The translations under genes were made by a program, and so were the position numbers. From NCBI RefSeq assembly GCF_003428645.1, contig NZ_QVQH01000007.1:1-64000 (forward strand): a stretch of 64,000 nt of DNA, written 5' to 3'. This document shows positions 1 to 64,000 of this stretch, in pieces. Source of the stretch: Geodermatophilus marinus. GTDB lineage: Bacteria > Actinomycetota > Actinomycetes > Mycobacteriales > Geodermatophilaceae. The notes beneath the pieces were generated by a model. It saw only the letters and a program-made list of their open reading frames with translations, had not been told where the DNA came from and searched no databases. How positions within the stretch are numbered: position 1 is the first letter of the stretch; every line of letters begins with the position of its first letter.

Positions 1-641
1 GCCGCGCCGGCCCAGGCCTCGGTGTCGATGCGGGCGGTCAACCCCTGCAGCCGCAGGGCCTCGCCGGTGCCGGGCTGGTCGAGCATCAGGCAGGAGATGC
101 CGCGGGCCGCCAGCTCCGCCCAGTGGTTCGAGGCGTACATGTGCTCCTTGGTGGAGTCCAGCCCGTTGACCAGCACGACGACCGGCGCGGGACCGTGCTC
201 GGTGGCCGGCGCGGCGCTGAAGTAGGCCGGCAGCGTCGTCCCCTCGTAGGGGACGGCCACCCGGGACACCCGCGGGCTGTGCGTCTCGAACGCCTTCTGC
301 GCGATCTCCAGCAGGCGCCGGTAGGTGGGTACCCGGTCCGGATCGGAGTGGGCCAGCATCCGCTCGGCCTGGGCCAGGTAGTTGCTGGCCCGGAACCACA
401 GCTGGCCGGCGGTGCGGGTGTGCCCGGCCTTCTCCGCTGTCTCCGCCTGCCCGACCAGCTGGTCGGTGAGCGCGGTCCAGGCGCGCAGGAAGTCCGGCGT
501 CCCGGCGTCCTCGCCGGCATTCGCCGCGTCCCTGATCGGCCGGCAGGCCCGGTCCACCTCGTCGATCAGCCCGCCGGAGTTCAGCGTGGCGACGACGGAC
601 AGGTTCCAGGTGTAGGGGCCGGTGGGGAAGTACTCGAACAC
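1..641 (-). CDS. Alpha/beta hydrolase (FrsA/DHPON-hydrolase-like), C-terminus outside window
   Basis: The start of an alpha/beta hydrolase running off the left edge; 213 residues are visible. After a helical N-terminal region of about 120 residues come VAVPYEGTTLPAYF and VVLVNGLDSTKEHMY. The latter is the oxyanion-region signature of the esterase/FrsA/2,6-dihydroxypseudooxynicotine hydrolase group, which often cleaves C-C or ester bonds. The nucleophile elbow and His lie outside the window. GTG at 641 is chosen because GAGAGG lies just upstream. It is the last visible gene of the operon that begins at 5600, 19 bp after the SDR, so a role in hydrolysing a ring-cleavage product is likely. The exact substrate is unknown. 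Confidence 0.82.
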   Translation of the reverse strand, partial: MFEYFPTGPYTWNLSVVATLNSGGLIDEVDRACRPIRDAANAGEDAGTPDFLRAWTALTDQLVGQAETAEKAGHTRTAGQLWFRASNYLAQAERMLAHSDPDRVPTYRRLLEIAQKAFETHSPRVSRVAVPYEGTTLPAYFSAAPATEHGPAPVVVLVNGLDSTKEHMYASNHWAELAARGISCLMLDQPGTGEALRLQGLTARIDTEAWAGA

Positions 642-660
642 GGGGGTTCCTCTCGGTGGT

Positions 661-1425
661 TCAGGAAGCGGTGCGGACGGCGTCGCTGATGGACTTCACG
701 CCGCCGTGGGCGGACAGCCCGCCGTCCACGGGGATCTCGGCGCCGGTGACGAACGAGGCGTCCTCGCTGAGCAGGAAGACGACCAGCGGGGCCACCTCGT
801 CGGCGGTGCCGGTGCGGCCGAGCGGGGTCTCGGCGACGTTCGCGGCGCGGAACGCCGGGGCCGCGGACGCGGTCATGGGGGTCTCGATGTAGCCGGGGTG
901 CACCGTGTTGACCCGGATGCCGCGGGGCCCCAGCTCGACGCAGGCGGCCTTGGCCAGCCCGCGCAGCGCCCACTTGCTGGCCGTGTAGGCGACCGGGAAG
1001 TGGCCGGTGAGCGCGGCGACGGAACCCACCACGACGACCGAGCCGCCCTCGGGCATCAGCGGGGTGAGCGCCTGGACACCCAGCAGGACCCCGGCGACGT
1101 TGACCTCGTATGCCCGGGCCAGGTCGGCGGCGTCGAGGTCCGCCAGCCGGGCCCGCCGGGTGATCCCGGCGCTGGCCACGAGGCCGTCCACGCGGCCGAA
1201 CCGGCTGCGGAGGTCGGCGGCCACCGCATCCCACCCGGGGGCGTCGGTGACGTCGAGCTGCTGGTACTCGATCCCGGGGAGGGCCCCGGCCGGCGCCTCC
1301 CCGAGATCGAGAGCCACGACGGTCGCGCCCTCGGTGGCCAGCAGCCTCGCCGCGGCCGCGCCCAGGCCCTGCGCGGCACCCGTGACGACGACGACCTTGC
1401 CGGCGACCCGGCCGCTGCGGATCAC
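661..1425 (-). CDS. Short-chain dehydrogenase/reductase
   Basis: A classical SDR of 254 residues, probably NAD(P)-dependent and cytosolic. The Rossmann motif VVVTGAAQGLGAA is near residue 12. The active site has the Ser of GSVAALTG and the YTASK Tyr-Lys pair, followed by HPGYIETPM. GTG at 1425 is chosen because it forms a GTGA overlap with the stop of the upstream FAH gene, indicating translational coupling; a longer upstream reading has out-of-frame-looking Arg/Pro-rich sequence. Within the aromatic operon it probably oxidises or reduces a hydroxylated ring-cleavage intermediate. The substrate cannot be read from the sequence. Confidence 0.9.
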   Translation of the reverse strand: MIRSGRVAGKVVVVTGAAQGLGAAAARLLATEGATVVALDLGEAPAGALPGIEYQQLDVTDAPGWDAVAADLRSRFGRVDGLVASAGITRRARLADLDAADLARAYEVNVAGVLLGVQALTPLMPEGGSVVVVGSVAALTGHFPVAYTASKWALRGLAKAACVELGPRGIRVNTVHPGYIETPMTASAAPAFRAANVAETPLGRTGTADEVAPLVVFLLSEDASFVTGAEIPVDGGLSAHGGVKSISDAVRTAS

Positions 1426-2402
1426 CGGGCGGTGCCCGCGGGCCGCGTCCGGGTGCGGGGCCGGGGCCGGGCCGCGCGCACCGGGGGGAGCTGCCGGCCC
1501 TCGACGACGCGGTTGCGGATGGTGCCGATGCCCTCCACGGTCATCTCCACCACGTCGCCCGGCCGCAGCGGCGGGGGAGCGGCCTCCCCGCGCACGCCCC
1601 ACAGCTCGGCCAGGCAGCCGCCGTTGCCGCAGGTGCCCGAGCCGAGGACGTCACCGGCGCGCACCTCGGTGCCGCGGGAGGCGTAGGCGATGAGCTCCTC
1701 GAAGGGCCAGCCCATGTTGGACAGCAGGTCCTGGCCGACCTCGACGTCGTCGACCGACACCCGCAGGTCGAGGGCCAGGAAGCCGTCACCGTCGCGGTAG
1801 GGCTCGAGCTCGTCGGCGGTGACGAGGCAGGGGCCCAGCGTGGTGGCGGAGTCCTTGCCCTTGGCCGGGCCGAGGTTGACCTTCATCTCCCGGGCCTGCA
1901 GGTCGCGGGCGGACCAGTCGTTCAGGATCGTGTAGCCGAAGACGTGCTCGCGGGCCTGCTCCGGCGTCAGCGAGGCGCCGTCCCTCCCCACGACGACGGC
2001 GACCTCGAGCTCGAAGTCGAACCGCTGCGACCCCGGCGGGATCGGGACGTCGTCGTGCGCGCCGATGAGCGCGTACGGGTTGGTGAAGTAGAACGTCGGC
2101 GCCTGGTACCACTCCGGCGGCACCTCGGCGACGCCGTCGATCGCCTTGCGCACCCCCTCGACGTGCTCCTCGAAGGCGACGAAGTCGCGCACGGTCGGGG
2201 CCTGCAGCGGCGGCAGCAGCCGGACCTCCGCCGGCGGCACCGGCGGCGCGGACAGCGCCGCCAGCCCCGCGTCGAGCGCCGCCGGCAGCCCGGCGCGCAC
2301 GAGGTCGAGCACGGTGACGTCGGGCGGCAGGGCGTGCAGCCCGTGCTCGCCGACGACGCCGGCGGTGACGACCCCGCCGTCGTCCCAGGTGGCGAAGCGC
2401 AT
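1422..2402 (-). CDS. Fumarylacetoacetate hydrolase (FAH) family protein
   Basis: 326 residues. The C-terminal two thirds is an FAH fold: the metal-binding E-x-E lies at E131 and E133 (FDFELEVAVVVGRDG), followed by YTILNDWSARDLQ with its conserved Asp, KGKDSATTLGP, and the terminal GDVVEMTVEGIGTIRN. The family hydrolyses, hydrates or decarboxylates acylpyruvates and 2-oxo-dienoates using Mg2+ or Ca2+. The gene starts with ATG inside an ATGA overlap with the extradiol dioxygenase, so the two are co-translated. The likely job is the step after meta ring cleavage, as an oxo-acid hydrolase or 2-hydroxypentadienoate hydratase. Which of these it is cannot be decided here. Confidence 0.9.
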   Translation of the reverse strand: MRFATWDDGGVVTAGVVGEHGLHALPPDVTVLDLVRAGLPAALDAGLAALSAPPVPPAEVRLLPPLQAPTVRDFVAFEEHVEGVRKAIDGVAEVPPEWYQAPTFYFTNPYALIGAHDDVPIPPGSQRFDFELEVAVVVGRDGASLTPEQAREHVFGYTILNDWSARDLQAREMKVNLGPAKGKDSATTLGPCLVTADELEPYRDGDGFLALDLRVSVDDVEVGQDLLSNMGWPFEELIAYASRGTEVRAGDVLGSGTCGNGGCLAELWGVRGEAAPPPLRPGDVVEMTVEGIGTIRNRVVEGRQLPPVRAARPRPRTRTRPAGTAR

Positions 2403-3340
2403 CAGACCGGCGGGGCCACGAACAGGCCCTTGTCCGGGTCGTTGAACGACTTCTGCGCGACGAACTCGTTCATGGCGTTCGCCGTGCCCCACTGGTCCGA
2501 GACCTCGGGGTTGCTGATGTCGTAGAGGTGCGGATGCCAGGTGTCCTCGTCGATGGTCTCCAGCTCGGTCGTGTACTCGACGGTGTTGCCGTGCGGGTCG
2601 AGGAAGTAGCTGAACGTGTTGTTGCCGGCCAGGTGCCGGCCCGGCCCCCAGACCTTCTCCACGCCCGCGCGCAGCAGCCGGCCCGTGCCCCTCATGTACT
2701 CGTCGAGGCCGCGCATCTCGAACGAGGCGTGGTGCAGGGAGGGGTGCGGACCCCGCGCGATGGCCATGCTGTGGTGCCAGGCGTTGGTGCGGAGGAACCA
2801 CATCATGTTGCCCATCCGCGGGTGCATGAGCGTGTCCGACAGCGAGAAGGCCAGGTGCTTGTCGTAGAACGCGACGGTCCCCTCGGGGTCCGCCGAGTTG
2901 ATCACCACGTGCGACAGGCGCACCGGGATCGACTCCCCCTCCTCGATCGTGCGGTGCTGCCGCACCTCGACGTCGGAGCTGACCTCGATGGTCCGGCCCT
3001 CGTTGTCGAAGAAGCGGAAGCCGTAGCCGCCGCCGGGGGTCTGCAGGTCGCGCGGCTCGTGCACCAGCTGTACGCCGTCGCGCGCGAGGGTGCCGGCGAG
3101 GGTGTCGACGTCGGCCCGGTCCTTCGCGCCGAAGGAGATGAGGTCGATCCGCTTGTCGGTGGCCTCGCGCAACCGCACGATGTACTGCTCGGGCGAGCCC
3201 TCGGCGGCGAGGAAGGCCAGGCCGGGATCGGTGTGCTCGGGCGTGAGGCCCCAGATGCCGGCGTAGAAGTCGAGCTGCTCGGCGAAGTCCGGCACGGCGA
3301 GGTCGACGTGCCGCAGGTGGGTGATCAGGCGCTGGGTCAT
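2402..3340 (-). CDS. Type I extradiol (catechol 2,3-dioxygenase-like) ring-cleavage dioxygenase
   Basis: 312 residues with two VOC (vicinal oxygen chelate) modules, the usual size of a two-domain type I extradiol enzyme. The C-terminal module carries the predicted Fe(II) ligands H144 (LSHVVIN), H203 or H204 (LHHASFE) and E255 (NTVEYTTE), plus the family signature LDPHGNTVEY. It should open a catechol-type ring meta to the hydroxyls with O2. The flavin hydroxylase upstream and FAH hydrolase downstream fit the order hydroxylation, cleavage, hydrolysis. The 114-bp gap to the monooxygenase gene contains a copy of the intercistronic repeat. Confidence 0.92.
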   Translation of the reverse strand: MTQRLITHLRHVDLAVPDFAEQLDFYAGIWGLTPEHTDPGLAFLAAEGSPEQYIVRLREATDKRIDLISFGAKDRADVDTLAGTLARDGVQLVHEPRDLQTPGGGYGFRFFDNEGRTIEVSSDVEVRQHRTIEEGESIPVRLSHVVINSADPEGTVAFYDKHLAFSLSDTLMHPRMGNMMWFLRTNAWHHSMAIARGPHPSLHHASFEMRGLDEYMRGTGRLLRAGVEKVWGPGRHLAGNNTFSYFLDPHGNTVEYTTELETIDEDTWHPHLYDISNPEVSDQWGTANAMNEFVAQKSFNDPDKGLFVAPPV

Positions 3341-3364
3341 CGGGTGTCCTTCGGTGATCCGTGT

Positions 3365-3424
3365 CGGCCCCGTCCAGAGGCTCGCCGCGAGCGGGCGAGC
3401 GGTGAGGAGGACGGGGTCCTCTTA
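3365..3424 (-). repeat. Intercistronic repeat, copy 1
   Basis: A ~60-bp structured element between the monooxygenase stop and the dioxygenase start. Read on the plus strand it begins CGGCCCCGTCCAGAGG and ends GAGGACGGGGTCCTC. It aligns nearly end to end with the element at 58918-58979, and in inverse orientation with 31433-31492. The ends are complementary (GGCCCCGTCC against GGACGGGGTCC), and an inner GCTCGC/GCGAGC pair adds structure. In all three copies the orientation relative to the upstream gene is the same. Confidence 0.72.
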
Positions 3425-3454
3425 CGAGCGCTGGGGGGGCAGGAGGATCCTCTG

Positions 3455-4585
3455 TCAGGCGGGCTGGCTGGTGAGCATGGCGATGGAGCGCATCAGGGAC
3501 GGGATGTCGCCCTGCACGTGGTCGAGCTGCCACTGGGCCAGTGAGTCGGAGGCCTCGACGACGGTCCTGGCGCGCTCGTACCTGCGGGCGTGGAAGGCGT
3601 TCCACAGGTCCTGGTCGAGCGCGGCCCGCCCGGTGAGCAGCTCGGCCAGGACGACGGCGTCCTCCAGGGCCATGGCGCCGCCCTGGGCGATGGTCGGCGG
3701 GCAGGTGTGCGCCGCGTCGCCGACCAGCACCACGCGGCCGCGGTTCCAGGGGGCCTCGAGGAGGTGCGTCTCGAACCAGGTGTAGTTGACCCGGGAGGGG
3801 GCGGTGAGCGTCCCCCGGATCTCGTCCCACGGGCCGTGGTAGGCCTCCGACAGCCGCCGCATCGTGGCCAGCTGCTCCTCGGGGGTGAGGCCGCTGCGGT
3901 CCTGGGCGTCCTCGACGATGTAGGCGTAGAGGGTGTCCTCGCCGGTCGGGCAGTAGCCGGCGATGTAGGAGGGCCCGCCGTAGTAGAGGTCGGTGCGGGT
4001 GACCGACGCCGGGCGGGGGCCGAAGGCGCGCCAGATGCCCATGCCGACCGACCTGGTCTCCAGGTGGATGCCCAGCGCCCGGCGGGTCCACGAGCGGACG
4101 CCGTCGGCACCGACGACCAGGTCGTAGCGCCCGGTCGACCCGTCGGAGAAGGTGACGTCGACGCCGGTGTCGTCCTGGGCCAGCTCGGTGGAGGTGGTGC
4201 CGAGCCGCACCTTGACGCCCACCTCGGTCGCGCGGTCGACCAGGAGGCGGGCCAGCTCGGGGCGCGGCATGCCCATGGCGGCGGGCAGGTCGGGCCCGCC
4301 GGTCCGGGCGTCGGGGATCTCGGCGACGACGCTGCCGTGCGGGTCGGGTGCGCGGATGCCGGTGACGTCGAAGGCGTAGCCGGCGGCCCGCACCTGGTCC
4401 CAGACGCCGAGCGAGCGCAGCTCGCGCAGCGCGTTGCCCTGCAGGGTGATGCCGGAGCCGAGGGCGGCGACCTCGGGCTTGATCTCGACGAGGTCGACGG
4501 CGACGCCGGCGGCCGCGAGGTGGATGGCGGTGCCGGTGCCGGCGAGGCCGGCCCCGACGACGAGGACGCTGGTCACGGCGGGCAC
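3455..4585 (-). CDS. FAD-dependent aromatic monooxygenase (class A flavoprotein hydroxylase)
   Basis: 376 residues. It shows the three fingerprints of single-component aromatic hydroxylases: GAGLAG at residues 11-16 (FAD ADP-binding), the DG motif VVGADGVRSWTRR, and the GD motif VVLVGDAAHTCPP that binds FAD ribityl. The family inserts one oxygen into a phenolic or N-heteroaromatic ring using NAD(P)H. The GTG at 4585 has AGGAG seven bases upstream. It is placed directly before an extradiol dioxygenase, so it probably makes the catecholic or dihydroxy substrate for that enzyme. The closest described relatives act on hydroxybenzoates and related acids; the substrate here is not decided. Confidence 0.91.
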   Translation of the reverse strand: MPAVTSVLVVGAGLAGTGTAIHLAAAGVAVDLVEIKPEVAALGSGITLQGNALRELRSLGVWDQVRAAGYAFDVTGIRAPDPHGSVVAEIPDARTGGPDLPAAMGMPRPELARLLVDRATEVGVKVRLGTTSTELAQDDTGVDVTFSDGSTGRYDLVVGADGVRSWTRRALGIHLETRSVGMGIWRAFGPRPASVTRTDLYYGGPSYIAGYCPTGEDTLYAYIVEDAQDRSGLTPEEQLATMRRLSEAYHGPWDEIRGTLTAPSRVNYTWFETHLLEAPWNRGRVVLVGDAAHTCPPTIAQGGAMALEDAVVLAELLTGRAALDQDLWNAFHARRYERARTVVEASDSLAQWQLDHVQGDIPSLMRSIAMLTSQPA

Positions 4586-4595
4586 GGGGTGCTCC

Positions 4596-5600
4596 TCACT
4601 TGACGGCGATCGGGTTGACCGGGGCGCCGACGGCGCCGGTCACGGGCAGGGGGGCGGCGGTGAGCCAGAAGTCGTAGCGGCCGTCCTGGGCGCAGTCGGC
4701 GGCGAGGGCGTCGGGGTCCCACATCTCGCCGACGAACAGGCCCATGTTCGGGATGACGACCTGGTGCAGCGGCTGGAAGGCGTCGTCGAACTCGTTGGGG
4801 CGGACCTCGAAGCCCCAGGTGTCGGTGGCGATGCCGGCGATCTCGGTGGCGTGCAGCCAGTCGGCGGTGGTGAACGACAGGCCGGGGGCGGCGCCGCCGG
4901 CGTAGTCGCCCCAGCCGCGGCCGGCGGCGAGGTCCCGGCGGGCGCGGGCGAGCCGGCCGGTGCGGACGACGAGCAGGTCGCCGCGGCCGACCCGGGCGCT
5001 CTCGCCCTGGGCGGCGATGGTGGCCTGCAGGTGCTCGGTGGTGATGGCGAAGCCGTCGGGCAGCTCGCCGTCGTCCCCGATCGCGCGGCCGACGTCGAGC
5101 AGCACGCCGCGGCCGGCGAACTGCGACGCGGCGGTCTCGATGCCGGTGACCCGGTCGCCATCGCTGGTGACCACGTCGCCGGCGCGGCGGCCGTTCCAGG
5201 CCACGCCGTGGTCGAAGATGTGGCCCAGGCCGTCCCACTGGGTGGAGGCCTGCAGCGGCATGGCGATCACGTCGTCGGCGCCGCCGATGCCGTGCGGGAA
5301 GCCCTGCACGCCGCGCTCGGCGTCGGTGCCGGTGTCGAGCATCGTGTGCACCGGGTTGGTGCGCCGCCGCCAGCCCTTCTGCGGGCCGTCCATGTCGAAG
5401 CGCAGGGCCAGGGAGAAGCTGACCCCGCGGCGGACCAGCCGGGCGCCCTCCACCCGCTTGGCCTCGTCGAGGAAGTTCAGCGTGCCGAGCACGTCGTCGG
5501 CGCCCCAGCGGCCCCAGTTGGACACCCGCCGCGCCGTGGCGGCGATGGCGCCCTCGGGGTCGGTGCGGTCGAGGGGGGTGGCATCGGTGGTGCGGGTCAC
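4596..5600 (-). CDS. Cyclase-family metal-dependent hydrolase (kynurenine formamidase/isatin hydrolase fold)
   Basis: 334 residues of the cyclase family (PF04199). The metal-site signature is present in the variant form STQWDGLGHIFDHG around residues 119-132, with D123 and H127 as candidate ligands. This replaces the canonical HxGTHxDxPxH. Later elements include RGDLLVVRTG and GLSFTTADWLH. Family members hydrolyse amide, lactam or lactone bonds; isatin hydrolase and arylformamidase are examples. It is the first gene of the operon, divergent from the LysR regulator, so it may perform the entry hydrolysis. No Shine-Dalgarno is visible at the GTG at 5600, so the start is less certain. Confidence 0.86.
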   Translation of the reverse strand: MTRTTDATPLDRTDPEGAIAATARRVSNWGRWGADDVLGTLNFLDEAKRVEGARLVRRGVSFSLALRFDMDGPQKGWRRRTNPVHTMLDTGTDAERGVQGFPHGIGGADDVIAMPLQASTQWDGLGHIFDHGVAWNGRRAGDVVTSDGDRVTGIETAASQFAGRGVLLDVGRAIGDDGELPDGFAITTEHLQATIAAQGESARVGRGDLLVVRTGRLARARRDLAAGRGWGDYAGGAAPGLSFTTADWLHATEIAGIATDTWGFEVRPNEFDDAFQPLHQVVIPNMGLFVGEMWDPDALAADCAQDGRYDFWLTAAPLPVTGAVGAPVNPIAVK

Positions 5601-5685
5601 GTCACCACGGTCGGCGGTGCGAGGCCATCAGGGAAGTGCCATTGGGTGATGTACGGCATCGACGCCGCTTATAAGGTCGGCGGCC
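5601..5685. promoter_or_regulatory. Divergent promoter/operator between catabolic operon and LysR gene
   Basis: An 85-bp divergent spacer. It contains CATCA at 5626-5630 and TGATG at 5647-5651, an inverted pair 16 bp apart, followed by CATC at 5657-5660 that makes GATG-N5-CATC with the second. TAAGGT at 5672-5677 lies 8 bp before the lysR GTG and looks like a -10 element for a leaderless transcript. The layout is typical of a LysR protein that controls itself and the divergent operon. Confidence 0.5.
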
Positions 5686-6606
5686 GTGAACCTGGCCAAC
5701 CTGGACCTCAACCTGCTGGTGTCCCTCGACGCCCTGCTCGAGCAGCGCAGCGTCACCCGGGCCGCGCAGCAGCTGGGGCTCAGCCAGCCGGCGCTGTCGG
5801 CGTCCCTGGCCCGGCTGCGCCGGCACTTCGGTGACGAGCTGCTCTCCCGGGTGGGCAACAACTACCGGCTGACGCCGCTGGCCGCGCAGCTCCGGCCGCG
5901 GGTCCGGGTCGCCCTCGACGGCGTCGAGCGGGTGTTCACCGCCCAGCCGGAGTTCGACCCGGCCGAGTCCACGCGGGAGTTCTCCGTGCTGGTGAGCGAC
6001 TACGGCTGCGCCGTCCTCGGGGACGCGCTCGCCCGGCTCCTCGCCGAGGAGGCGCCGGGGGCCCGGCTGCGGCTGGCGCACAACACGCCGGAGGCCGTCG
6101 ACCAGGCGGCCCAGACGCTGCTCGCCACCGACCTGCTCGTCCTGCCGCACGGGTTCGTCACCGACCTGCCGCACGCCGATCTGCACCGTGACCGGTGGGT
6201 GATCGTCGTGGCCGCGGACAACCCGGACGTCGGCGAGGAGATCTCCGTGGGGCAGCTGGAGACGATGCCGTGGGTGGCCACCTACTACGGGCCGACGGCG
6301 TCCACCCCGGCCGCCCGGCAGATGCGCATGCTCGGCATCGAGCCGCGGGTGCAGGTGGTCACGGAGAGCTTCCTGACCGTGCCGGGCCTGGTGGCCGGCA
6401 GCGACCGGATCGCGCTGCTGCAGGAGCGGCTGGTCCGGCGGCTGCCGCCGGACGCCGGCATCCGGGCGCTGCCGTGCCCGTTCGAGGCCGGGCCCCTCCT
6501 CGAGGCGGTGTGGTGGCACCCGGTGTACGACCGGGACCCGGAGCACGCCTTCTTCCGCGAGCTCCTCGTACGGGCGGCGCGGGAGATCGGTGACCCGCCG
6601 GCCTGA
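5686..6606 (+). CDS. LysR-family transcriptional regulator
   Basis: 306 residues. An N-terminal winged helix-turn-helix occupies about residues 5-65 (DLNLLVSLDALLEQ, SVTRAAQQLGLSQPALSASL, DELLSRVGNNY), followed by a LysR substrate-binding domain. The unusual start of the helix-turn-helix resembles the NodD/NahR-type branch of LysR, whose members sense aromatic compounds. It is transcribed away from the aromatic operon and is the obvious candidate for its inducer-dependent activator. No Shine-Dalgarno precedes the GTG; the TAAGGT hexamer 8 bp upstream suggests a leaderless mRNA. Dyads of the same CATCA/TGATG kind recur downstream, in front of the MFS gene. Confidence 0.92.
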   Translation: MNLANLDLNLLVSLDALLEQRSVTRAAQQLGLSQPALSASLARLRRHFGDELLSRVGNNYRLTPLAAQLRPRVRVALDGVERVFTAQPEFDPAESTREFSVLVSDYGCAVLGDALARLLAEEAPGARLRLAHNTPEAVDQAAQTLLATDLLVLPHGFVTDLPHADLHRDRWVIVVAADNPDVGEEISVGQLETMPWVATYYGPTASTPAARQMRMLGIEPRVQVVTESFLTVPGLVAGSDRIALLQERLVRRLPPDAGIRALPCPFEAGPLLEAVWWHPVYDRDPEHAFFRELLVRAAREIGDPPA

Positions 6607-6619
6607 CGCTGGCGCGGGG

Positions 6620-6670
6620 ATCATCAGCCGCGCTGATGATGGGCATCAGCGATCGGCTGTTCCCTGATGC
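6620..6670. promoter_or_regulatory. Paired CATCAG/CTGATG dyads before MFS gene (operator or terminator)
   Basis: Two nested inverted repeats lie between lysR and the MFS gene. The first, 6620-6640, is a perfect dyad with arms ATCATCAGC and GCTGATGAT around CGC. The second pairs GCATCAG at 6643-6649 with CTGATGC at 6664-6670. The shared half-site also occurs in the lysR divergent region, so operator function is favoured. No T-run follows, which argues against a simple intrinsic terminator. Confidence 0.5.
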
Positions 6671-6746
6671 TGCCCGCCCTGCCCACACTCCTCGGCCAGT
6701 GACGCCGGTCACCGGAGGCCGGCGCCCGTTCCCGCTGGAGTCGCCC

Positions 6747-7976
6747 GTGTCCGAGAACGTCCTCGACCCCGCGCGGTCACCGGCCGAGCCGCTGGCCGGC
6801 GAGGTCGCCGTCGACCCGACGACCGGCCGTCCCGCCGGCCGCCCGCAGGCCCTGGTGCTGCTGTTCTCCAGCTGCCTGGCGGTGCTGGGCGCGGTCCTGC
6901 TGGCGCCCGTGCTGCCCCGCATCCAGGACGCCTTCGCCGGCACCCCCGGCGTCGAGGCGCTCACCCCGGTGGTGCTCACCGCCCCGGCGCTGGTCATCGG
7001 GCTGACCGCGATGATCGCCGGGCGGATCGTCGACCGGGTGGGCCGCAAGCGGCTGCTCGTGGGTGCCCTGGTGGTCTACGCCGTCGTCGGCACCGCGCCG
7101 GTGTGGCTGCCGTCGCTGCAGCTCATCGTGGCCAGCCGCGTGCTGCTGGGTCTCACCGAGGCGGCGATCATGACCTGCTGCACCACGTTGCTGGCCGACT
7201 ACTTCTCCGGCTCGCAGCGGGAGCGCTACTTCGGCCTGCAGGTCGTGTTCACCACCGTCGCGGCGACGATCTTCTTCGGCCTGGGCGGCGCCCTCGGGGC
7301 GGCCGACTGGCGCACCCCGGTCTGGCTGTACGCGGTCAGCCTGCCGCTGGCCCTGCTCGCGGCGAGGTACGTGTGGCAGCCGGCGCCCGCCGCGCGGTCC
7401 GGCGTGCTGCCCCCGCTGCCGTGGCGGCAGCTGCTGGCCCCGGTCGGGGTGAGCCTGCTCGGCGGGCTGGTGTTCTACGTGCTCATCGTCGAGCTGTCGT
7501 TCAAGCTCGACGCGATCGGCGTGGAGTCCACCGGCACGATCGGCGCGGTCAGCGCGATCGGCTCGCTGGGCACGGCCTGCGGCGCGTTCGTCTTCGGCCG
7601 GGTGGCCCGGCTCGGCCCGGCGGTCACGGTGCCGGCGGCCTTCGCCTTCTCCGGCGTCGGGCTGCTCGGGCTCTCGATGGCCGGCTCGGTCCCGGCGGTG
7701 GTGGTGTTCGCGGTGGTGACCGGGTTCGGCAACGGCCTGCTGCTGCCCTCGCTGCTGACCTGGGCGCTGGGGTCGCTGACCTTCGAGCAGCGCGGCCGCG
7801 GCACCGGGGTGTGGACCTCGGCGGTCTTCCTCGGCCAGTTCGTCTGCCCGCTGCTGGTGCTGGCCCTGTCCGACGCCCTCAGCGGCCTGGACTCGGCGCT
7901 GCTGGTGCTCGGCGTGGTCGCCGCGCTGGCCGCGGTCGGCGTCCGGCTCGTGCGGCCGATCGGCACCGCGCACTGA
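6747..7976 (+). CDS. MFS transporter
   Basis: 409 residues with about 12 hydrophobic helices, starting at ALVLLFSSCLAVLGAVLLAPVL. The loop 2-3 motif AGRIVDRVGRKRLLVG is the classical major-facilitator signature. It is probably a plasma-membrane proton-coupled importer or exporter for the aromatic substrate handled by the neighbouring operon. The GTG at 6747 is chosen because GGAG lies six bases upstream. The alternative ATG at 6636 would fall inside the palindrome and adds an unlikely Pro/Arg-rich leader. It lies downstream of lysR in the same direction, and a strong hairpin follows its stop. Confidence 0.9.
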   Translation: MSENVLDPARSPAEPLAGEVAVDPTTGRPAGRPQALVLLFSSCLAVLGAVLLAPVLPRIQDAFAGTPGVEALTPVVLTAPALVIGLTAMIAGRIVDRVGRKRLLVGALVVYAVVGTAPVWLPSLQLIVASRVLLGLTEAAIMTCCTTLLADYFSGSQRERYFGLQVVFTTVAATIFFGLGGALGAADWRTPVWLYAVSLPLALLAARYVWQPAPAARSGVLPPLPWRQLLAPVGVSLLGGLVFYVLIVELSFKLDAIGVESTGTIGAVSAIGSLGTACGAFVFGRVARLGPAVTVPAAFAFSGVGLLGLSMAGSVPAVVVFAVVTGFGNGLLLPSLLTWALGSLTFEQRGRGTGVWTSAVFLGQFVCPLLVLALSDALSGLDSALLVLGVVAALAAVGVRLVRPIGTAH

Positions 7977-7983
7977 CCACCGA

Positions 7984-8010
7984 GCGGGCCGGGGGTCGCC
8001 CCCGGCCCGC
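7984..8010 (+). terminator. Strong hairpin after MFS gene
   Basis: A perfect 12-bp GC stem (GCGGGCCGGGGG with CCCCCGGCCCGC) around the loop TCG, starting 8 bp after the MFS stop. No T-tract follows, as is common in very GC-rich actinobacteria. It lies between convergent genes and probably terminates lysR/MFS transcription. Confidence 0.7.
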
Positions 8011-8081
8011 CCCTCGGCCGGCCCGCGGCCGGTCACCGCTCTCCTCACGGCAGCGGGTGGCCGGCCGCGGTGCGTCCTCGG

Positions 8082-9715
8082 TCAGAAGGGCGGGTCGTCG
8101 CTGGCGTCGGTGGGGTCGCCGGCGTCGGTGGGATGGCCGGTGCGGCTCATGCCGGTCGGCCGGCCGGGTGGTGGACCGGTGGGTGGTGCGCCGTCGCGGT
8201 CGGTGCCCGGTGGGGTGCTGAGGCGGGTGACGCCGCTGGGGGTGCGGACCAGCACGCGGCCGTCGGCGAGCAGCAGGAAGGCCCAGCCGGGGGTGTGGGT
8301 CTTGATCCGGTGGTGGGTGCGGCACAGGCAGCACCGATTCCAGCAGTCGGTGGCCCCGCCGGCAGCGTGGGGGGTGGCGTGGTCGAGGTCGTGGCGGGCC
8401 GGGGGTCGGGCGCAGCCGGGCCAGCGGCAGCGGCGGTCGCGGGCGCGCACGAAGCGGCGCTGGGCGGCGGTGGGCCGGTAGCGGCGGGTGGCCGGCGGGC
8501 GGCGCAGGCCGGGCCCGTCGGCGGTCGGCTCGGCGTCGTATCGGTGTGCCGATGAGTCGCCTCGGGGACATGTCGCCGTGTCGACACCGCGACTCCCCGC
8601 GCCGCCGCTCCCGGTGGCCCCGGCGCGGTGTCGGCGGCGGCGGGTCAGTCCGGCGGCGCGGGCCAGTTCCTGTCGGGTGGCGACCGCGCGCAGCGCGCCG
8701 GTGGTCGGGTCGTGCACCGCCAGGGTGATGCTGCCCCCGCGCGGGGCGGTTGCCACCCCGAGCATGCCCAGGGCGGTGAGCAGGGCCCGGCACTCGGCGG
8801 CGGTGACCACGACCCCGTCGACCTCGCAGGCCGGCTGGGCCGGGGCGGCGGGGTCCAGGGCGGGCAGGTCGGCGTGGACGGTCAGCTGGGCGGTGACCGG
8901 CGGGCGGGAGCTGCCCCAGGGGCGCAGGATCAGATCGCGGGCCACCGCGGCGCGGATCACCCCGATCGGGCGATCGTCGCCGCCGGCGCGCTGCTGGTCG
9001 GCCAGCCGGCGCACCGCGTCGCGGCAGGCCAGCGCGTCGGTGGTGGGCAGCTCGGCGACGAGGGCGGCCAGGCCCTCGGCGACCGGGCGGACGGTCACGT
9101 CGGCGCGGCGGGCGGCGCGCTCCCGGCGGGCGGCCAGCGCGTCGGGGTCGATGCCCGCCAGGGCACGGCGGGTGCGCTCGCGCAGCCGGGCGGCGGTGGC
9201 CTCCCCGGCGGCGGGCAGCACCCGTGCGAGCACCGCAGCGGCGGTCGCGGGGGTGACCTCGCCGAGCAGGTCGGCCAGCACCGCGGCGCGGCGGCGGTCG
9301 ATCCGCCCGGCGTACAGCGCGCTCCACACCGCCGGCAGCCGCTCGACCAGCACCAGGGACTCCACGGCCAGCACCGCGGCCTCGGCCTCCGAGCAGCGGC
9401 GGATCAGGGCCAGCTCTGGCACGAACCCCTCGCACACGTCGGCCAGCACCGGCGGGCGGCGGTCGATCGTGTCCGGGCCCGGCCCGCCCCGGCCGGCGCG
9501 CAGCCCGGCGTCCCGGGCGGCGCGGTCGATGCGCCGGCGGCGGGCCAGCCGGCGACCCACACCGCCAGCTCGGCGGCGGCCCGGGCGGCGCGGGCGTCGG
9601 CGGCCCAGATGTCGGCGAGCTGCTCCAGCTCGCTGCCCTCGGTCAGCAGATCGGCCGGGCCCACCTCCAGCAGGAAGCCGGGCTCGGGCGGTCGCGGGGG
9701 CTGCATCTCCAGCAC
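8082..9715 (-). pseudogene. DUF222/HNH endonuclease-family gene with apparent frameshift
   Basis: The protein has the DUF222 (13E12 repeat) region followed by an HNH nuclease domain: CRWPGCARPPARHDLDHAT and then CLCRTHHRIKTH supply the Cys, HDH and HH elements. The N-terminus (MQPPRPPEPGFLLEVG to AAELAVWVAG) is in one frame; the rest, from about RRRRIDRAARDAG onward, is in another. The switch lies near 9540-9560. This is either a real one-base indel that inactivates the gene or a sequence error. The start is taken as GTG 9715, with ATG 9706 as an alternative. Such genes are multicopy and variable in actinobacteria; their role is unclear. Confidence 0.75.
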
Positions 9716-9886
9716 GCCCCCATCCTGACCTGCAGGTATGACAGTTCCCGGTCGTCGGCAGCGGCCTCGTGCACGAGGGGAGGCGGCGGTCACCACGACC
9801 GCCCGCCCGATGAGTTCCGGGTCCTGCGCGGGTCACAGCCTCCGGGACCACCCAGCAACCATCGCGCACGTACCCGGAGGGGATCC
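9716..9886. promoter_or_regulatory. Divergent intergenic region with ACCTGCAGGT palindrome
   Basis: A 171-bp gap between the HNH gene and the DHFR-like gene. It contains the perfect 10-bp palindrome ACCTGCAGGT at 9728-9737, 12 bp before the HNH-gene start, where a repressor could bind. No clear -10/-35 pair was identified. Confidence 0.3.
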
Positions 9887-10447
9887 GTGGGAAAGCTCAT
9901 CTACTCGATGATCACCTCGCTCGACGGCTACGCCGAGGCAGCCGAGGGTGACCTCGGCACCGGAGCGGCCGACGACCCGGAGGTGCACACCTTCATCGGC
10001 GACGTCTTCCGCTCCGTCGGCACCTACCTCTACGGCCGGCGGATGTACGAGACGATGGTCTTCTGGGAGACCGTGCAGGACGAGCCCGACGTGCCTCCGC
10101 ACGTCCTGCAGTACGCGAAGGACTGGCAGGCCGCCGAGAAGATCGTCTACTCCACGACGCTGGGGTCGGTGTCGAGCGAGCGGACCAGGATCGAGCGGAC
10201 CTTCGACCCGGACGCGGTGCGCCGGCTCAAGGCCGAGGCCGATCACGACCTCACCGTCGACGGTCCGGACCTCGCCGCCCAGGCGATCGCGGCCGGCCTG
10301 GTGGACGAGTACCACCTCTTCATCACCACGAGCGTGGTCGGCGGCGGCAAGCGCTTCTTCCCCGACGGCGTGCGTCTCGATCTCGACCTGGTCGAGCAGC
10401 GTGCCTTCGACAGCGGGCTGATCTACGCGCGCTACCGGACCCGCTGA
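9887..10447 (+). CDS. Dihydrofolate reductase-family protein (RibD C-terminal-like)
   Basis: 186 residues of the DHFR/RibD-C fold. It begins GKLIYSMITSLDGYA, contains TYLYGRRMYETM, and ends with VDEYHLFITTSVVGGGKRFF, the hallmark of the single-domain 'YyaP/YwjB-like' reductases. It probably binds NADPH; the substrate is unknown, and it is unlikely to be the essential folate enzyme. GTG at 9887 has GGAGGGG about six bases upstream. It is a monocistronic gene convergent with a small helix-hairpin-helix gene. Confidence 0.88.
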   Translation: MGKLIYSMITSLDGYAEAAEGDLGTGAADDPEVHTFIGDVFRSVGTYLYGRRMYETMVFWETVQDEPDVPPHVLQYAKDWQAAEKIVYSTTLGSVSSERTRIERTFDPDAVRRLKAEADHDLTVDGPDLAAQAIAAGLVDEYHLFITTSVVGGGKRFFPDGVRLDLDLVEQRAFDSGLIYARYRTR

Positions 10448-10449
10448 GC

Positions 10450-10647
10450 TCACGCCCCGGCGAAGCCCAGACCGCGCTCGGTCAGCTCCGCCCGCAGCAG
10501 CCGGACCGCCTTCGGGCCGACGCCGTGCAGGGCGAGCAGCTCCTCCTCCCGGAGCCGGGCCACCTCGGACAGCGTGGTGATCCCCGCCGCGCGCAGCGCA
10601 CCGAGCGCCGGGCGGCCGATGGACGCGGGCAGGTCGCCGTCGGTCAT
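10450..10647 (-). CDS. Small helix-hairpin-helix DNA-binding-type protein
   Basis: 65 residues consisting of a single helix-hairpin-helix unit: IGRPALGALRAAGITTLSEV followed by LLALHGVGPKAVRLLRAEL. The GVGPKA hairpin resembles the HhH modules of RNA polymerase alpha CTD, RuvA and DNA ligases, which contact DNA backbone. The short length is normal for this actinobacterial family. It sits three bases from the convergent DHFR-like gene. The function is unknown; nucleic-acid binding is the reasonable expectation. Confidence 0.8.
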   Translation of the reverse strand: MTDGDLPASIGRPALGALRAAGITTLSEVARLREEELLALHGVGPKAVRLLRAELTERGLGFAGA

Positions 10648-10753
10648 GCCGGTGCAGACCCCGCCCGGACCGGGGACTCATCGCCCCGCCCGCGCCGTCG
10701 TCCCCGCCGGACCCGCCGGTACGGGACGACGGCGCGGGCGGCAGGGTGGCGGC

Positions 10754-11437
10754 GTGCACGTCGACCGCGAGAGCGGACGGGAGGGGGACGCGCCCTGGGC
10801 GATGCAGCTGGTGGCGCGCGTCGAGCGCACCGGCCCGCCGACCCGGACGGCGGTCTGCGCGGCCGCGGCGGTCGCGGTCGTCCGGCTGCTCGCCGACGAC
10901 CGCGCGCAGCCCGGCGGCGAGTGGTCCGCTCGGGTCCGGCAGTGGACCGACGGGCCGATCCGCAAGCACTGCCGGCGGGCCCGCGGCGCCGCCTGGGACC
11001 GGGCGCTGGCGCTGCCCGGGGTCACCGCCGAGGTGGCCGGTGCCGAGGTCCGCGCGCTCGTGCCCACCCCGACCGACGCGATGCCCCGGGAGGTCGCCCG
11101 GCTGCAGCTGACCGGCCGCGAGCTCGACGACCCGGATGCGCTCGGCGCGGTCGACCCGGTGCCGGGCGGCCCCGTCGTGGTGTCGATCTGCCCGGCGCCG
11201 CTGCTGCCGCTGGGCAAGGCCGCCGCGGCCGCCGGGCACGCGACCCAGCTCACCGCCGGCCGGATGGCCGCGGAGCGGCTGGCCACCTGGGCGCACGCCG
11301 GGTTCCCGGTGGTCGTCGAGCACCCGGCCCCCGCCCGGTGGGCGGAGCTGCGCGGGCACGCCCCCGTGCAGGTCCTCGACGCGGGGTTCACCGCGGTGGC
11401 GCCCGGGACGTGCACGGCGCTGGCCCGCTGGGCCTAG
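10754..11437 (+). CDS. Peptidyl-tRNA hydrolase II (Pth2)-like protein
   Basis: 227 residues. MQLVARVERTGPPTRTAVCA, IRKHCRRARGAAWDRALALPG and the C-terminal VVSICPAPLLPLGKAAAAAG match an actinobacterial family annotated as peptidyl-tRNA hydrolase (Pth2 fold). It may recycle peptidyl-tRNA or bind RNA, but the family assignment comes from recognition of the sequence style, not from catalytic residues I can verify. GTG 10754 is preceded by CAGGGT at 10742-10747 and no Shine-Dalgarno, the leaderless pattern seen elsewhere in this window. It is monocistronic. Confidence 0.65.
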   Translation: MHVDRESGREGDAPWAMQLVARVERTGPPTRTAVCAAAAVAVVRLLADDRAQPGGEWSARVRQWTDGPIRKHCRRARGAAWDRALALPGVTAEVAGAEVRALVPTPTDAMPREVARLQLTGRELDDPDALGAVDPVPGGPVVVSICPAPLLPLGKAAAAAGHATQLTAGRMAAERLATWAHAGFPVVVEHPAPARWAELRGHAPVQVLDAGFTAVAPGTCTALARWA

Positions 11438-11591
11438 CTCCTGCCGGTGCCGTCCCGGCGACCCGTCGCGAGCGCGCGCGGCGTCCCGGGCCGGCTGCGC
11501 GGCGACCGAACCGCCCTCTCGACCAGTGAGAGACCGCTGGGCCGTGGTGTGGCGGGGTCGCATCCTCGTCACACCGCGACCTGGAGGTGAC

Positions 11592-12599
11592 ATGTCCGAC
11601 GCCGGCACCCTGCTCGCCCCGCCGGGAACCGCCCCGGCCGTACCCGGCCGGGGCGCGAGCACGACCGTGGCGACCCTCGAGGTGGTCGGGAAGGCCACCG
11701 TCGCCGAGGACGTCGTCGCCCTCACGCTCGCCGACCCCGACGGACGACGGCTGCCCGACTGGACCCCCGGCGCGCACATCGACCTGGTGCTGCCCTCCGG
11801 CGACACCCGCCAGTACTCGCTGTGCGGCGACCGGTTCGACCCGCGCACCTACCGCGTCGCCGTGCTGCGCGAGCGCGACGGCCGCGGCGGGTCGGCCTAC
11901 GTGCACGACACCCTGCGCGCCGGCGACCGCGTCGGCGTCGGCGGCCCGCGCAACAACTTCCCGCTCGTGCCCAGCGAGCGCTACCTGTTCGTCGCCGGCG
12001 GGATCGGCATCACGCCGCTGCTGCCGATGGTGGCCCAGGCCGAGGTGCTCGGCGCGGACTGGCGGCTGCTCTACGGAGGGCGCCGCCGCGCGTCCATGGC
12101 CTTCCTCGACGAGCTCGCCCGCCACGGCGAGCGGGTCCACGTCATGCCGCAGGACGAGACCGGCCTGCTGGACCTGCCGTCCTTCCTGGGCGAGCCCGAC
12201 CCGGCGACGAAGGTCTACTGCTGCGGCCCCGGCCCGCTGCTCGACGCCATGGGCGTCGCCTGCACCGCCTGGCCCCCCACCGCGTTGCGCACCGAGCGGT
12301 TCGTCGCCGAGCAGGCCGCCCCCGTGCGCTCGGCGCCCTTCGAGGTCGAGCTGGCCCGCACCGGCGCCACCGTCACCGTCGAGCCGGGCACCTCGGTGCT
12401 GGAGGCCGTCGGCGCCGCCGGGGTCGAGGTGCTCTCCTCCTGCCGGCAGGGCACCTGCGGGACCTGCGAGACGACCGTGCTCGCCGGCGTCCCCGACCAC
12501 CGCGACTCGATCCTCGACGACGCCGAGCGCGCCGCCGGCGACTGCATGTTCATCTGCGTCTCCCGGGCGGCCGACGACCGCCTCGTCCTCGACCTGTAG
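11592..12599 (+). CDS. Phthalate-dioxygenase-reductase-type flavin/2Fe-2S oxidoreductase
   Basis: 335 residues in the order flavin domain, NAD(P) domain, plant-type ferredoxin. The flavin motif R73-Q-Y-S76 is followed by the pyridine-nucleotide motif GGIGITPLLPM near residue 136. The C-terminal 2Fe-2S ligands are C284, C289, C292 and C322 (SCRQGTCGTCE, then CMFICVSR). The enzyme passes electrons from NAD(P)H through FMN to its own iron-sulfur cluster and then to a partner oxygenase. It starts with ATG behind GGAGGTGAC and ends 13 bp before the P450 gene, which is its likely partner. The same domain set is fused to the P450 in CYP116B enzymes. Confidence 0.93.
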   Translation: MSDAGTLLAPPGTAPAVPGRGASTTVATLEVVGKATVAEDVVALTLADPDGRRLPDWTPGAHIDLVLPSGDTRQYSLCGDRFDPRTYRVAVLRERDGRGGSAYVHDTLRAGDRVGVGGPRNNFPLVPSERYLFVAGGIGITPLLPMVAQAEVLGADWRLLYGGRRRASMAFLDELARHGERVHVMPQDETGLLDLPSFLGEPDPATKVYCCGPGPLLDAMGVACTAWPPTALRTERFVAEQAAPVRSAPFEVELARTGATVTVEPGTSVLEAVGAAGVEVLSSCRQGTCGTCETTVLAGVPDHRDSILDDAERAAGDCMFICVSRAADDRLVLDL

Positions 12600-12612
12600 T
12601 GAGGGACCGGCC

Positions 12613-13818
12613 GTGACCAGCACCGCAGCCCCCGCCCACCTGCCCACCACCGCCGCCGACCCGTTCGCCCACGAGGCCCTCGAGGACCCGCTGCCGCTGC
12701 ACCGGGAGCTGCGCGAGGCCGGCCCGGTCGTGCACCTCGAGCGCTACGACGTCTTCGCCCTCGCCCGGTACGCCGAGGTGCGCGCGGCGCTGGTCGACTG
12801 GCAGGACTTCTCCTCCGGGGCGGGCGTCGGGCTGTCCAACTTCCGCTACGAGAAGCCGTGGCGGCCGCCGTCCCTGCTGCTGGAGGCCGACCCGCCCCGG
12901 CACGACGCCCCCCGCCGCGTGCTGTCCAAGGTGCTCGGTCCCCGCGCGCTGCACCGGCTGCGCGAGCGCTGGGCCGCGGACGCCGAGGCGCTGGTCGACG
13001 AGGTCCTCGACCGCGGCGAGTTCGACGCCGTCCCGCACCTCACCGAGGCCTTCCCGCTGCGCGTCTTCCCCGACGCGGTGGGCATCCCGCAGGAGGGCCG
13101 GGAGAACCTGCTGCCCTACGGCAACCACGCCTTCAACGCCTTCGGCCCCGACAACGACCTCACGCGGGCCGGCGCCCCGCGGGTCGCCGAGCTCTCCGCC
13201 TGGGTGGCCGCGCAGTGCGCCCGCGACGTGCTGGCGCCCGAGGGCTTCGGCGCCGACATCTGGGCGCAGGCCGACCGGGGCGAGATCACCCCGGAGCAGG
13301 CGCCGCTCGTCGTCCGCTCGCTGCTCACCGCCGGGGTCGACACCACGGTCCACGGGCTGTCCGCCGTCCTGTACGCCCTGGCGACCCACCCGGCCGAGTG
13401 GGAGCGGCTGCGCGCGCAGCCCGCGCTCGCCCGGGTGGCCTTCGACGAGGCGGTGCGCTGGGAGTCCCCGGTGCAGACGTTCTTCCGGACGGCGACCCGG
13501 GACGTCGCCGTCGGCGGCACCGTCATCCCGGACGGGCGCAAGATCCTCATGTTCCTCGCCGCGGCCAACCGCGACCCGCGCCGCTGGGCCGACCCGGACC
13601 GGTTCGACCTCACCCGCGACCCGTCGGGCCACGTCGGCTTCGGGTTCGGCATCCACCAGTGCGTCGGCCAGCACGTCGCCCGGCTGGAGGCCGGGTCGCT
13701 GCTCACCGCGCTGACCCGGCGGGTGGCCCGCATCGAGCTCGCCGGGCCGACGACGCGGCACCACAACAACACCCTGCGCGCCTGGGGGAGCATCCCGGTC
13801 CGGCTGGTCCCGGCCTGA
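12613..13818 (+). CDS. Cytochrome P450 (CYP199-like)
   Basis: 401 residues, soluble, no membrane anchor. The I-helix AGVDTT is at about 240-245, ExxR is E279-x-x-R282 (FDEAVRWE), and the heme loop is FGFGIHQCVGQ with the thiolate Cys350. The ending NNTLRAWGSIPVRL resembles CYP199-type O-demethylases of para-substituted benzoates; this is a family resemblance, not proof of substrate. The reductase gene immediately upstream should supply electrons. O-demethylation of methoxylated aromatic acids such as lignin-derived methoxybenzoates is the best guess and would feed the ring-cleavage operons nearby. Confidence 0.93.
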   Translation: MTSTAAPAHLPTTAADPFAHEALEDPLPLHRELREAGPVVHLERYDVFALARYAEVRAALVDWQDFSSGAGVGLSNFRYEKPWRPPSLLLEADPPRHDAPRRVLSKVLGPRALHRLRERWAADAEALVDEVLDRGEFDAVPHLTEAFPLRVFPDAVGIPQEGRENLLPYGNHAFNAFGPDNDLTRAGAPRVAELSAWVAAQCARDVLAPEGFGADIWAQADRGEITPEQAPLVVRSLLTAGVDTTVHGLSAVLYALATHPAEWERLRAQPALARVAFDEAVRWESPVQTFFRTATRDVAVGGTVIPDGRKILMFLAAANRDPRRWADPDRFDLTRDPSGHVGFGFGIHQCVGQHVARLEAGSLLTALTRRVARIELAGPTTRHHNNTLRAWGSIPVRLVPA

Positions 13819-13828
13819 CGGCCGCCGC

Positions 13829-14416
13829 TCAGAGCCAGCTGATCAGCGAGGCGCCGACGGCCACGTGCAGCACCGAGCCGGGCACCACCCCGACCGCGGT
13901 GCCCAGCACGTAGGGCCGCCAGCGCAGCCCGGTCAGCCCCGCGGCGTAGCTGGTGAGCACGAACGGCAGCGGGCTCACGCGGGCGGTGAGGACGGCGAGG
14001 AACCCGCGGTCGGCCAGCAGCCGCTCGGCCCGGTCCAGCCGCCGCCCGGCGACCCGGGCCACCGCGTCCCGGCCGAGCACCCGGGACAGACCGAAGCCCG
14101 CCACCCCGCCGAGGAACCCGCCGGCCACCGCCACCCCCAGGCCGGCCGGGAAGCCCGCGGCGGCGCCGAGCAGCACCGACACCGCCGTCCGCGGCACCGG
14201 CACGAGCATCGCCAGCGACGTCGCGAGGACGAGCAGCGTCCAGCTGCCGGGCCCGGCGGAGTCCAGCCAGCCGCGCACGGCGGGCACCCCGGGGCGGTCC
14301 ACGGTCAGCGCCAGCACGACCGCGACGACGAGGAGCACCCCCAGCAGCGCCAGCCGGGCCCACGGCCCTCGCAGGGTGCGGAGCACCCGGTCGAGGTCGG
14401 GTCGGGCGGGGCTCAC
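13829..14416 (-). CDS. VTT/DedA-superfamily (TVP38/TMEM64) membrane protein
   Basis: 195 residues with about five or six hydrophobic segments. The core VPVPRTAVSVLLGAAAGFPA and RVSPLPFVLTSYAAGLTGLR show the re-entrant VTT/SNARE-associated domain of TMEM64/YdjX-type proteins, linked in other organisms to lipid scrambling or undecaprenyl-phosphate recycling. It is convergent with the P450 and divergent from the glycosyltransferase-like gene. GTG at 14416 is preceded on its strand by TAGCCT with 7 bp spacing, suggesting a leaderless start; a longer reading to 14479 is less likely. Confidence 0.82.
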   Translation of the reverse strand: MSPARPDLDRVLRTLRGPWARLALLGVLLVVAVVLALTVDRPGVPAVRGWLDSAGPGSWTLLVLATSLAMLVPVPRTAVSVLLGAAAGFPAGLGVAVAGGFLGGVAGFGLSRVLGRDAVARVAGRRLDRAERLLADRGFLAVLTARVSPLPFVLTSYAAGLTGLRWRPYVLGTAVGVVPGSVLHVAVGASLISWL

Positions 14417-14423
14417 CCGCGCC

Positions 14424-14429
14424 AGGCTA
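14424..14429 (-). promoter_or_regulatory. Leaderless -10 element for VTT gene
   Basis: TAGCCT on the minus strand ends 7 bp before the GTG at 14416, and no Shine-Dalgarno lies between. It fits the actinobacterial TANNNT -10 consensus. Confidence 0.42.
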
Positions 14430-14472
14430 CGGCCGCGGGAAACCGCTTGCGGGCGCTGCGACGGTGGGCGGC

Positions 14473-15600
14473 GTGACACCCGACCGGCTGCTCGTCGACT
14501 TCTTCTACGCCCAGCAGCTCGGGCACGCCGTCGAGGCGCTGCAGTACTGCGTGGGCCACGCGGCGGCGGTGCCGGGGCGGGAGGTGTCGCTGCTGCTCAA
14601 CGCCGCGACACCGACCGAGCTGGCCACCTGGTGCGCCGCGGTCCGGGCGGTGCACCCGGTCCGGCAGCCCTTCCTCGAGCCCGCCCCGGGCGCGGCGGCG
14701 GCGCTGGCCGGCGTCCCCCGGGACTGGGACTGGGTCGTCGACGACGCCCGCCGCCACCAGCCGTTCCAGCTGGAGCTGTTCCCCGGCATGCGCGACCACT
14801 ACGCCGCCTCCGACGCGCACCTGCGGGCCCGCGCCGGCCGGTCGGTCGCCGGGGCCCGCCGCGCCGGGTACCTGCCGCGGCAGCGGGTGCGGCTCGACCT
14901 GCCCGCCGGCGCCCGGGCGGCCGCCGCCCGCCGCCTGCCCGGGGGGCCGCGGCTGGCCCTGCTGCCCGCAGGGTCCGCGGAGCCCGCCCTCTACCCGTCG
15001 GTCGCGTCGTGGGAGCTGGTGCTCGACGCGCTGGCCGCCGCGGTCCCGGGCCTGCGGGTGGTCCTGCTCGGCCGCACCGCCCGGGACGAGCGCACCGCGA
15101 CCGGGCTGCCGCCGGCCGACCTGCGCCGCCTGCTCGGCCACGCGAGCGCCCCCGTCGACGGCGTCGACCGGCCGCTGGCCGAGCAGCTCGCCCTCGTCGA
15201 GGCCTGCGGCGTGTTCCTCGCCCCGCACACCGGGTTCGGGCTGGCCGCCCTCGCCGTCGGCACGCCGTGGCTGGCGCTGTCGGGCGGCCGCTGGTTCGAG
15301 TACTGGTTCAACGGCGTGCCGTTCCGCTCCGTGCTGCCCGACACGGCGCGGTTCCCGGCGTTCACCCAGTTCGACCCGGCCGCGGTCGTCGACGACGGGG
15401 ACGACGGCCCGCGCACGCCGAGCATGACCCGCGCCCGCGTGCGGGCCGACCTCGACCGGCTGGTCACCGCGGCCCGCGAGCTGCTCGCCGGCGGGCCGGC
15501 CTACGAGCAGGCCGTCGCCGACTACTTCCGCGAGCTGCGGGAGGTGGTCGACCCCGCGGCGATCTGGTCGATCGACGGGGTGCACGCCGACCACGTGTGA
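14473..15600 (+). CDS. Glycosyltransferase-like protein of unknown function
   Basis: 375 residues without signal peptide or membrane span. LLVDFFYAQQLGHAVEALQY at the N-terminus, LALLPAGSAEPALYPS, then VVLLGRT and FLAPHTGFGLAALAVGTPWL near the C-terminus resemble the GT-B/GT9 architecture: a nucleotide-sugar loop followed by a late GTP-like HTGFG donor-site segment. I cannot name donor or acceptor, and a non-glycosyltransferase role remains possible. The GTG at 14473 lacks a Shine-Dalgarno. The next gene starts 21 bp after the stop. Confidence 0.7.
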   Translation: MTPDRLLVDFFYAQQLGHAVEALQYCVGHAAAVPGREVSLLLNAATPTELATWCAAVRAVHPVRQPFLEPAPGAAAALAGVPRDWDWVVDDARRHQPFQLELFPGMRDHYAASDAHLRARAGRSVAGARRAGYLPRQRVRLDLPAGARAAAARRLPGGPRLALLPAGSAEPALYPSVASWELVLDALAAAVPGLRVVLLGRTARDERTATGLPPADLRRLLGHASAPVDGVDRPLAEQLALVEACGVFLAPHTGFGLAALAVGTPWLALSGGRWFEYWFNGVPFRSVLPDTARFPAFTQFDPAAVVDDGDDGPRTPSMTRARVRADLDRLVTAARELLAGGPAYEQAVADYFRELREVVDPAAIWSIDGVHADHV

Positions 15601-15621
15601 CGCGACGGGCAGGATGGCGGC

Positions 15622-16161
15622 GTGGCCGACGGGCAGCGGGTGAGGGACGCGACGGCGGCCGACGCGGCGGCCTGCGCGGGGATCTACGCGCCCTACGTCC
15701 GCGACACGGCGTTCTCGTTCGAGGCCGAGCCGCCGTCGACCGCCGAGATGGCCGGCCGCATCGACGCCGCCTTGGCCGCGCACGCCTGGGTGGTCCTGGA
15801 GGACGGCGGCGAGGTCGCCGGCTACGCCTACGGGACGGCCTTCATGACCCGCGAGGCCTACCGCTGGTCGACGACGGTGAGCGTCTACACCGACCCCGGC
15901 CGCCGGCGACCCGGTGCCGGCCGGGCGCTCTACGCCGCGCTGCTCGACCGGCTGGCCGGCCGGGGCTACCGCCGCGCGCTCGCCGGCATCGTCCTGCCCA
16001 ACCCGGCCAGCGAGGGGCTGCACCGGGCGCTGGGCTTCGTGCCGGTGGGCACCTACCGCCGGGTGGGCTGGAAGCTGGGGCGCTGGCACGACGTCGCCTG
16101 GTACCAGCGCCCGCTCGGGCCCGAGGGGGACGACGACGGCGCGCCGGAGCCGCCGCGCTGA
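15622..16161 (+). CDS. GNAT N-acetyltransferase (phosphinothricin acetyltransferase-like)
   Basis: 179 residues. VRDATAADAAACAGIYAPYV, the VSVYTDPGRRRPGAGRALYAAL acetyl-CoA loop region, IVLPNPASEGLHRALGFVPVG and WKLGRWHDVAWYQRPLG follow the Pat/Bar/MnaT group closely. That group acetylates the amino group of phosphinothricin, methionine sulfone or similar amino acids with acetyl-CoA. The normal Q/R-x-x-G-x-G/A core appears as RRPGAGRA. GTG 15622 follows CAGGAT by six bases, suggesting a leaderless start. It may resist an environmental antimetabolite. Confidence 0.88.
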   Translation: MADGQRVRDATAADAAACAGIYAPYVRDTAFSFEAEPPSTAEMAGRIDAALAAHAWVVLEDGGEVAGYAYGTAFMTREAYRWSTTVSVYTDPGRRRPGAGRALYAALLDRLAGRGYRRALAGIVLPNPASEGLHRALGFVPVGTYRRVGWKLGRWHDVAWYQRPLGPEGDDDGAPEPPR

Positions 16162-16176
16162 GGACGGGAGGTCCGC

Positions 16177-17328
16177 ATGACCGCGCTGAGCGGCCAGGAG
16201 CAGGAGATGGTGGCCCTCACGGCCGCCTTCGTCGACGAGCGGGTGCGCCCGCGGGTCCGGGAGTTCGAGGCCGGTGACCACTACCCGGAGCCGCTGATCG
16301 AGGAGATGAAGGCCCTCGGCGTCTTCGGGCTGCTGGTGCCCGAGGAGCACGGCGGCAGCGCGGTCAGCACCGCCTGCTTCGCCCGGGTCACCGAGGAGCT
16401 GGCCCGCGGCTGGATGAGCCTGGCCGGCGCGATCGGCGGCCACTCGGTGATCGCGCACCTGCTGCGGACCTACGGGACGCCCGAGCAGCAGGCCGCCCAC
16501 CTGCCGCGGATGGCCGACGGGTCGCTGCGGGCCACCATGGCGCTCACCGAGCCCTCGGGCGGCAGCGACCTGCAGGCCATGCGGACCACCGCCCGGCTCG
16601 ACGGCGGCACCTACCGGGTCACCGGCAGCAAGACGTGGATCTCCAACGCCCAGCACGCCGGCCTGATCGGCCTGCTGTGCCGCACCGACCCCGACGCGGA
16701 CCCGCCGCACCGCGGGATGGGCGTGCTCCTCGTCGAGCCGGGGGAAGGACTCACCGTCGGCCCGAAGATCGACAAGCTCGGGTACCGGGGCGTCGAGGCC
16801 TGCGAGATCGTCTTCGACGACATGGCCGTGCCCGCCTCCGCGCTGCTCGGCGGCGAGCCCGGCCGCGGCTGGGTGCAGATGATGCGCGGCCTGGAGGTCG
16901 GCCGCATCCAGGTCGCCGCCCGCGCGGTCGGGGTGGCCCAGGCCGCGCTGGCCGCGGCCACCCGTTACGCCCAGGAGCGGGAGTCCTTCGGGCAGCCCAT
17001 CTGGCGGCACCAGTCGGTGGGCAACCTGCTCGCCGACATGGCCACGCGGGTGCAGGCCGCCCGGCTGCTCACCGCCGACGCCGCGCAGCGGCTCGACGCC
17101 GGGGGCCGCGCGGACATGGAGGCGGGCATGGCCAAGCTGTTCGCCTCCGAGACCGCCATGCAGGTCGCGCTCGACGCGATGCGCGTGCACGGCGGCTACG
17201 GCTACAGCCGCGAGTACGACGTGGAGCGCTATTTCCGCGACGCCCCGCTGATGATCCTCGGCGAGGGCACCAACGAGATCCAGCGCTCGGTCATCGCCGC
17301 CCAGTGGATCGCCCGGCACCGGGTCTGA
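16177..17328 (+). CDS. Acyl-CoA dehydrogenase
   Basis: 383 residues, a standard-length FAD-dependent acyl-CoA dehydrogenase. MALTEPSGGSDLQAM is the flavin/substrate signature. The C-terminal block HGGYGYSREYDVERYFRDA includes the Glu of REYDVER that is the usual catalytic base, followed by the FAD-contacting GEGTNEIQRS. It makes the trans-2-enoyl-CoA and passes electrons to ETF. Starts with ATG 16177 behind GGGAGG. It is convergent with the nitronate-monooxygenase-like gene, with a 38-bp overlap at the 3' ends. The acyl chain is unknown; a branched short chain is plausible. Confidence 0.95.
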   Translation: MTALSGQEQEMVALTAAFVDERVRPRVREFEAGDHYPEPLIEEMKALGVFGLLVPEEHGGSAVSTACFARVTEELARGWMSLAGAIGGHSVIAHLLRTYGTPEQQAAHLPRMADGSLRATMALTEPSGGSDLQAMRTTARLDGGTYRVTGSKTWISNAQHAGLIGLLCRTDPDADPPHRGMGVLLVEPGEGLTVGPKIDKLGYRGVEACEIVFDDMAVPASALLGGEPGRGWVQMMRGLEVGRIQVAARAVGVAQAALAAATRYAQERESFGQPIWRHQSVGNLLADMATRVQAARLLTADAAQRLDAGGRADMEAGMAKLFASETAMQVALDAMRVHGGYGYSREYDVERYFRDAPLMILGEGTNEIQRSVIAAQWIARHRV

Positions 17329-18283
17329 GCGCGGCCTCGGCGTGCGCCGCCAGGTCGGCGACCACCTCGGCGGCCGGCCGCACCGCGGTCACCCCGGCCA
17401 CGCCCGCACCGGCGTACAGGGCCATGGCCGCCACGTCGCCGGAGACGGCGGTCAGCGGCGGCAGCCCGGCGCCGGGCGGGAGCGGCACCTCGCGGCCGCC
17501 GGCGCTCAGCGTGCCGACGACGTCGCCGTCGAAGGAGCTGACCCGCGCGACGGCGCTGCTGAGCACCCGGGCCCGGGCGTTCGTCGCGCACAGCGGGCAC
17601 CCGGCGGCGAACGCGCCGGTCACCTCGGTGGTGCCGGGGCCGGCCTCGACCAGGGCCCGCTTGTACCCCGGGTGCGCCCCGGACTCCTCGGTCGCGACGA
17701 AGAGCGTGCCGATCCGGGCGCCGTCCGCGCCGTCGGCCAGCACCGCCGCCAGGGCCGGGCCCGAGGCGATCCCGCCGGCGGCCAGGACGGGGACGGGCAC
17801 CGCGCCGAGGACCTCGGCCAGCAGCGGGCGCAGCGGCCGCGAGCCCCGCACGTGCCCGCCCGCCTCCACCCCCTGGACGGCCACCACGTCGCAGCCGGCG
17901 TCCGCGGCCGCCCGGGCCTCGTCCGCCGAGCCGACCTGCCAGCTCGCCAGCGCGCCCGCGCCGTGCACCAGCTCCACCAGCCGGGGCCGCGGGTCCAGCC
18001 AGAAGAAGTCGACCAGCCGCACCCGCTCGGCGACCGCGACGACGAGGTCCTCGTCGACGTCCTCGGTGAGCACGTTGACCGCGAGCACCCCGGTGGTGCG
18101 CGCCCGGGCCTTCGCCACGGCGCGCAGGACCTGGTCGAGCTCCAGGCCGAGGGCCGACAGCGTGCCCACCGCGCCCGCCGACGCGACCGCCGCGGCCAGC
18201 GCCGGGGTGGAGACCGCGCCCATCGGCGCCTGCTGGACCGGGACCGTGCAGCCGGTCAGCTCCGTGAACCGGGTGGCGGTCAT
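17291..18283 (-). CDS. Nitronate monooxygenase-family flavoprotein (NPD-like)
   Basis: 330 residues, FMN-binding TIM barrel. VQQAPMGAVSTPALAAAVASAG at the N-terminus, CDVVAVQGVEAGGHVRG with the family His, and PVLAAGGIASGPALA are diagnostic. The family oxidises alkyl nitronates, but many actinobacterial members are enoyl reductases or of unknown role. ATG 18283 has GAGGAGG five bases upstream. Its neighbours on both sides are acyl-CoA enzymes, so a flavin-dependent 2-enoyl reductase or dehydrogenase role cannot be excluded. The 3' end overlaps the convergent acyl-CoA dehydrogenase. Confidence 0.88.
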   Translation of the reverse strand: MTATRFTELTGCTVPVQQAPMGAVSTPALAAAVASAGAVGTLSALGLELDQVLRAVAKARARTTGVLAVNVLTEDVDEDLVVAVAERVRLVDFFWLDPRPRLVELVHGAGALASWQVGSADEARAAADAGCDVVAVQGVEAGGHVRGSRPLRPLLAEVLGAVPVPVLAAGGIASGPALAAVLADGADGARIGTLFVATEESGAHPGYKRALVEAGPGTTEVTGAFAAGCPLCATNARARVLSSAVARVSSFDGDVVGTLSAGGREVPLPPGAGLPPLTAVSGDVAAMALYAGAGVAGVTAVRPAAEVVADLAAHAEAALRPGAGRSTGRR

Positions 18284-18360
18284 GGCGCCTCCTCGACGCG
18301 GTGCCGGGGGACGACGGTCGCGCCGGGGCCGGGCCACGTCAAGGGCCCGCGGCCCGCCGG

Positions 18361-19728
18361 TCAGCCGGGCACGGCCAGGTGCCGCGGGTTGCCGATGGCC
18401 AGCCGGTCGCGCACCGCGGCCCGCACCACCCCGACCACCTCGTCGCGGCGGTCGTCGAGGGAGCCGTCGGTGATCGCCCGGGAGAGCGCCGCGTCGTCCG
18501 CGCAGCCCAGCGCGGCCAGCGCGGCCCGGTGCCGCTCCCGGGCGGCGGGGCCCAGCGCCAGCTCGCGCCGCACGGCGGCCAGCACGTTGCCGGCGACCCG
18601 GGCGTGGAACCCCGTGCGGCCCGGGGCGTGCGCGCGCACGTCGTCGTCCAGGTAGGCGGTCACCGCGGCGAGCAGCTCGGTCGCCGTCGGCCGGCCGGTG
18701 AGCAGCTCGTCGCCGGCCGGCGGCGGCGGGTCCGGCGGCGCCGCGCCGTCCGGGGCGTCCAGCCCGAGGGCGAGCAGCGCGTCGAACTCCTGCTCGCACG
18801 CCCGCCGGCCGATCGCGGCCAGCTCGACCGAGGGCTCGGCGCCCGACAGGTGCCGGCCGGCCATGACCCCGCACATCAGCCCCCACTGGACGGTGCCGTA
18901 GAGCTCCCACCAGTGCAGCTGCTCGAGGGTCGGCCGCCACCCGGCCACCGCGGCGTAGGCGTCCAGCAGCTCCTCCCGGGTGCCCACCCCACCGGCCGGC
19001 AGCGGCGAGCCGAAGCGCCAGACCTTCGCGCACAGCCAGCCGAGGTCCTCGACCGGGTCGCCGCGGTGCACCAGCTCCCAGTCCAGGACGGCGCGCAGCC
19101 CGTCGGGGCCGACCACGAGGTTGCCCAGCCGCAGGTCGCCGTGCACCAGCGCCTCGGGCGCCGGCGCCGGCCGCTCGTCGCGCAGCCGGCGCAGCGCCAG
19201 GGCCAGGCCCGGCGGGGGAGGGGAGTCCCCGCCGTAGGCGGTCAGCAGGCGCTCGAGCGGATCGGTGGGCGGCGCCACCGACGGCACCTCCGCCGCCGGG
19301 ACGGCGTGCAGCCGGGCCAGGGCCGCCGCCAGCTGCGCCACCAGCCCGGACCGGGCCGCGGCGAACCCGGGCTCGCGCAGCAGCCGGCGCGGGATCGTCT
19401 CGCCCTCCACCCGGTCCATGAGCAGGTAGCCGCGCCCCAGCGGTCCGCCGTCGTCCCCGAGGTCGACCACCTCCGGCACCGGCACCCCGGCCCGCGCCGC
19501 GGCCGCCATCGCCTCGGCCTCCACCGCCAGCGGCACCCCGCCGGTGCCCGCGCCGCTGCGCAGCACCAGATCCCGGCCGCCGCCGTCCGCGCCGACGGAG
19601 GTGAACGCCCAGGTCTCCCGGCTCGCGCCGCCGGAGAGGCGCGCCAGCCCCTCGACGCGCACCGGCGCACCGGCCAGCGCGGTCAGCCGCGCCGCGAGCC
19701 GGTCGGCGAGGGCGGCGTCCGGGGTCAC
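18361..19728 (-). CDS. APH-type kinase fused to LvaB/DUF6285-like domain (4-hydroxyacyl-CoA kinase candidate)
   Basis: 455 residues. Residues ~1-335 are an aminoglycoside-phosphotransferase fold: LSGGASRETWAF, the Brenner motif LVHGDLRLGNLVVG, and the metal-binding VLDWELVHRGDPVEDLGWL. Residues ~340-455 (from RPTATELLAAVTAYLDDDV through GNPRHLAV) resemble the small LvaB/DUF6285 protein. In Pseudomonas levulinate catabolism LvaA with LvaB phosphorylates 4-hydroxyvaleryl-CoA and LvaC removes the phosphate. Here LvaA and LvaB appear as one polypeptide. The GTG at 19728 overlaps the stop of the acyl-CoA dehydrogenase paralogue as GTGA, so the pair is coupled. The function is inferred from this architecture. 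Confidence 0.85.
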   Translation of the reverse strand: MTPDAALADRLAARLTALAGAPVRVEGLARLSGGASRETWAFTSVGADGGGRDLVLRSGAGTGGVPLAVEAEAMAAAARAGVPVPEVVDLGDDGGPLGRGYLLMDRVEGETIPRRLLREPGFAAARSGLVAQLAAALARLHAVPAAEVPSVAPPTDPLERLLTAYGGDSPPPPGLALALRRLRDERPAPAPEALVHGDLRLGNLVVGPDGLRAVLDWELVHRGDPVEDLGWLCAKVWRFGSPLPAGGVGTREELLDAYAAVAGWRPTLEQLHWWELYGTVQWGLMCGVMAGRHLSGAEPSVELAAIGRRACEQEFDALLALGLDAPDGAAPPDPPPPAGDELLTGRPTATELLAAVTAYLDDDVRAHAPGRTGFHARVAGNVLAAVRRELALGPAARERHRAALAALGCADDAALSRAITDGSLDDRRDEVVGVVRAAVRDRLAIGNPRHLAVPG

Positions 19729-20981
19729 CGGAGGAAGCCGAACAGCTGCCCGGCGACCCGGCGCATCTGGATCTCCTCGGCGCCCTCGGTGATCCGGTAG
19801 CGGCGGTGGTGCCGGTAGATGTGCTCGAAGGGCAGGTGGCGGCTGTAGCCCATCCCGCCGTGCACCTGCATGGCGCGGTCGGCCGCGTCGCAGACCAGCC
19901 GGTTGCCGCGGTAGTTGCACATCGACACCCGGTGGCCGATCGAGACGGCCGGCTCCCCGCGGGAGGTCAGCTCGTCGAGCTCGACCGCGGTCCGGCGGAT
20001 GAGCGTGCGCACCAGCTCCGCCTCGGTGTGCAGCTCGACCAGCGGCCACTGCACCGCCTGGCGCTCGGCGAGCGGCCGGCCGAAGGTGACCCGCTGCCGG
20101 GCGTGCGCCACCGAGCGGTCGATGCAGTACTGCGCCGCGCCGACCCCCGAAGCGGCCTGCCGGATGCGGTTCTCGTGCACGAAGGTCTGCGCGATCGCCA
20201 GCCCCTCGCCCTCGGCGCCCAGGATCGCCGCGTCGGGCACCCGGACCCCGTCGAGCACGACCTCGCCGTGGTCGGAGGGCATGTTCAGCGTCCACCAGAA
20301 GAACGGCACCGAGAAGCCGGGGGCGTCGGTGGGCACGAGGAACGCGGTGATGCCCCGGGCGTCCCCCGGCGAGCTGGAGGTGCGGGCGAACACCAGGTCG
20401 TGGGTGGCGGTGTGCACGCCGGTGTTCCACCGCTTGCGCCCGTCGACCACCCAGTCGCCGTCCCGCCGCACGGCGGTGGTCTCCAGCCACGTCGCGTCGC
20501 TGCCGTGGTCGGGCTCGGTGAGCCCGAAGGCCAGCCCGCGTGCGCCGGTGATCAGCGGCTCGACGAACTCCGCCCGCTGCTCGGGCGTGCCGAACAGGTG
20601 CAGCAGCTGGGGCATGACGAGGTTGCCGACGACGCTGTGCTCGTTCTGCAGGTCGTTGTGCAGGCCCAGGCCGCGGTGCGCCAGGTGCTCGCGGATGACG
20701 GCCATGTCCAGGTTGCCGCCGTCCCGGCCGCCGAGCTCGGCCGGCAGGGAGTACCGCAGCCACCCGGCCGCGTCGGCGCGCCGCCGCACCTCGGCCAGCA
20801 GCTCCTCCCACTCCCGGGCCGGGACGCCCCCGGCGTCCACGTCGGTGCGCGCGAACTCCCGCCGGTGGTCGAAGAAGCGGGCGTTGTCGTCCTGCTCGTG
20901 CAGCGGGTCGATCTCCTCGGCGACGAAGGTGTCGAGGTCGGACAGCAGCGCGGTCAGCCGCGGGGGGAGCGAGGGGTCCAC
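19725..20981 (-). CDS. Acyl-CoA dehydrogenase paralogue lacking catalytic Glu (LvaC/ACAD11-like)
   Basis: 418 residues with the full dehydrogenase fold: GLAFGLTEPDHGSDATWLET, WNTGVHTATHDLVFART, and HGGMGYSRHLPFEHIYRHHR near the end. The base found as Glu in REYDVER of the neighbour at 16177 is His here (SRHLPFEH). The same position is altered in mammalian ACAD10/11. Those enzymes, like LvaC, eliminate phosphate from 4-phosphoacyl-CoA instead of simply dehydrogenating. GTG 20981 is preceded by GAAGGA. It is co-translated with the kinase. Dephosphorylation to an enoyl-CoA is the preferred hypothesis. Confidence 0.88.
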   Translation of the reverse strand: MDPSLPPRLTALLSDLDTFVAEEIDPLHEQDDNARFFDHRREFARTDVDAGGVPAREWEELLAEVRRRADAAGWLRYSLPAELGGRDGGNLDMAVIREHLAHRGLGLHNDLQNEHSVVGNLVMPQLLHLFGTPEQRAEFVEPLITGARGLAFGLTEPDHGSDATWLETTAVRRDGDWVVDGRKRWNTGVHTATHDLVFARTSSSPGDARGITAFLVPTDAPGFSVPFFWWTLNMPSDHGEVVLDGVRVPDAAILGAEGEGLAIAQTFVHENRIRQAASGVGAAQYCIDRSVAHARQRVTFGRPLAERQAVQWPLVELHTEAELVRTLIRRTAVELDELTSRGEPAVSIGHRVSMCNYRGNRLVCDAADRAMQVHGGMGYSRHLPFEHIYRHHRRYRITEGAEEIQMRRVAGQLFGFLR

Positions 20982-21089
20982 GTCGGTCCTTCCGGGGTGG
21001 GGAGAGCGGGCCCGGGGGGAGGTCGTGCGGACGATGGCAGCGCCTCCCGCCGCCGTCAAACGCCGGGTCCGTGACGGGGTCCCGGCCGG

Positions 21090-21119
21090 TTGACGCACGC
21101 CTCAAGTCGTCCCTACCGT
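21090..21119 (+). promoter_or_regulatory. Sigma-70-type promoter for the LLM/crotonase operon
   Basis: TTGACG at 21090-21095 and TACCGT at 21114-21119, separated by 18 bp, in the 185-bp divergent region upstream of the operon start at 21167. The sequence fits the housekeeping actinobacterial -35/-10 pattern. Confidence 0.55.
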
Positions 21120-21166
21120 GCGGTGGTGGACGCCGGCCACGCCGGCACCGGGAGGAGGGGAGCGGC

Positions 21167-22213
21167 GTGCGCATCGGGATGCGGGTCGGCTACAGCGGCG
21201 GGTTCCGGGAGGCGGCCGAGGAGCTGGCCGATCTCGAGAAGGCGGGCCTGGACATGGTCTCGATCGCCGAGGCGTACAGCTTCGACGCGGTCAGCCAGCT
21301 CGGCTACCTCGCCGCGGTCACCGACCGGCTCGAGCTCACCTCCGGGATCCTGCAGGCGTTCACCCGCACGCCCACGCTGACCGCGATGACCGCGGCGGGC
21401 CTCGACCACGTCTCCGGCGGCCGGTTCACCCTCGGCCTCGGTGCCTCCGGGCCCCAGGTCGTCGAGGGGTTCCACGGCGTCCCGTACGACGCCCCGCTGG
21501 GGCGCATCCGGGAGATCGTCGACATCTGCCGGATGGTGTGGCGGAGGGAGCGGGTCGAGTACCCCGGCCGGTACTACACGCTCCCCCTGCCCCCCGAGCA
21601 GGGCACGGGCCTCGGCAAGCCGCTCAAGCTGATCAACACCCCGGTGCGCGAGCGCATCCCGGTGACCCTGGCCGCCATCGGGCCGAGGAACGTCGAGCTC
21701 GCCGCCGAGATCGCCGAGGGGTGGGAGCCGATCTTCTTCCACCCCGGCCGGGCGGCCGAGACCTGGGGGGCGGCCCTCGCCGCCGGCCGGGCCAGGCGGG
21801 ACCCGGCGCTCGGGCCGCTCCAGGTGCTGGTCGGCGCGCCCTGCGCCGTGGGCGAGGGTCTCGAGGAGCTCCGCGACGCCGCCCGCCACCAGCTCGCCCT
21901 CTACATCGGCGGGATGGGTGCCCGCGGCAAGAACTTCTACAACGAGCTGACCGTGCGCTACGGCTTCCCGGAGGCCGCCGCGCGGGTGCAGGACCTCTAC
22001 CTGGACGGCCGCAAGGAGGAGGCGGCCGCGGCCGTGCCGCAGGAGCTGGTCGACGCGACCTCGCTCGTGGGCCCGGCCGGCTGGGTCGCCGAGCGCCTGG
22101 CGGCCATGGCCGAGGCCGGCGTGACCACCGTCGTCGCCCACCTCGTGCAGGCCGACCGGGAGGACCGGCTGCGCACGGTCGAGCAGCTGAAGAACCTGGC
22201 CGCGGACCTGTGA
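21167..22213 (+). CDS. LLM-class F420-dependent oxidoreductase
   Basis: 348 residues, luciferase-like TIM barrel. GMRVGYSGGFREAAEELADL, FTRTPTLTAMTAAGLDHVSGGRFTLGLGASGPQVVEGFHG and GRYYTLPLP match F420-dependent reductases such as the Rv/MSMEG 'TIGR03559-like' set. It probably uses F420 for hydride transfer on a keto, hydroxy or enoyl substrate. GTG 21167 follows GGAGGAGGGGAG. It is the first gene of an operon divergent from the kinase/LvaC-like pair, with GTGA overlap to the next crotonase gene, and may act on the same substrates. Confidence 0.9.
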   Translation: MRIGMRVGYSGGFREAAEELADLEKAGLDMVSIAEAYSFDAVSQLGYLAAVTDRLELTSGILQAFTRTPTLTAMTAAGLDHVSGGRFTLGLGASGPQVVEGFHGVPYDAPLGRIREIVDICRMVWRRERVEYPGRYYTLPLPPEQGTGLGKPLKLINTPVRERIPVTLAAIGPRNVELAAEIAEGWEPIFFHPGRAAETWGAALAAGRARRDPALGPLQVLVGAPCAVGEGLEELRDAARHQLALYIGGMGARGKNFYNELTVRYGFPEAAARVQDLYLDGRKEEAAAAVPQELVDATSLVGPAGWVAERLAAMAEAGVTTVVAHLVQADREDRLRTVEQLKNLAADL

Positions 22214-23016
22214 GCTCGAGCGGTGCCGGGGACCGGCCCGCCGACGGCGGGGGAGCGGTCCGGCTGACCCGGGACGGCCCCGTCGCCACCCTCACGCTGG
22301 CCAACCCGCGGCGGAAGAACGCCGTCGCGCGGTCCTCCTGGCGGCTGCTGCGCGCCGCGCTGGACGACGTGGTCGACGGCGGTGCCCGGGTCCTGGTCGT
22401 CACCGGCGCGGGCGAGGACTTCTGCGCGGGCGCCGACCTCTCCGACGCCGGGGCGGGGCGGCGGCCGCCGATGGTCGACATGGCCGAGGTCAACGCGGCC
22501 TGCCTCGCGCTGCACCGGCTGCCCGTCCCGACCGTCGCCCGCGTCGACGGGGTCGCCGTCGGCGCCGGGATGAACCTCGCCCTCGGGTGCGACTTCGTCG
22601 TCGCCTCGACCCGGGCCCGGTTCTCGGAGATCTTCGTCCGCCGCGGGCTGTCGGTCGACTTCGGCGGCTCCTGGCTGCTGCCCCGGCTCGTCGGCGCCCA
22701 CCGCGCCAAGGAGCTGGTGCTGCTCGGGGACGAGATCGGCGCCGAGCGGGCCCGGGAGTGGGGTTTGGTCCGGGAGGTCGTGGCCCCCGAGGAGCTCGAC
22801 GGGACCGTCGACCGGCTCGTCGCACGGCTGCTCGCCGGCCCCCCGGTCGCCATGCGGCTGTCCAAGCGGATGCTCGACGACGCCTGGGAGGTGTCCTTCG
22901 AGCGCGCCCTGGAGGACGAGGCCCGCGCCCAGCAGGTCAACTTCGGCACCGAGGACACCGCCGAGGCCGGCCGGGCCTTCCTCGAGAAGCGCGACCCCGT
23001 GTTCCGCGGGCGCTGA
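22210..23016 (+). CDS. Atypical enoyl-CoA hydratase/isomerase (crotonase family)
   Basis: 268 residues, crotonase fold. GAGEDFCAGADLSDA is the oxyanion-hole region and VDGVAVGAGMNLALGCDFVVAS the second. The two hydratase glutamates are absent: the first is Asn in GMNLALGCD, and the FxxPE position reads FSEIFVRRG. An Asp occurs in LSVDFGGSWLL, where isomerases such as PaaG have their acid/base. An enoyl-CoA isomerase or hydrolase reaction is therefore more likely than simple hydration. GTG 22210 overlaps the LLM stop by GTGA. Substrate unknown. Confidence 0.88.
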   Translation: MSSSGAGDRPADGGGAVRLTRDGPVATLTLANPRRKNAVARSSWRLLRAALDDVVDGGARVLVVTGAGEDFCAGADLSDAGAGRRPPMVDMAEVNAACLALHRLPVPTVARVDGVAVGAGMNLALGCDFVVASTRARFSEIFVRRGLSVDFGGSWLLPRLVGAHRAKELVLLGDEIGAERAREWGLVREVVAPEELDGTVDRLVARLLAGPPVAMRLSKRMLDDAWEVSFERALEDEARAQQVNFGTEDTAEAGRAFLEKRDPVFRGR

Positions 23017-23036
23017 CCCCCGACCAGGAGGCGACG

Positions 23037-23909
23037 ATGACGTCCCCCGAGCCCGGCGCCCCCGTGCCGGTGCCGGCACCCCTGCCCGCCGGTCTGCCGG
23101 CCGACCTCGGCACCCTCCGGCTGGCCGCCCCCGAGCCCGGCGTCCTGGTGCTCACCCTCGACCGGCCCGAGCGGCTCAACGCGATGTCGGCCGACCTGCT
23201 CCGCGAGCTGCACGCGGTGCTCGACGCGCTCGCCGACGACCCCTCCGTCCGCGTGCTCGTGCTCACCGGCGCCGGCCGCGGCTTCTGCGCCGGCCTGGAC
23301 CTCACCGCCTTCGACATGGGCGGCCCCGACCGGGCCACCCGGTCCCCGCAGGCCGGCCTGGCGCTGCAGAAGCACATCGCCGCGCTGGTGCCGAAACTGC
23401 GCGCGCTGCCGCAGGTGGTGATCGCCGCGGTCAACGGCCCTGCGGCCGGCGGCGGGCTGGCGCTGGCGCTGGCCGCGGACGTGCGGATCGGGGCGGCGTC
23501 GTCCCGCTACACCGTCGCCTTCGTGCGGCTGGGCCTCTCCGGCTGCGACATCGGGGTCAGCTGGCTGCTGCCCCGCCTGATCGGCGCCTCCCGCGCCTTC
23601 GAGCTGCTGCTCACCGGCCGGGTCGTCGACGCCCCCGAGGCCGACCGCATCGGCCTGGTCACCCGGGTGGTGCCCGACGAGGAGCTCCTCGACGCCGCCC
23701 TGGGCACCGCGCGGGCGGTGCTGGCCAACTCGCCGATGGGCGTGCGCATGACCAAGGAGGTCATGTGGAGCCAGCTGGAGGTGTCGAGCCTGCAGGCCGG
23801 CATCGACCTGGAGAACCGCACCCAGATCCTCAGCTCGTTCACCGGCGACCACCGGGAGGCCGCGCTGGCCTTCCGCGAGCGCCGGTCCCCGCACTTCCGC
23901 GACGCCTGA
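23037..23909 (+). CDS. Second atypical enoyl-CoA hydratase/isomerase
   Basis: 290 residues with a Pro-rich N-terminal extension of about 30 residues before the crotonase core. LTGAGRGFCAGLDLTAF and VNGPAAGGGLALALAADVRIG form the CoA/oxyanion site. As in the gene before it, the hydratase Glu pair is missing (GGLALALAAD; YTVAFVRLG) and the Asp of SGCDIGVSWLLPR is kept, favouring isomerase-type chemistry. ATG 23037 has CAGGAGG eight bases upstream. It lies 20 bp after the first crotonase and 11 bp before an acyl-CoA dehydrogenase. Confidence 0.9.
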   Translation: MTSPEPGAPVPVPAPLPAGLPADLGTLRLAAPEPGVLVLTLDRPERLNAMSADLLRELHAVLDALADDPSVRVLVLTGAGRGFCAGLDLTAFDMGGPDRATRSPQAGLALQKHIAALVPKLRALPQVVIAAVNGPAAGGGLALALAADVRIGAASSRYTVAFVRLGLSGCDIGVSWLLPRLIGASRAFELLLTGRVVDAPEADRIGLVTRVVPDEELLDAALGTARAVLANSPMGVRMTKEVMWSQLEVSSLQAGIDLENRTQILSSFTGDHREAALAFRERRSPHFRDA

Positions 23910-23920
23910 GAGGGGTGTCC

Positions 23921-25102
23921 GTGACCGACCGCGACCGCGTCGTCGAGACCGCCCGGAGCGTGGTGGCCGAGCACCCACCTGCCACCACCCCGCAGCGGGC
24001 GTTCCTCGGCGCCTGCTTCGACGCCGGCCTGGCCTGGGTGCACTTCCCGGAGGGCTTCGGCGGCCTCGGCGTCGCCCCCGGCCTCCAGGCCGTCGCCGAC
24101 GGCATCCTGCAGGGCGCCGGCGGCCCCAACCCCTTCTGGCTCAACCCGATGGGCTACGGCATGGCCGGCCCCACGGTGATGGCGCACGCCTCCCGCGAGC
24201 TGGCCGCGCAGCTGCTGCGCCCCGACTACGTCTGCGACGAGATCTGGTGCCAGCTGTTCAGCGAGCCCGGCGCGGGCTCCGACCTCGCCGGGCTGGCCAC
24301 CCGGGCCGTGCGCGACGGCGACACCTGGGTGGTCACCGGCCAGAAGGTGTGGACGTCGAACGCGCACAAGGCCCGCCGCGCGCTGCTGCTGGCCCGCACC
24401 GACCCCGACCAGCCCAAGCACCGCGGGCTGACCTACTTCGTGCTGGACATGACCGACCCCGGCGTCGAGGTCCGCCCGCTGCGCCAGATGACCGGTGAGG
24501 CCGAGTTCAACGAGGTGTACCTGCGGGAGGCGCGGATCCCCGACGCCCACCGCCTCGGCGAGGTCGGCCAGGGCTGGCACGTCGCCATGACCACGCTGAT
24601 GAACGAGCGGACGGCGATCGGCGGCGGCAGCAGCGTCCGCGGCAGCGGCAGCATCGGCACCGCGCTGCGGCTGTGGCGCGAGCGCCCGGACCTGCGCACC
24701 CCGGCGCTGCGCGAGCGCCTGGTGCACCTGTTCGCCCGGGCCGACGCCGCCCGGCTCACCGGCGACCGCCAGCGGGCCGAGGCCGGCGAGCGGATCGGCC
24801 CCGAGGGCAGCATCGGCAAGCTCGTCGGCGCCGAGCTCAACCAGGACGTCCACGAGTGGTGCATGGACGCCCTCGGCGTCGAGGCCACCCTCTACAGCGG
24901 CTACGAGCCCCGCCCCGACGGCTCGCCACCGCCGGTGGAGGGGGAGGACCGGCAGCGGATGTTCCTGCGCAGCCGGGCCAACACCATCGAGGGCGGCACC
25001 TCCGAGGTGCTGCGCACCATCCTCGGCGAGCGGCTGCTCGGCCTGCCCGGCGACCTGCGCGCCGACACCGGCCGGCCGTGGAGCGAGGTGCCGCGTGGCT
25101 GA
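23921..25102 (+). CDS. Acyl-CoA dehydrogenase, FadE type (heterotetramer subunit candidate)
   Basis: 393 residues. WCQLFSEPGAGSDLAGLATR and WVVTGQKVWTSNAHKARRAL form the flavin and substrate sites; LRSRANTIEGGTSEVLRTIL is the late FAD-contacting block. It lacks the HGG-x-GF/YxxE segment carrying the usual base, as seen in one partner of the alpha2-beta2 enzymes used for steroid and bile side chains in actinobacteria. The partner would be the dehydrogenase at 25874. GTG 23921 is 11 bp after the crotonase stop; GAGAGGGG lies upstream. The SDR start lies inside its 3' end. Confidence 0.92.
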   Translation: MTDRDRVVETARSVVAEHPPATTPQRAFLGACFDAGLAWVHFPEGFGGLGVAPGLQAVADGILQGAGGPNPFWLNPMGYGMAGPTVMAHASRELAAQLLRPDYVCDEIWCQLFSEPGAGSDLAGLATRAVRDGDTWVVTGQKVWTSNAHKARRALLLARTDPDQPKHRGLTYFVLDMTDPGVEVRPLRQMTGEAEFNEVYLREARIPDAHRLGEVGQGWHVAMTTLMNERTAIGGGSSVRGSGSIGTALRLWRERPDLRTPALRERLVHLFARADAARLTGDRQRAEAGERIGPEGSIGKLVGAELNQDVHEWCMDALGVEATLYSGYEPRPDGSPPPVEGEDRQRMFLRSRANTIEGGTSEVLRTILGERLLGLPGDLRADTGRPWSEVPRG

Positions 25103-25874
25103 GGCGGGGGCCGGCGCGGCCCTGGCCGGGCGGGTCGCCCTGGTCACCGGCGGCGGCCGGGGCATCGGCGCGGCGATCAGCACCGAGCTGGCGCTGGCCG
25201 GCGCCGCCGTCGTCCTGACCTACCGGCGGGACGCCGACGCCGCGGCCGCGCTGGTCGACGAGCTGACCGGCGAGGGCGCCCGGGCGCACGCCGTCGAGGC
25301 GCACGTCGAGGACCCCGCCTCCTCGGAGCGGGCGGTCCAGGCCGCCGTCGAGCGCTTCGGTGCGCTCGACGTGCTGGTGAGCAACGCCGGGGTCGCCAGC
25401 CGCGGGAACCCGGTGGCGGCCACGACGCACGAGGAGCTGTCGTGGGTGCTGGCGGTGCACGCGCTCGGCCCGCACCAGCTGGTGCGGGCGGCGCTGCCGC
25501 ACCTGCGCCGGCAGCCCCGCTCCGACGTCGTGTTCATCAGCAGCATCGCCGCCTCCACCTGGACACCGGGCGGTGCCCCGTACGCCATGGGCAAGGCGGC
25601 GGTCGAGGCGCTCGCGCACACCCTGGCCCGCGAGGAGCGCCGCGCCGGCGTGCGCGTCAACGTCGTCGCCCCCGGGCTCACCGACACCGAGATGGGCCGC
25701 CGGCTGGCCCGCGCCACCCGCAGCGTCGAGGACATCCACGAGCTCGACACCTCCTCGCCGTTCGGCCGGGTCTGCGCCCCCGAGGACGTCGCCCGGGTGG
25801 TGCGGTTCCTCGTCGGGCCCGAGGGCGGCTACGTGAACGACCAGCGGATCGTCGTCGACGGAGGGACCTTCTGA
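25095..25874 (+). CDS. Short-chain dehydrogenase (3-hydroxyacyl-CoA dehydrogenase-like)
   Basis: 259 residues of a classical SDR. VALVTGGGRGIGAAIS is the cofactor loop, VLVSNAGVA the structural motif, and Ser of FISSIAAS with YAMGK supplies the catalytic residues. NVVAPGLTDTEMG follows. It starts with GTG eight bases inside the preceding dehydrogenase gene, and its stop overlaps the next ATG (TGATG), so all three are translationally coupled. The likely role is the hydroxyacyl-CoA oxidation step of this beta-oxidation-like pathway; NAD or NADP preference is not clear. Confidence 0.92.
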   Translation: MAEAGAGAALAGRVALVTGGGRGIGAAISTELALAGAAVVLTYRRDADAAAALVDELTGEGARAHAVEAHVEDPASSERAVQAAVERFGALDVLVSNAGVASRGNPVAATTHEELSWVLAVHALGPHQLVRAALPHLRRQPRSDVVFISSIAASTWTPGGAPYAMGKAAVEALAHTLAREERRAGVRVNVVAPGLTDTEMGRRLARATRSVEDIHELDTSSPFGRVCAPEDVARVVRFLVGPEGGYVNDQRIVVDGGTF

Positions 25875-27016
25875 TGGTCGAGTTCGAGTTCACCCCCGAG
25901 CAGCGCGACCTGCGCGCGGTCGCCCGGGAGTTCTGCACCGAGCGGTTCGCCGGGCCCGAGGTGCGCCGGCTGGTGGAGACCCCCGACGGCTTCGACCGGG
26001 AGGTCTGGCGCCGGCTGGGCCGCGACGTCGGGCTGCTCGGCCTGGCGCTGCCCGAGGAGCTCGGCGGGGCCGGCGCCGGCCTGGTCGACCTCGCGCTGGT
26101 CGCCGAGGAGTTCGGCCGGGCCGTCGCCCCGGCACCGTTGGTCGGCACGGTCGCGCTGGCGGCGACGGCGCTGCGGCTGGCCGGCGACGACGGCACCGCC
26201 GAGGAGCTGCTGCCGGCGATCGCCGAGGGCGAGGCCGTCGTCGCGCTCGCCGCCACGGACGACCGCGGCGCGTGGGCACCGGCCCAGCCGACCGTGCGGG
26301 CCACCCGCACCGACTCCGGCTGGCGGCTGACCGGCGAGCAGGCGCACGTGCTCGACGGCGCCGCCGCGGACGCCGTGCTGGTGCTCGCCACCACGGAGAC
26401 CGGCACCGGCCTGTTCGCCGTCGACGGGGCGGCCGACGGCCTCACCCGCGAACCCCTGTCGGTGCTGGACCTGACCCGCCGGCTGGCGCGGCTGCGCTAC
26501 GCCGACGTCCCCGCGCGGGCGGTGGGGGAGCCCGGGCAGGCCGCCACCGCGGTCGCCGGGGCGCGCGACGTCGCCGCCGTCGTCCTGGCCGCCGAGGCGG
26601 TCGGCGGCGCCCAGCGGCTGCTGGACATGTCGGTGGAGTACGCCAGGACCCGGCTGCAGTTCGGCCGGGCGATCGGCTCCTTCCAGGCGGTCAAGCACCG
26701 CTGCGCGGACATGCTGGTCGACGTCGAGCACGCCCGGTCGGTCGCCTACCACGCCGCCTGGGCGCAGGACGCGGGCACGGACGACCCCCGGGTCGCCGCC
26801 GACCTGGCCACGACGGTCACGGCCGAGGCCTACCTGCGCGTCGCGAAGAACACCGTCCAGGTGCACGGCGGCATCGGCTTCACCTGGGAGCACCCCACCC
26901 ACCTGTACTACAAGCGCGCCGTCGGGGACGCCGCACTGCTCGGCGGCCGCGCCGCGGCCGCCGAGCGGCTCGCCGCGGCCGTGCTCGACGGCCCCGCGCT
27001 CGGCGGGGTGGCGTGA
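25874..27016 (+). CDS. Acyl-CoA dehydrogenase, partner of the 23921 gene
   Basis: 380 residues. FEFTPEQRDLRAVAREFC at the N-terminus, a shortened central beta domain with little of the usual TEPxxGSD motif, and the C-terminal NTVQVHGGIGFTWEHPTHLYYKRA. That last block carries the Glu expected to act as base. The degenerate central FAD site together with an intact C-terminal site complements the 23921 protein, the pattern of heterotetrameric FadE pairs. The ATG overlaps the SDR stop. It is the last gene of the operon; the TetR gene follows after 178 bp. Confidence 0.92.
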   Translation: MVEFEFTPEQRDLRAVAREFCTERFAGPEVRRLVETPDGFDREVWRRLGRDVGLLGLALPEELGGAGAGLVDLALVAEEFGRAVAPAPLVGTVALAATALRLAGDDGTAEELLPAIAEGEAVVALAATDDRGAWAPAQPTVRATRTDSGWRLTGEQAHVLDGAAADAVLVLATTETGTGLFAVDGAADGLTREPLSVLDLTRRLARLRYADVPARAVGEPGQAATAVAGARDVAAVVLAAEAVGGAQRLLDMSVEYARTRLQFGRAIGSFQAVKHRCADMLVDVEHARSVAYHAAWAQDAGTDDPRVAADLATTVTAEAYLRVAKNTVQVHGGIGFTWEHPTHLYYKRAVGDAALLGGRAAAAERLAAAVLDGPALGGVA

Positions 27017-27104
27017 CGCACACCCGACTCCTCCCGGCTGCCGCGCGGCCGCGGCGGTGACCGTCGGCAGCGACCGACCGGGGGTGCGCCGGCTCCTCCG
27101 CTCG

Positions 27105-27110
27105 TACCGT
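27105..27110 (+). promoter_or_regulatory. Candidate -10 element for TetR gene
   Basis: TACCGT lies 84 bp before the GTG at 27195 in a 178-bp gap, identical to the -10 at 21114. No convincing -35 was found. Imperfect GAACCGG/CCGGTTC repeats at about 27122 and 27170 could be an operator. Confidence 0.3.
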
Positions 27111-27194
27111 GACGTCGAGAGCGAACCGGTCGGCGCCGGGTCGGACCGGGAGGTACGCGGCCGCGCGAGCCGGTTCCCGATCGAGGGAGGGGTC

Positions 27195-27908
27195 GTGGGC
27201 GCGCAGCCAGCCGCAGGGATCGTGACCGTGCCGGGCCCGGCGCAGCAGGAGCGCCGCGACGCCGGGCCGCTGACCGGCAAGGGCCGGGCCCGCAAGGCCG
27301 AGCTCCTCGACGCAGCCCGTCGCGTGTTCGAGCGCCGGGGGTTCCTCGACACCCGCGTGGCGGACATCGTGGGCGAGGCCCGGGTCGCGCAGGGGACCTT
27401 CTACACCTACTTCGACTCGAAGGACGCGGTGTTCCAGGCCGTGGCCCGGGCGGTCGTGGCCGAGCTGCTCGAGGCCCTCCAGGCCGCCGGCCCGCACGCG
27501 GGCACGCCGTACGAGCGGGCCCACGCGGCGATGGAGCGCTTCGTCGACGCCTACCAGCCCCGGGCGCGGATCATCGCCCTCATCGAGCAGGTGGGCACCT
27601 TCACCCCGGAGCTCAAGCACCTGCGGCTGCAGGTCCGCGAGGCCTTCGTCGAGCGGGCCGCCCGCGGCATCGCCCACCAGCAGGAGTCCGGCGTCGCCGA
27701 CCGGTCCCTGGACCCGGTGCTCACCGCCGAGGTGCTCGGCGCGATGGTCGACCACACCTGCTACGTGTGGCTCAACCTCGGCAAGGAGTTCGACCGCGAG
27801 GCGCTGCTGCGCACGCTGACCCTGGTCTGGGTCCGGGCGATCGGGGCCGAGGAGGCCGGGGGCACCGGCCGGCCCGGCGCGGCCGATCCGGTGCACGCCA
27901 CCTCCTGA
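27195..27908 (+). CDS. TetR-family transcriptional regulator
   Basis: 237 residues. The N-terminal helix-turn-helix spans about residues 30-75: RKAELLDAARRVFERRGF, DTRVADIVGEARVAQG, TFYTYFDSKDAVFQAV. The C-terminal ligand domain is all-helical. GTG 27195 is chosen for the GAGGGAGGGG immediately upstream; a longer reading from 27057 adds a low-complexity leader. It lies between the acyl-CoA operon and icmF, and probably represses one or both when an acyl-CoA ligand is absent. A strong hairpin separates it from icmF. Confidence 0.9.
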   Translation: MGAQPAAGIVTVPGPAQQERRDAGPLTGKGRARKAELLDAARRVFERRGFLDTRVADIVGEARVAQGTFYTYFDSKDAVFQAVARAVVAELLEALQAAGPHAGTPYERAHAAMERFVDAYQPRARIIALIEQVGTFTPELKHLRLQVREAFVERAARGIAHQQESGVADRSLDPVLTAEVLGAMVDHTCYVWLNLGKEFDREALLRTLTLVWVRAIGAEEAGGTGRPGAADPVHATS

Positions 27909-27940
27909 CCCCTCGGGGCGGGTGCCCGGCGTACGGGCCG

Positions 27941-28009
27941 GGGGCGGCTCGCGGCCGGGGACGGCTCGCGGCCGGGGGCGCTCGCGGCCGGGGGCGCTCG
28001 CGGCCGGTC
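27941..28009. repeat. Four tandem 16-17-bp GC repeats
   Basis: CTCGCGGCCGG occurs at 27948, 27965, 27981 and 27997, in tandem units of 16 or 17 bp, just after the TetR stop. They look like a small expandable tandem repeat. No coding signal or promoter is visible inside. Confidence 0.65.
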
Positions 28010-28024
28010 CGCTGCGTTCCGCGC

Positions 28025-28072
28025 GGCTTCCTACGGCTCTGAGTGCCGGTGCACTCAGAGACGTAGGAAGCC
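28025..28072 (+). terminator. Long hairpin between tetR and icmF
   Basis: 22-bp arms (GGCTTCCTACG-G-CTCTGAGTGC and its complement) with one mismatch around the loop CGGT. The stem is much less GC-rich than its surroundings. It probably ends tetR transcription. No T-tract follows. Confidence 0.65.
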
Positions 28073-28120
28073 GGAAGGGTGTTCCAGGCGCGGCGTGGAC
28101 GGGGCGGACGCGCCCTGGGA

Positions 28121-28144
28121 TAGTAGGACGTCCGAACAGTTCGG
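28121..28144 (+). promoter_or_regulatory. icmF promoter/operator region
   Basis: TAGTAGGAC at 28121-28129 offers a -10-like TAGGAC. It is overlapped by the palindrome GGACGTCC and followed by CCGAA-CAG-TTCGG at 28132-28144. This is a likely repressor site 38 bp before the icmF ATG; the upstream TetR protein is the obvious candidate. Confidence 0.4.
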
Positions 28145-28181
28145 CCCGACGGCGCCGCGGCGTCCGACCCCGAGGAGCGGC

Positions 28182-31100
28182 ATGCCCGCCGACCTGCACG
28201 TCCCCGTCCACCCCGTCCGGTTCGTCACCGCGGCCAGCCTGTTCGACGGGCACGACGCGGCCATCAACGTGATGCGGCGGCTGCTGCAGAGCCAGGGTGC
28301 GGAGGTGGTGCACCTCGGGCACGACCGCAGCGTGGACACCGTCGTCCGCGCCGCGCTGGAGGAGGACGTGCAGGGGGTGGCCATCTCCTCCTACCAGGGC
28401 GGCCACGTCGAGTACTTCAGCTACCTGGTCGAGCGGCTGGCGCAGGCCGGCGCCGGCCACGTCAAGGTCTTCGGGGGCGGCGGCGGGGTGATCGTGCCCG
28501 AGGAGATCGCGCTGCTGCGCGAGCGCGGCGTGCGCATCTTCAGCCCCGAGGACGGCCAGCGGCTCGGCCTGCCCGGGATGATCAACGAGCTGATCCGGGA
28601 GTGCGACGTCGACCTGGCCGCGCAGGGTCCGGACGTCGACGCCCTGCGCACCGGCGACCCGGCGGCGCTGGCCCGCACGATCTCGGTGCTGGAGACCGGC
28701 CGCGACGAGGAGCTCGCCGCCCGGGTGCGCGAGGCCGCCGCCGGCCGGACCGTGCCGGTGCTGGGCATCACCGGCACCGGCGGGTCGGGCAAGTCCTCGC
28801 TCACCGACGAGCTGCTGCGCCGGCTGCGGACCGACCAGGAGGACAAGCTGCGGGTCGCCGTCCTGGCGATCGACCCGACCCGCCGCCGCGGCGGGGGCGC
28901 GCTGCTCGGCGACCGGATCCGGATGAACGCGCTGGAGACCGGCGAGGGGTCGCACACCTTCTTCCGGTCGATGGCCACCCGCTCGGCCGGCGCGGAGACG
29001 CCTGCGCACCTCGAGGACGTCCTCGCCGCGGTGAAGGCCGCCGGCTTCGACCTCGTCATCGTGGAGACGCCGGGCATCGGGCAGGGCGACGCCGGCATCG
29101 TGCCGTTCTCCGACGTGTCGCTGTACGTGATGACGCCGGAGTTCGGTGCCGCCTCGCAGCTGGAGAAGATCGACATGCTCGACTTCGCCGACGCGGTCGC
29201 GGTCAACAAGTTCGAGCGGCGCGGTGCCGAGGACGCCCGCCGGGACGTCGCCCGGCAGATGGTGCGCAACCGCGAGGCGTTCGGGCAGCCCTGGGAGGAG
29301 ATGCCGGTCTTCGGCACCAGCGCCGCCCGGTTCAACGACGACGGGGTCACCGCGCTCTACCACCACCTGCTCGGGCTGCTCACCGAGCAGGGGCTGCCAG
29401 CCGGCACCGGCGTCCTGCCGCGGGTCGACACCCGCACCTCCACCGGGCTGGCCAGCGTGGTGCCCTCGCAGCGCTCCCGGTACCTGGCCGAGATCTCCGA
29501 GGCGGTGCGCGCCTACCACGCCGAGACCGAGGCGCAGGCGGCCGTCGTCCGCCGGCGCCAGCACCTGCGCACCGCCGCCGAGGTGCTCGAGGGGGAGCCG
29601 TCCGAGGCCGCCGCCGCGGCGGCGGAGGCCGCCGACGCCGAGCTGTCACCGGGAGTCCGCGCGCTGCTGGAGGAGTGGCCGGCCCGCGTCCAGGACTACT
29701 CCGGCGACGAGCACGTCTACACCGTGCGCGGGCGGGAGATCCACGTCCCGCTGACCCGGGAGACGCTGTCGGGCACCAAGGTGCGCCGGGTGGCGCTGCC
29801 GCGCACGAGGGATGAGGCGGAGCTGCTGGGCTTCCTGCGGCGGGAGAACCTGCCCGGCGCCTTCCCGTTCACCGCCGGGGTCTTCCCGTTCAAGCGCTCC
29901 GGCGAGGCCCCGGCCCGGATGTTCGCCGGCGAGGGCGACGCGTTCCGCACCAACCGCCGGTTCAAGCTCCTCTCCGCCGGCAACGAGGCCACCCGGCTGT
30001 CGACGGCGTTCGACTCGGTCACCCTCTACGGGCGCGACCCCGACCCGCGCCCGGACGTCTACGGCAAGGTCGGCACGTCGGGGGTCTCGATCGCCACGCT
30101 CGACGACATGGAGGTCCTCTACTCCGGTTTCGACCTGTGCAGCCCGACCACGTCGGTGTCGATGACCATCAACGGCCCGGCGCCGGCGATCCTGGCGATG
30201 TTCCTCAACACCGCGATCGACCAGCAGCTCGACCGGTTCCGGGAGGACGAGGGCCGGGAGCCCGACGCCGCCGAGGCCGAGGAGATCCGCGCCCGGGTGC
30301 TGACGACCGTCCGGGGCACGGTGCAGGCCGACATCCTCAAGGAGGACCAGGGCCAGAACACCTGCATCTTCTCCACCGAGTTCGCGCTGCGCTGCATGGC
30401 CGACATCCAGGAGTGGTTCATCGAGCACGGCGTCCGGAACTTCTACTCGGTGTCGATCTCCGGCTACCACATCGCCGAGGCCGGGGCGAACCCGATCAGC
30501 CAGCTGGCGTTCACGCTGGCCAACGGCTTCACCTACGTGGAGTCCTACCTGGCCCGCGGCATGGACATCGACGACTTCGCGCCGAACCTGTCGTTCTTCT
30601 TCTCCAACGGCATGGACGCCGAGTACTCGGTGATCGGCCGGGTGGCCCGCCGCATCTGGGCCGTCGCCATGCGCGAGAAGTACGGCGCCAACGCCCGCTC
30701 GCAGCAGCTGAAGTACCACGTGCAGACCTCGGGCCGCTCCCTGCACGCCCAGGAGATGGACTTCAACGACATCCGCACCACGCTGCAGGCGCTGTGCGCC
30801 ATCTACGACAACGCCAACAGCCTGCACACCAACGCCTACGACGAGGCGGTGACCACCCCCTCGACGCACTCGGTGCGCCGGGCGCTGGCCATCCAGATGA
30901 TCATCGACAAGGAGTGGGGGCTGGCCGGCAACGAGAACCCGCTGCAGGGCTCGTTCGTCGTCGACGAGCTCACCGACCTGGTCGAGGAGGCGGTGCTGGC
31001 CGAGTTCGACCGCATCGCCGAGCGCGGCGGCGTGCTGGGCGCCATGGAGACCGGCTACCAGCGCGGCAAGATCCAGGACGAGTCGATGCTCTACGAGCAC

Positions 31101-31415
31101 CGCAAGCACGACGGCAGCCTGCCGATCGTCGGCGTGAACACCTTCCTCGACCCGCACGCCGGCGAGGAGGCCCCGAAGACGCTCGAGCTCGCCCGCGCCA
31201 CCGAGGCGGAGAAGCAGTCGCAGCTGCAGCGGCTGGCCGACTTCCACGCCCGGCACGCCGACGAGGCGCCCGCGGCGCTGGCCCGCCTCCAGCAGGTCGC
31301 CATGGACGGCGGCAACGTCTTCGCCGCCCTGATGGACGCCGTCCGGGCCTGCTCGCTGGGGCAGATCTCCGACGCCTTCTTCGAGGTGGGCGGCCAGTAC
31401 CGCCGCAACGTGTGA
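28182..31415 (+). CDS. icmF: Fused isobutyryl-CoA mutase (IcmF), B12-dependent
   Basis: 1077 residues with the IcmF domain order. (1) B12-binding Rossmann domain, residues ~10-145, with FDGHDAAINV: H24 is the expected lower cobalt ligand. (2) MeaB-like chaperone GTPase, ~180-420, P-loop GITGTGGSGKSS near 194. (3) Mutase TIM barrel, ~555-1077, with FTAGVFPFKRSGEAPARMF and SVSISGYHIAEAGANP. The mutase interconverts isobutyryl-CoA and n-butyryl-CoA, and in some members isovaleryl- and pivalyl-CoA, using adenosylcobalamin; the GTPase repairs the cofactor. ATG 28182 has GAGGAG upstream. It would feed branched products of the nearby acyl-CoA operon into beta-oxidation. Confidence 0.95.
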   Translation: MPADLHVPVHPVRFVTAASLFDGHDAAINVMRRLLQSQGAEVVHLGHDRSVDTVVRAALEEDVQGVAISSYQGGHVEYFSYLVERLAQAGAGHVKVFGGGGGVIVPEEIALLRERGVRIFSPEDGQRLGLPGMINELIRECDVDLAAQGPDVDALRTGDPAALARTISVLETGRDEELAARVREAAAGRTVPVLGITGTGGSGKSSLTDELLRRLRTDQEDKLRVAVLAIDPTRRRGGGALLGDRIRMNALETGEGSHTFFRSMATRSAGAETPAHLEDVLAAVKAAGFDLVIVETPGIGQGDAGIVPFSDVSLYVMTPEFGAASQLEKIDMLDFADAVAVNKFERRGAEDARRDVARQMVRNREAFGQPWEEMPVFGTSAARFNDDGVTALYHHLLGLLTEQGLPAGTGVLPRVDTRTSTGLASVVPSQRSRYLAEISEAVRAYHAETEAQAAVVRRRQHLRTAAEVLEGEPSEAAAAAAEAADAELSPGVRALLEEWPARVQDYSGDEHVYTVRGREIHVPLTRETLSGTKVRRVALPRTRDEAELLGFLRRENLPGAFPFTAGVFPFKRSGEAPARMFAGEGDAFRTNRRFKLLSAGNEATRLSTAFDSVTLYGRDPDPRPDVYGKVGTSGVSIATLDDMEVLYSGFDLCSPTTSVSMTINGPAPAILAMFLNTAIDQQLDRFREDEGREPDAAEAEEIRARVLTTVRGTVQADILKEDQGQNTCIFSTEFALRCMADIQEWFIEHGVRNFYSVSISGYHIAEAGANPISQLAFTLANGFTYVESYLARGMDIDDFAPNLSFFFSNGMDAEYSVIGRVARRIWAVAMREKYGANARSQQLKYHVQTSGRSLHAQEMDFNDIRTTLQALCAIYDNANSLHTNAYDEAVTTPSTHSVRRALAIQMIIDKEWGLAGNENPLQGSFVVDELTDLVEEAVLAEFDRIAERGGVLGAMETGYQRGKIQDESMLYEHRKHDGSLPIVGVNTFLDPHAGEEAPKTLELARATEAEKQSQLQRLADFHARHADEAPAALARLQQVAMDGGNVFAALMDAVRACSLGQISDAFFEVGGQYRRNV

Positions 31416-31432
31416 GGACCCCCGTGCCCCCC

Positions 31433-31492
31433 GAGAAGGACCCCCTCCTCCCCACGCCTCGCACGCTCGGCGCGGGCCCCGGGAGGGGGCCG
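31433..31492 (+). repeat. Intercistronic repeat, copy 3
   Basis: 18 bp after the icmF stop. It begins GAGAAGGACCCCCTCCTCCC and ends GGGCCCCGGGAGGGGGCCG. It aligns with the complement of 58918-58979 over about 60 bp with few differences and indels. It lies downstream of the gene in the same relative orientation as the other two copies. Confidence 0.7.
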
Positions 31493-31518
31493 CAGCGGCA
31501 CGCGAGGGGCTGGCCCGG

Positions 31519-32280
31519 GTGCTGACCGACGACCTCGGGACGGCGGTGGACCTGCCGCGGCCGCCGCGGCGGGTCGTGTCGCTGGTGCCCTCGCTGACCG
31601 AGGCCCTCGCGGAGACGGTCCCGGACCGGCTGGTGGGTGCCACCGACTGGTGCACCCACCCGGCCGGCCTCGACGTGCCGCGGGTGCGGGGCACCAAGAA
31701 CCCCGACCGGGCGGCGATCGAGGCGCTGGCCCCCGACCTGGTGGTCGCCAACCGGGAGGAGAACCGGCGCCTCGACGTCGACCGGTTGCGGGCGGCCGGG
31801 GTCCCGGTGTGGGTGACCGTCATCGAGTCGGTGGCCGAGGCCCTGGCCTCGCTGCGCCGGCTGTTCGGGGAAGTCCTCGACGTCGGTGAGCCGGGCTGGT
31901 TGACCGCCGCCGCGGCCTCGTGGGCGGCCCCCGTGCCGGGCCCGCCGCTGCGGGTCGCCGTCCCGGTCTGGCGGGACCCCTGGATGGTGGTCGGCCCGCG
32001 CACCTTCACCGGTGACGTGCTGGCGCGGCTCGGCTTGGTCAACGCCTTCGACGCCGGGGAGGACCGCTACCCGAAGGTCTCGGTCGAGGAGGTCGCGGTG
32101 GCCGGCCCGGACGTCGTCGTCCTCCCCGACGAGCCCTACCTGTTCACCGCGGACGACGGCCCGGAGGCGTTCCCCGGCACCCGCTGCGCGCTGGTCCCCG
32201 GCCGCGACCTGACCTGGTACGGGCCCTCGCTGGCCGGCGCCCGGGACCGCCTGCTCCGCGCCGTTCGCACGGCCGGGTGA
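31519..32280 (+). CDS. Cytosolic helical-backbone metal receptor (BtuF/TroA-fold) protein
   Basis: 253 residues of the periplasmic-binding-protein fold used by BtuF and FhuD: RVVSLVPSLTEALAET, VRGTKNPDRAAIEALAPDLVVAN and VEEVAVAGPDVVVLPDEPY. There is no signal peptide and no lipobox; the GTG at 31519 opens directly into the domain. The protein should therefore stay in the cytosol. Sitting 103 bp after the B12-dependent mutase, it may bind or deliver a cobalamin. That is inference: the fold also binds haem and siderophores. No permease or ATPase gene is adjacent. Confidence 0.82.
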   Translation: MLTDDLGTAVDLPRPPRRVVSLVPSLTEALAETVPDRLVGATDWCTHPAGLDVPRVRGTKNPDRAAIEALAPDLVVANREENRRLDVDRLRAAGVPVWVTVIESVAEALASLRRLFGEVLDVGEPGWLTAAAASWAAPVPGPPLRVAVPVWRDPWMVVGPRTFTGDVLARLGLVNAFDAGEDRYPKVSVEEVAVAGPDVVVLPDEPYLFTADDGPEAFPGTRCALVPGRDLTWYGPSLAGARDRLLRAVRTAG

Positions 32281-32313
32281 TCCGGGGCGGAGGGGCTCAG
32301 GATCGCGGGCCGG

Positions 32314-32334
32314 CCGACCGATCGATACGGTCGG
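32314..32334 (+). promoter_or_regulatory. Dyad overlapping a -10 element before flavohemoglobin
   Basis: Perfect 7-bp arms CCGACCG and CGGTCGG around ATCGATA. TACGGT at 32326-32331 fits the -10 consensus and lies within the dyad, so a bound protein would block transcription. The gene start is 75 bp downstream. Confidence 0.42.
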
Positions 32335-32408
32335 GTCGAGTCGGAACCGGCTCCGGCGTCGAGCACGGGGCCGACGCGCGTCGAGCGGCACGGGGGACGG
32401 AGGTGCTG

Positions 32409-33548
32409 ATGGACATCCCCGCCATGCGGGCCAGCTTCGCCAAGGCGGCAGCCGCCGGGGACGAGGCGCCGCTGTTCTTCTACTCCCACCTCTTCCTCAG
32501 CCACCCGGAGACCCGGCAGCTCTTCCCCGTGTCCATGGCGCACCAGCGGGACCGGTTGTTCCAGGCCCTAAGCGACGTCGCGGCCTACGTCGACGACCTC
32601 GACCGGCTCGTGCCGATCCTCCAGGCCCTCGGGCGGGACCACCGCAAGTTCGGCACCGTCGCCGGCCACTACCCGGCGGTGGGGGCCAGCCTGATCGCCA
32701 CGCTGCGGCACTTCGACGACCGGTGGGACGCCGCGCTCGAGCAGAGCTGGACGGAGGCCTACGGGCTGGTCGCCCAGGTGATGATCGAGGCGGCCGAGGC
32801 GGCGTCGGGCCAGCCGCCGTGGTGGGACGCCGAGGTGGTCGCGCACGAGCGTCGCGGCGTCGACACCGCGGTGCTGTGGCTGCACCCGAAACCGGAGTTC
32901 CCCTATGCGGCGGGGCAGTCGGTGTCGCTGGAGACCGACGTCCGGCCCAAGCTGTGGCGGTACTACTCGCCGGCCAACGCGCCGCGCCCCGACGGGCTCG
33001 TCGAGCTCCACGTCCGTGCCTACGACGGCGGCCCGGTCGGCGCCGCCCTGGTCCGCCGGATCGGTGCGGGGGACGTCGTGCGCCTGGGCCCCCCGGTCGG
33101 TCACCTCGCCTTCGACGCGGACTCCGACCGCGACCTCCTCCTGGTCGCCGGCGGGACGGGCCTGGCCCCGCTCAAGGCACTGGTCGACCACGTCGCCCGC
33201 GCCGGTCCGCCACGGCGGGTCGACCTCTTCGTCGGCTCCCGCACCGAGGAGCGGATCTACGACCGGGCCGCCCTCGAGCGGCTGGCGGCCGAGCACGGCT
33301 GGCTGACCGTGACGTTCGCGGTCTCCGGGGACGAGCTCTCGCCGCTCGAGCAGGGCGACGTGGGCGAGGTCGTCGCGCGGCACGGGCCGTGGAACAGCCG
33401 GGACGTCTACGTGGCCGGGCCGGCCCCCATGGTGGAGGACACCACGAAGCGGCTGCTCGCCGACGGTGTCCGGCCCGACCGCATCCGCAGCGAGGTGTTC
33501 GCGCCCAGCCGGCTGGGACCCAGCCTGGACGGAGAGGTGACCGGATGA
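32409..33548 (+). CDS. Flavohemoglobin (nitric oxide dioxygenase)
   Basis: 379 residues: globin, then FAD and NAD domains. The globin keeps the proximal His at H78 (RDHRKF), the B10 Tyr at Y25 (FFYSHLF) and the E7 Gln at Q46 (AHQRDRLF), the set needed for O2 binding and NO dioxygenation. The FAD motif is RYYS, and the NAD loop GGTGLAPLKAL. The protein turns NO into nitrate with NAD(P)H in the cytosol. ATG 32409 has GGAGG five bases upstream. Its 3' end overlaps the DivIVA-domain gene as ATGA. Confidence 0.93.
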   Translation: MDIPAMRASFAKAAAAGDEAPLFFYSHLFLSHPETRQLFPVSMAHQRDRLFQALSDVAAYVDDLDRLVPILQALGRDHRKFGTVAGHYPAVGASLIATLRHFDDRWDAALEQSWTEAYGLVAQVMIEAAEAASGQPPWWDAEVVAHERRGVDTAVLWLHPKPEFPYAAGQSVSLETDVRPKLWRYYSPANAPRPDGLVELHVRAYDGGPVGAALVRRIGAGDVVRLGPPVGHLAFDADSDRDLLLVAGGTGLAPLKALVDHVARAGPPRRVDLFVGSRTEERIYDRAALERLAAEHGWLTVTFAVSGDELSPLEQGDVGEVVARHGPWNSRDVYVAGPAPMVEDTTKRLLADGVRPDRIRSEVFAPSRLGPSLDGEVTG

Positions 33549-34243
33549 GCATCCACCCGCCCCAGGGGGAAGACCGGCGGCTGAGCCCCGGCGAGATCCG
33601 CAGCGTGCAGTTCGCGCGCGCCGCGATGCTGCGACCGGGGTACGTCGAGGCCGACGTCGACCGCTTCCTCGACCGGGTGGCCGAGGAGATGGCCCGGCTG
33701 CACGCCGACAAGGCCGAGCTGCGCGACCGGGTCCGCGCGCTGCAGGAGCAGGTGGCCGGGACGGTCGCGCCGGAGGCCCCGAGCGACCAGGCCGTGCGCA
33801 TCCTGGCCACCGCGCAGCAGACCGCCGACAGCTACGTCGCCGAGGCCGAGGACTTCAGCCGGCAGATCACCGCCGACGCCCGCGCCCAGTACGAGGAGCA
33901 GGTCCGGCGGGCCAAGGAGAACGCCGGCGCCATCATCGAGGCGGCCCAGGAGGCCGCGGCCCGGATGACCGCCGGTGAGCGACCGCCGGATGCCGGCAGC
34001 CCGCAGCGCTCGACGCAGGAGCTCGAGGAGCAGGTGGCCTACCTGAAGGCCTTCGGGCAGGCCTGCCGCACCCAGCTGCGCGCCTACCTCGAGGCGCTGC
34101 TGGCCGACGTCGAGGCCGAGTGGGGCCGCGCCGACCCCGGAGCGCTGCCCCGGCCACCCGTCCCCCCGGTGCAGCGCGGCGGCCGGGCCCCCGCGGCGCC
34201 GAACGTGGCCCAGGACGCGGCTGCGGGCGGCGACCCGGCGTAG
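33545..34243 (+). CDS. DivIVA-domain coiled-coil protein
   Basis: 232 residues. The N-terminal DivIVA domain reads LSPGEIRSVQFARAAMLRPG and YVEADVDRFLDRVAEEMARL, followed by a long coiled coil to about residue 185 (ELRDRVRALQEQV; QTADSYVAEAEDF) and a Pro-rich tail. Such proteins mark curved membranes and organise polar growth or septation; Wag31 is the major actinobacterial form, and this short version is probably an accessory paralogue. The ATG overlaps the flavohemoglobin stop, an unusual coupling. Function is unknown. Confidence 0.9.
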   Translation: MSIHPPQGEDRRLSPGEIRSVQFARAAMLRPGYVEADVDRFLDRVAEEMARLHADKAELRDRVRALQEQVAGTVAPEAPSDQAVRILATAQQTADSYVAEAEDFSRQITADARAQYEEQVRRAKENAGAIIEAAQEAAARMTAGERPPDAGSPQRSTQELEEQVAYLKAFGQACRTQLRAYLEALLADVEAEWGRADPGALPRPPVPPVQRGGRAPAAPNVAQDAAAGGDPA

Positions 34244-34281
34244 CCGGTCCCGGCCGGGACGTCACCACCTGGTGGACCCGG

Positions 34282-34866
34282 TCATCCAGCGGCCGGCCGC
34301 GCCCGGCACGGCCCCGCGCCGCGGGCACTCGGACCCGCCGGCCCGGCGTCGTGGCGACAGCCGAAGGCGGCCGTCGGCCACCGGTGGCGGGCCAGGTGCA
34401 GGGCCCCGGCCGCCAGGACCGGGTTCCCCAGCGTGTAGGGGCCCAGCGGCGTGGTACCGAGGGCGAAGGCCGCCACGGCCAGGAGGCCGAGCCGGGCGGC
34501 CGGGTCGCGTCCCAGGACGGCGGCGGCCACCACCGTCTCGCCCGCGGTCATGGCCACGCCGAACGCCCGCGGGGCGGGGCCGGTCAAGGCCAGCCCGGCG
34601 CGCCGGTACCAGCCCCAGGGGGCGCGCCGGGCGAGCGCCGGGTACTGCTCGGGGGCGGTCACGGTGGTGACCCCGTTCCAGACCAGGCCCGTGAGGGCGA
34701 AGAAGACGCCGAGGGCCCGCCGCCCGGCCGCCGGCCGCCGGTAGGCCAGTCCGGTGAGGAGGGAGTAGACGGCGACCGCGACGAGCACCTGGCGGACGTC
34801 GTCGGCCGTCGTCGGTGCGGCCCCGGCCGGCCGGGCGCGGGTGCGGGGGTCCGCCGTCCTGGTCAC
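34282..34866 (-). CDS. Multi-pass membrane protein of unknown function
   Basis: 194 residues if the GTG at 34866 is used. At least four hydrophobic segments are visible: VLVAVAVYSLLTGLAY, ALGVFFALTGLVWNGV, AFGVAMTAGETVVAAAVL and LGLLAVAAFALGTTPLG. No motif was recognised; overall it looks like a DoxX-like or small integral membrane protein. A longer reading to 34995 would add a charged, unlikely leader and collide with the next gene. The start lacks a good Shine-Dalgarno. It is convergent with the DivIVA gene. Confidence 0.55.
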   Translation of the reverse strand: MTRTADPRTRARPAGAAPTTADDVRQVLVAVAVYSLLTGLAYRRPAAGRRALGVFFALTGLVWNGVTTVTAPEQYPALARRAPWGWYRRAGLALTGPAPRAFGVAMTAGETVVAAAVLGRDPAARLGLLAVAAFALGTTPLGPYTLGNPVLAAGALHLARHRWPTAAFGCRHDAGPAGPSARGAGPCRARPAAG

Positions 34867-34952
34867 GGGGTCCGCCGCCGACGCGTCATGCTCCGAGGGT
34901 CCGGGACGCCGCCCGGTCCCCGTCAGGGTCCGACGGCCCGCGCGACCGGTGA

Positions 34953-35291
34953 TCAGCGGCCCGGGCCGGCGGCACGCATCCTGGCCTGCGCCCACAGAAC
35001 CAGGCAGCGCAGGGCCGCGTAGCCCTCTGGGGACGCGAACCCCTGCTCCAGCCTCGCCGCGGCGATCAGCGCGTGGGCGTCGACGGAGCCGTACGTGTGG
35101 AAGCGGTCGAGCACCCGGCCCGAGGTCGCCGCGTTGCGGAAGAGGCAGGCAATCCCCAGCGCCACCCCGTCCGACACGGTGAGGTCGACCGGTGGGTGCT
35201 CGAAGGCCGACCGCCGGTCGAGGACGCGGGCCACCTCGCGGAACACCTGCCCCTCGCCCGCCGCCCTGGTCGTCCTGGCGGTGATGATCAC
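34953..35291 (-). CDS. Conserved-looking small protein of unknown function
   Basis: 112 residues from the GTG at 35291, which has GAGGACAG upstream. Composition is balanced, unlike shadow frames: IITARTTRAAGEGQVFREVA, VSDGVALGIACLFRNAAT, VDAHALIAAARLEQGFAS. It appears helical and soluble. I recognise no domain and cannot assign a function. It lies between the membrane-protein gene and the acyl-CoA ligase, in the same direction. Confidence 0.5.
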   Translation of the reverse strand: MIITARTTRAAGEGQVFREVARVLDRRSAFEHPPVDLTVSDGVALGIACLFRNAATSGRVLDRFHTYGSVDAHALIAAARLEQGFASPEGYAALRCLVLWAQARMRAAGPGR

Positions 35292-35370
35292 GTGCTGTCC
35301 TCGGCCGGGTCGTTCCACCCCGACGTGGTCGGCCACCCGGGCGAGGTCCTGGAGCCCTGCCGCCGGGCGG

Positions 35371-35388
35371 CTGACCTGATCGGGTCAG
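35371..35388. promoter_or_regulatory. Inverted repeat downstream of acyl-CoA ligase
   Basis: CTGACC and GGTCAG around TGATCG, in the 134-bp gap between the ligase stop and the start of the small unknown gene. It could be an operator for the latter or a weak terminator of the ligase operon. Nothing else is visible in the gap. Confidence 0.3.
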
Positions 35389-35425
35389 GCGCAGCGTCGT
35401 GCTCAGGGCGCCCCCGGGCCCGCCG

Positions 35426-36985
35426 TCAGGGCCGTCGGCCCGCGTCCTCCGTCGCCGCGTACCGCCGGCGGAGCAGGTGCTTCTGCAGCTTGCCCGTGGG
35501 GGTGCGGGGCAGCTCGTCGACGAACTCGACCCGGCTCGGGCACTTGAAGTGCGACAGCCGCTGCCGGGTGTAGGAGACCAGCTCGTCGGCCAGCCCGGCG
35601 GTGCCGGTGCCCGGGGCCGGCTGCACCAGCGCGAGCACCGACTCGCCCATCTCCTCGTCCGGCACCCCGATCACCGCGACGTCGTGCACGGCGGGGTGCA
35701 GGGCCAGCACGTCCTCGGCCTCCCGCGGGTACACGTTCACCCCACCCGAGATGATCATGTTGGACTGCCGGTCGGTGAGGTACAGCCAGCGGTCCTCGTC
35801 GAGGTAGCCCATGTCGCCGACGGTGGACCAGGTCGGGTGGTCGAGGTGCTGGGCCTGCGCGGTCCGCTCGGGGTCGCCGAGGTAGGCGAAGGGCATGGCC
35901 TCGCGCTCGAAGTAGATGACGCCAACCTCGCCGGGCGGCAGCTCCCGGCCGTCGTCGCCGACGACGTGCACGGTGCCGAGGAAGCCGTCCCGGCCCACGG
36001 TGCCCGGGTGCGCCAGCCACTCCGCGCTGCCCACCATCGTGACCCCGGCGCTCTCGGTGGAGGCGTAGTACTCCTCGAGCACCGGCCCCCACCAGTCGAT
36101 CATCGCCCGCTTGACGTCGGGCGGGCACGGCGCGGCCGCGTGGACGGCGACCCGCAGGCTGGACACGTCGTGGCGGCCCCGCACCTCCGGCGGCAGCTTG
36201 AGCATCCGGACGAACATCGTCGGGACGAACTGCCCGTGGGTGACGCCGTACCGCTCGATCGCGGCCAGCGCGGCCTCGGCGTCGAAGGCCTCCATCATCA
36301 CGACGCTGCCGCCGGTCGCCTGCACCGCGCCGATGAACCGCAGCGGCGCCGCGTGGTAGGCCGGGGCCGGGGAGAGGTAGACGGTGTCCTCCCCGAAGCC
36401 GTAGCGGGTGCCGAACACCGCAGCGATGCTGTCGCCGGGCTCGGTGACCTGCCGGTCGGGCAGCGGCGGCCGGATGCCCTTGGGCCGGCCGGTCGTGCCG
36501 GAGCTGTAGAGCAGGTCGGCGCCGCGTGGCTGGTCGGCCGGCGGGACGGGGTCGCCGGCGGCCAGCGCGTCGGCGTACCCGGTGAAGCCCTCGACCGGCC
36601 CGCCGACGGAGAGCGCGGCCTCGAGAGCCGGGACGGCGGCCCGCAGGTGCCGCGCCAGCGGGGCCAGCGTCGCGGCGGCCACCAGCACCCGGGCGCCGCT
36701 GTCGGCGACGACGTAGGTGGCCTCGGCCGGGGCGAGGTGCCAGTTCACCGCCGTGACGTAGAGCCCGGCGCGCTGGCAGGCCCAGTAGACCTCCGAGACC
36801 TCCAGCCGGTTGTCGGTGAGCAGCGCCACGACGTCGCCGGGCCGCAGGCCCTGCGCCCGCAGCCACGAGGCCAGCCGGGTCGACCGCTCCTCCAGCTCGG
36901 CGTAGGTGAGCGTGGCGCCGGAGCCGGCCATCACCAGGGCCGGCCGGTCGGGGGCGGTGCGCGCGAACGCGCCGGGCCAGGGCAT
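35426..36985 (-). CDS. Acyl-CoA synthetase (AMP-binding, fatty/aromatic acid type)
   Basis: 519 residues of the ANL superfamily. ATP loop LLYSSGTTGRPKGIRP, adenine region EEYYASTESAGVTMVGS, hinge DRQSNMIISGGVNVYP and the terminal PRTPTGKLQKHLLRRR with the catalytic Lys are all present. It activates a carboxylic acid to its CoA thioester with ATP. ATG 36985 has GGAGGAGCG upstream. The MaoC gene ends 9 bp before it, and the divergent racemase/hydratase genes suggest a 2-methyl-branched or bile-acid-like substrate. The specific acid cannot be read from the sequence. Confidence 0.93.
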   Translation of the reverse strand: MPWPGAFARTAPDRPALVMAGSGATLTYAELEERSTRLASWLRAQGLRPGDVVALLTDNRLEVSEVYWACQRAGLYVTAVNWHLAPAEATYVVADSGARVLVAAATLAPLARHLRAAVPALEAALSVGGPVEGFTGYADALAAGDPVPPADQPRGADLLYSSGTTGRPKGIRPPLPDRQVTEPGDSIAAVFGTRYGFGEDTVYLSPAPAYHAAPLRFIGAVQATGGSVVMMEAFDAEAALAAIERYGVTHGQFVPTMFVRMLKLPPEVRGRHDVSSLRVAVHAAAPCPPDVKRAMIDWWGPVLEEYYASTESAGVTMVGSAEWLAHPGTVGRDGFLGTVHVVGDDGRELPPGEVGVIYFEREAMPFAYLGDPERTAQAQHLDHPTWSTVGDMGYLDEDRWLYLTDRQSNMIISGGVNVYPREAEDVLALHPAVHDVAVIGVPDEEMGESVLALVQPAPGTGTAGLADELVSYTRQRLSHFKCPSRVEFVDELPRTPTGKLQKHLLRRRYAATEDAGRRP

Positions 36986-36994
36986 CGCTCCTCC

Positions 36995-37456
36995 TCAGCC
37001 GGTCGGGCGGGTGCGGACGAGGTTCATCGCCACCATCGACAGGACGACGTCCCCCGCGCCGTTGGCCAGCTCCACGCGGGTGCGCAGCAGGCCGCGGTCG
37101 GGCTTGCTGCGGGAGAGCCGGGCCTCCTCGACCGTCGTCCGCAGGGTGAGCTCGTCACCCGGCCGCACCGGCGCGCGCCAGCGCAGCTCGTCGACGCCCG
37201 GCGAGCCGAGGCTGGAGACGGGGGAGAGGTACTCGTCGGCGAACAGCCGCATCATCAGCGCGCAGGTGTGCCAGCCGCTGGCGATCAGCCCGCCGAACGG
37301 CCCGGCGGCCGCGGCCTCCGGGTCGACGTGGAAGGGCTGCGGGTCGAACCGGCGGCCGAAGTCCACGACGTCGTCGGCCCCGACCCGCAGCGGGCCGTGC
37401 TCGGTCGTCGTCCCCGGCGCGTAGTCCTCGAACCACCGTTCCCCGGCCGCTGTCAC
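36995..37456 (-). CDS. MaoC-family (R)-hydratase/dehydratase
   Basis: 153 residues, a single hot-dog fold. The hydratase-2 signature FDPQPFHVDPEAAAAGPFGG includes the Asp and His dyad, and GLIASGWHTCALMMRL forms the following helix. It hydrates a trans-2-enoyl-CoA to the (R)-3-hydroxyacyl-CoA or acts as a related dehydratase. GTG 37456 has GGGAG seven bases upstream; the longer reading has no such signal. It is the first gene of a two-gene operon with the ligase, divergent from the racemase. Confidence 0.88.
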   Translation of the reverse strand: MTAAGERWFEDYAPGTTTEHGPLRVGADDVVDFGRRFDPQPFHVDPEAAAAGPFGGLIASGWHTCALMMRLFADEYLSPVSSLGSPGVDELRWRAPVRPGDELTLRTTVEEARLSRSKPDRGLLRTRVELANGAGDVVLSMVAMNLVRTRPTG

Positions 37457-37576
37457 CGCTCGCTCCCGCGGGACGCTCCGCTCCTCGCTCGTCCCTCGCT
37501 GCGGTGCTCGCGCCCCTGTCCGCTCACCGACCCGAACGTAGGGGGCGGGCGGGCGGTGCGCCAGGTCACCCGTTGC

Positions 37577-37582
37577 TAGGTT
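37577..37582 (+). promoter_or_regulatory. Leaderless -10 element for racemase
   Basis: TAGGTT ends 7 bp before the GTG at 37590, with no Shine-Dalgarno between. It is the clearest of the leaderless-type starts in this window. Confidence 0.45.
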
Positions 37583-37589
37583 GGCGGCC

Positions 37590-38741
37590 GTGCAGCCGCC
37601 CTCCGGCCCGCTCGCGGGCACCCGCGTCGTCGAGCTCGCCGGCATCGGCCCCGCGCCCTACGCCTGCATGCTGCTGGCCGAGCTGGGCGCCGACGTGGTC
37701 CGCGTCGACCGCCCCGGCGGCGGCACGCAGTTCGTGCACCCGGCCAAGGAGGCGCTGCACCGCAGCCGCCCCTCCGTGGCGGTCGACCTGAAGACGCCGG
37801 CCGGCCGGGACGTCGTCCTGCGCCTGGTCGAGGCCGCCGACGTGCTGGTCGAGGGGCTGCGGCCGGGCGTCACCGAGCGGCTGGGCCTCGGGCCCGACGC
37901 CTGCGCCGAGCGCAACCCGCGGCTGGTCTACGCCCGCATGACCGGGTGGGGCCAGGACGGGCCGCTGGCCGACCGGGCCGGGCACGACATCAACTACCTG
38001 GGGCTGACCGGCGCGCTGCACGCCATCGGCCCGGCCGAGAAGCCGGTGGCGCCGCTCAACATCGGCGCCGACTTCGGCGGGGGCTCGATGTTCCTGCTGG
38101 TCGGCGTGCTCGCCGCCCTGCTGGAGCGGGCGACCAGCGGGCGCGGCCAGGTGGTCGACGCGGCGATGGTGGACGGCGCGAGCTCCCTGGTGACCATGGT
38201 GCACGGCATGCTCGCCGCCGGCCTCTGGCAGGACCGCCGCGCGGCCAACCTGCTCGACGGCGGCGCCCCCTTCTACGACACCTACCCGTGCGCCGACGGC
38301 CGGCACGTCGCCGTCGGCGCGCTGGAGCCGCAGTTCCACGCCACGCTGCTCGCCGGGCTCGACCTCGACCCGCACGAGCACGGCGCGCAGATGGACCTCG
38401 CCCGCTGGCCGCAGCAGCGGGCCCGGATCGGCGCGGTGTTCGCCACGCGCAGCCGCGACGAGTGGGCCGCGCACTTCGCCGGCACCGACGCCTGCGTGAC
38501 CCCGGTGCTGTCGCTGACCGAGGCGCCCGCCCACCCGCACCTGGCCGCCCGCGGCACCTTCGTCGACCGGGGCGGGCACCCGGAGCCGGCGCCGGCCCCG
38601 CGGTTCTCGCGCACGCCGGCGGCGGTGCGGGGCGAGCCGCGGGCGGCGGGCCAGGACACCCGGGCGGCGCTCGCGGCCTGGGGCCTCGGGGCCGGCGAGA
38701 TCGACGACCTGCTGGCCGCCGGCGCGGTCACCCAGGCCTGA
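37590..38741 (+). CDS. 2-methylacyl-CoA racemase (AMACR/Mcr-type CoA transferase family)
   Basis: 383 residues of CaiB/BaiF class III. The active-site stretch [20 protein letters not shown], with its His and Asp, and GALEPQFH, with its Glu, are those of alpha-methylacyl-CoA racemases, not of CoA transferases. It inverts the 2-methyl centre so that only the (S)-isomer enters the acyl-CoA dehydrogenase step. The GTG at 37590 lies behind TAGGTT. It is followed by an enoyl-CoA hydratase gene 29 bp later. With ligase, MaoC and thiolase around it, this is a branched-chain acid degradation module. Confidence 0.92.
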
Positions 38742-38770
38742 CACGGACGACGGACGCGGGAGGAGACCCG

Positions 38771-39535
38771 GTGGCGGACGAGGTGCGCGTCGAACGGCGC
38801 GACGGCGTCATGGTGATCACGATCAACCGTCCGGAGGCGCGCAACGCCCTGGACCGCGCGGTGGCCGAGGGCGTCGCGGCGGCCGTCGACGAGCTCGACG
38901 CCTCGGACGAGCTGCGGGTCGGCGTCCTCACCGGCGCCGGGGGCACGTTCTCCTCGGGCATGGACCTCAAGGCCTTCCTGCGCGGCGAGACCCCGGCGAT
39001 CGAGGGCCGGGGGCTGTGCGGCATCACCCAGGCCCCGCCGCGCAAGCCGCTGATCGCGGCGGTGGAGGGCTGGGCGCTGGCCGGCGGCTTCGAGCTGGTG
39101 CTCGCCTGCGACCTGGTCGTCGCCGCCGGGACGGCGCGCTTCGGGGTGCCGGAGGTCAAGCGCTCGCTGGTCGCCGCCGGCGGGGCGGCGCTGGCGCTGC
39201 CGTCCCGGGTGCCCACCAACCTGGCGCTGGAGCTGCTGCTCACCGGCGACCCCGTGGACGCCCACCGGGCGGCGGCGATGGGGCTGGTCAACCGGGTCAC
39301 CGCCGAGGGCGGGGCGCTGGAGGGGGCGCGGGAGCTGGCCGCCACCATCGCCGCCAACGGGCCGCTGGCGGTGGCGGCCACCAAGGCCGTGGCCCGCGGC
39401 GCCCGCGACTGGCCGGCCGAGGAGCGGTGGGCCCGGCAGGGCGAGCTGGTCGGCCCGGTGTTCGCCAGCGAGGACGCCCGCGAGGGCGCCACCGCGTTCG
39501 CCGAGAAGCGCGCCCCGGTCTGGCGGGGGCGCTGA
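38771..39535 (+). CDS. Enoyl-CoA hydratase (complete catalytic Glu pair)
   Basis: 254 residues. Both hydratase glutamates are kept: GGFELVLACD for the first, FGVPEVKRSL for the second. TGAGGTFSSGMDLKAF is the oxyanion loop. It differs in this respect from the two crotonases at 22210 and 23037. It should add water to a 2-enoyl-CoA. GTG 38771 has GGAGGAGACC upstream. It is transcribed with the racemase and followed by an MFS gene 25 bp later. Confidence 0.92.
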   Translation: MADEVRVERRDGVMVITINRPEARNALDRAVAEGVAAAVDELDASDELRVGVLTGAGGTFSSGMDLKAFLRGETPAIEGRGLCGITQAPPRKPLIAAVEGWALAGGFELVLACDLVVAAGTARFGVPEVKRSLVAAGGAALALPSRVPTNLALELLLTGDPVDAHRAAAMGLVNRVTAEGGALEGARELAATIAANGPLAVAATKAVARGARDWPAEERWARQGELVGPVFASEDAREGATAFAEKRAPVWRGR

Positions 39536-39560
39536 CCCCTCCCGCGGGCCGGGGGCCGGC

Positions 39561-40847
39561 GTGAGCGCGGAGACCGCTCCGGGCACCGGGACGGCGGGGC
39601 CCGGGAACCCGCCGCCGCTCGGCGCGCTCGGCCTGCTGCGCACCCCCGGCTACCTGGTGCTCTACCTCAACGCCGCCGCGATCTTCCTCGGCGTCATGGG
39701 GCAGGCCATCGCCCGCTCGTGGCTGGCCTACCGGCTCACCGGGTCCAACGCGGCGCTCGGCGGCGTGCTGCTCTCCTTCGGGGTGGCGCTGCTCATCGCC
39801 ACCCCCTGGGGCGGGGTCGCCGCCGACCGGTTGCCCAAGCGGCTGGTGCTGCAGCTGTCGGTGCTCGTGCTCGCCGGCTCCAGCGCCTGGATCGGCGTCG
39901 CGGTGCTGCTCGACGTCGTCCAGTACTGGATGCTGCTGGTCGCCGGGGTCCTGCAGGCGATCGGGTTCGCGCTGTTCAACCCGGCGCGCATGGCCTTCCT
40001 CGGCGAGCTGGTGCCCCGCGGGTCGGTGCCCCAGGCGGTCTCGCTGCTGCTGGTCAACACCGAGGCCAGCCGGGTGGTGGGGCCCGCGCTGGCCGGCGTG
40101 GTCATCGGCGCGGCCGCCTGGGGTACGGCGGCGGTGTTCCTCGCCAGCGCCGGCCTGGCCGCCGTCGGCCTGCTGCTCACCGGGGCGCTGCCCCCCGGCC
40201 GGCGGCGCGGGGAGCCCTCGAACCGCTCGCCGCTGGGTGAGCTGGTCGACGGGGTCCGCTACGTGCGGCGGCACCCGACGCTGGGCGCGCTGGTGCTGTG
40301 CGGCATCGGCGTCACGATGCTGGGGATGCCCTACCTGGCGTTCATGCCGACCATCGCCGCCGACCTGTTCGGCCTCGGCTCGGCCGGCTACGGCGTGCTG
40401 TCGGCGACCTCGGCGGTCGGCGGCGTCGCCGCCGGCCTGGTGCTGGGCCGGCGGTCGTCCCGGTCGCACGAGACGCGGCTGCTCGTGGGCTCCGGCGCGG
40501 TCTTCGGCCTGGCGCTCGTCGCGCTGGCGTTCGTGCCCTCGGCCGCGCTCGCGGTCGTCGCCCTGCTGCTCGTCGGCGCCGGGATGCTGGCCTTCCAGAC
40601 CACCAACCAGTCGCAGCTGCTGGCGCTGTCGGACCTGGAGTACCAGGGCCGCGTGCAGGGGCTGGTGATGCTCAGCTTCGGCGCCTTCGGCATCGCGGCC
40701 CTGCCGCTGGGGCTGCTCGCCGACGCCGCGGGGCTGCGCTGGACCCTGCTGGGCATGGGCGCCGGCGTCGTCCTCGTCGTGCTGCTGTTCGCCGTCCGCA
40801 GCCGCCGCCGGGTCGCCGACGCGCAGCGGCTGCGCGACCTCGGGTAG
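39561..40847 (+). CDS. MFS exporter-like transporter
   Basis: 428 residues with 12 predicted membrane segments. The family resembles the EntS/Tap-like exporters: ATPWGGVAADRLPKRLVLQL is the loop motif, and LLLVNTEASRVVGPALAGVV the helix 5 motif. Its position at the end of the racemase/hydratase operon suggests transport of the substrate, but such proteins more often export small molecules. GTG 39561 has no strong Shine-Dalgarno. It is convergent with the NTF2-like gene. Confidence 0.88.
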   Translation: MSAETAPGTGTAGPGNPPPLGALGLLRTPGYLVLYLNAAAIFLGVMGQAIARSWLAYRLTGSNAALGGVLLSFGVALLIATPWGGVAADRLPKRLVLQLSVLVLAGSSAWIGVAVLLDVVQYWMLLVAGVLQAIGFALFNPARMAFLGELVPRGSVPQAVSLLLVNTEASRVVGPALAGVVIGAAAWGTAAVFLASAGLAAVGLLLTGALPPGRRRGEPSNRSPLGELVDGVRYVRRHPTLGALVLCGIGVTMLGMPYLAFMPTIAADLFGLGSAGYGVLSATSAVGGVAAGLVLGRRSSRSHETRLLVGSGAVFGLALVALAFVPSAALAVVALLLVGAGMLAFQTTNQSQLLALSDLEYQGRVQGLVMLSFGAFGIAALPLGLLADAAGLRWTLLGMGAGVVLVVLLFAVRSRRRVADAQRLRDLG

Positions 40848-40848
40848 G

Positions 40849-41241
40849 TCAGCGCGGCCGCCAGTCCACGCCCGGCAGCGTCGCGCTCCAGGACTCGGCG
40901 ATCCGGCCGTCGGCCACCCGGTGCACCACCAGCCAGGTGACGACGGAGGTCTCGCCGGTGTCGAGGTTGACACCGGTCGTGGTGGCGCGGGTCCACACCC
41001 GGTCGCCGGCGGCCACCTGGTCGTCCACGGTGGTCGCCGCGTCGTGCAGCAGCTGCCAGGAGTCGCTGACCTCCCGGCGGAACTGGGCGCGGGACAGCGC
41101 CCGGGTGCCGGCCGAGGAGTGCCGCACGTAGGGCTCGGCGATCAGCTCGTCGATCACCCCGAGGTCCCGGCGGTTCCACAGCCCGTCCCAGTAGCGGCGC
41201 ACGAGCGCTGCGGCGTCCTGCTGTGCTCCCGGCTGCCCCAC
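40849..41241 (-). CDS. NTF2/SnoaL-like protein
   Basis: 130 residues of the NTF2-like cone fold: ALVRRYWDGLWNRRDLGVID, EPYVRHSSAGTRALSRAQF and VVTWLVVHRVADGRIAESWS. Such proteins include polyketide cyclases, ketosteroid isomerases and many with no known activity. GTG 41241 is preceded on its strand by TAGGAT with 8 bp spacing and no Shine-Dalgarno. It is convergent with the MFS gene and divergent from the thiolase. The substrate is unknown. Confidence 0.8.
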   Translation of the reverse strand: MGQPGAQQDAAALVRRYWDGLWNRRDLGVIDELIAEPYVRHSSAGTRALSRAQFRREVSDSWQLLHDAATTVDDQVAAGDRVWTRATTTGVNLDTGETSVVTWLVVHRVADGRIAESWSATLPGVDWRPR

Positions 41242-41249
41242 GGAGCGCG

Positions 41250-41255
41250 ATCCTA
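41250..41255 (-). promoter_or_regulatory. Leaderless -10 element for NTF2-like gene
   Basis: TAGGAT on the minus strand lies 8 bp before GTG 41241. It matches the -10 consensus and the leaderless pattern of the neighbouring genes. Confidence 0.4.
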
Positions 41256-41348
41256 GGCGGAGGGGTGAGTGCGCACCCGGCCACCGGCGTGCGAATGTGG
41301 TCGGGACGACACCAGCGGCGGTGCCGCCGAGGACCGGGAGGACGGGAC

Positions 41349-42497
41349 ATGCAGGACGCAGTGATCGTGGAGGCTGTGCGCACGCCGGTCGGCAAGCGCA
41401 ACGGCGGGCTCTCGGGGGTGCACCCGGCCGACCTGTCCGCGCACGTGCTCAGCGCCCTCGTCGAGCGGACCGGGGTCGACCCGGCGGTGGTCGAGGACGT
41501 CGTGTGGGGCTGCGTGTCCCAGGTCGGCGAGCAGACCTTCGACATCGGCCGGACGGCGGCGCTGGCGGCCGGCTGGCCCGAGACGGTCACCGGCGTCACG
41601 GTCGACCGGCAGTGCGGCTCCTCGCAGCAGGCGGTGCACTTCGCCGCCGCGGGCCTGGTCTCCGGCCAGTACGACGTGGTCGTCGCCGGGGGCGTGGAGT
41701 CGATGTCCCGGGTGCCGATGGGCTCGTCCTCCGCCGGCGCCGACCCGTTCGGCACCCGCTTCTCCGCCCGCTACGGCGGCGTGCGGCCGAACCAGGGCGT
41801 CGGTGCGGAGATGATCGCCGAGCGCTGGGGACTCTCCCGCCGGCAGTGCGACGAGTACTCGGTCGCCTCCCACGAGAAGGCCGCCGCCGCGCGGGCCGAG
41901 GGCCGCTTCGAGGGCCAGATCGCCCCGGTCACCACGCCGGACGGGACGGTGGTCAGCGCCGACGAGGGCATCCGCGAGGGGACCACCACGGAGGTGCTGG
42001 CCGGGCTGAAGACGGTGTTCAAGCCCGAGGGCGGGGTCATCACCGCCGGCAACTCCTCGCAGATCTCCGACGGCGCGGCCGCGCTGCTCATGACGACCAG
42101 CGACAAGGCCCGCGAGCTGGGCCTGACGCCGATCGCCCGGGTGCACACCGCGGTGCTGGCCGGCGCCGACCCGGTGATCATGCTGACCGCGCCGATCCCG
42201 GCCACGCAGAAGGCGCTGGCGAAGTCCGGGCTGTCGGTCGACCAGATCGGCGCCTTCGAGGTCAACGAGGCCTTCGCCCCGGTGCCGCTGGCCTGGCTGG
42301 CCGACATCGGCGCCGACGCCAAGGCGCTCAACCCGAACGGCGGGGCGATCGCGCTGGGCCACCCGCTCGGCGGCTCGGGCGCCCGGATCATGACCACGCT
42401 GGTGCACCACATGCGCGACAACGGCATCCGGTACGGCCTGCAGACGATGTGCGAGGGCGGCGGCCAGGCCAACGCCACCGTCCTCGAGCTGCTCTGA
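41349..42497 (+). CDS. Acetyl-CoA acetyltransferase (thiolase)
   Basis: 382 residues of thiolase II type. The nucleophile is C89 (VDRQCGSSQQ), the His is in GGAIALGHPLGGSGARI, and the second Cys in CEGGGQANATVLE. MSRVPMGSS and SQISDGAAALLM are typical substrate-loop segments. It cleaves a 3-oxoacyl-CoA with CoA, ending the beta-oxidation cycle. ATG 41349 lies behind GGGAGGACGGGAC. It is monocistronic, with a 20-bp hairpin right after the stop. Confidence 0.93.
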   Translation: MQDAVIVEAVRTPVGKRNGGLSGVHPADLSAHVLSALVERTGVDPAVVEDVVWGCVSQVGEQTFDIGRTAALAAGWPETVTGVTVDRQCGSSQQAVHFAAAGLVSGQYDVVVAGGVESMSRVPMGSSSAGADPFGTRFSARYGGVRPNQGVGAEMIAERWGLSRRQCDEYSVASHEKAAAARAEGRFEGQIAPVTTPDGTVVSADEGIREGTTTEVLAGLKTVFKPEGGVITAGNSSQISDGAAALLMTTSDKARELGLTPIARVHTAVLAGADPVIMLTAPIPATQKALAKSGLSVDQIGAFEVNEAFAPVPLAWLADIGADAKALNPNGGAIALGHPLGGSGARIMTTLVHHMRDNGIRYGLQTMCEGGGQANATVLELL

Positions 42498-42508
42498 CCG
42501 GGCGGGAA

Positions 42509-42551
42509 GCGGAGTGCCCCGTGCGAGGTCCCCTCGCACGGGGCACTCCGC
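42509..42551 (+). terminator. 20-bp perfect hairpin after thiolase
   Basis: Arms 42509-42528 and 42532-42551 pair perfectly around the loop TCC (GCGGAGTGCCCCGTGCGAGG). It starts 11 bp after the thiolase stop. No T-run follows. It overlaps the only visible start (GTG 42514) of the next gene. Confidence 0.7.
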
Positions 42552-43644
42552 CGCCCGGGGGCGCACGCTCGCCGGGGTCTACCGGCGCTTCGGCGGGTCC
42601 GGCGTCGCCGGGACCTCGCCGCTGGAGGGGCGCGTCGCCCTCGCGCTGAGCGGGTCGGAGGAGGCGCTGCACGCCCTGGAGGCGGTGCCGGCGCGCCGGC
42701 GGGACCCCGCGGTGGTCCTCGCCGCGCTGCACGACCTCGCCCTCGCCGGGCGCGCCCCCGCGCTCGCGGCGGCCTACGCGGCCGGGGACGGCGACGCCGC
42801 CGCCCGCGCGGCGGTCGACGTGCTGGTGACCACCACCGACGCGGTCGTCGCCACCGCCACGCGCCGGCGCCCGCGGACGCGGGAGACCGACCGCTGCGCC
42901 GTGCTGTACCCCGTCGTCGCCGAGGCGGCCCGCCGGGTCGGTGCGGACGCGGTCGGGCTGGTGGCCGTGGGCGCCTCGGCCGGGCTCGACGCCCACGTCG
43001 ACCGCCTCGGCATCACCTACGGCGGCACCCCGGGCGGCGGCGGGCGGCTGCTGGGCGACCCGTCGTCGCCGGTGCAGCTGTCGTGCTCGGTCGTCGGGGA
43101 CCGGCCCGTCCCGGCGCGCGCCGTCCCCGAGGTCGTCGCCCGGGTCGGCGTCGACCCCGACCCGGTGGACCCGACCGACCCGGAGGACGCGCGGTGGCTG
43201 CGCGCCTGCCTGCCGCCGGACCGGCCGGAGCAGGCCGCGGCGCTCGCGGCGGGCAGTGCGCTGGTGGCCGCCGAGCCGCCGGTGCTGCTGCGGGGAGACG
43301 CCGTCGACCTGCTGCCCGAGGCCGTGGCCCGGGTGTCCGAGGGTGCCCTGCCCGTCGTCACCACGGCGTGGGCGCTGTCGCGGCTGGCGCCCGAGCGCCG
43401 CCTGCGCTTCCTGCACCGCCTCGGCGACGCGGCGGCCGGCCGGGCGGTGGCCTGGGTGTCCGCGGAGGGGGTGGGCGTCGCACCGGCCGTCCCGACCCTC
43501 GGCGACCGCCGCGCCTCCGGCCACAGCACGGTGGGCCTGGCGGTGGCCGACCGGTCGACGCTGCACGCCGAGGCCGTCGGCCGCTGCTGGTCGCGGGGCC
43601 GCCTCCTGGCGTGGCTGGCGGACCCCGGGGCGCCGGGGCGCTAG
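42514..43644 (+). CDS. DUF2332 family protein
   Basis: 376 residues. LAGVYRRFGGSGVAGTSPLE, DPAVVLAALHDLAL, VGLVAVGASAGLDAHVDRL and TTAWALSRLAPERRLRFLHR match DUF2332, a widespread actinobacterial family with an SAM-methyltransferase-like core but no proven function. The start is uncertain: the domain needs residues from about 42560, yet the only upstream start in frame is GTG 42514 inside the hairpin. Stops of this gene and the convergent IclR gene overlap (shared TA at 43642-43643). Confidence 0.8.
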   Translation: MPRARSPRTGHSAARGRTLAGVYRRFGGSGVAGTSPLEGRVALALSGSEEALHALEAVPARRRDPAVVLAALHDLALAGRAPALAAAYAAGDGDAAARAAVDVLVTTTDAVVATATRRRPRTRETDRCAVLYPVVAEAARRVGADAVGLVAVGASAGLDAHVDRLGITYGGTPGGGGRLLGDPSSPVQLSCSVVGDRPVPARAVPEVVARVGVDPDPVDPTDPEDARWLRACLPPDRPEQAAALAAGSALVAAEPPVLLRGDAVDLLPEAVARVSEGALPVVTTAWALSRLAPERRLRFLHRLGDAAAGRAVAWVSAEGVGVAPAVPTLGDRRASGHSTVGLAVADRSTLHAEAVGRCWSRGRLLAWLADPGAPGR

Positions 43645-44465
43645 GCGCTCGCGGTGCCGCTCGGCCGGCCGGTCTCCACGTGCGGCCGGGACTGCCACAG
43701 CGCCCACTCCGCGCTGATCTCCCCGGCGGCCCGCAGCAGCCGCGGCAGGTGCTCGGCCAGCAGCCGCTCGGTCGAGGTCTCCGCGGCGTGCACCGTCACG
43801 TTCACCGCCGCCCGCACCGCGCCGCTGCCGTCCCGGACCGGGACGGCGACCGACCGCACCCCCGGCGCCAGCTCCTCGTCGGCCAGGGCCCAGCCGCGCG
43901 CCCGGACGGCGGTCAGCTCCTCGGCCAGCTGCGCGGGGGTGCGCCCGATGTACGGGGGCAGCCCCGACCGGCTCGGCTGGGCCAGGGTCGCCTCCAGCTC
44001 CCCGGGCGGCAGCGCGGCCAGCAGCACCTTCCCCTGCGAGGTCTGCGCGGCGGGGAAGCGCGTGCCGATCTCCACCCGCAGCGCGATCAGCTTCGGCACC
44101 GACACGCGGGCGACGTAGACGATGTCCGACCCGTCGAGCTGGGCCATGGACGACGACTCGCCGGTCCGGGCGACCAGGTCCTCCAGGTGCGGCCGGGCGA
44201 TGTCCCACAGCCCCAGCGCGCCGACGTAGGCCATCCCCAGCGACAGCACCCGCGGGGTCAGCGCGAACGTGCCGCCGGAGGAGCGCACGAAGCCGAGCTC
44301 CGCCAGCGTCAGCAGCAGCCGACGGGCGGTCGGCCGGGCCAGGCCCGCCTTCGTCGCCACCTCCGTCAGGCTCATCCGCGGGTGCCCGGCGTCGAAGCAG
44401 GCCAGCACGTCCAGCCCGCGCGCCAGCGCCTCCACGAAGTCCGGCCCGTTCCCGCGCCCCGCCAT
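43641..44465 (-). CDS. IclR-family transcriptional regulator
   Basis: 274 residues. Winged helix-turn-helix at ~12-75 (VEALARGLDVLACFD, SLTEVATKAGLARPTARRLL), then an effector domain with HLEDLVARTGESSSMAQLDG, FPAAQTSQGKVLLAALPPGE and the late NVTVHAAETS. The PcaR/PobR branch of IclR controls protocatechuate and hydroxybenzoate genes, which fits the divergent LigAB operon. ATG 44465 has a double GAGGAG upstream. It lies downstream of the amidohydrolase and is probably co-transcribed in part. Whether it activates or represses is unknown. Confidence 0.92.
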   Translation of the reverse strand: MAGRGNGPDFVEALARGLDVLACFDAGHPRMSLTEVATKAGLARPTARRLLLTLAELGFVRSSGGTFALTPRVLSLGMAYVGALGLWDIARPHLEDLVARTGESSSMAQLDGSDIVYVARVSVPKLIALRVEIGTRFPAAQTSQGKVLLAALPPGELEATLAQPSRSGLPPYIGRTPAQLAEELTAVRARGWALADEELAPGVRSVAVPVRDGSGAVRAAVNVTVHAAETSTERLLAEHLPRLLRAAGEISAEWALWQSRPHVETGRPSGTASA

Positions 44466-44540
44466 CTCCTCGCTCCTCCCCGCCGGCCCCCGCCGCCGCG
44501 CCGTCCCCGACCCGCGACCGGCCGCCCCGGGTGGGGGGGA

Positions 44541-44576
44541 CCGCCCCCGGAGGCCGGGACGCCGCACCGGGGGCGG
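44541..44576 (-). terminator. Hairpin between amidohydrolase and IclR genes
   Basis: Ten-base arms CCGCCCCCGG and CCGGGGGCGG with a 16-nt loop, 24 bp after the amidohydrolase stop. It may lower read-through into the iclR gene. Confidence 0.5.
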
Positions 44577-44600
44577 CAGGTACGGCGCCCCGGGTCCTCG

Positions 44601-46094
44601 TCAGCGGCCGAGCACGCGGTCCTCGCCGCCGGCCCGCTTCGACTCGTCCACGAAGTCGGTGTACTGGTACGGGTTGTCGAGGATCGCGGCCTCGGCCTCG
44701 GGCATGTCGGGGAACATCCCGGCCTCCCAGACCTCCTCGCCGCACTCGGCGCGCAGGTACCCGATGGTGTCCTCGATCTCCCGGCGCGAGGCGGCGAGGT
44801 CGACGCCGACCAGCCGGTGGTCGTGCTTCACCACGCGGCCGTCCACGACGACGGTGTGCACGTCGGCGCGCTGCGCCTGGAACGCGACGTGCCCCAGCGG
44901 GTTGAGCAGCGGGAAGGACACGGGGGAGTGGTCGTTCTTGACCAGGACGACGTCGGCCTTCTTGCCGGCCTCCAGGCTGCCGAGGTCGGCGTCCCGGCCG
45001 ATGGTGTGCGCGCCGCCCCGGGTGCACCACTCGACGACCTGCTTGGCCCGCAGCCGCAGGTGCGTGATCGTCTCGCCCTCGAGGTGTGCCGTGAGGTGCT
45101 CGGCCATGCGGTCGGCGTTCAGCGTGGCCCGCATCGCGGAGAACATGTCGCCGTTCCACCACACGCTGGTGTCCATCGACAGCGACACCGGGATGCCGTA
45201 CTGCAGCACCTGCTCGGTGGGGGCGTGGCCCTGCCCGGCGCTGCACTCCGACTCGGTCGAGATGGAGATCGACCCGCCGGTGGCCGCGATGCGCTGGTAG
45301 CTGTCCCGGGTGAGGGTGGCGGCGTGCACGTAGGTCGTCTCCGGGGTCATGAAGCCGCCGTCGTACATCTGCTGGATGCCGGTGTCGCTGGTCGCGCCCC
45401 ACACCCCGGCGTGCGTCGTGACCGGCAGGCCGAGCTCCCGGGCCACCTCGAACGCCGCCCGCTCCGGGAACGCCGGGTCGCCGGTGACGTCGAAGGCGAT
45501 CTGCACGCCCATCATGTCGTCGCGCTCGTCGCGCAGCCGCTCGAGGAAGGAGCGGACGGCCGGGTCGGCGGTCCACTCCCACGGGCCGGCCTGGATGTTG
45601 CCGTAGGCCAGGACGAACCGGCCCGGCACCGAGCGCAGCGCCTCCAGTGCGGCCTCGGCGTGGTCGACGCTCTGCAGGTTGTGCGACCAGTCGACGGTGG
45701 TGGTGACGCCGGCGTCGAGCGACTCGAGCGCGGCCAGCCGGTTGCCCGCCGCGATGTCCTGCGGGCGGAACTTCCTCCCGTGCTCGAGGTAGTACCAGAC
45801 GAAGTACTGGGTGAGCGTCCAGTCGGCCCCGTAGCCGCGCATCGCCGTCTGCCACATGTGCCGGTGCGTGTCGATCATGCCCGGCATCACGATGCCGCCG
45901 GAGGCGTCGATCTCCCGGGTCCCCTCGGGGACCTCCAGCCGCGGGCCGACGGCGGCGATCCGGTCGCCCACCACGAGCACGTCCGCGTCGGTGAGCACGG
46001 TGCAGGCGTCGTCCATGGTCAGGACCGTGCCGCCGCGGAAGACCAGCGGCCGGCCGGCCTCCGGAGCGGGGGTGGGGCTCGCGGGCTGGCTCAT
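44601..46094 (-). CDS. Amidohydrolase, ATZ/TRZ (metal-dependent aminohydrolase) type
   Basis: 497 residues of the amidohydrolase superfamily, subtype III-like. Metal ligands: H77 and H79 (GMIDTHRHMWQ), a His in VTTHAGVWGA, a further His in YVHAATLTRD, and Asp in SLSMDTSVWWNG. Terminal ADLGSLEAGKKADVVLV is typical. Relatives such as TrzN, AtzB and guanine or cytosine deaminases remove amino or halide groups from heteroaromatics. It is divergent from the LigAB operon, so it may remove an amino or amide group from the ring before cleavage. ATG 46094 has GGAGGAG upstream. Confidence 0.9.
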   Translation of the reverse strand: MSQPASPTPAPEAGRPLVFRGGTVLTMDDACTVLTDADVLVVGDRIAAVGPRLEVPEGTREIDASGGIVMPGMIDTHRHMWQTAMRGYGADWTLTQYFVWYYLEHGRKFRPQDIAAGNRLAALESLDAGVTTTVDWSHNLQSVDHAEAALEALRSVPGRFVLAYGNIQAGPWEWTADPAVRSFLERLRDERDDMMGVQIAFDVTGDPAFPERAAFEVARELGLPVTTHAGVWGATSDTGIQQMYDGGFMTPETTYVHAATLTRDSYQRIAATGGSISISTESECSAGQGHAPTEQVLQYGIPVSLSMDTSVWWNGDMFSAMRATLNADRMAEHLTAHLEGETITHLRLRAKQVVEWCTRGGAHTIGRDADLGSLEAGKKADVVLVKNDHSPVSFPLLNPLGHVAFQAQRADVHTVVVDGRVVKHDHRLVGVDLAASRREIEDTIGYLRAECGEEVWEAGMFPDMPEAEAAILDNPYQYTDFVDESKRAGGEDRVLGR

Positions 46095-46168
46095 GCGTCT
46101 CCTCCTGTGCCTCGTCGTCCCGTCGCCGGACTGCTGTCCGCACAGCGGGCACACGGGTGTGCGTTCGC

Positions 46169-46197
46169 ACGATGCTGTGGCGTGGCCCACGTGTCAA
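46169..46197 (-). promoter_or_regulatory. Promoter for amidohydrolase (minus strand)
   Basis: TTGACA at 46192-46197 (as complement TGTCAA), 17 bp spacing, and CATCGT at 46169-46174. The -35 matches consensus perfectly; the -10 is weak. Confidence 0.45.
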
Positions 46198-46223
46198 GGC
46201 CAGGAGCGCCGACGTCGGCCGGG

Positions 46224-46274
46224 TTGACAGCCGGGGGTGCACGCCACTGGAATGGCGAACGGACGAACGTCCGT
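46224..46274 (+). promoter_or_regulatory. Promoter and operator for CoA-transferase/LigBA operon
   Basis: TTGACA at 46224-46229, 18 bp spacing, and TGGAAT at 46248-46253. A perfect dyad ACGGACG-AA-CGTCCGT at 46259-46274 follows six bases later, over the expected transcription start. A repressor, IclR or another, bound there would block the operon. Confidence 0.55.
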
Positions 46275-46316
46275 CTGGTGGCGGGCGGCCGAGGAGCGAG
46301 GAGTGGGCGCGCACCG

Positions 46317-47498
46317 ATGACCGCAGCACGCGAACCCGGGGACGACGGGCCGCGCGGCCCGCTCGCCGGCCTCCTCGTGGCCGACTTCTCGCGGATCCTG
46401 GCCGGGCCGTACAGCACGATGCTCCTGGCCGACCTCGGCGCGGAGGTGGTGAAGGTGGAGGGCCCGCGGGGCGACGACACCCGCACCTGGGCGCCGCCGG
46501 TCCGCGACGGCGTGTCCACCTACTACCTCGGCGTGAACCGCAACAAGCGCTCGGTGGCCCTGGACCTCACCGCCCCCGACGACGCCGCCGCCGCGCAGGA
46601 GCTGGCCCGCCGCGCCGACGTCCTGGTCGAGAACTTCAAGCCGGGCGGCCTGGCCCGCTTCGGCCTGGACTACGACTCCGTCGCCGCGGCCAACCCCGGC
46701 ATCGTCTACGCCTCCATCAGCGGCTTCGGCAGCGCACCGGAGGGCGCCTCGCTGCCCGGCTACGACCTCATCGTCCAGGCGATCTCCGGGCTGATGAGCC
46801 TCACCGGCGACCCGGGCGGGGACCCGTACCGCGCCGGGGTGGCGGTGTTCGACGTGATGGCCGGGCTGCACGCCACCATCGGGGTCCTGTCGGCGCTGCA
46901 CGCCCGGCGGGAGACCGGCCGCGGCCAGCACGTGGAGGTCAACCTGCTCTCCTCGGCGCTGTCCGGCCTGGTCAACCAGACCAGCGCGTTCGTCGCCGGG
47001 GGGGTGGTGCCGTTCCGGATGGGCAACAGCCACCCGAGCCTGTTCCCCTACGAGCCGCTGCCGTGCGCCGACGGCGAGCTGATCATCACGGCCGGCAACG
47101 ACGGGCAGTTCCGCAAGCTGTGCGACGTCCTCGGCGTCCCCGAGCTCGTCGACGACCCGCGCTTCCTGCACAACGAGGACCGCACCGCCAACCGGGAGGA
47201 GCTGCGGCCGCTGCTGGTCGAGCGGCTGCGCACCCGCGGCAAGCAGGAGTGGTTCCGCGACATCATCGGCGCCGACGTGCCGTGCGGGCCGATCAACACC
47301 GTCGACCAGGGGGTGGCCTTCGCCGAGGAGGTCGGGCTGGCTCCGGTGGTGAGCGCGGGGGAGGGGGACGCCGCGGTGCCGTCGATCCGCAACCCGATCC
47401 GGTTCTCCGAGAGCGCGGCGAGCTACCGGCTGCCGCCGCCGGCCCTCGACGAGCACGGCGCGGAGATCCGCCGTTGGCTGGCTAAGGAGCAGCCGTGA
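46317..47498 (+). CDS. Class III CoA-transferase (formyl/succinyl-CoA transferase type)
   Basis: 393 residues of CaiB/BaiF type. Catalytic Asp is D150 in PGYDLIVQAISGLMSLTG, the context of formyl-CoA and succinyl-CoA transferases. VADFSRILAGPYSTMLLADL, VNRNKRSVALDLT and RGQHVEVNLLSSAL are also present. It moves CoA from a donor to a free acid by anhydride and thioester intermediates. This is the first gene of the operon. The next gene is a CoA-thioester lyase, so it may prepare the thioester for C-C cleavage. ATG 46317 has no close Shine-Dalgarno. Confidence 0.93.
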   Translation: MTAAREPGDDGPRGPLAGLLVADFSRILAGPYSTMLLADLGAEVVKVEGPRGDDTRTWAPPVRDGVSTYYLGVNRNKRSVALDLTAPDDAAAAQELARRADVLVENFKPGGLARFGLDYDSVAAANPGIVYASISGFGSAPEGASLPGYDLIVQAISGLMSLTGDPGGDPYRAGVAVFDVMAGLHATIGVLSALHARRETGRGQHVEVNLLSSALSGLVNQTSAFVAGGVVPFRMGNSHPSLFPYEPLPCADGELIITAGNDGQFRKLCDVLGVPELVDDPRFLHNEDRTANREELRPLLVERLRTRGKQEWFRDIIGADVPCGPINTVDQGVAFAEEVGLAPVVSAGEGDAAVPSIRNPIRFSESAASYRLPPPALDEHGAEIRRWLAKEQP

Positions 47499-48328
47499 GC
47501 GAGCGCCCCGTCTACCCGACCGCGCTGGGCGCCTCGAGCCGGGAGTCGATCACCCTGCTCGGGCACGACCTGGCCCGCGACGTCATGGGCACCGTCGGCT
47601 TCGGGGAGCTGGCGTTCTGGCTGGCCGCGCAGCGGCGGCCCACCCGGGGGGAGACCCGGGTCTTCGAGGCGGTGCTCGCCGCCCTGGCCGACCACGGGTT
47701 CACGCCCACGGCGATCGTCACCCGCCTCACCTGGCTCTCGGCGCCGGACTCGGTGCAGGGCGCGCTGGCCGCCGGCCTGCTCGGCGGGGGCTCCCGCTTC
47801 CTGGGGGTCACCGAGGACTGCGGCCGGTTCCTGCACGGCGTCCTGACGTCGGTCGAGGGCGGCCTGCCCGGCGACGACGCCGGCTGGGACGCCCTCGCGC
47901 TGGAGACGGTCACCGCGCAGCGCGCGGCCGGGCGGTTCGTGCCGGGCCTGGGTCACCACGTGCACAAGGACGGCGACCCGCGCACCCCGCGGCTGCTGGA
48001 GATCGCCGCCGAGGAGGGGCTGACCGGGCCGCACCTGGCGCTGTTCACCGCGATCGGCCGGGTGCACCCGCAGGTGCTGGGCCGGACGCTGCCGCTCAAC
48101 GGCGCCGGCGTCTGCGGCGCCGCCCTCGCGGACCTCGGACTGCCGCTGGAGCTGCTGCGGGGCTTCGCGCTGCTGGCCCGCACCGCGGGCCTGATCGGCC
48201 AGCTGGCCGAGGAGATCCGCAGCCCGGTCGCCAACGACGTCTTCCTCTCCGTGGACCTCAACAACCGGTCGGTCGCCCCCGATCCGTACACCCCTGACAT
48301 CGACGCCAACGGAGGTCGGCATGGCTGA
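47495..48328 (+). CDS. Citryl-CoA lyase-like (citrate synthase-fold) protein
   Basis: 277 residues, much shorter than citrate synthase (~370-430) and equal to the stand-alone citryl-CoA lyase group. The citrate-synthase box GLGHHVHKDGDPR is at 151-163, with H154 equivalent to the oxaloacetate-binding His. The HGGANE box is altered to LLGGGSRFLG. The end has NDVFLSVDLNNRSV with a possible catalytic Asp. It should split or join a citryl-CoA-like thioester into a 2-oxo acid and an acyl-CoA. GTG 47495 overlaps the transferase stop; the LigB gene starts eight bases before its end. Confidence 0.85.
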   Translation: MSERPVYPTALGASSRESITLLGHDLARDVMGTVGFGELAFWLAAQRRPTRGETRVFEAVLAALADHGFTPTAIVTRLTWLSAPDSVQGALAAGLLGGGSRFLGVTEDCGRFLHGVLTSVEGGLPGDDAGWDALALETVTAQRAAGRFVPGLGHHVHKDGDPRTPRLLEIAAEEGLTGPHLALFTAIGRVHPQVLGRTLPLNGAGVCGAALADLGLPLELLRGFALLARTAGLIGQLAEEIRSPVANDVFLSVDLNNRSVAPDPYTPDIDANGGRHG

Positions 48329-49214
48329 GGTCGCCGCGGTCATCGCGTCCACCCACCACCCCTTCTACCACCGGGCCAGCACGTCGACCGGGGCCGACCG
48401 CCCGCCGTTCGCCGACGAGTGGGTGGCCAAGATCGAGCGGTTCCGGGAGACGCTCACCCGCGCCGAGCCCGACGTGCTGGTCATGGTCGGCAGCGACCAC
48501 TTCCACCAGCTGTGGCTGGACAACATGCCGCAGTTCCTCGTCGGCAAGGCGCCGTTCTTCGACGCCAACTGGTACAACGAGGAGCGCGAGTTCGGCCTGC
48601 CGCGGATGCGGCTGCGGGGCCAGGAGGAGCTCGCCGCGCACATCCTGCGCGACGGCCTGGACCGCGACTTCGACCTGGCGTTCAGCAACGAGCTGCGGAT
48701 CGACCACAGCATCACCTGCCCGATCATCACGCTGCGGCCGCAGGCCGACCTGCCGATCGTGCCGGTCTACACGAACATCTTCGCCCCGCCGCTGCCGCAG
48801 CCGAGGCGGTTCGTGCAGCTGGGCCGGGCGCTGCGCGAGATGGTCGAGTCCTGGGAGAGCGACCAGCGGGTGGCGATCATCGGCACCGGGCACCTGTCGC
48901 TGGAGCTCGGCGGGCCCCGCCAGTTCGGCGAGCACGGCCCCGACCCCGAGTTCGACCGCAAGGCCGTCGAGTGGATCGCCTCCGGCGACATCGAGGGCTG
49001 CCTGGCCGAGGTGAGCCTGGAGTCCCTGCACGCCCCGGGCAACGCCACCCACGGTTTCATGGACTTCATGCTGATGATGGGTGTGGCCGGCGACGGGCGG
49101 AAGGCCGACCACGTCGACACCCTCGACCTCTTCCACACCATGGAGGCCTACTTCACCTGGTACCCGGACGGGGTGCCGGCCGGCCCCGGCGACACGGCGG
49201 AGGCGACGCGATGA
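48321..49214 (+). CDS. LigB-family type II extradiol dioxygenase, catalytic (beta) subunit
   Basis: 297 residues. The non-haem iron site is conserved: H12 (STHHPFYH) and H60 (GSDHFHQLW) as ligands, H191 (GTGHLSLELG) as the catalytic base, with a Glu near residue 230. LigB proteins open protocatechuate, gallate or related rings with O2 when complexed with LigA. ATG 48321 overlaps the lyase gene by eight bases; the end overlaps LigA as ATGA. The order LigB-LigA is the reverse of the classical sphingomonad ligA-ligB order. Confidence 0.93.
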   Translation: MAEVAAVIASTHHPFYHRASTSTGADRPPFADEWVAKIERFRETLTRAEPDVLVMVGSDHFHQLWLDNMPQFLVGKAPFFDANWYNEEREFGLPRMRLRGQEELAAHILRDGLDRDFDLAFSNELRIDHSITCPIITLRPQADLPIVPVYTNIFAPPLPQPRRFVQLGRALREMVESWESDQRVAIIGTGHLSLELGGPRQFGEHGPDPEFDRKAVEWIASGDIEGCLAEVSLESLHAPGNATHGFMDFMLMMGVAGDGRKADHVDTLDLFHTMEAYFTWYPDGVPAGPGDTAEATR

Positions 49215-49570
49215 GCAGGTACCTGCTGGACAAGTTCCTGTTCACCGTCGACCGCGACCCCGCCCTCGTCGAGCGCTACCGCGAGGACCCCGCCGGCACG
49301 GTCGAGTGGTGGGAGGCCGAGATGGCCAACACGATCCTCAACTGCACCGCCGACGAGCGGTCGACCTGGTTGGAGTTCACCGAGGACGAGCGGCGCGCAC
49401 TGCGCGAGCACGACCACGTGACGCTGTTCCGGATGGGCGCCCACCCGTTCCTCACGCTCACCCTGTTCATCGCGATGTTCGAGCGCGACCACGGGCCGCT
49501 GGAGTACCAGAAGGCCTACGGCAGGGCGATGGAGCACATCACGCTGCCCTACCCCGACATCGCGACCTGA
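49211..49570 (+). CDS. LigA-family small (alpha) subunit of extradiol dioxygenase
   Basis: 119 residues, typical LigA length and all-helical: YLLDKFLFTVDRDPALVERY, WWEAEMANTILNCTADERST, EHDHVTLFRMGAHPFLTLTL. It caps the active site of LigB and helps fix the carboxylate of the substrate. It starts in an ATGA overlap with LigB, so the subunits are made in balance. It is followed two bases after its stop by the quinone-reductase-like gene. Confidence 0.92.
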   Translation: MSRYLLDKFLFTVDRDPALVERYREDPAGTVEWWEAEMANTILNCTADERSTWLEFTEDERRALREHDHVTLFRMGAHPFLTLTLFIAMFERDHGPLEYQKAYGRAMEHITLPYPDIAT

Positions 49571-49572
49571 CC

Positions 49573-50544
49573 GTGCGCGCCGCCGTCCTCACCACGCCGG
49601 GGCAGCCGCCGGCCCACACCGACCACCCGGACCCGTCGGCCGGGGAGGGGCGCACCCTGGTCCGCGTCACCGCCGCGCCCGTGGTGCCGCTGGACCTGCT
49701 CTGCGCCTCCGGGACCTCCTACTTCGGCCGCCCGGCCACGCCCTACGTCCCCGGCGTCCAGGGCGTCGGGGTGGTCGAGGAGTCGGCGCGGGTCGCCCCC
49801 GGCACGCGCGTCTGGTTCGCCACCTCGGCGGGGATGGCGCCCGGCGACGGCAGCCTCGCCGAGCTCTGCGCCGTGCCGGACGCCGACGTGGTGCCGGTGG
49901 CCGCCGCCGTCGACGACGCGCCGCTGGCGGCCCTGGGACTGTCCGCCGTCGCGGCCTGGATGGCACTGAGCCGGCGCGGGCGGCTGCGCCGGGGCGAGAC
50001 GGTCCTGGTGCTCGGCGCCGGCGGTGCCGTCGGCCAGGCCGGCGTCGCCGCCGCGCGGGAGCTGGGGGCCGGCCGGGTGGTGGCCGCCTGCCGCCCCGGC
50101 CGGGGCGAGGACCGGGCCCGCGCGGCGGGTGCGGACGCCGTCGTCCCGCTCACCGGGGACGCCGACGACCTGGCCGCCCGCCTCGCGGAGGCGGCCGGCG
50201 GCCGGTTCGACGTGGTGCTGGACCCGGTGTTCGGCGTCCCCGCGACCGCGGCGGGCCGCGTGCTCGCCGAGGGCGGCCGGCTGGTCAACCTGGGCGGCGC
50301 GGCGGGGGACTCGGCGGAGTTCTCCTCCGCCGTGCTGCGCGGCCGCTCGGCCGACGTGCTCGGGTACACGAACAACGCGCTGACCCCGCCGGAGAGGGCC
50401 GACGCCCTGACCGCGGTGGCCGAGGTGGCCGCCGCCGGGCGGATGGCGGTCGCGCACGAGGTGCGGCCGCTGGCCGAGGTCGCCGCCGCCTGGGACGAGC
50501 AGGCCGCGGGCCGGACGAGCGCCCGGCTGGTCCTCAGCCCCTGA
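49573..50544 (+). CDS. NAD(P)H:quinone oxidoreductase-like MDR protein
   Basis: 323 residues of the zinc-free medium-chain dehydrogenase group. VLVLGAGGAVGQAGVAAARE is the nucleotide loop; the catalytic-domain segment YFGRPATPYVPGVQGVG precedes it. None of the Cys/His/Glu zinc ligands of alcohol dehydrogenases is evident. Members reduce quinones or enones, or act as enoyl reductases. As the last gene of the LigBA operon it might reduce an unsaturated ring-cleavage product. GTG 49573 has no Shine-Dalgarno but is probably coupled with LigA. It is convergent with the STAS gene and overlaps it by 11 bp. Confidence 0.88.
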   Translation: MRAAVLTTPGQPPAHTDHPDPSAGEGRTLVRVTAAPVVPLDLLCASGTSYFGRPATPYVPGVQGVGVVEESARVAPGTRVWFATSAGMAPGDGSLAELCAVPDADVVPVAAAVDDAPLAALGLSAVAAWMALSRRGRLRRGETVLVLGAGGAVGQAGVAAARELGAGRVVAACRPGRGEDRARAAGADAVVPLTGDADDLAARLAEAAGGRFDVVLDPVFGVPATAAGRVLAEGGRLVNLGGAAGDSAEFSSAVLRGRSADVLGYTNNALTPPERADALTAVAEVAAAGRMAVAHEVRPLAEVAAAWDEQAAGRTSARLVLSP

Positions 50545-50920
50545 CCGACCCGGGCCCCCGGGGGGCGGGGAGGGCCGCGGGGCGCCGCTCGGCGAGCACG
50601 TCGCCCAGCCCCGCGAGCGCGACGACCTCGGCGAGGACGGGGCACGCGCCCGTCACGCGCAGCCGCCGACCCGATCCGCGGGCGCGGGCGGCGCCCTGCG
50701 CCAGCGCCCGCAGGCCCGTGGTGTCGCAGAACGAGAGGTGCGAGGCGTCGACGGTCCACACCGGGTGGTCGGTGAGCCCCAGGGCGACCAGCGCGTCCAG
50801 CAGGTGGTGCGCGGTGGAGCGGTCGAGCTCCCCGCGGACCTGGACGCGGCCGCCGCGCAGGTCGACCGACACGGTCAGCGGGCGTGGGAGCGTGCGCGGC
50901 GGTGGGCCGGACGATCGCAT
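50534..50920 (-). CDS. STAS-domain anti-sigma factor antagonist
   Basis: 128 residues; STAS fold over ~15-110. VSVDLRGGRVQVRGELDRST opens the sheet, and VDASHLSFCDTTGLRALAQG is the phosphorylation-loop signature, with Thr where Bacillus SpoIIAA has Ser. Such proteins free sigma factors from their anti-sigma kinases. No anti-sigma or sigma gene is adjacent. ATG 50920 is chosen over longer readings because the domain begins soon after. The CheB/CheR genes lie divergently. Confidence 0.87.
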   Translation of the reverse strand: MRSSGPPPRTLPRPLTVSVDLRGGRVQVRGELDRSTAHHLLDALVALGLTDHPVWTVDASHLSFCDTTGLRALAQGAARARGSGRRLRVTGACPVLAEVVALAGLGDVLAERRPAALPAPRGPGSVRG

Positions 50921-51160
50921 GGTGGGTACCCCCGTGGGCGGCCCGCACCCAGAGCCCCGGCGCGGCGCACGCATCCGTGCACGTCGGGCCGGGAGCTCGA
51001 CCCGCGCCGACGGTAGCAGCGCGGGGACCGGCACGGCCAGTGCTCGCGGGCAGGCGGGGCCGTGGTCCCCGGCCCGCCTGCGCACCGGCTAGGTTGGGAG
51101 GACCGCCCGTGTCGCGTCGAGATCCCGGCGACCGCGGGTTGACGGGTGAGGTGGGCGCAC
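50921..51160. promoter_or_regulatory. Divergent region between STAS and CheB genes
   Basis: 240 bp without a convincing gene. It holds TAGGTT at 51090-51095 facing CheB and TACCGT (complement of 51010-51015) facing the STAS gene, both good -10 matches. No clear -35 or dyad was seen. Confidence 0.4.
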
Positions 51161-52189
51161 GTGGTGATCCGGCGGGATCTGGTGGTGGTCGGCGCCTCCG
51201 CCGGCGGGGTGGAGGCCCTGCGCGACCTGGTGCGGGGGTTGCCGGCCGACTTCCCCGCGGCGGTGCTCGCGGTGCTGCACATGCCCCCCAGCGCCCGCAG
51301 CCAGCTGCCGGAGATCCTGGCCCGGGCCAGCGACCTGCCCGTCCGGCCGGCGCGGCACGGTGACCTCATCGAGCCGGGCACGGTGACCGTGGCCGTCCCC
51401 GACCGGCACCTGGTGGTCGTGGGGCGCAGGATCGCGCTGCCCCGGGGGCCGCGGGAGAACGGGCACCGGCCGGCGGTCGACGTGCTGTTCCGCTCGGCAG
51501 CCCGGTCCGCGGGCCCGCGTGCGGTCGGCGTCGTCCTGTCCGGTGCGCTCGACGACGGGACGGCGGGCATGGTGGCACTGCGGGCGCGGGGCGGGGTCGG
51601 CATCGCGCAGTTCCCTGGCGACGCGCTCTACCCGAGCATGCCCCTGCACGCGCTGGAGGTCGGCGGCGCCGAGCACACGGCGCCGGTGGCGGAGATCCCC
51701 GCCCTCCTGGGCCGCCTGCTGGCCGAGGAGGTGGACGTGACCGGCGTGGAGCCCGCGTCGGAGCTCATGAAGACGGAGGTCGCCATGGCCGAGCTCGACG
51801 GCGACGCCTACGACGGCGAGGACCGGCCCGGCACGCCGTCGGGCTTCGGGTGCCCCTCGTGCCACGGGGCGCTGTTCGCCATCGACGAGGGCGGCATGCA
51901 GCGCTACCGCTGCCGGGTCGGCCACGCGTGGTCCCCGGAGGCCCTCGCCGAGGAGCAGGCCCAGGCCCTCGAGGGGGCGCTGTGGATGGCCCTGCGCGGC
52001 CTGGAGGAACGGGCCGCGCTCAGCCTGGCCATGGGCCGGCGCGCCGAGGAGAGGGGGCACGCCCACAGCGCCCTCCGCTTCCGCGCGCGCCACCGGGAGG
52101 CCACCGACGCCGCCGCGCTGCTGCGCCGGTTGCTGCACCGCGGCGAGCTGAGCGCCGAGGCGTTGCCCGACGAGCTCGGTGAGGGCTGA
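51161..52189 (+). CDS. CheB-type methylesterase without receiver domain
   Basis: 342 residues. The catalytic triad of CheB methylesterases is visible: S13 in VVVGASAGGVEAL, H40 in AVLHMPPSARS, and Asp in VVLSGALDDGTAGM near 130. The N-terminal response-regulator domain is missing. A C-terminal extension carries a possible zinc ribbon, FGCPSCHGALFAID then YRCRVGHAWS, followed by a helical region. The enzyme would remove methyl or amide groups from protein Glu or Gln side chains. GTG 51161 has GAGGTG upstream; GTG 51146 is an alternative. The next gene overlaps its end by 11 bp. Confidence 0.9.
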   Translation: MVIRRDLVVVGASAGGVEALRDLVRGLPADFPAAVLAVLHMPPSARSQLPEILARASDLPVRPARHGDLIEPGTVTVAVPDRHLVVVGRRIALPRGPRENGHRPAVDVLFRSAARSAGPRAVGVVLSGALDDGTAGMVALRARGGVGIAQFPGDALYPSMPLHALEVGGAEHTAPVAEIPALLGRLLAEEVDVTGVEPASELMKTEVAMAELDGDAYDGEDRPGTPSGFGCPSCHGALFAIDEGGMQRYRCRVGHAWSPEALAEEQAQALEGALWMALRGLEERAALSLAMGRRAEERGHAHSALRFRARHREATDAAALLRRLLHRGELSAEALPDELGEG

Positions 52190-54080
52190 GGACGTGGCGA
52201 CCGGCCCGGGGGACGCCGGGGAGGAGGCCGCGCGGGGGGCTCGCTCGGACGTCCCGGACCCGGACTTCGAGGCGATGCTGCTGTTCCTGCGCGAGCGGCG
52301 CGGGTTCGACTTCACCGGGTACAAGCGGCCCAGCCTCGTGCGGCGGGTCCGCCGGCGGATGGCCGAGGTGGGCATCGCGTCGTTCGGCGAGTACCGGGAC
52401 CACCTCGAGGTCCACCCCGACGAGTTCACCCCGCTGTTCAACACCATCCTGATCAACGTCACCGGCTTCTTCCGCGACCAGGCCGCCTGGGACCACCTCC
52501 GGGACCGGTTGCTGCCCGAGCTGCTGGCGTCCTGCGGTCCCGACATCAGGGTGTGGAGCGCCGGGTGCGCCTCCGGCCAGGAGGCCTACAGCCTGGCCGT
52601 CCTCCTGGCCGACGCGCTCGGTGCGGAGGAGTTCCGGCAGCGGGTCAAGATCTACGCGACCGACGTCGACGAGGAGGCGCTGGCGCACGCCCGGCTGGCG
52701 GTGTACGGCGAGCGCGAGACGACCGGGTTGAGCCCGGAGCAGCTGCGCACCTACTTCACCCCCGAGGGCACCCGGTACGCGTTCCGGAAGGACCTGCGCC
52801 GCGCGGTGATCTTCGGCCGCAACGACCTGGTGCAGGACGCACCGATCTCGCACATCGACCTGCTGCTGTGCCGCAACACGCTGATGTACTTCACCGCCGA
52901 GACCCAATCGCGGATCCTCGGGCGGCTGCACTACGCGCTCGAGCCGCACGGCGTGCTGTTCCTGGGCAAGGCGGAGATGCTGCTGTCGCACAACCAGCTC
53001 TTCGAACCCGTGGACCTCACCCGGCGGTTCTTCCGCAGGCGGGACCCCGGCCCCTCGCCGGGACGGCGGTCACCCGGCCCGCCGCTGCGGCCCCCGCTCC
53101 CGGTCGAGGACGACCTGGAGCTGCTGCGCCAGGAGGCGCTGCTGGCCGGGTCGGCCGCGCAGGTGGCGCTCGACGCCTCCGGGGTGCTGGCGGTGGTCAA
53201 CCACCGGGCCGAGCGCGAGCTGGGCGTGGACCGGCGCGACGTGGGCCGGCCGTTCCAGGACCTCGAGATCTCCTACCGGCCGGTGGAGCTGCGCGGGGCG
53301 ATCGCCGAGGCCACCCAGAGCCGCGCCCCGCGGTGGCTGCGCGACGTGGAGCGCCGCCGGCCCGGGCAGGAGCCGGTCCTCTACGACGTCCAGGTCCTGC
53401 CGGTCCTGCGGGACGACGGCACCCCGCTGGGCACCACGATCGTCTTCGACGACGTCACCCGGTACCGGACCCTGCAGGAGGAGCTGGAGTACGCCAACCG
53501 GCAGCTGGAGACCGCCTACGAGGAGCTCCAGTCGGCCAACGAGGAGCTGGAGACCACCAACGAGGAGCTGCAGTCCACCGTCGAGGAGCTGGAGACCACC
53601 AACGAGGAGCTCCAGTCGACCAACGAGGAGCTGGAGACCATGAACGAGGAGCTCCAGTCCATGAACGACGAGCTGCACTCGACCAACGAGGAGCTGCGGG
53701 TCAGCACCTCGGAGGTCGGTGCGGTCAACCAGTTCATGAACGGCGTGCTGAGCAGCTTCCGGGCCGGCGTGGCCGTCGTCGACCCCGACCTGCGCGTCCT
53801 CGTGTGGAACGCGGCGGCGGAGGACCTCTGGGGCCTGCGCCGGGACGAGGTGACCGGGCGGCACCTGCTCAACCTGGACATCGGCCTGCCGGTCTCGGCG
53901 CTGCACCCGCTGCTGCGCCGCCAGGTCGCCGGCGACGGCGAGCGGCACGACACCGTCGAGCTGGACGCGGTCAACCGGCGCGGCCGGTCGATCCGGCTTC
54001 GGGTGACCGTCACCGCGTTCGCCCAGGTGGCGGGCGTGGGCGGCGGGGCCGTCGTCCTCATGGACCCGATCGACCGCTGA
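52179..54080 (+). CDS. CheR methyltransferase with PAS and coiled-coil domains
   Basis: 633 residues. CheR N-domain ~30-110; SAM-binding methyltransferase ~115-285 with VWSAGCASGQEAYSLA; then a PAS-like domain ~310-420, a long coiled coil ~430-515 and a second PAS ~525-630. The coiled coil is built of near-identical heptads such as NEELETTNEELQS, like a signalling helix. The fusion suggests that a PAS-detected signal controls a methylation cascade with CheB, not motility: no flagellar or MCP genes are present. GTG 52179 overlaps CheB; GTG 52194 is an alternative start. Confidence 0.9.
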   Translation: MRAEDVATGPGDAGEEAARGARSDVPDPDFEAMLLFLRERRGFDFTGYKRPSLVRRVRRRMAEVGIASFGEYRDHLEVHPDEFTPLFNTILINVTGFFRDQAAWDHLRDRLLPELLASCGPDIRVWSAGCASGQEAYSLAVLLADALGAEEFRQRVKIYATDVDEEALAHARLAVYGERETTGLSPEQLRTYFTPEGTRYAFRKDLRRAVIFGRNDLVQDAPISHIDLLLCRNTLMYFTAETQSRILGRLHYALEPHGVLFLGKAEMLLSHNQLFEPVDLTRRFFRRRDPGPSPGRRSPGPPLRPPLPVEDDLELLRQEALLAGSAAQVALDASGVLAVVNHRAERELGVDRRDVGRPFQDLEISYRPVELRGAIAEATQSRAPRWLRDVERRRPGQEPVLYDVQVLPVLRDDGTPLGTTIVFDDVTRYRTLQEELEYANRQLETAYEELQSANEELETTNEELQSTVEELETTNEELQSTNEELETMNEELQSMNDELHSTNEELRVSTSEVGAVNQFMNGVLSSFRAGVAVVDPDLRVLVWNAAAEDLWGLRRDEVTGRHLLNLDIGLPVSALHPLLRRQVAGDGERHDTVELDAVNRRGRSIRLRVTVTAFAQVAGVGGGAVVLMDPIDR

Positions 54081-54092
54081 CCGCCGGGCCGG

Positions 54093-55430
54093 TCACCGCT
54101 CGCCGGCGGCGAGCACCTCGGCGGCGTTGCCCTCCACGACCAGGTGCGCGAGGTCCCGGACCTTGATGTTGAGCCGGTTGCTCAGGGCGACCAGCCGGGC
54201 GAACGCGTCCTCGGCGTCGATCCCCAGCCGGGCGATCAGCACCCCCTTGGCCTGGTCGATGACCGCGCGGGAGGTCAGCGCCTTCTCCAGGTTCGCCGCC
54301 AGGTCCCGCAGCGACTCCCGCTCCGCCACGCTCTGCAGCACGCCGCCGACGGCGGCGCCGACGAGCTCGGCGATGCGCCGGCTGTCCCCGTCGAAGGCGT
54401 CGGGGGCCGCGGAGTAGACGTTGAGGACGCCGACCGGCTGCTCGCCCTCGCGCAGGGGGACGGCGAGCACGCTGCGGACCGGGGCGTCCTCGCTCCGCCG
54501 CGCCAGGCGCGGCCACCGCCGGTCCACCGTCACGTCGGGCGTGAGGACGACCCGCCCGGTGACGTGGGCGTCCCAGCACGGGCCCTCCTCGGCCTGCACC
54601 TGCCGGCCGTCGGCCTCCTGCGCCGTGACCGAGTCGCTGCCCAGTTGCTGCGGGGCCAGCGGCGAGCCGAGGGTGATGCTCACCCCGTCGGCCGCCGGGA
54701 CGGCGCTGCGCACGAGCACCGCCATCCGGGAGAGCAGCCGCTGCCGGTCGGCCGCCTCGATCGGGAGGGTCGCCAGCTCGGCCAGCGCGGCGGCCAGCCC
54801 CAGGGTGCCGGCCGCGGGCAGGCCGGAGGCCGCGCGGTCGCCGGCCGGGTGCTCGTCGTCCCGGCGCTCGCCATCCGGGCTCCGGGAGGTCCCCGCGGGC
54901 ACGGCGGGGACCAGGACCCATTGCAGCCGGGTGTCCCGCGACTGCCCGGCCGGGTGGTCGGCGAAGCCGAAGAGGTCGGCGGCGGACCTGCCCTGCCGGC
55001 GACCGCGCAGAGTGACCTGGAGGCGGTGCTCGGCGGTCGTCCCCGAGGCGAGCTCCCGGACGACGGACCGGAACCGGGACACGTCACCGCGGTCCAGGTA
55101 GACCGCCAGCGGCTTACCACGGAGCCGGTGCAGCGGGAGCTCCAGCAGGTGGGCCATGGCCGGGTTGGCGTCGGTCAGCGCCCCGGCGCCGTCGGTGGTG
55201 CAGAGCGCCACGGGCACCAGGCCGGACAGCTGGCTGCGCCACCGTCGCTCGGCCTCGTAGCCGCTGAGCAGGTGGTCGATCTGCTCCTGCTGGTCGCGCA
55301 TCTCCTCCTCGGCGACGCGCAGCTCCTCGTGCGCCACGCGGAGCTCGGCCAGCAGGCCCAGGGCCCGGCCGGCCTCGAGCGGCTCCTGCGGGTCGGGCAC
55401 GGCGTCCTCCTCGGGGAACGAGGTGGTCAT
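54093..55430 (-). CDS. PAS-GAF-ANTAR RNA-binding regulator
   Basis: 445 residues. A coiled coil at ~20-65 (LRVAHEELRVAEEEMRDQQE) leads into PAS ~66-170, GAF ~230-380 (AEEGPCWDAHVTG, VRSVLAVPLREGEQPVGVLN), and a C-terminal ANTAR domain ~385-440 (IDQAKGVLIARLGIDAEDAF, then LNIKVRDLAHLVV). ANTAR binds two-stem hairpins in nascent RNA and prevents termination. The GAF and PAS sense a ligand or redox change. It is translationally coupled by ATGA to the helical gene before it, and convergent with CheR-PAS. Confidence 0.92.
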   Translation of the reverse strand: MTTSFPEEDAVPDPQEPLEAGRALGLLAELRVAHEELRVAEEEMRDQQEQIDHLLSGYEAERRWRSQLSGLVPVALCTTDGAGALTDANPAMAHLLELPLHRLRGKPLAVYLDRGDVSRFRSVVRELASGTTAEHRLQVTLRGRRQGRSAADLFGFADHPAGQSRDTRLQWVLVPAVPAGTSRSPDGERRDDEHPAGDRAASGLPAAGTLGLAAALAELATLPIEAADRQRLLSRMAVLVRSAVPAADGVSITLGSPLAPQQLGSDSVTAQEADGRQVQAEEGPCWDAHVTGRVVLTPDVTVDRRWPRLARRSEDAPVRSVLAVPLREGEQPVGVLNVYSAAPDAFDGDSRRIAELVGAAVGGVLQSVAERESLRDLAANLEKALTSRAVIDQAKGVLIARLGIDAEDAFARLVALSNRLNIKVRDLAHLVVEGNAAEVLAAGER

Positions 55431-55852
55431 GGGGCGTCCCCGCTCGTGGTGCGCTGCCGGGCGGCGTCCTCCTCGGCGAGGTGGCCCTCGTCCGCGGCCG
55501 CGGCCCGGTCCTCGTCGGCCCCCCGCCGGTGCTCCTCGGCCCGGGCCCGGTGCTCCGCCACGTCGCCCAGGCCGCGGCCGGCGGCCGCGTCGTGGGCCCT
55601 CGCGGCCGCCTCGTGGCTCAGCGCCGCCCGCTCGTGCCCGGCCAGCGCCCGCTCGTGCGCGCGTCGCGCGTGCTCGGCGGCCTCCGCGGCGCGGCGCCGC
55701 GCACGCTGCAGGTCCTCGGGGGAGGACCCGCCGTGCTCGTCGGCCATGCGCGCCAGCCGCTCGGCGAGTTCGCGGGCCCGCCGGGCGGCCTGCTCGGCAC
55801 GGGTGGCCGCCGCGTGCCGGCCGGCGTCGTCGCTGTCCACCCCCGGCATCAT
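55427..55852 (-). CDS. Ala/Arg/Glu/His-rich helical protein
   Basis: 141 residues, almost wholly helical and highly charged: RAEQAARRARELAERLARMA, RRRAAEAAEHARRAHERALA, RAEEHRRGADEDRAAAADE. Many His and Ala in repeats of seven or so suggest a coiled coil. No domain is recognised. The stop overlaps the ANTAR-gene ATG (ATGA), so production is linked to that regulator. ATG 55852 or 55849 follows GAGGAGG very closely, and the GTG at 55840 is possible. Codon phase is consistent with a real gene despite the low complexity. Confidence 0.65.
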   Translation of the reverse strand: MMPGVDSDDAGRHAAATRAEQAARRARELAERLARMADEHGGSSPEDLQRARRRAAEAAEHARRAHERALAGHERAALSHEAAARAHDAAAGRGLGDVAEHRARAEEHRRGADEDRAAAADEGHLAEEDAARQRTTSGDAP

Positions 55853-55899
55853 CCTCCTCGGCGGCCGGCCGTGCGGGGCTGTGGGCGCCGGTGCGCGGG

Positions 55900-56811
55900 T
55901 CAGCCGCGCAGCACCGGGAGGACGGCCGCGGTGAACAGCTCGACGACGCGCTCGCGGTCGGCGCCCTCGCCGACGGGGGAGAGCACGAGCGTCCCGGCCC
56001 CGGCCTCGGCGTACTCGCGGGCCCGGGCGGCGACCCGGTCGGGGTCGCCGTGCAGCAGGTAGCGGTCGGCGAGCCGGTCGAAGTCCTGCTGGTACACCGC
56101 GCTGACCGTCTCGACCACCTGCCGCCTCGACCGGGCGGCGTCCTCGTCGACCCCACCCCAGCAGAACACCGCGCCGCGCACCGCCGCGGGGTCGCGGCCG
56201 GCGGCCTCGGCCGCCCGCCGGACCTCGGCCAGGCTGCCGGCCAGCTGCTCGGGTGTGTACATGTACGGCATCCAGACGTCCCCGAACCGGCCGGCGCGGC
56301 GGATCGCGGCGCCCGCGCGCCCGCCGACCCAGACCGGCGGGCCGCCCGGCTGCACCGGCGGGGGGTCGAGGGCCAGGCCGGGGAGGCGGGTGAACCGCCC
56401 CGAGACGTCGACCGGGCCGCCGGCCCACAGGGCGCGCAGGAGCTCCAGCGCCTCGTCGGCCCGGGCGCCGCGCTCGGCCACCTCGACGCCGGCGGCGGTG
56501 AACTCCGGCGGGTGCTCCCCGCCCACGCCCACGCCGAGGTCGAACCGGCCGCCGCTGACCCGGTCGAGCGTGGTGGCCAGCTTCGCGGCCAGCGCCGCCG
56601 GGTACAGCGGCAGCACCGTGAGCGAGCTGAGCAGCCGGATGCGCGTGGTCGCGCCGGCCGCGGCGGCGAGGGTGACGAAGCCGTTGGCGACCGGGCCGTG
56701 GAAGAACAGGTGCTCCCCGGTCGCCACGCCGTCGTACCCGGCCTCCTCGGCCGCGCGGGCCTCCGCGGCCACCGCGGTCTGGTCGGCCGAGAGGGTGAGG
56801 ACGACCCTCAC
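55900..56811 (-). CDS. LLM-class F420-dependent oxidoreductase (TIGR03854-like)
   Basis: 303 residues. [60 protein letters not shown] and [20 protein letters not shown] are characteristic of luciferase-like F420 enzymes. It may donate or accept hydride in the benzoyl-CoA pathway, but members have many roles. GTG 56811 overlaps the ferredoxin stop as GTGA, so it is tightly linked with the box operon. The partner in the pathway is not known. Confidence 0.88.
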
Positions 56812-57140
56812 GGGTGCTCGCTGACCAGTTCGGTGTCCACGCCGACCTTGCCGACCTTGGAGGCGCCGCCCGGGCTGCCCAGGGGGGCGTCGCGGCCGGG
56901 CAGCGGCTCGACGAAGAAGCGCCGGTTGTCGTCGACGTGCGGCTCGTTCTCCTCGGTGACCCGGCGGTCCTGGGAGATGGCCTCCACCGGGCAGACCGGC
57001 TCGCAGGCGCCGCAGTCGATGCACTCCTTGGGGTTGATGTAGAGCTTGCGGTCGCCCTCGTAGATGCAGTCGACCGGGCACTCCTCCACGCAGGACATGT
57101 CGGTGGTGTCGATGCACTCGGCGCCGATGACGTACGGCAC
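56808..57140 (-). CDS. 7Fe (3Fe-4S/4Fe-4S) ferredoxin, FdxA type
   Basis: 110 residues. [20 protein letters not shown] begins the typical FdxA fold. C9, C17 and C50 should hold a 3Fe-4S cluster; C21, C40, C43 and C46 a 4Fe-4S cluster ([16 protein letters not shown]). C25 is the usual free Cys. An extra tail of about 40 residues (to SEHP) follows the core. It carries electrons; here it may serve the BoxB epoxidase, since no BoxA reductase is present. ATG 57140 has GGAG upstream. It lies 60 bp after benzoate-CoA ligase. Confidence 0.93.
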
Positions 57141-57200
57141 GGGGTTCTCCTCAGTCGGTGGGGGCTCGGTCGGCGGGGCGGGCGCGCAGGTCGACGTCGC

Positions 57201-58859
57201 TCACACCGGCCCGCCGACGTTGTCCGGGCGGGCGGCGCCGGCCAGCTGCTCCAGCGCCAGCTCGCGGATGCGGAACCGCTGCAGCTTGCCGGTCGCCGTG
57301 GTGGGCAGCTCGTCGAACAGCAGCACGTGCCGGGGCCGCTTGAAGGCGGCCAGCCCCTCGCGGCAGAAGGCGACGAGGTCCGCGTTGGTCGCCGTCCCGC
57401 CGGGGCCGAGGACGACGCAGGCCACCGGTTTGTCCAGCCCGTCGGCGTCCGGCAGGGAGACCACGACCACCTGGGCGACGTCGGGGTGCTGGCGCAGCCG
57501 CTCCTCCACCTCGGTCGGGGAGACCCAGATGCCGCCGGCCTTGATGATGTCGTCGGTGCGGCCCAGCGAGGTGTAGTAGCCGTCGGGGCTGCGCACGTAG
57601 GTGTCGCCGGTGCGCACCCACTCGCCCTGGAACACCCGGCGGGTCACGGCACTGCGCTGCCAGTAGCCGGTCGCCGCGGAGCTGCCCTTGACGTACAGGT
57701 GGCCGGGGGTGCCGTCGAGGACGGGCACGCCGTCGTCGTCGACGATCCGCGCCTCGTACCCGGCGACGATCTCGCCGGTGGCGCCGGCGCGGGTGCGACC
57801 CGGCCGGCCGCTGATGAAGATGTGCAGCATCTCGGTGGAACCGATGCCGTCGAGCATCTCCACGCCGAAGCGGCCGGTGAACCGCTCGAACAGCGCGGCG
57901 GGGAACGCCTCGCCGGCCGACACGCAGGCCCGCACGGGGGCGAACGCGTCCTCGGGCAGGCCGGCGGCCAGCAGGGCGGCGTAGAAGGTCGGCCCCCCGA
58001 AGAACAGCGTCGGCCGCAGCTCCTGCAGCACCCGCAGGGTGCCGGCCGGGCTGGGCCGGGAGCGGTCGAGGACCGTGCTCGCCCCGACCGAGAACGGGAA
58101 GGTGAGGGTGTTGCCGAGGCCGTAGGCGAAGAAGAACTTCGCCACCGAGAAGGTGACGTCGTCGGGGCCGATGGCCAGCACGTCGCGGGCGTAGGTCTCC
58201 GCGGTGTCGCGCAGCGAGCCGTGCCGGTGCATCGCGCCCTTGGGCGTGCCCGTGGTGCCGGAGGTGTAGAGCCAGAACGCCGGCGAGTCGGCGACCGTCG
58301 GGTAGGGCTCGGCGACGGCGTCCCGCGCGCCGGCCCCGGCGGCGAGGAAGTCCGCCCACGACCGCACGCGCGTCCCCGCGACGTCCGGCAGCGGGCCGTC
58401 GGTGAGGACGACGACGTCGGCGAGGTCGCGCAGCCCGCCGACGGCCGGCGCCAGGTCGGTGAACTCCGCCGACAGGGCGACCAGGCGGGCCCGGCTGTCG
58501 GCGGCCAGCACCGCGAGGTCCCGGGGCTTGAGCATGGTGCTCACCGGCACCGGGACCGCACCGATCCACAGCCCGGCGAGGAAGGCGGTCACCAGCTCGG
58601 GGGTGTCGCCCATGCACAGCAGCAGCCGCTCCTCGGGCCGGACCCCGGCGGCGACCAGCGCCGCGGCGCACGCGGTGACGGCTGCGTCGAGCTCGCCGTA
58701 GCCGAGCGTGCGGACGCTGCCGTCGAGGTCGATCGCGGTGATCGCCCGGCGGTCGGGGTCCGCCCGCGCGTGCCGGGTGACCAGCCACTCGGCGGCGTTG
58801 AACGGCTCGGCCGACGGCGGGGTCGGCGCCGGGGGTGCGACGGTGTCGAGGGTGGCCAC
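57201..58859 (-). CDS. Benzoate-CoA ligase family protein
   Basis: 552 residues of the ANL superfamily. Motifs: FWLYTSGTTGTPKGAMHRHG (ATP loop), FSVAKFFFAYGLGNTLTFPF, MLDGIGSTEMLHIFISGRPG (typical of benzoate-CoA ligases), DDIIKAGGIWVSPTEVE, and ATGKLQRFRIRE with the catalytic Lys. The Ala/Tyr-Gly-Leu-Gly segment lines the benzoate pocket. It makes benzoyl-CoA from benzoate, ATP and CoA for BoxB and BoxC upstream. GTG 58859 lies 117 bp after boxB, with a repeat element between. Confidence 0.93.
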   Translation of the reverse strand: MATLDTVAPPAPTPPSAEPFNAAEWLVTRHARADPDRRAITAIDLDGSVRTLGYGELDAAVTACAAALVAAGVRPEERLLLCMGDTPELVTAFLAGLWIGAVPVPVSTMLKPRDLAVLAADSRARLVALSAEFTDLAPAVGGLRDLADVVVLTDGPLPDVAGTRVRSWADFLAAGAGARDAVAEPYPTVADSPAFWLYTSGTTGTPKGAMHRHGSLRDTAETYARDVLAIGPDDVTFSVAKFFFAYGLGNTLTFPFSVGASTVLDRSRPSPAGTLRVLQELRPTLFFGGPTFYAALLAAGLPEDAFAPVRACVSAGEAFPAALFERFTGRFGVEMLDGIGSTEMLHIFISGRPGRTRAGATGEIVAGYEARIVDDDGVPVLDGTPGHLYVKGSSAATGYWQRSAVTRRVFQGEWVRTGDTYVRSPDGYYTSLGRTDDIIKAGGIWVSPTEVEERLRQHPDVAQVVVVSLPDADGLDKPVACVVLGPGGTATNADLVAFCREGLAAFKRPRHVLLFDELPTTATGKLQRFRIRELALEQLAGAARPDNVGGPV

Positions 58860-58886
58860 GCTGCTCAGCCCTTCCGGTGACGTGCG

Positions 58887-58937
58887 GGAACCGGCCCCCG
58901 TCCAGGGGCCCTGGAACCGGCCCCCGTCCAGGGGCCC
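58887..58937. repeat. Tandem duplication of 26-bp GC hairpin unit
   Basis: Two adjacent copies of a 26-bp unit starting GGAACCGGCCCCCGTCC (58887 and 58913), differing only in the last base. Each contains GGCCCC/GGGGCC and can fold. The second copy merges into the intercistronic repeat at 58918-58979. Confidence 0.8.
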
Positions 58938-58979
58938 GCCCTGAGCTTGCGAAGGGTGGGGAGGACGGGGGTCCTCTCA
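58918..58979 (-). repeat. Intercistronic repeat, copy 2
   Basis: Immediately downstream of boxB; it includes the stop codon at its end. Plus-strand sequence starts CGGCCCCCGTCCAGGGGC and ends GAGGACGGGGGTCCTCTCA. It matches the copy at 3365-3424 over the full length with scattered substitutions, and the complement of 31433-31492. Confidence 0.75.
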
Positions 58980-60458
58980 GAAGCGGACGTAGTCGTACTC
59001 CACGGGCAGGGAGTTGATGCCGACCGACGGGGGCGCGATCCAGCCGGCGAAGTCGCCGGGCTCGTAGTGCGGGACCATCAGCTCGGCGACCCGGGCGCGG
59101 TCGTCGGCGGTGGGCAGCCACTCATCGACCCGCTGGTCCCAGGCGGCGTCGTCGAGGATGTCGCCCTGCGGGCTGACGTGGTGCCCGGCGAAGGCGCCGA
59201 CCTTGCGGTTGAAGCCCTGGTGCGGCAGGTACAGCCGCTGCTCCAGACCGGCGTCCTCGAGCTCCTGGTTCCAGCGCCGCACGCCGTTCTCGCAGTCGGC
59301 GGCGTACTCGTTGCGCAGGTCGAGGTTGAGCGCGGTGAGCATCGGGACGGTCCGGGTGGCCATCTTCCCGTTCTCGACGACGGGGACCTCCATGGTGAGG
59401 TCGTGCAGCTGGTGGTCGTCCTTGCGCCGCGTCTCCATCCAGCGGCCCTTCAGGCCCGCGGTGTAGTAGCCGGCCACGTTGGAGGAGGTCTCGGAGCCGA
59501 AGAGGTCCATCGACACCGAGTACTGGAAGTTCAGGTACTTCTGGATCACCGACAGCGGGATGCCGCCGTGCTCCCAGATGTCGTCGGTGCCGTGCCGCTT
59601 CACCAGCTCCGCGGTCCGCTGGACGGTGCGCTGCACGCCCGTCGTCCCGACGAACATGTGGTGCGCCTCCTCCTTGAGCATGAACTCGCAGGTGCGCGCC
59701 AGCGGGTCGAAGCCGGACTCCTTGAGCGTGCCGAGCTGGTACTTGCCGTCCCGGTCGGTGAAGTAGGTGAACATGAAGAACGACAGCCAGTCGGTCGTCT
59801 CCTCGTTGAACGCCCCCAGGATGCGCGGGGAGTCGTAGTCACCGGAGTTGCGCTTGAGCAGCTCCTCGGCCTCCTCCCGGCCGTCCTTGCCGAAGTAGGC
59901 GTGCAGCAGGTAGACCATCGCCCACAGGTGGCGGCCCTCCTCGACGTTGACCTGGAAGAGGTTGCGCATGTCGTACAGCGACGGGGCGGTCATGCCCAGG
60001 TGGCGCTGCTGCTCGACCGAGGCGGGCTCGGTGTCGCCCTGCACGACGATGAGCCGGCGCAGGTCCGAGCGGTGCTCGCCGGGCACCTCCTGCCAGGCCG
60101 GCTCGCCCTTGCGGTCGCCGAAGTTGACCTTCCGGTCGGGGTCGGCCTCGGCGAGGAAGATGCCCCAGCGGTACTGCTCCATGGGCACCCGGTCGAAGTG
60201 CGCCCACCCGTCGCGGCCCACGGCGATGGCGGTGCGCAGGTAGACGTCGTGGGTCGGGATGGAGGGCCCGAGGTTCTTCCACCAGTCGAGGAACTTGGGC
60301 TGCCAGCCCTCCAGCGCCCGCTGCAGCTTGCGGTCGCCGGCCAGGTTGACGTTGTTCGGGATCCGCTCGCTGTAGTCGATCCGCGACAGCGGCCCGGTGG
60401 GGGTGGGGGCCTCGCCGGTGACCGTGCCGTCGGTGGGGTTGCTCTCGGTGGTGGTCAT
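58977..60458 (-). CDS. boxB: Benzoyl-CoA 2,3-epoxidase, oxygenase subunit BoxB
   Basis: 493 residues, close to the usual ~475. Di-iron carboxylate motifs: E174-x-x-H177 (VEEGRHLWAM), the Glu of AFNEETTDWLSF near 220, and E264-x-x-H267 (KEEAHHMFVG). The enzyme epoxidises the ring of benzoyl-CoA with O2, the first step of the aerobic CoA-dependent benzoate pathway, opening the way to C-C cleavage without ring hydroxylation. It normally takes electrons from BoxA. ATG 60458 is 2 bp after the boxC stop, so the two are coupled. Confidence 0.96.
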   Translation of the reverse strand: MTTTESNPTDGTVTGEAPTPTGPLSRIDYSERIPNNVNLAGDRKLQRALEGWQPKFLDWWKNLGPSIPTHDVYLRTAIAVGRDGWAHFDRVPMEQYRWGIFLAEADPDRKVNFGDRKGEPAWQEVPGEHRSDLRRLIVVQGDTEPASVEQQRHLGMTAPSLYDMRNLFQVNVEEGRHLWAMVYLLHAYFGKDGREEAEELLKRNSGDYDSPRILGAFNEETTDWLSFFMFTYFTDRDGKYQLGTLKESGFDPLARTCEFMLKEEAHHMFVGTTGVQRTVQRTAELVKRHGTDDIWEHGGIPLSVIQKYLNFQYSVSMDLFGSETSSNVAGYYTAGLKGRWMETRRKDDHQLHDLTMEVPVVENGKMATRTVPMLTALNLDLRNEYAADCENGVRRWNQELEDAGLEQRLYLPHQGFNRKVGAFAGHHVSPQGDILDDAAWDQRVDEWLPTADDRARVAELMVPHYEPGDFAGWIAPPSVGINSLPVEYDYVRF

Positions 60459-60460
60459 GC

Positions 60461-62197
60461 TCAGACCCGCTTCCTGTCGTAGTCGGCGCGCTTGCCGGTG
60501 CCGTACCGGCGCAGGGCTCCTTCGGGACCGGCGGCGTTGGGCCGCTGGAAGATCCAGTTCTGCCAGGCGGTGAGCCGGCCGAACACCTTCGTCTCCGGCG
60601 TCTCCCGGCCGGCGAAGCGCAGGTTGGCCTCCATGCCGGTGAGCGCGTCGGGGGAGAAGCTGGCCCGCTCCTCGATGACCAGGCGGACCTCGTCCTCCCA
60701 GTCGATGTCGTCCGGGGTGGCGGTGACCAGCCCCAGCGCGGCGGCGTCCTCGGCGAGCAGGTCGCGGCCGACCGCGGCCTCCGCGGCGGCGAGCTCGTCG
60801 GCCGAGCCGAGGAAACGGACCTGCAGCCGGGACAGGCCGTTGCCCATCGGCAGCAGCCCGGTGTTGAACTCGTCGAGCCGGATCGCCGCCGGGGGCTTCG
60901 GGTCCTCGTCGTCCTCGAACTGACCCTCCAGCATGAACTGCCGGTCGGCGGCGAGGGCGATCTCGGCCAGGGTGCCGGCGAAGCAGGAGCCCGGCTCGAC
61001 CAGCGCGAACAGGCTGCGGCTGGTGGTGTCCAGCCGCTTGAGCGTGCGGCGCCAGTAGCCGACGGTCTCGTTCACCAGCCAGTGGTCGCGGTGGGCGAGC
61101 AGGAACCCGTCGTAGCCGGCCACCGTGCCCAGGTCGCCCTCGGTGCGCAGCAGCCAGGTGCCGACGGCCAGCTCGTTGGTGCGCAGCCGCAGGATCGCGT
61201 CGTCCAGCTCGCGGGTCGTGGCCAGCAGCCAGGCGCCGTCGCCCTGCTGGTGCAGCTCCTCGACGCTGCCCGGGACGGCGTCCGGTCCTCGCACGGTGAT
61301 CGTCGCGGTGCCCGAGTCCCGGTCGAGCACCACGCGCACGTGCTCGTAGCGGGTGGTGTCGCCATCGGTCTCCCGGCGCAGCGGCGTCAGCGCCACGCCC
61401 TGCGCGCCGGCCCCCGGCCGGTTCGACGTCGCGGCCAGCTCGGCCGCGCGGCGGGCGACCTCGGCGTCGAAGTCGCGGGCCTTGACGGTGGCGTCGACCA
61501 GCCGCCAGTCGACCGCCCGCCGGCCGCGGATGCCCTCGGCGGTGGTGGAGAAGACGTCGGCCAGGTCGCGGCGCACCCCGCGCTTGTCGACCACGCGGGT
61601 CAGCCCGCCGGTGCCGGGCAGCACGCCCAGCAGCGGCACCTCGGGCAGCGACACGGCCGAGGAGTTGTCGTCGACCAGCACGATCTGGTCGCAGGCCAGG
61701 GCGAGTTCGTACCCGCCGCCGGCCGCCGTCCCGTTGACCGCCGCGACGAAGGGCAGGCCGGAGTGGGCGCTGGCGTCCTCGAAGCCGTTGCGGGTCTCGT
61801 TGGTGAACTTGCAGAAGTTCACCTTCCAGGCGTGCGGGGAGGCGGCCAGCATCTTGATGTTCGCCCCGGCGCAGAACATGCGCTCCTTGGCGCTGGCGAC
61901 CACGACCGCCTTGACCTCGGGGTGCTCGAAGCGGATCCGCTGGACGGCGTCGTGCAGCTCGATGTCGACGCCGAGGTCGTAGCTGTTCATCTTCAACTCG
62001 TAGCCGGGCACGATGCCGCCGTCCTCGGCCACGTCGAGGGTGAGGGTGGCGATCTCGCCGTCCACCGACAGCCGCCAGTGCTGGTACTGCTCGGGGGAGG
62101 TGTCGAAGGAGACCTCGGTGGTGGCCGCGGGCTCGGCGGCCGGACCCGGGCCCTCGGTCGTCGTCCCGTCGGTCGCACGGTGGTCGAGGGTCGTCAC
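60461..62197 (-). CDS. boxC: 2,3-epoxybenzoyl-CoA dihydrolase / benzoyl-CoA dihydrodiol lyase BoxC
   Basis: 578 residues, a double crotonase-like protein. SAKERMFCAGANIKMLAASP, NGTAAGGGYELALACDQIVLV, LPEVPLLGVLPGTGGLTRVVD and WQNWIFQRPNAAGPEGALRR are signature BoxC segments. It hydrolyses 2,3-epoxybenzoyl-CoA to 3,4-dehydroadipyl-CoA semialdehyde and formate. GTG 62197 has TGGAGG upstream, preceded by a plausible promoter. It is the first gene of the box operon: boxC, boxB, ligase, ferredoxin, LLM. The following aldehyde dehydrogenase (BoxD) is not in the window. Confidence 0.96.
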   Translation of the reverse strand: MTTLDHRATDGTTTEGPGPAAEPAATTEVSFDTSPEQYQHWRLSVDGEIATLTLDVAEDGGIVPGYELKMNSYDLGVDIELHDAVQRIRFEHPEVKAVVVASAKERMFCAGANIKMLAASPHAWKVNFCKFTNETRNGFEDASAHSGLPFVAAVNGTAAGGGYELALACDQIVLVDDNSSAVSLPEVPLLGVLPGTGGLTRVVDKRGVRRDLADVFSTTAEGIRGRRAVDWRLVDATVKARDFDAEVARRAAELAATSNRPGAGAQGVALTPLRRETDGDTTRYEHVRVVLDRDSGTATITVRGPDAVPGSVEELHQQGDGAWLLATTRELDDAILRLRTNELAVGTWLLRTEGDLGTVAGYDGFLLAHRDHWLVNETVGYWRRTLKRLDTTSRSLFALVEPGSCFAGTLAEIALAADRQFMLEGQFEDDEDPKPPAAIRLDEFNTGLLPMGNGLSRLQVRFLGSADELAAAEAAVGRDLLAEDAAALGLVTATPDDIDWEDEVRLVIEERASFSPDALTGMEANLRFAGRETPETKVFGRLTAWQNWIFQRPNAAGPEGALRRYGTGKRADYDRKRV

Positions 62198-62253
62198 GGT
62201 GCCTCCAGGGGGATTGCGGGCCCGCGGGCGCCACGGGCTCACGTCCCATCCTG

Positions 62254-62296
62254 ACGTGCTACACGACCCGGTGCAAGAGGCAGGAGGAGTGTAGAC
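62254..62296. promoter_or_regulatory. Inverted repeat in box operon control region
   Basis: ACGTGCTACAC at 62254-62264 and GTGTAGACGT at 62289-62298 share CTACAC/GTGTAG arms about 24 bp apart. On the minus strand TTGCAC with 17-bp spacing to CAGGAT overlaps them and could be the boxC promoter. A repressor site is plausible. Confidence 0.4.
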
Positions 62297-62372
62297 GTGG
62301 GCCGCGGTGCGGCCCGGATCGCCGGCCGCGGTGCCACGCTGGGAGCACCAGCCCAGCCCGAGGAGGACGGCG

Positions 62373-63014
62373 ATGACGGCGACGGACGTGCAGGCGGCGC
62401 GGTTGCAATGGGTGCGCGACGGCGACCCGCGGTGGGACGCCGACCGGGAGCGGGTGTTCGCCGGCGTCCCGGAGGGCGTGTTCCGCACCGAGGCCCGCCG
62501 GCCGGGGGAGCGGCTGCCCGGTGACTGGTGGCGGGCGGAGGACGCCGGGCGGGTCGTGGGCTACGGCTGGCTGGACGACGTGTGGGGCGACGCCGAGATC
62601 CTGCTGGCGGTCGAGGACGGCGCCCGCGGGCGCGGCGTGGGTGCCTTCGTGCTGGCCCGCCTCGAGGAGGAGGCGGCCGCCCGCGGGCTCAACTACGTGG
62701 TCAACGTGGTCCGGGACACGCACCCCGACCGGGACCGGGTGACCGCGTGGTTCCGCGCCCGCGGGTTCGCCGCCGACGACGAGGGCCGGCTGCGCAAGCG
62801 GGTGGCCCCCGGGGACACCGGCCAGCGCCAGGAGGGCCGGCCCGGAACCGGCCGCGCGCAGCCGCCGGACGGCGACCGCCGGGCCCGGTACGACGCCGAG
62901 CGGGCCCGGGCCGCGGCGCGCGGGCACGACGGGGCGGGCGACGGCGGCTCGGACCGCGGGCCCGGCGCGGAGGAGGCCGGCGGGTACGTCGACCCGGAGC
63001 ACCACCGCTACTGA
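62373..63014 (+). CDS. GNAT-family acetyltransferase
   Basis: 213 residues; GNAT core in the first 140. VVGYGWLDDVWGDAEILLAV and RGRGVGAFVLARLEEEAAAR form the acetyl-CoA loop, NYVVNVVRDTHPDRDRVTAW the following strand, and WFRARGFAADDEGRLRKRV the end of the domain. A charged, low-complexity tail of about 70 residues follows. The substrate is unknown. ATG 62373 has GAGGAGG eight bases upstream. It is divergent from the box operon and convergent with livF. Confidence 0.88.
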   Translation: MTATDVQAARLQWVRDGDPRWDADRERVFAGVPEGVFRTEARRPGERLPGDWWRAEDAGRVVGYGWLDDVWGDAEILLAVEDGARGRGVGAFVLARLEEEAAARGLNYVVNVVRDTHPDRDRVTAWFRARGFAADDEGRLRKRVAPGDTGQRQEGRPGTGRAQPPDGDRRARYDAERARAAARGHDGAGDGGSDRGPGAEEAGGYVDPEHHRY

Positions 63015-63108
63015 CCCGGCCCGCCCGGGGCTGCCCCGCGCTGGCTGCTCCGGGCTGCCGTGGTGCAGGGCGCGGGCGGGGGCGCGTGGGAGCGGCCCGG
63101 GGACCGGA

Positions 63109-63810
63109 TCAGGCCACGCCGAGGAGGGCGTGGGCGACCGAGCTGTCGCTGCGGAACTCCCGGGTGGAGGACCGGTGCACGATCCGGCCCTTGTCCATCA
63201 CCGCGATGTCGTCGGCCACGGCGAAGGCCAGGTGCAGGTCCTGCTCCACGACCAGCAGCGTCACCCCCTCGGCCTTCATCCCGCCGATCGCCCCGCCGAT
63301 CTGGTCCACCACCGCCGGGGCCAGGCCGTCGGAGGGCTCGTCCATCAGCACCAGCCGCGGGTTGGTCAGCAGCGCCCGCGCGATCGCCAGCATCTGCTGC
63401 TCGCCGCCGGAGAGCTGCCCGGCCGCGTGCCGGCGCCGCTCGCCGAGCCGGGGCAGCAGCTCCAGCACCCGGGGCACGTCCCAGGGGCCGGCGCCCCGCC
63501 CGCGGCGCGCGGCGAGGTCGAGGTGCTCGGTCACCGTCAGCGGCGGCCACACCCGCCGGCCCTGCGGCACCAGGCCCACGCCCGCCCGCGCGACGACGTC
63601 CGGGCGGCGGCCGGTGACGTCGCGCCCGTCGATGCGGACCGTCCCCGCCGTGGCCGTCACCAGCCCCATGAGCGTGTGGACCAGCGTGGTCTTGCCGACG
63701 CCGTTGCGGCCGAGCAGCCCCAGCACCCGGCCCGCGCCGACGTCGAGGTCGACCCCCTGCAGCACCGTGCTGCGCCGGTAGCCCGACCGCAGCCCCCGGA
63801 CCTCGAGCAC
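63109..63810 (-). CDS. livF: ABC transporter ATP-binding protein LivF-like
   Basis: 233 residues, an HAAT-family ATPase. Walker A GRNGVGKTTL, the Q-loop VGLVPQGRRVWPPLTV, signature LSGGEQQMLAIARALL, Walker B RLVLMDEPSDGLAP and the switch His of VEQD are all present (the last reads VVEQDLHLAF). It is half of the ATPase pair that drives import of branched-chain amino acids or, in catabolic clusters, aromatic acids and amides. GTG 63810 directly abuts the livG stop at 63811. Proximity to the box operon makes benzoate or a related acid a plausible substrate. Confidence 0.93.
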   Translation of the reverse strand: MLEVRGLRSGYRRSTVLQGVDLDVGAGRVLGLLGRNGVGKTTLVHTLMGLVTATAGTVRIDGRDVTGRRPDVVARAGVGLVPQGRRVWPPLTVTEHLDLAARRGRGAGPWDVPRVLELLPRLGERRRHAAGQLSGGEQQMLAIARALLTNPRLVLMDEPSDGLAPAVVDQIGGAIGGMKAEGVTLLVVEQDLHLAFAVADDIAVMDKGRIVHRSSTREFRSDSSVAHALLGVA

Positions 63811-64000
63811 TCAGCCCACCTCCCGGCGGGCGGGGCCCGCACCGTCGAGGAACAGCGCCTCCCGGCCGGTGCCCAGGTAGGCCTCCTGCACCGCGGTGTC
63901 GCCGCGGACCTCGTCCGGCGTCCCGGTCAGCAGGACGCGGCCCAGGTGCAGCACGGTGACCGAGCGGGCCAGGGCGAACACGACGTCGAGGTCGTGCTCG
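63811..64000 (-). CDS. livG: ABC transporter ATP-binding protein LivG-like, C-terminal fragment
   Basis: About 62 C-terminal residues are visible: EHDLDVVFALARSVTVLHLG, RVLLTGTPDEVRGD and VQEAYLGTGREALFLDG. The EHDLDVVF switch segment and EAYLG ending are those of LivG-type ATPases. The Walker motifs lie outside the window. It is the first of the ATPase pair in this view, directly followed by livF. Confidence 0.88.
   Translation of the reverse strand, partial: EHDLDVVFALARSVTVLHLGRVLLTGTPDEVRGDTAVQEAYLGTGREALFLDGAGPARREVG

Follow-up and report, generated by a model that had tools for sequence, protein, structure and literature searches.

A kinase-LvaB fusion paired with an apparently undescribed sister family of LvaC/ACAD10/11 in Geodermatophilus marinus: a putative module for hydroxyacyl-CoA deoxygenation

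A gene pair with overlapping ends

The window analyzed here is a stretch of 64,000 nucleotides from Geodermatophilus marinus (contig NZ_QVQH01000007.1). On its reverse strand we found two genes with a start/stop overlap. The upstream gene (19725..20981, reverse strand) encodes a protein of 418 aa with the acyl-CoA dehydrogenase (ACAD) fold and the N, M and C domains of ACADs in Pfam, which we call ACADx. The downstream gene (18361..19728, reverse strand) encodes a LvaA-type, APH-fold kinase of 455 aa with a fused LvaB/DUF6285 domain (PF01636 and PF19802). Both genes start with GTG, and codon-position composition confirmed the coding frame of each. The first-pass annotation of this DNA had described a GTGA overlap between the kinase and an acyl-CoA dehydrogenase, and the gene ends bear this out: the TGA stop codon of ACADx occupies positions 19727-19725 and the GTG start codon of the kinase positions 19728-19726, with four bases in common across the overlap (19725..19728, reverse strand). 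Since the two genes overlap in this way, their translation is implied to be coupled.

The kinase is fused to a DUF6285 domain

It had also been claimed that the kinase ends in a domain resembling LvaB/DUF6285, and hence that LvaA and LvaB are fused here. Profile searches confirmed both points, with residues 29-263 matching PF01636 (APH; E 8.5e-34) and residues 367-449 matching PF19802 (DUF6285; E 2.2e-22, 80 bits against a cut-off of 28.1) in a single 455-aa chain. The fused copy is the only DUF6285 in the whole genome. We take LvaB itself to be a member of DUF6285; our literature search on the family, in a limited collection, found no paper. In the AlphaFold2 model of the fusion (mean pLDDT 88.6) a low-confidence linker at about residues 321-350 leads to a well predicted helical C-terminal domain, with helices at residues 349-365, 370-406, 412-421 and 429-446; the domain as a whole spans about residues 346-450 (18379..18693, reverse strand).

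The catalytic centre of the kinase is intact (H196-G197-D198, N203 and D216-W217-E218), and its motifs are kept across the 20 fused homologues aligned, save for HND in place of HGD in two of them. By sequence the kinase is nearest to ACAD11 and to 3dxp, the latter a kinase that was deposited under the name of a putative acyl-CoA dehydrogenase, and not to aminoglycoside kinases. In the phylogenetic tree it falls among other fused kinases, in a clade of 19 rows with an SH-aLRT of 99, and branches with other DUF6285-associated kinases, apart from the DUF6285-free kinases that adjoin bacterial ACAD11-like genes. The kinase-LvaB fusion is real, and it is recurrent in actinobacteria.

ACADx retains a catalytic glutamate

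The first-pass annotation regarded the dehydrogenase as base-less, with the His of a SRHLPF motif standing where the catalytic Glu belongs. This proved to be the wrong alignment position. The His in question, H382, aligns with a non-catalytic E in the ..S/TREYPVE.. motif of other ACADs, and two of 14 aligned relatives have Y or A there, so it is not strictly conserved. The catalytic acid of this region of ACADs sits in a ..xEG.. motif, and in ACADx it is E399, 17 residues past H382, within RYRITEGAEEIQ. In alignments with solved ACADs, E399 coincides with the Glu of the EG motif; in that with LvaC/ACAD11-type proteins, it coincides with the catalytic Asp of R-L-A-D-G-P-D-E-V-H, which corresponds to D753 of ACAD11. 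Since E399 falls on the EG Glu and is invariant in two sets of aligned relatives (14 and 31), ACADx does have its base. Together with the R631-equivalent Arg (R272), this Glu is a canonical ACAD feature. 8v3v, a second PDB chain of ACAD11, carries N instead of D at the D753 position, which fits the inactive mutant described for ACAD11 (PMC12440821).

ACADx as a sister group of the LvaC/ACAD10/11 clade

For phosphate elimination ACAD11 depends on D753 as its base and on R626, H634 and R637 to handle the phosphate, and elimination activity suffered most when three of these four residues were changed to Ala or Leu (PMC12440821). In our alignment R, H, R and D occupy the four positions in 11 of 11 LvaC/ACAD11-type rows, and ACADx has F267, Q275, S278 and E399 instead, each invariant in 12 ACADx rows; the HCMR motif that holds H634 and R637 is thereby absent. 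With all four residues replaced, ACADx is not a simple LvaC orthologue. A His near the FAD is shared: H238 of ACADx is equivalent to H597 of ACAD11, in a column whose placement depends on gaps, and it occurs in all ACADx and all Asp-type rows and in none of 42 other ACADs.

A tree including these 42 ACADs, many of them from the same genome, placed ACADx as sister to the Asp clade of LvaC and ACAD10/11 (bootstrap/SH-aLRT 98/85), outside the clade and not within it, and both are nested in a node with support of 99/98. The best query TM-score of the ACADx model among the 50 structures listed (0.84) was with 4hr3 from Mycobacterium abscessus, whose sequence is of the LvaC/ACAD11 type. The ACADx signature, PFEHIYRHHRRYRITEG, is near-identical from Actinomycetota to haloarchaea. 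On these comparisons ACADx represents a large family, sister to LvaC/ACAD10/11 and apparently not described before. The first-pass annotation had interpreted the locus as a split ACAD10/11 system; the coupling of a kinase to an ACAD stands, and the assignment of ACADx to the LvaC/ACAD10/11 type does not, as the sister family lacks the phosphate-binding residues and the Asp.

Distribution of ACADx and its link to the kinase

We found the ACADx signature in at least 588 species of bacteria and haloarchaea, with representatives in Actinomycetota (including mycobacteria), Alphaproteobacteria, Chloroflexota, Acidobacteriota and other groups, the haloarchaea being represented through plasmids. A kinase and DUF6285 lie within about 3.5 kb of ACADx at 50 of 84 loci, a set biased to the nearest relatives of the window, fused in 14 cases and as separate genes in 36; at five further loci of the 84 a fused kinase lies at a distance of 3.6-6.3 kb. 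Among 61 related genomes, ACADx is present in 13 and kinase-DUF6285 is adjacent to it in every one, with kinase-DUF6285 found in just one other genome (G343). The co-occurrence is strong (Fisher p 2e-12, in genomes that are not independent), and on this ground we rejected chance adjacency of the two genes. Where ACADx has no adjacent DUF6285, the domain is encoded elsewhere in 13 of 15 genomes, compared with 26 of 297 genomes in a phylum sample (Fisher p 2e-11, the samples being unlike in taxonomic make-up). In haloarchaea ACADx adjoins a kinase and a small helical protein in the place of LvaB; we rejected this protein as a DUF6285 member, since it has no Pfam match and a weak profile match to the family. 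ACADx is tightly tied to kinases of the LvaA/B type.

The exception among the relatives is informative. G343 (locus L088) encodes a fused kinase-LvaB of the same clade as that of the window (SH-aLRT 99) in a genome without ACADx, and next to its kinase stands an LvaC-type ACAD in which RLGPGRIFHAMR and YDGPDEVH supply all four ACAD11 residues. This one clear partner swap is our strongest indication that LvaC-type enzymes and ACADx serve the same kinase product.

Gene neighbourhood

Several genes near the pair are possible partners. Directly downstream lies a gene for a nitronate-monooxygenase-family flavoprotein (17291..18283, reverse strand; PF03060, E 1.5e-43). On the forward strand we found a divergent LLM-class F420-dependent oxidoreductase of the TIGR03559 (Rv3520c) type (21167..22213; 489.6 bits against a cut-off of 335), two Pfam members of the enoyl-CoA hydratase/isomerase family (22210..23016 and 23037..23909), and the two halves of a heteromeric-type ACAD pair, one pimC-like (23915..25102; Pfam and NCBIfam) and the other pimD/IpdE2-like (25874..27016; Pfam, NCBIfam and tree). 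A SDR gene also flanks the module in the window.

Parts of this neighbourhood recur. In 6 of 8 genomes of the same family, a TIGR03559-type F420 enzyme is encoded no more than 10 kb from the module, and the pimC-like ACAD subfamily occurs near ACADx and the kinase at loci L090, L117, L122, L127, L132 and L149. The ACAD-pair subfamilies of the window, together with crotonases and a FadD, accompany the module in Prauserella alba (L149) and in Sulfitobacter (L117); in the latter the genes of the module are separate, and a thiolase and an NMO gene belong to the cluster too. ACADx is missing from a Variovorax cluster that has kinase-DUF6285 together with FadD, a crotonase and the ACAD pair. This recurrence suggests a common catabolic route, perhaps for branched or alicyclic acids that a heteromeric ACAD pair would handle. 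Across the 61 relatives the F420 and IpdE2-like genes did not closely follow the distribution of the module, and because of this unevenness no fixed pathway partner can be named. The proposal that the F420 enzyme and the crotonases act on the same substrates as the pair gains a little support from synteny.

Proposed reaction

We lean towards a reading in which an acyl-CoA loses its gamma-hydroxyl through the action of the pair, by way of a phosphoacyl-CoA; ACADx would be a second ACAD that eliminates phosphate, built differently from the known type. A role in phosphoacyl-CoA chemistry is suggested by the fusion of APH and DUF6285, by the resemblance of the kinase to ACAD11 and by its linkage to ACADx. 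That ACADx would be the eliminating enzyme is suggested by the swap in G343, by its sister position in the tree, by the His equivalent to H597 and by its likeness to 4hr3. Overall, the two genes would form a deoxygenation module that readies a hydroxylated acyl-CoA for beta-oxidation.

In the first step the kinase would use ATP to phosphorylate the hydroxyl of the acyl-CoA, probably at C4, with the fused domain serving as a permanent, built-in LvaB partner. In P. putida, LvaA and LvaB act jointly on 4-hydroxyvaleryl-CoA (PMC6692424). Homology to LvaA/LvaB and to ACAD11, together with the intact kinase motifs, makes this step well supported as a prediction. The second step, less certain for ACADx, would have E399 abstract the alpha proton of the phosphoacyl-CoA against FAD, and phosphate would be expelled to give an enoyl-CoA; FAD would presumably shuttle a hydride, as proposed for ACAD10/11. 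The phosphate would have to be held otherwise than in LvaC/ACAD10/11, and candidates are the invariant R274, on the helix that bears the ACAD11 pocket, and the basic stretch R390-HHRRYR-396, which precedes the catalytic Glu. The general idea of ATP-dependent hydroxyl removal before beta-oxidation, already put forward in the first-pass annotation, remains the one that best accounts for the fusion, the adjacency and the co-occurrence, although not in the form of a simple split ACAD10/11; nothing specific supports 4-hydroxyvalerate as the substrate.

A wider proposal is more tentative, and we hold it at slightly less than even: ACADx may be a second, hitherto undescribed family of phosphoacyl-CoA-eliminating ACADs in bacteria and haloarchaea, with a Glu base and a charge arrangement unlike that of ACAD10/11, and the phosphorylate-and-eliminate route would then be far wider than the Asp/HCMR signature suggests.

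Alternative explanations

The most serious alternative, though an unlikely one in our judgement, makes ACADx a true FAD-dependent dehydrogenase or reductase, placed before or after the kinase in the same pathway, and leaves phosphate elimination to another ACAD of the same genome. Such an enzyme is at hand: a LvaC/ACAD11 orthologue on contig C36 (G000:C36:12966-14159; 66% identity to the G334 query protein) keeps HHCMR and the catalytic Asp (DGPDAVH), and could carry out the second step in trans. It probably forms the canonical 4-hydroxyacyl-CoA system with a DUF6285-free kinase on another contig (C33:24412-25308). A true LvaC/ACAD11-type ACAD was likewise present in every genome with ACADx, kinase and DUF6285 that we checked, which leaves unsupported the notion of ACADx as a stand-in for a missing LvaC. 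Both types occur together in the Sulfitobacter cluster, where they may have different jobs. The canonical Glu of ACADx, and the absence of every ACAD11 residue for phosphate elimination and thereby of the known phosphate pocket, would also fit an ordinary dehydrogenase. Against this, G343 has an LvaC-type ACAD where ACADx stands in the window, beside a similar fused kinase, and ACADx is sister to LvaC/ACAD10/11 and not to ordinary dehydrogenases. Moreover, ACADx keeps company with the kinase, but most related genomes that lack the kinase have the LvaC-type gene too.

Phosphate elimination by ACADx from a CoA ester also has to be weighed against a route in which the kinase acts on a non-CoA alcohol, for instance a tertiary alcohol of a terpenoid or sterol side chain, and the phosphoester yields an alkene before CoA activation. 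We consider this improbable. In fold the kinase model does match 25-hydroxysteroid kinase best (9fsg; E 1.3e-12), and the nearby IpdE2-like ACADs and Rv3520c-type F420 enzyme are reminiscent of steroid clusters; the match is, however, generic to the kinase superfamily (20% identity, TM 0.56), with 3dxp almost as near, and with DUF6285/LvaB and an ACAD as its partners the kinase is more likely to use an acyl-CoA. In addition, 25-hydroxysteroid kinase was reported without a candidate lyase gene in its vicinity (PMC8449060).

Finally, an antibiotic-modifying APH beside an unrelated fatty-acid dehydrogenase by chance is barely credible: the kinase belongs to the APH Pfam family, but its best score with NCBIfam resistance models (APH(3'), 40.9 bits against a cut-off of 205) is far under the cut-off, as are all others, and its closeness to 3dxp and ACAD11, its DUF6285 fusion and its linkage to ACADx across phyla led us to reject this function.

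Significance and comparison with known systems

The redox-neutral expulsion of phosphate by ACAD10/11 and LvaC has, to our knowledge, an unresolved mechanism. ACADx, which is linked to the same kinases and lacks the four residues essential in ACAD11, offers a natural experiment on it. If our proposal is true, HHRRYRITEG would be a signature for hydroxy-acid deoxygenation in actinobacteria, alphaproteobacteria, Chloroflexota, Acidobacteriota and haloarchaea, in genes now annotated merely as "acyl-CoA dehydrogenase" and "phosphotransferase", and DUF6285 would gain a context.

Among known systems, 25-hydroxysteroid kinase of Sterolibacterium denitrificans resembles the kinase of the window in fold and in a scheme of phosphorylation followed by phosphate elimination, but it acts on a free sterol alcohol and has no reported ACAD partner. 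The organism's own second system differs from the pair in that the C36 orthologue keeps HHCMR and DGPDAVH and the C33 kinase has no fused DUF6285. An operon on Thermus thermophilus pTT27 (ACAD, kinase, DUF6285 and histidine phosphatase) has the same order of ACAD, kinase and DUF6285; its genes are separate, and its ACAD has HCMR and the Asp (YDGPSEVH). The levulinate pathway of P. putida similarly groups an APH-type kinase (LvaA), a DUF6285/LvaB-type protein (LvaB) and an ACAD-fold partner (LvaC). In contrast to it, we identified no LvaD or LvaE neighbours at the module, LvaA and LvaB are fused in the window, and ACADx lacks the LvaC-type Asp and phosphate pocket. Mammalian ACAD10 and ACAD11 also couple a kinase to an ACAD, in one chain rather than through overlapping genes; the kinase of the window belongs instead to the DUF6285-associated branch, and ACADx, with D753, R626, H634 and R637 all replaced, is sister to the family of their ACAD domain.

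Gene neighbourhood of ACADx and the kinase-DUF6285 fusion

The window encodes a heteromeric-type pair of acyl-CoA dehydrogenases (ACADs), pimC-like and pimD/IpdE2-like (23915-25102 and 25874-27016). Pairs of this kind were found in two phyla near ACADx, the ACAD-fold family sister to LvaC/ACAD10/11, or near kinase-DUF6285, the LvaA-type kinase with its LvaB-like part, fused or separate (loci L084, L090, L117, L122, L127, L132 and L149); this recurrence suggests a common pathway. Several pimC/pimD-like ACADs also cluster on contig C6 of the G. marinus genome (32922-38392 and 80709-94955), possibly forming a degradation cluster for a steroid or cyclic acid. The window also encodes IcmF, a fused isobutyryl-CoA mutase/GTPase (28182-31415; 1919.5 bits, cut-off 1500), and a Box pathway for benzoate (57201-62197) with a benzoate-CoA ligase family member, BoxB (764.8 bits against a cut-off of 499) and BoxC (909.1 against 712).

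Downstream of some ACADx genes lie an ACAD pair and a kinase that lacks DUF6285 and is of the type associated with ACAD11 (L127:9888-11333, L132:9525-11291), so that one ACAD occurs with a second type of kinase. At two haloarchaeal ACADx loci (L119:6343-7882, L120:9285-10822), a small helical protein of 157-159 aa, whose gene overlaps the kinase gene, occupies the place of LvaB; it belongs to no Pfam family and matches the DUF6285 profile only weakly.

Relation to LvaC/ACAD11-type systems

Outside the window, the G. marinus genome encodes a separate LvaC/ACAD11-type ACAD with the motifs HHCMR and DGPDAVH (contig C36, 12966-14159; L109:9949-11199, minus strand). A kinase lacking DUF6285, encoded on a different contig (C33, 24412-25308; L104), clusters with kinases adjoining bacterial ACAD11-like genes. 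On plasmid pTT27 of Thermus thermophilus HB8, the genes for an LvaC-type ACAD, a kinase, a DUF6285 protein and a histidine phosphatase form one operon (L118:5265-8392); a histidine-phosphatase gene is likewise reported to adjoin lvaA in Pseudomonas citronellolis (PMC6692424).
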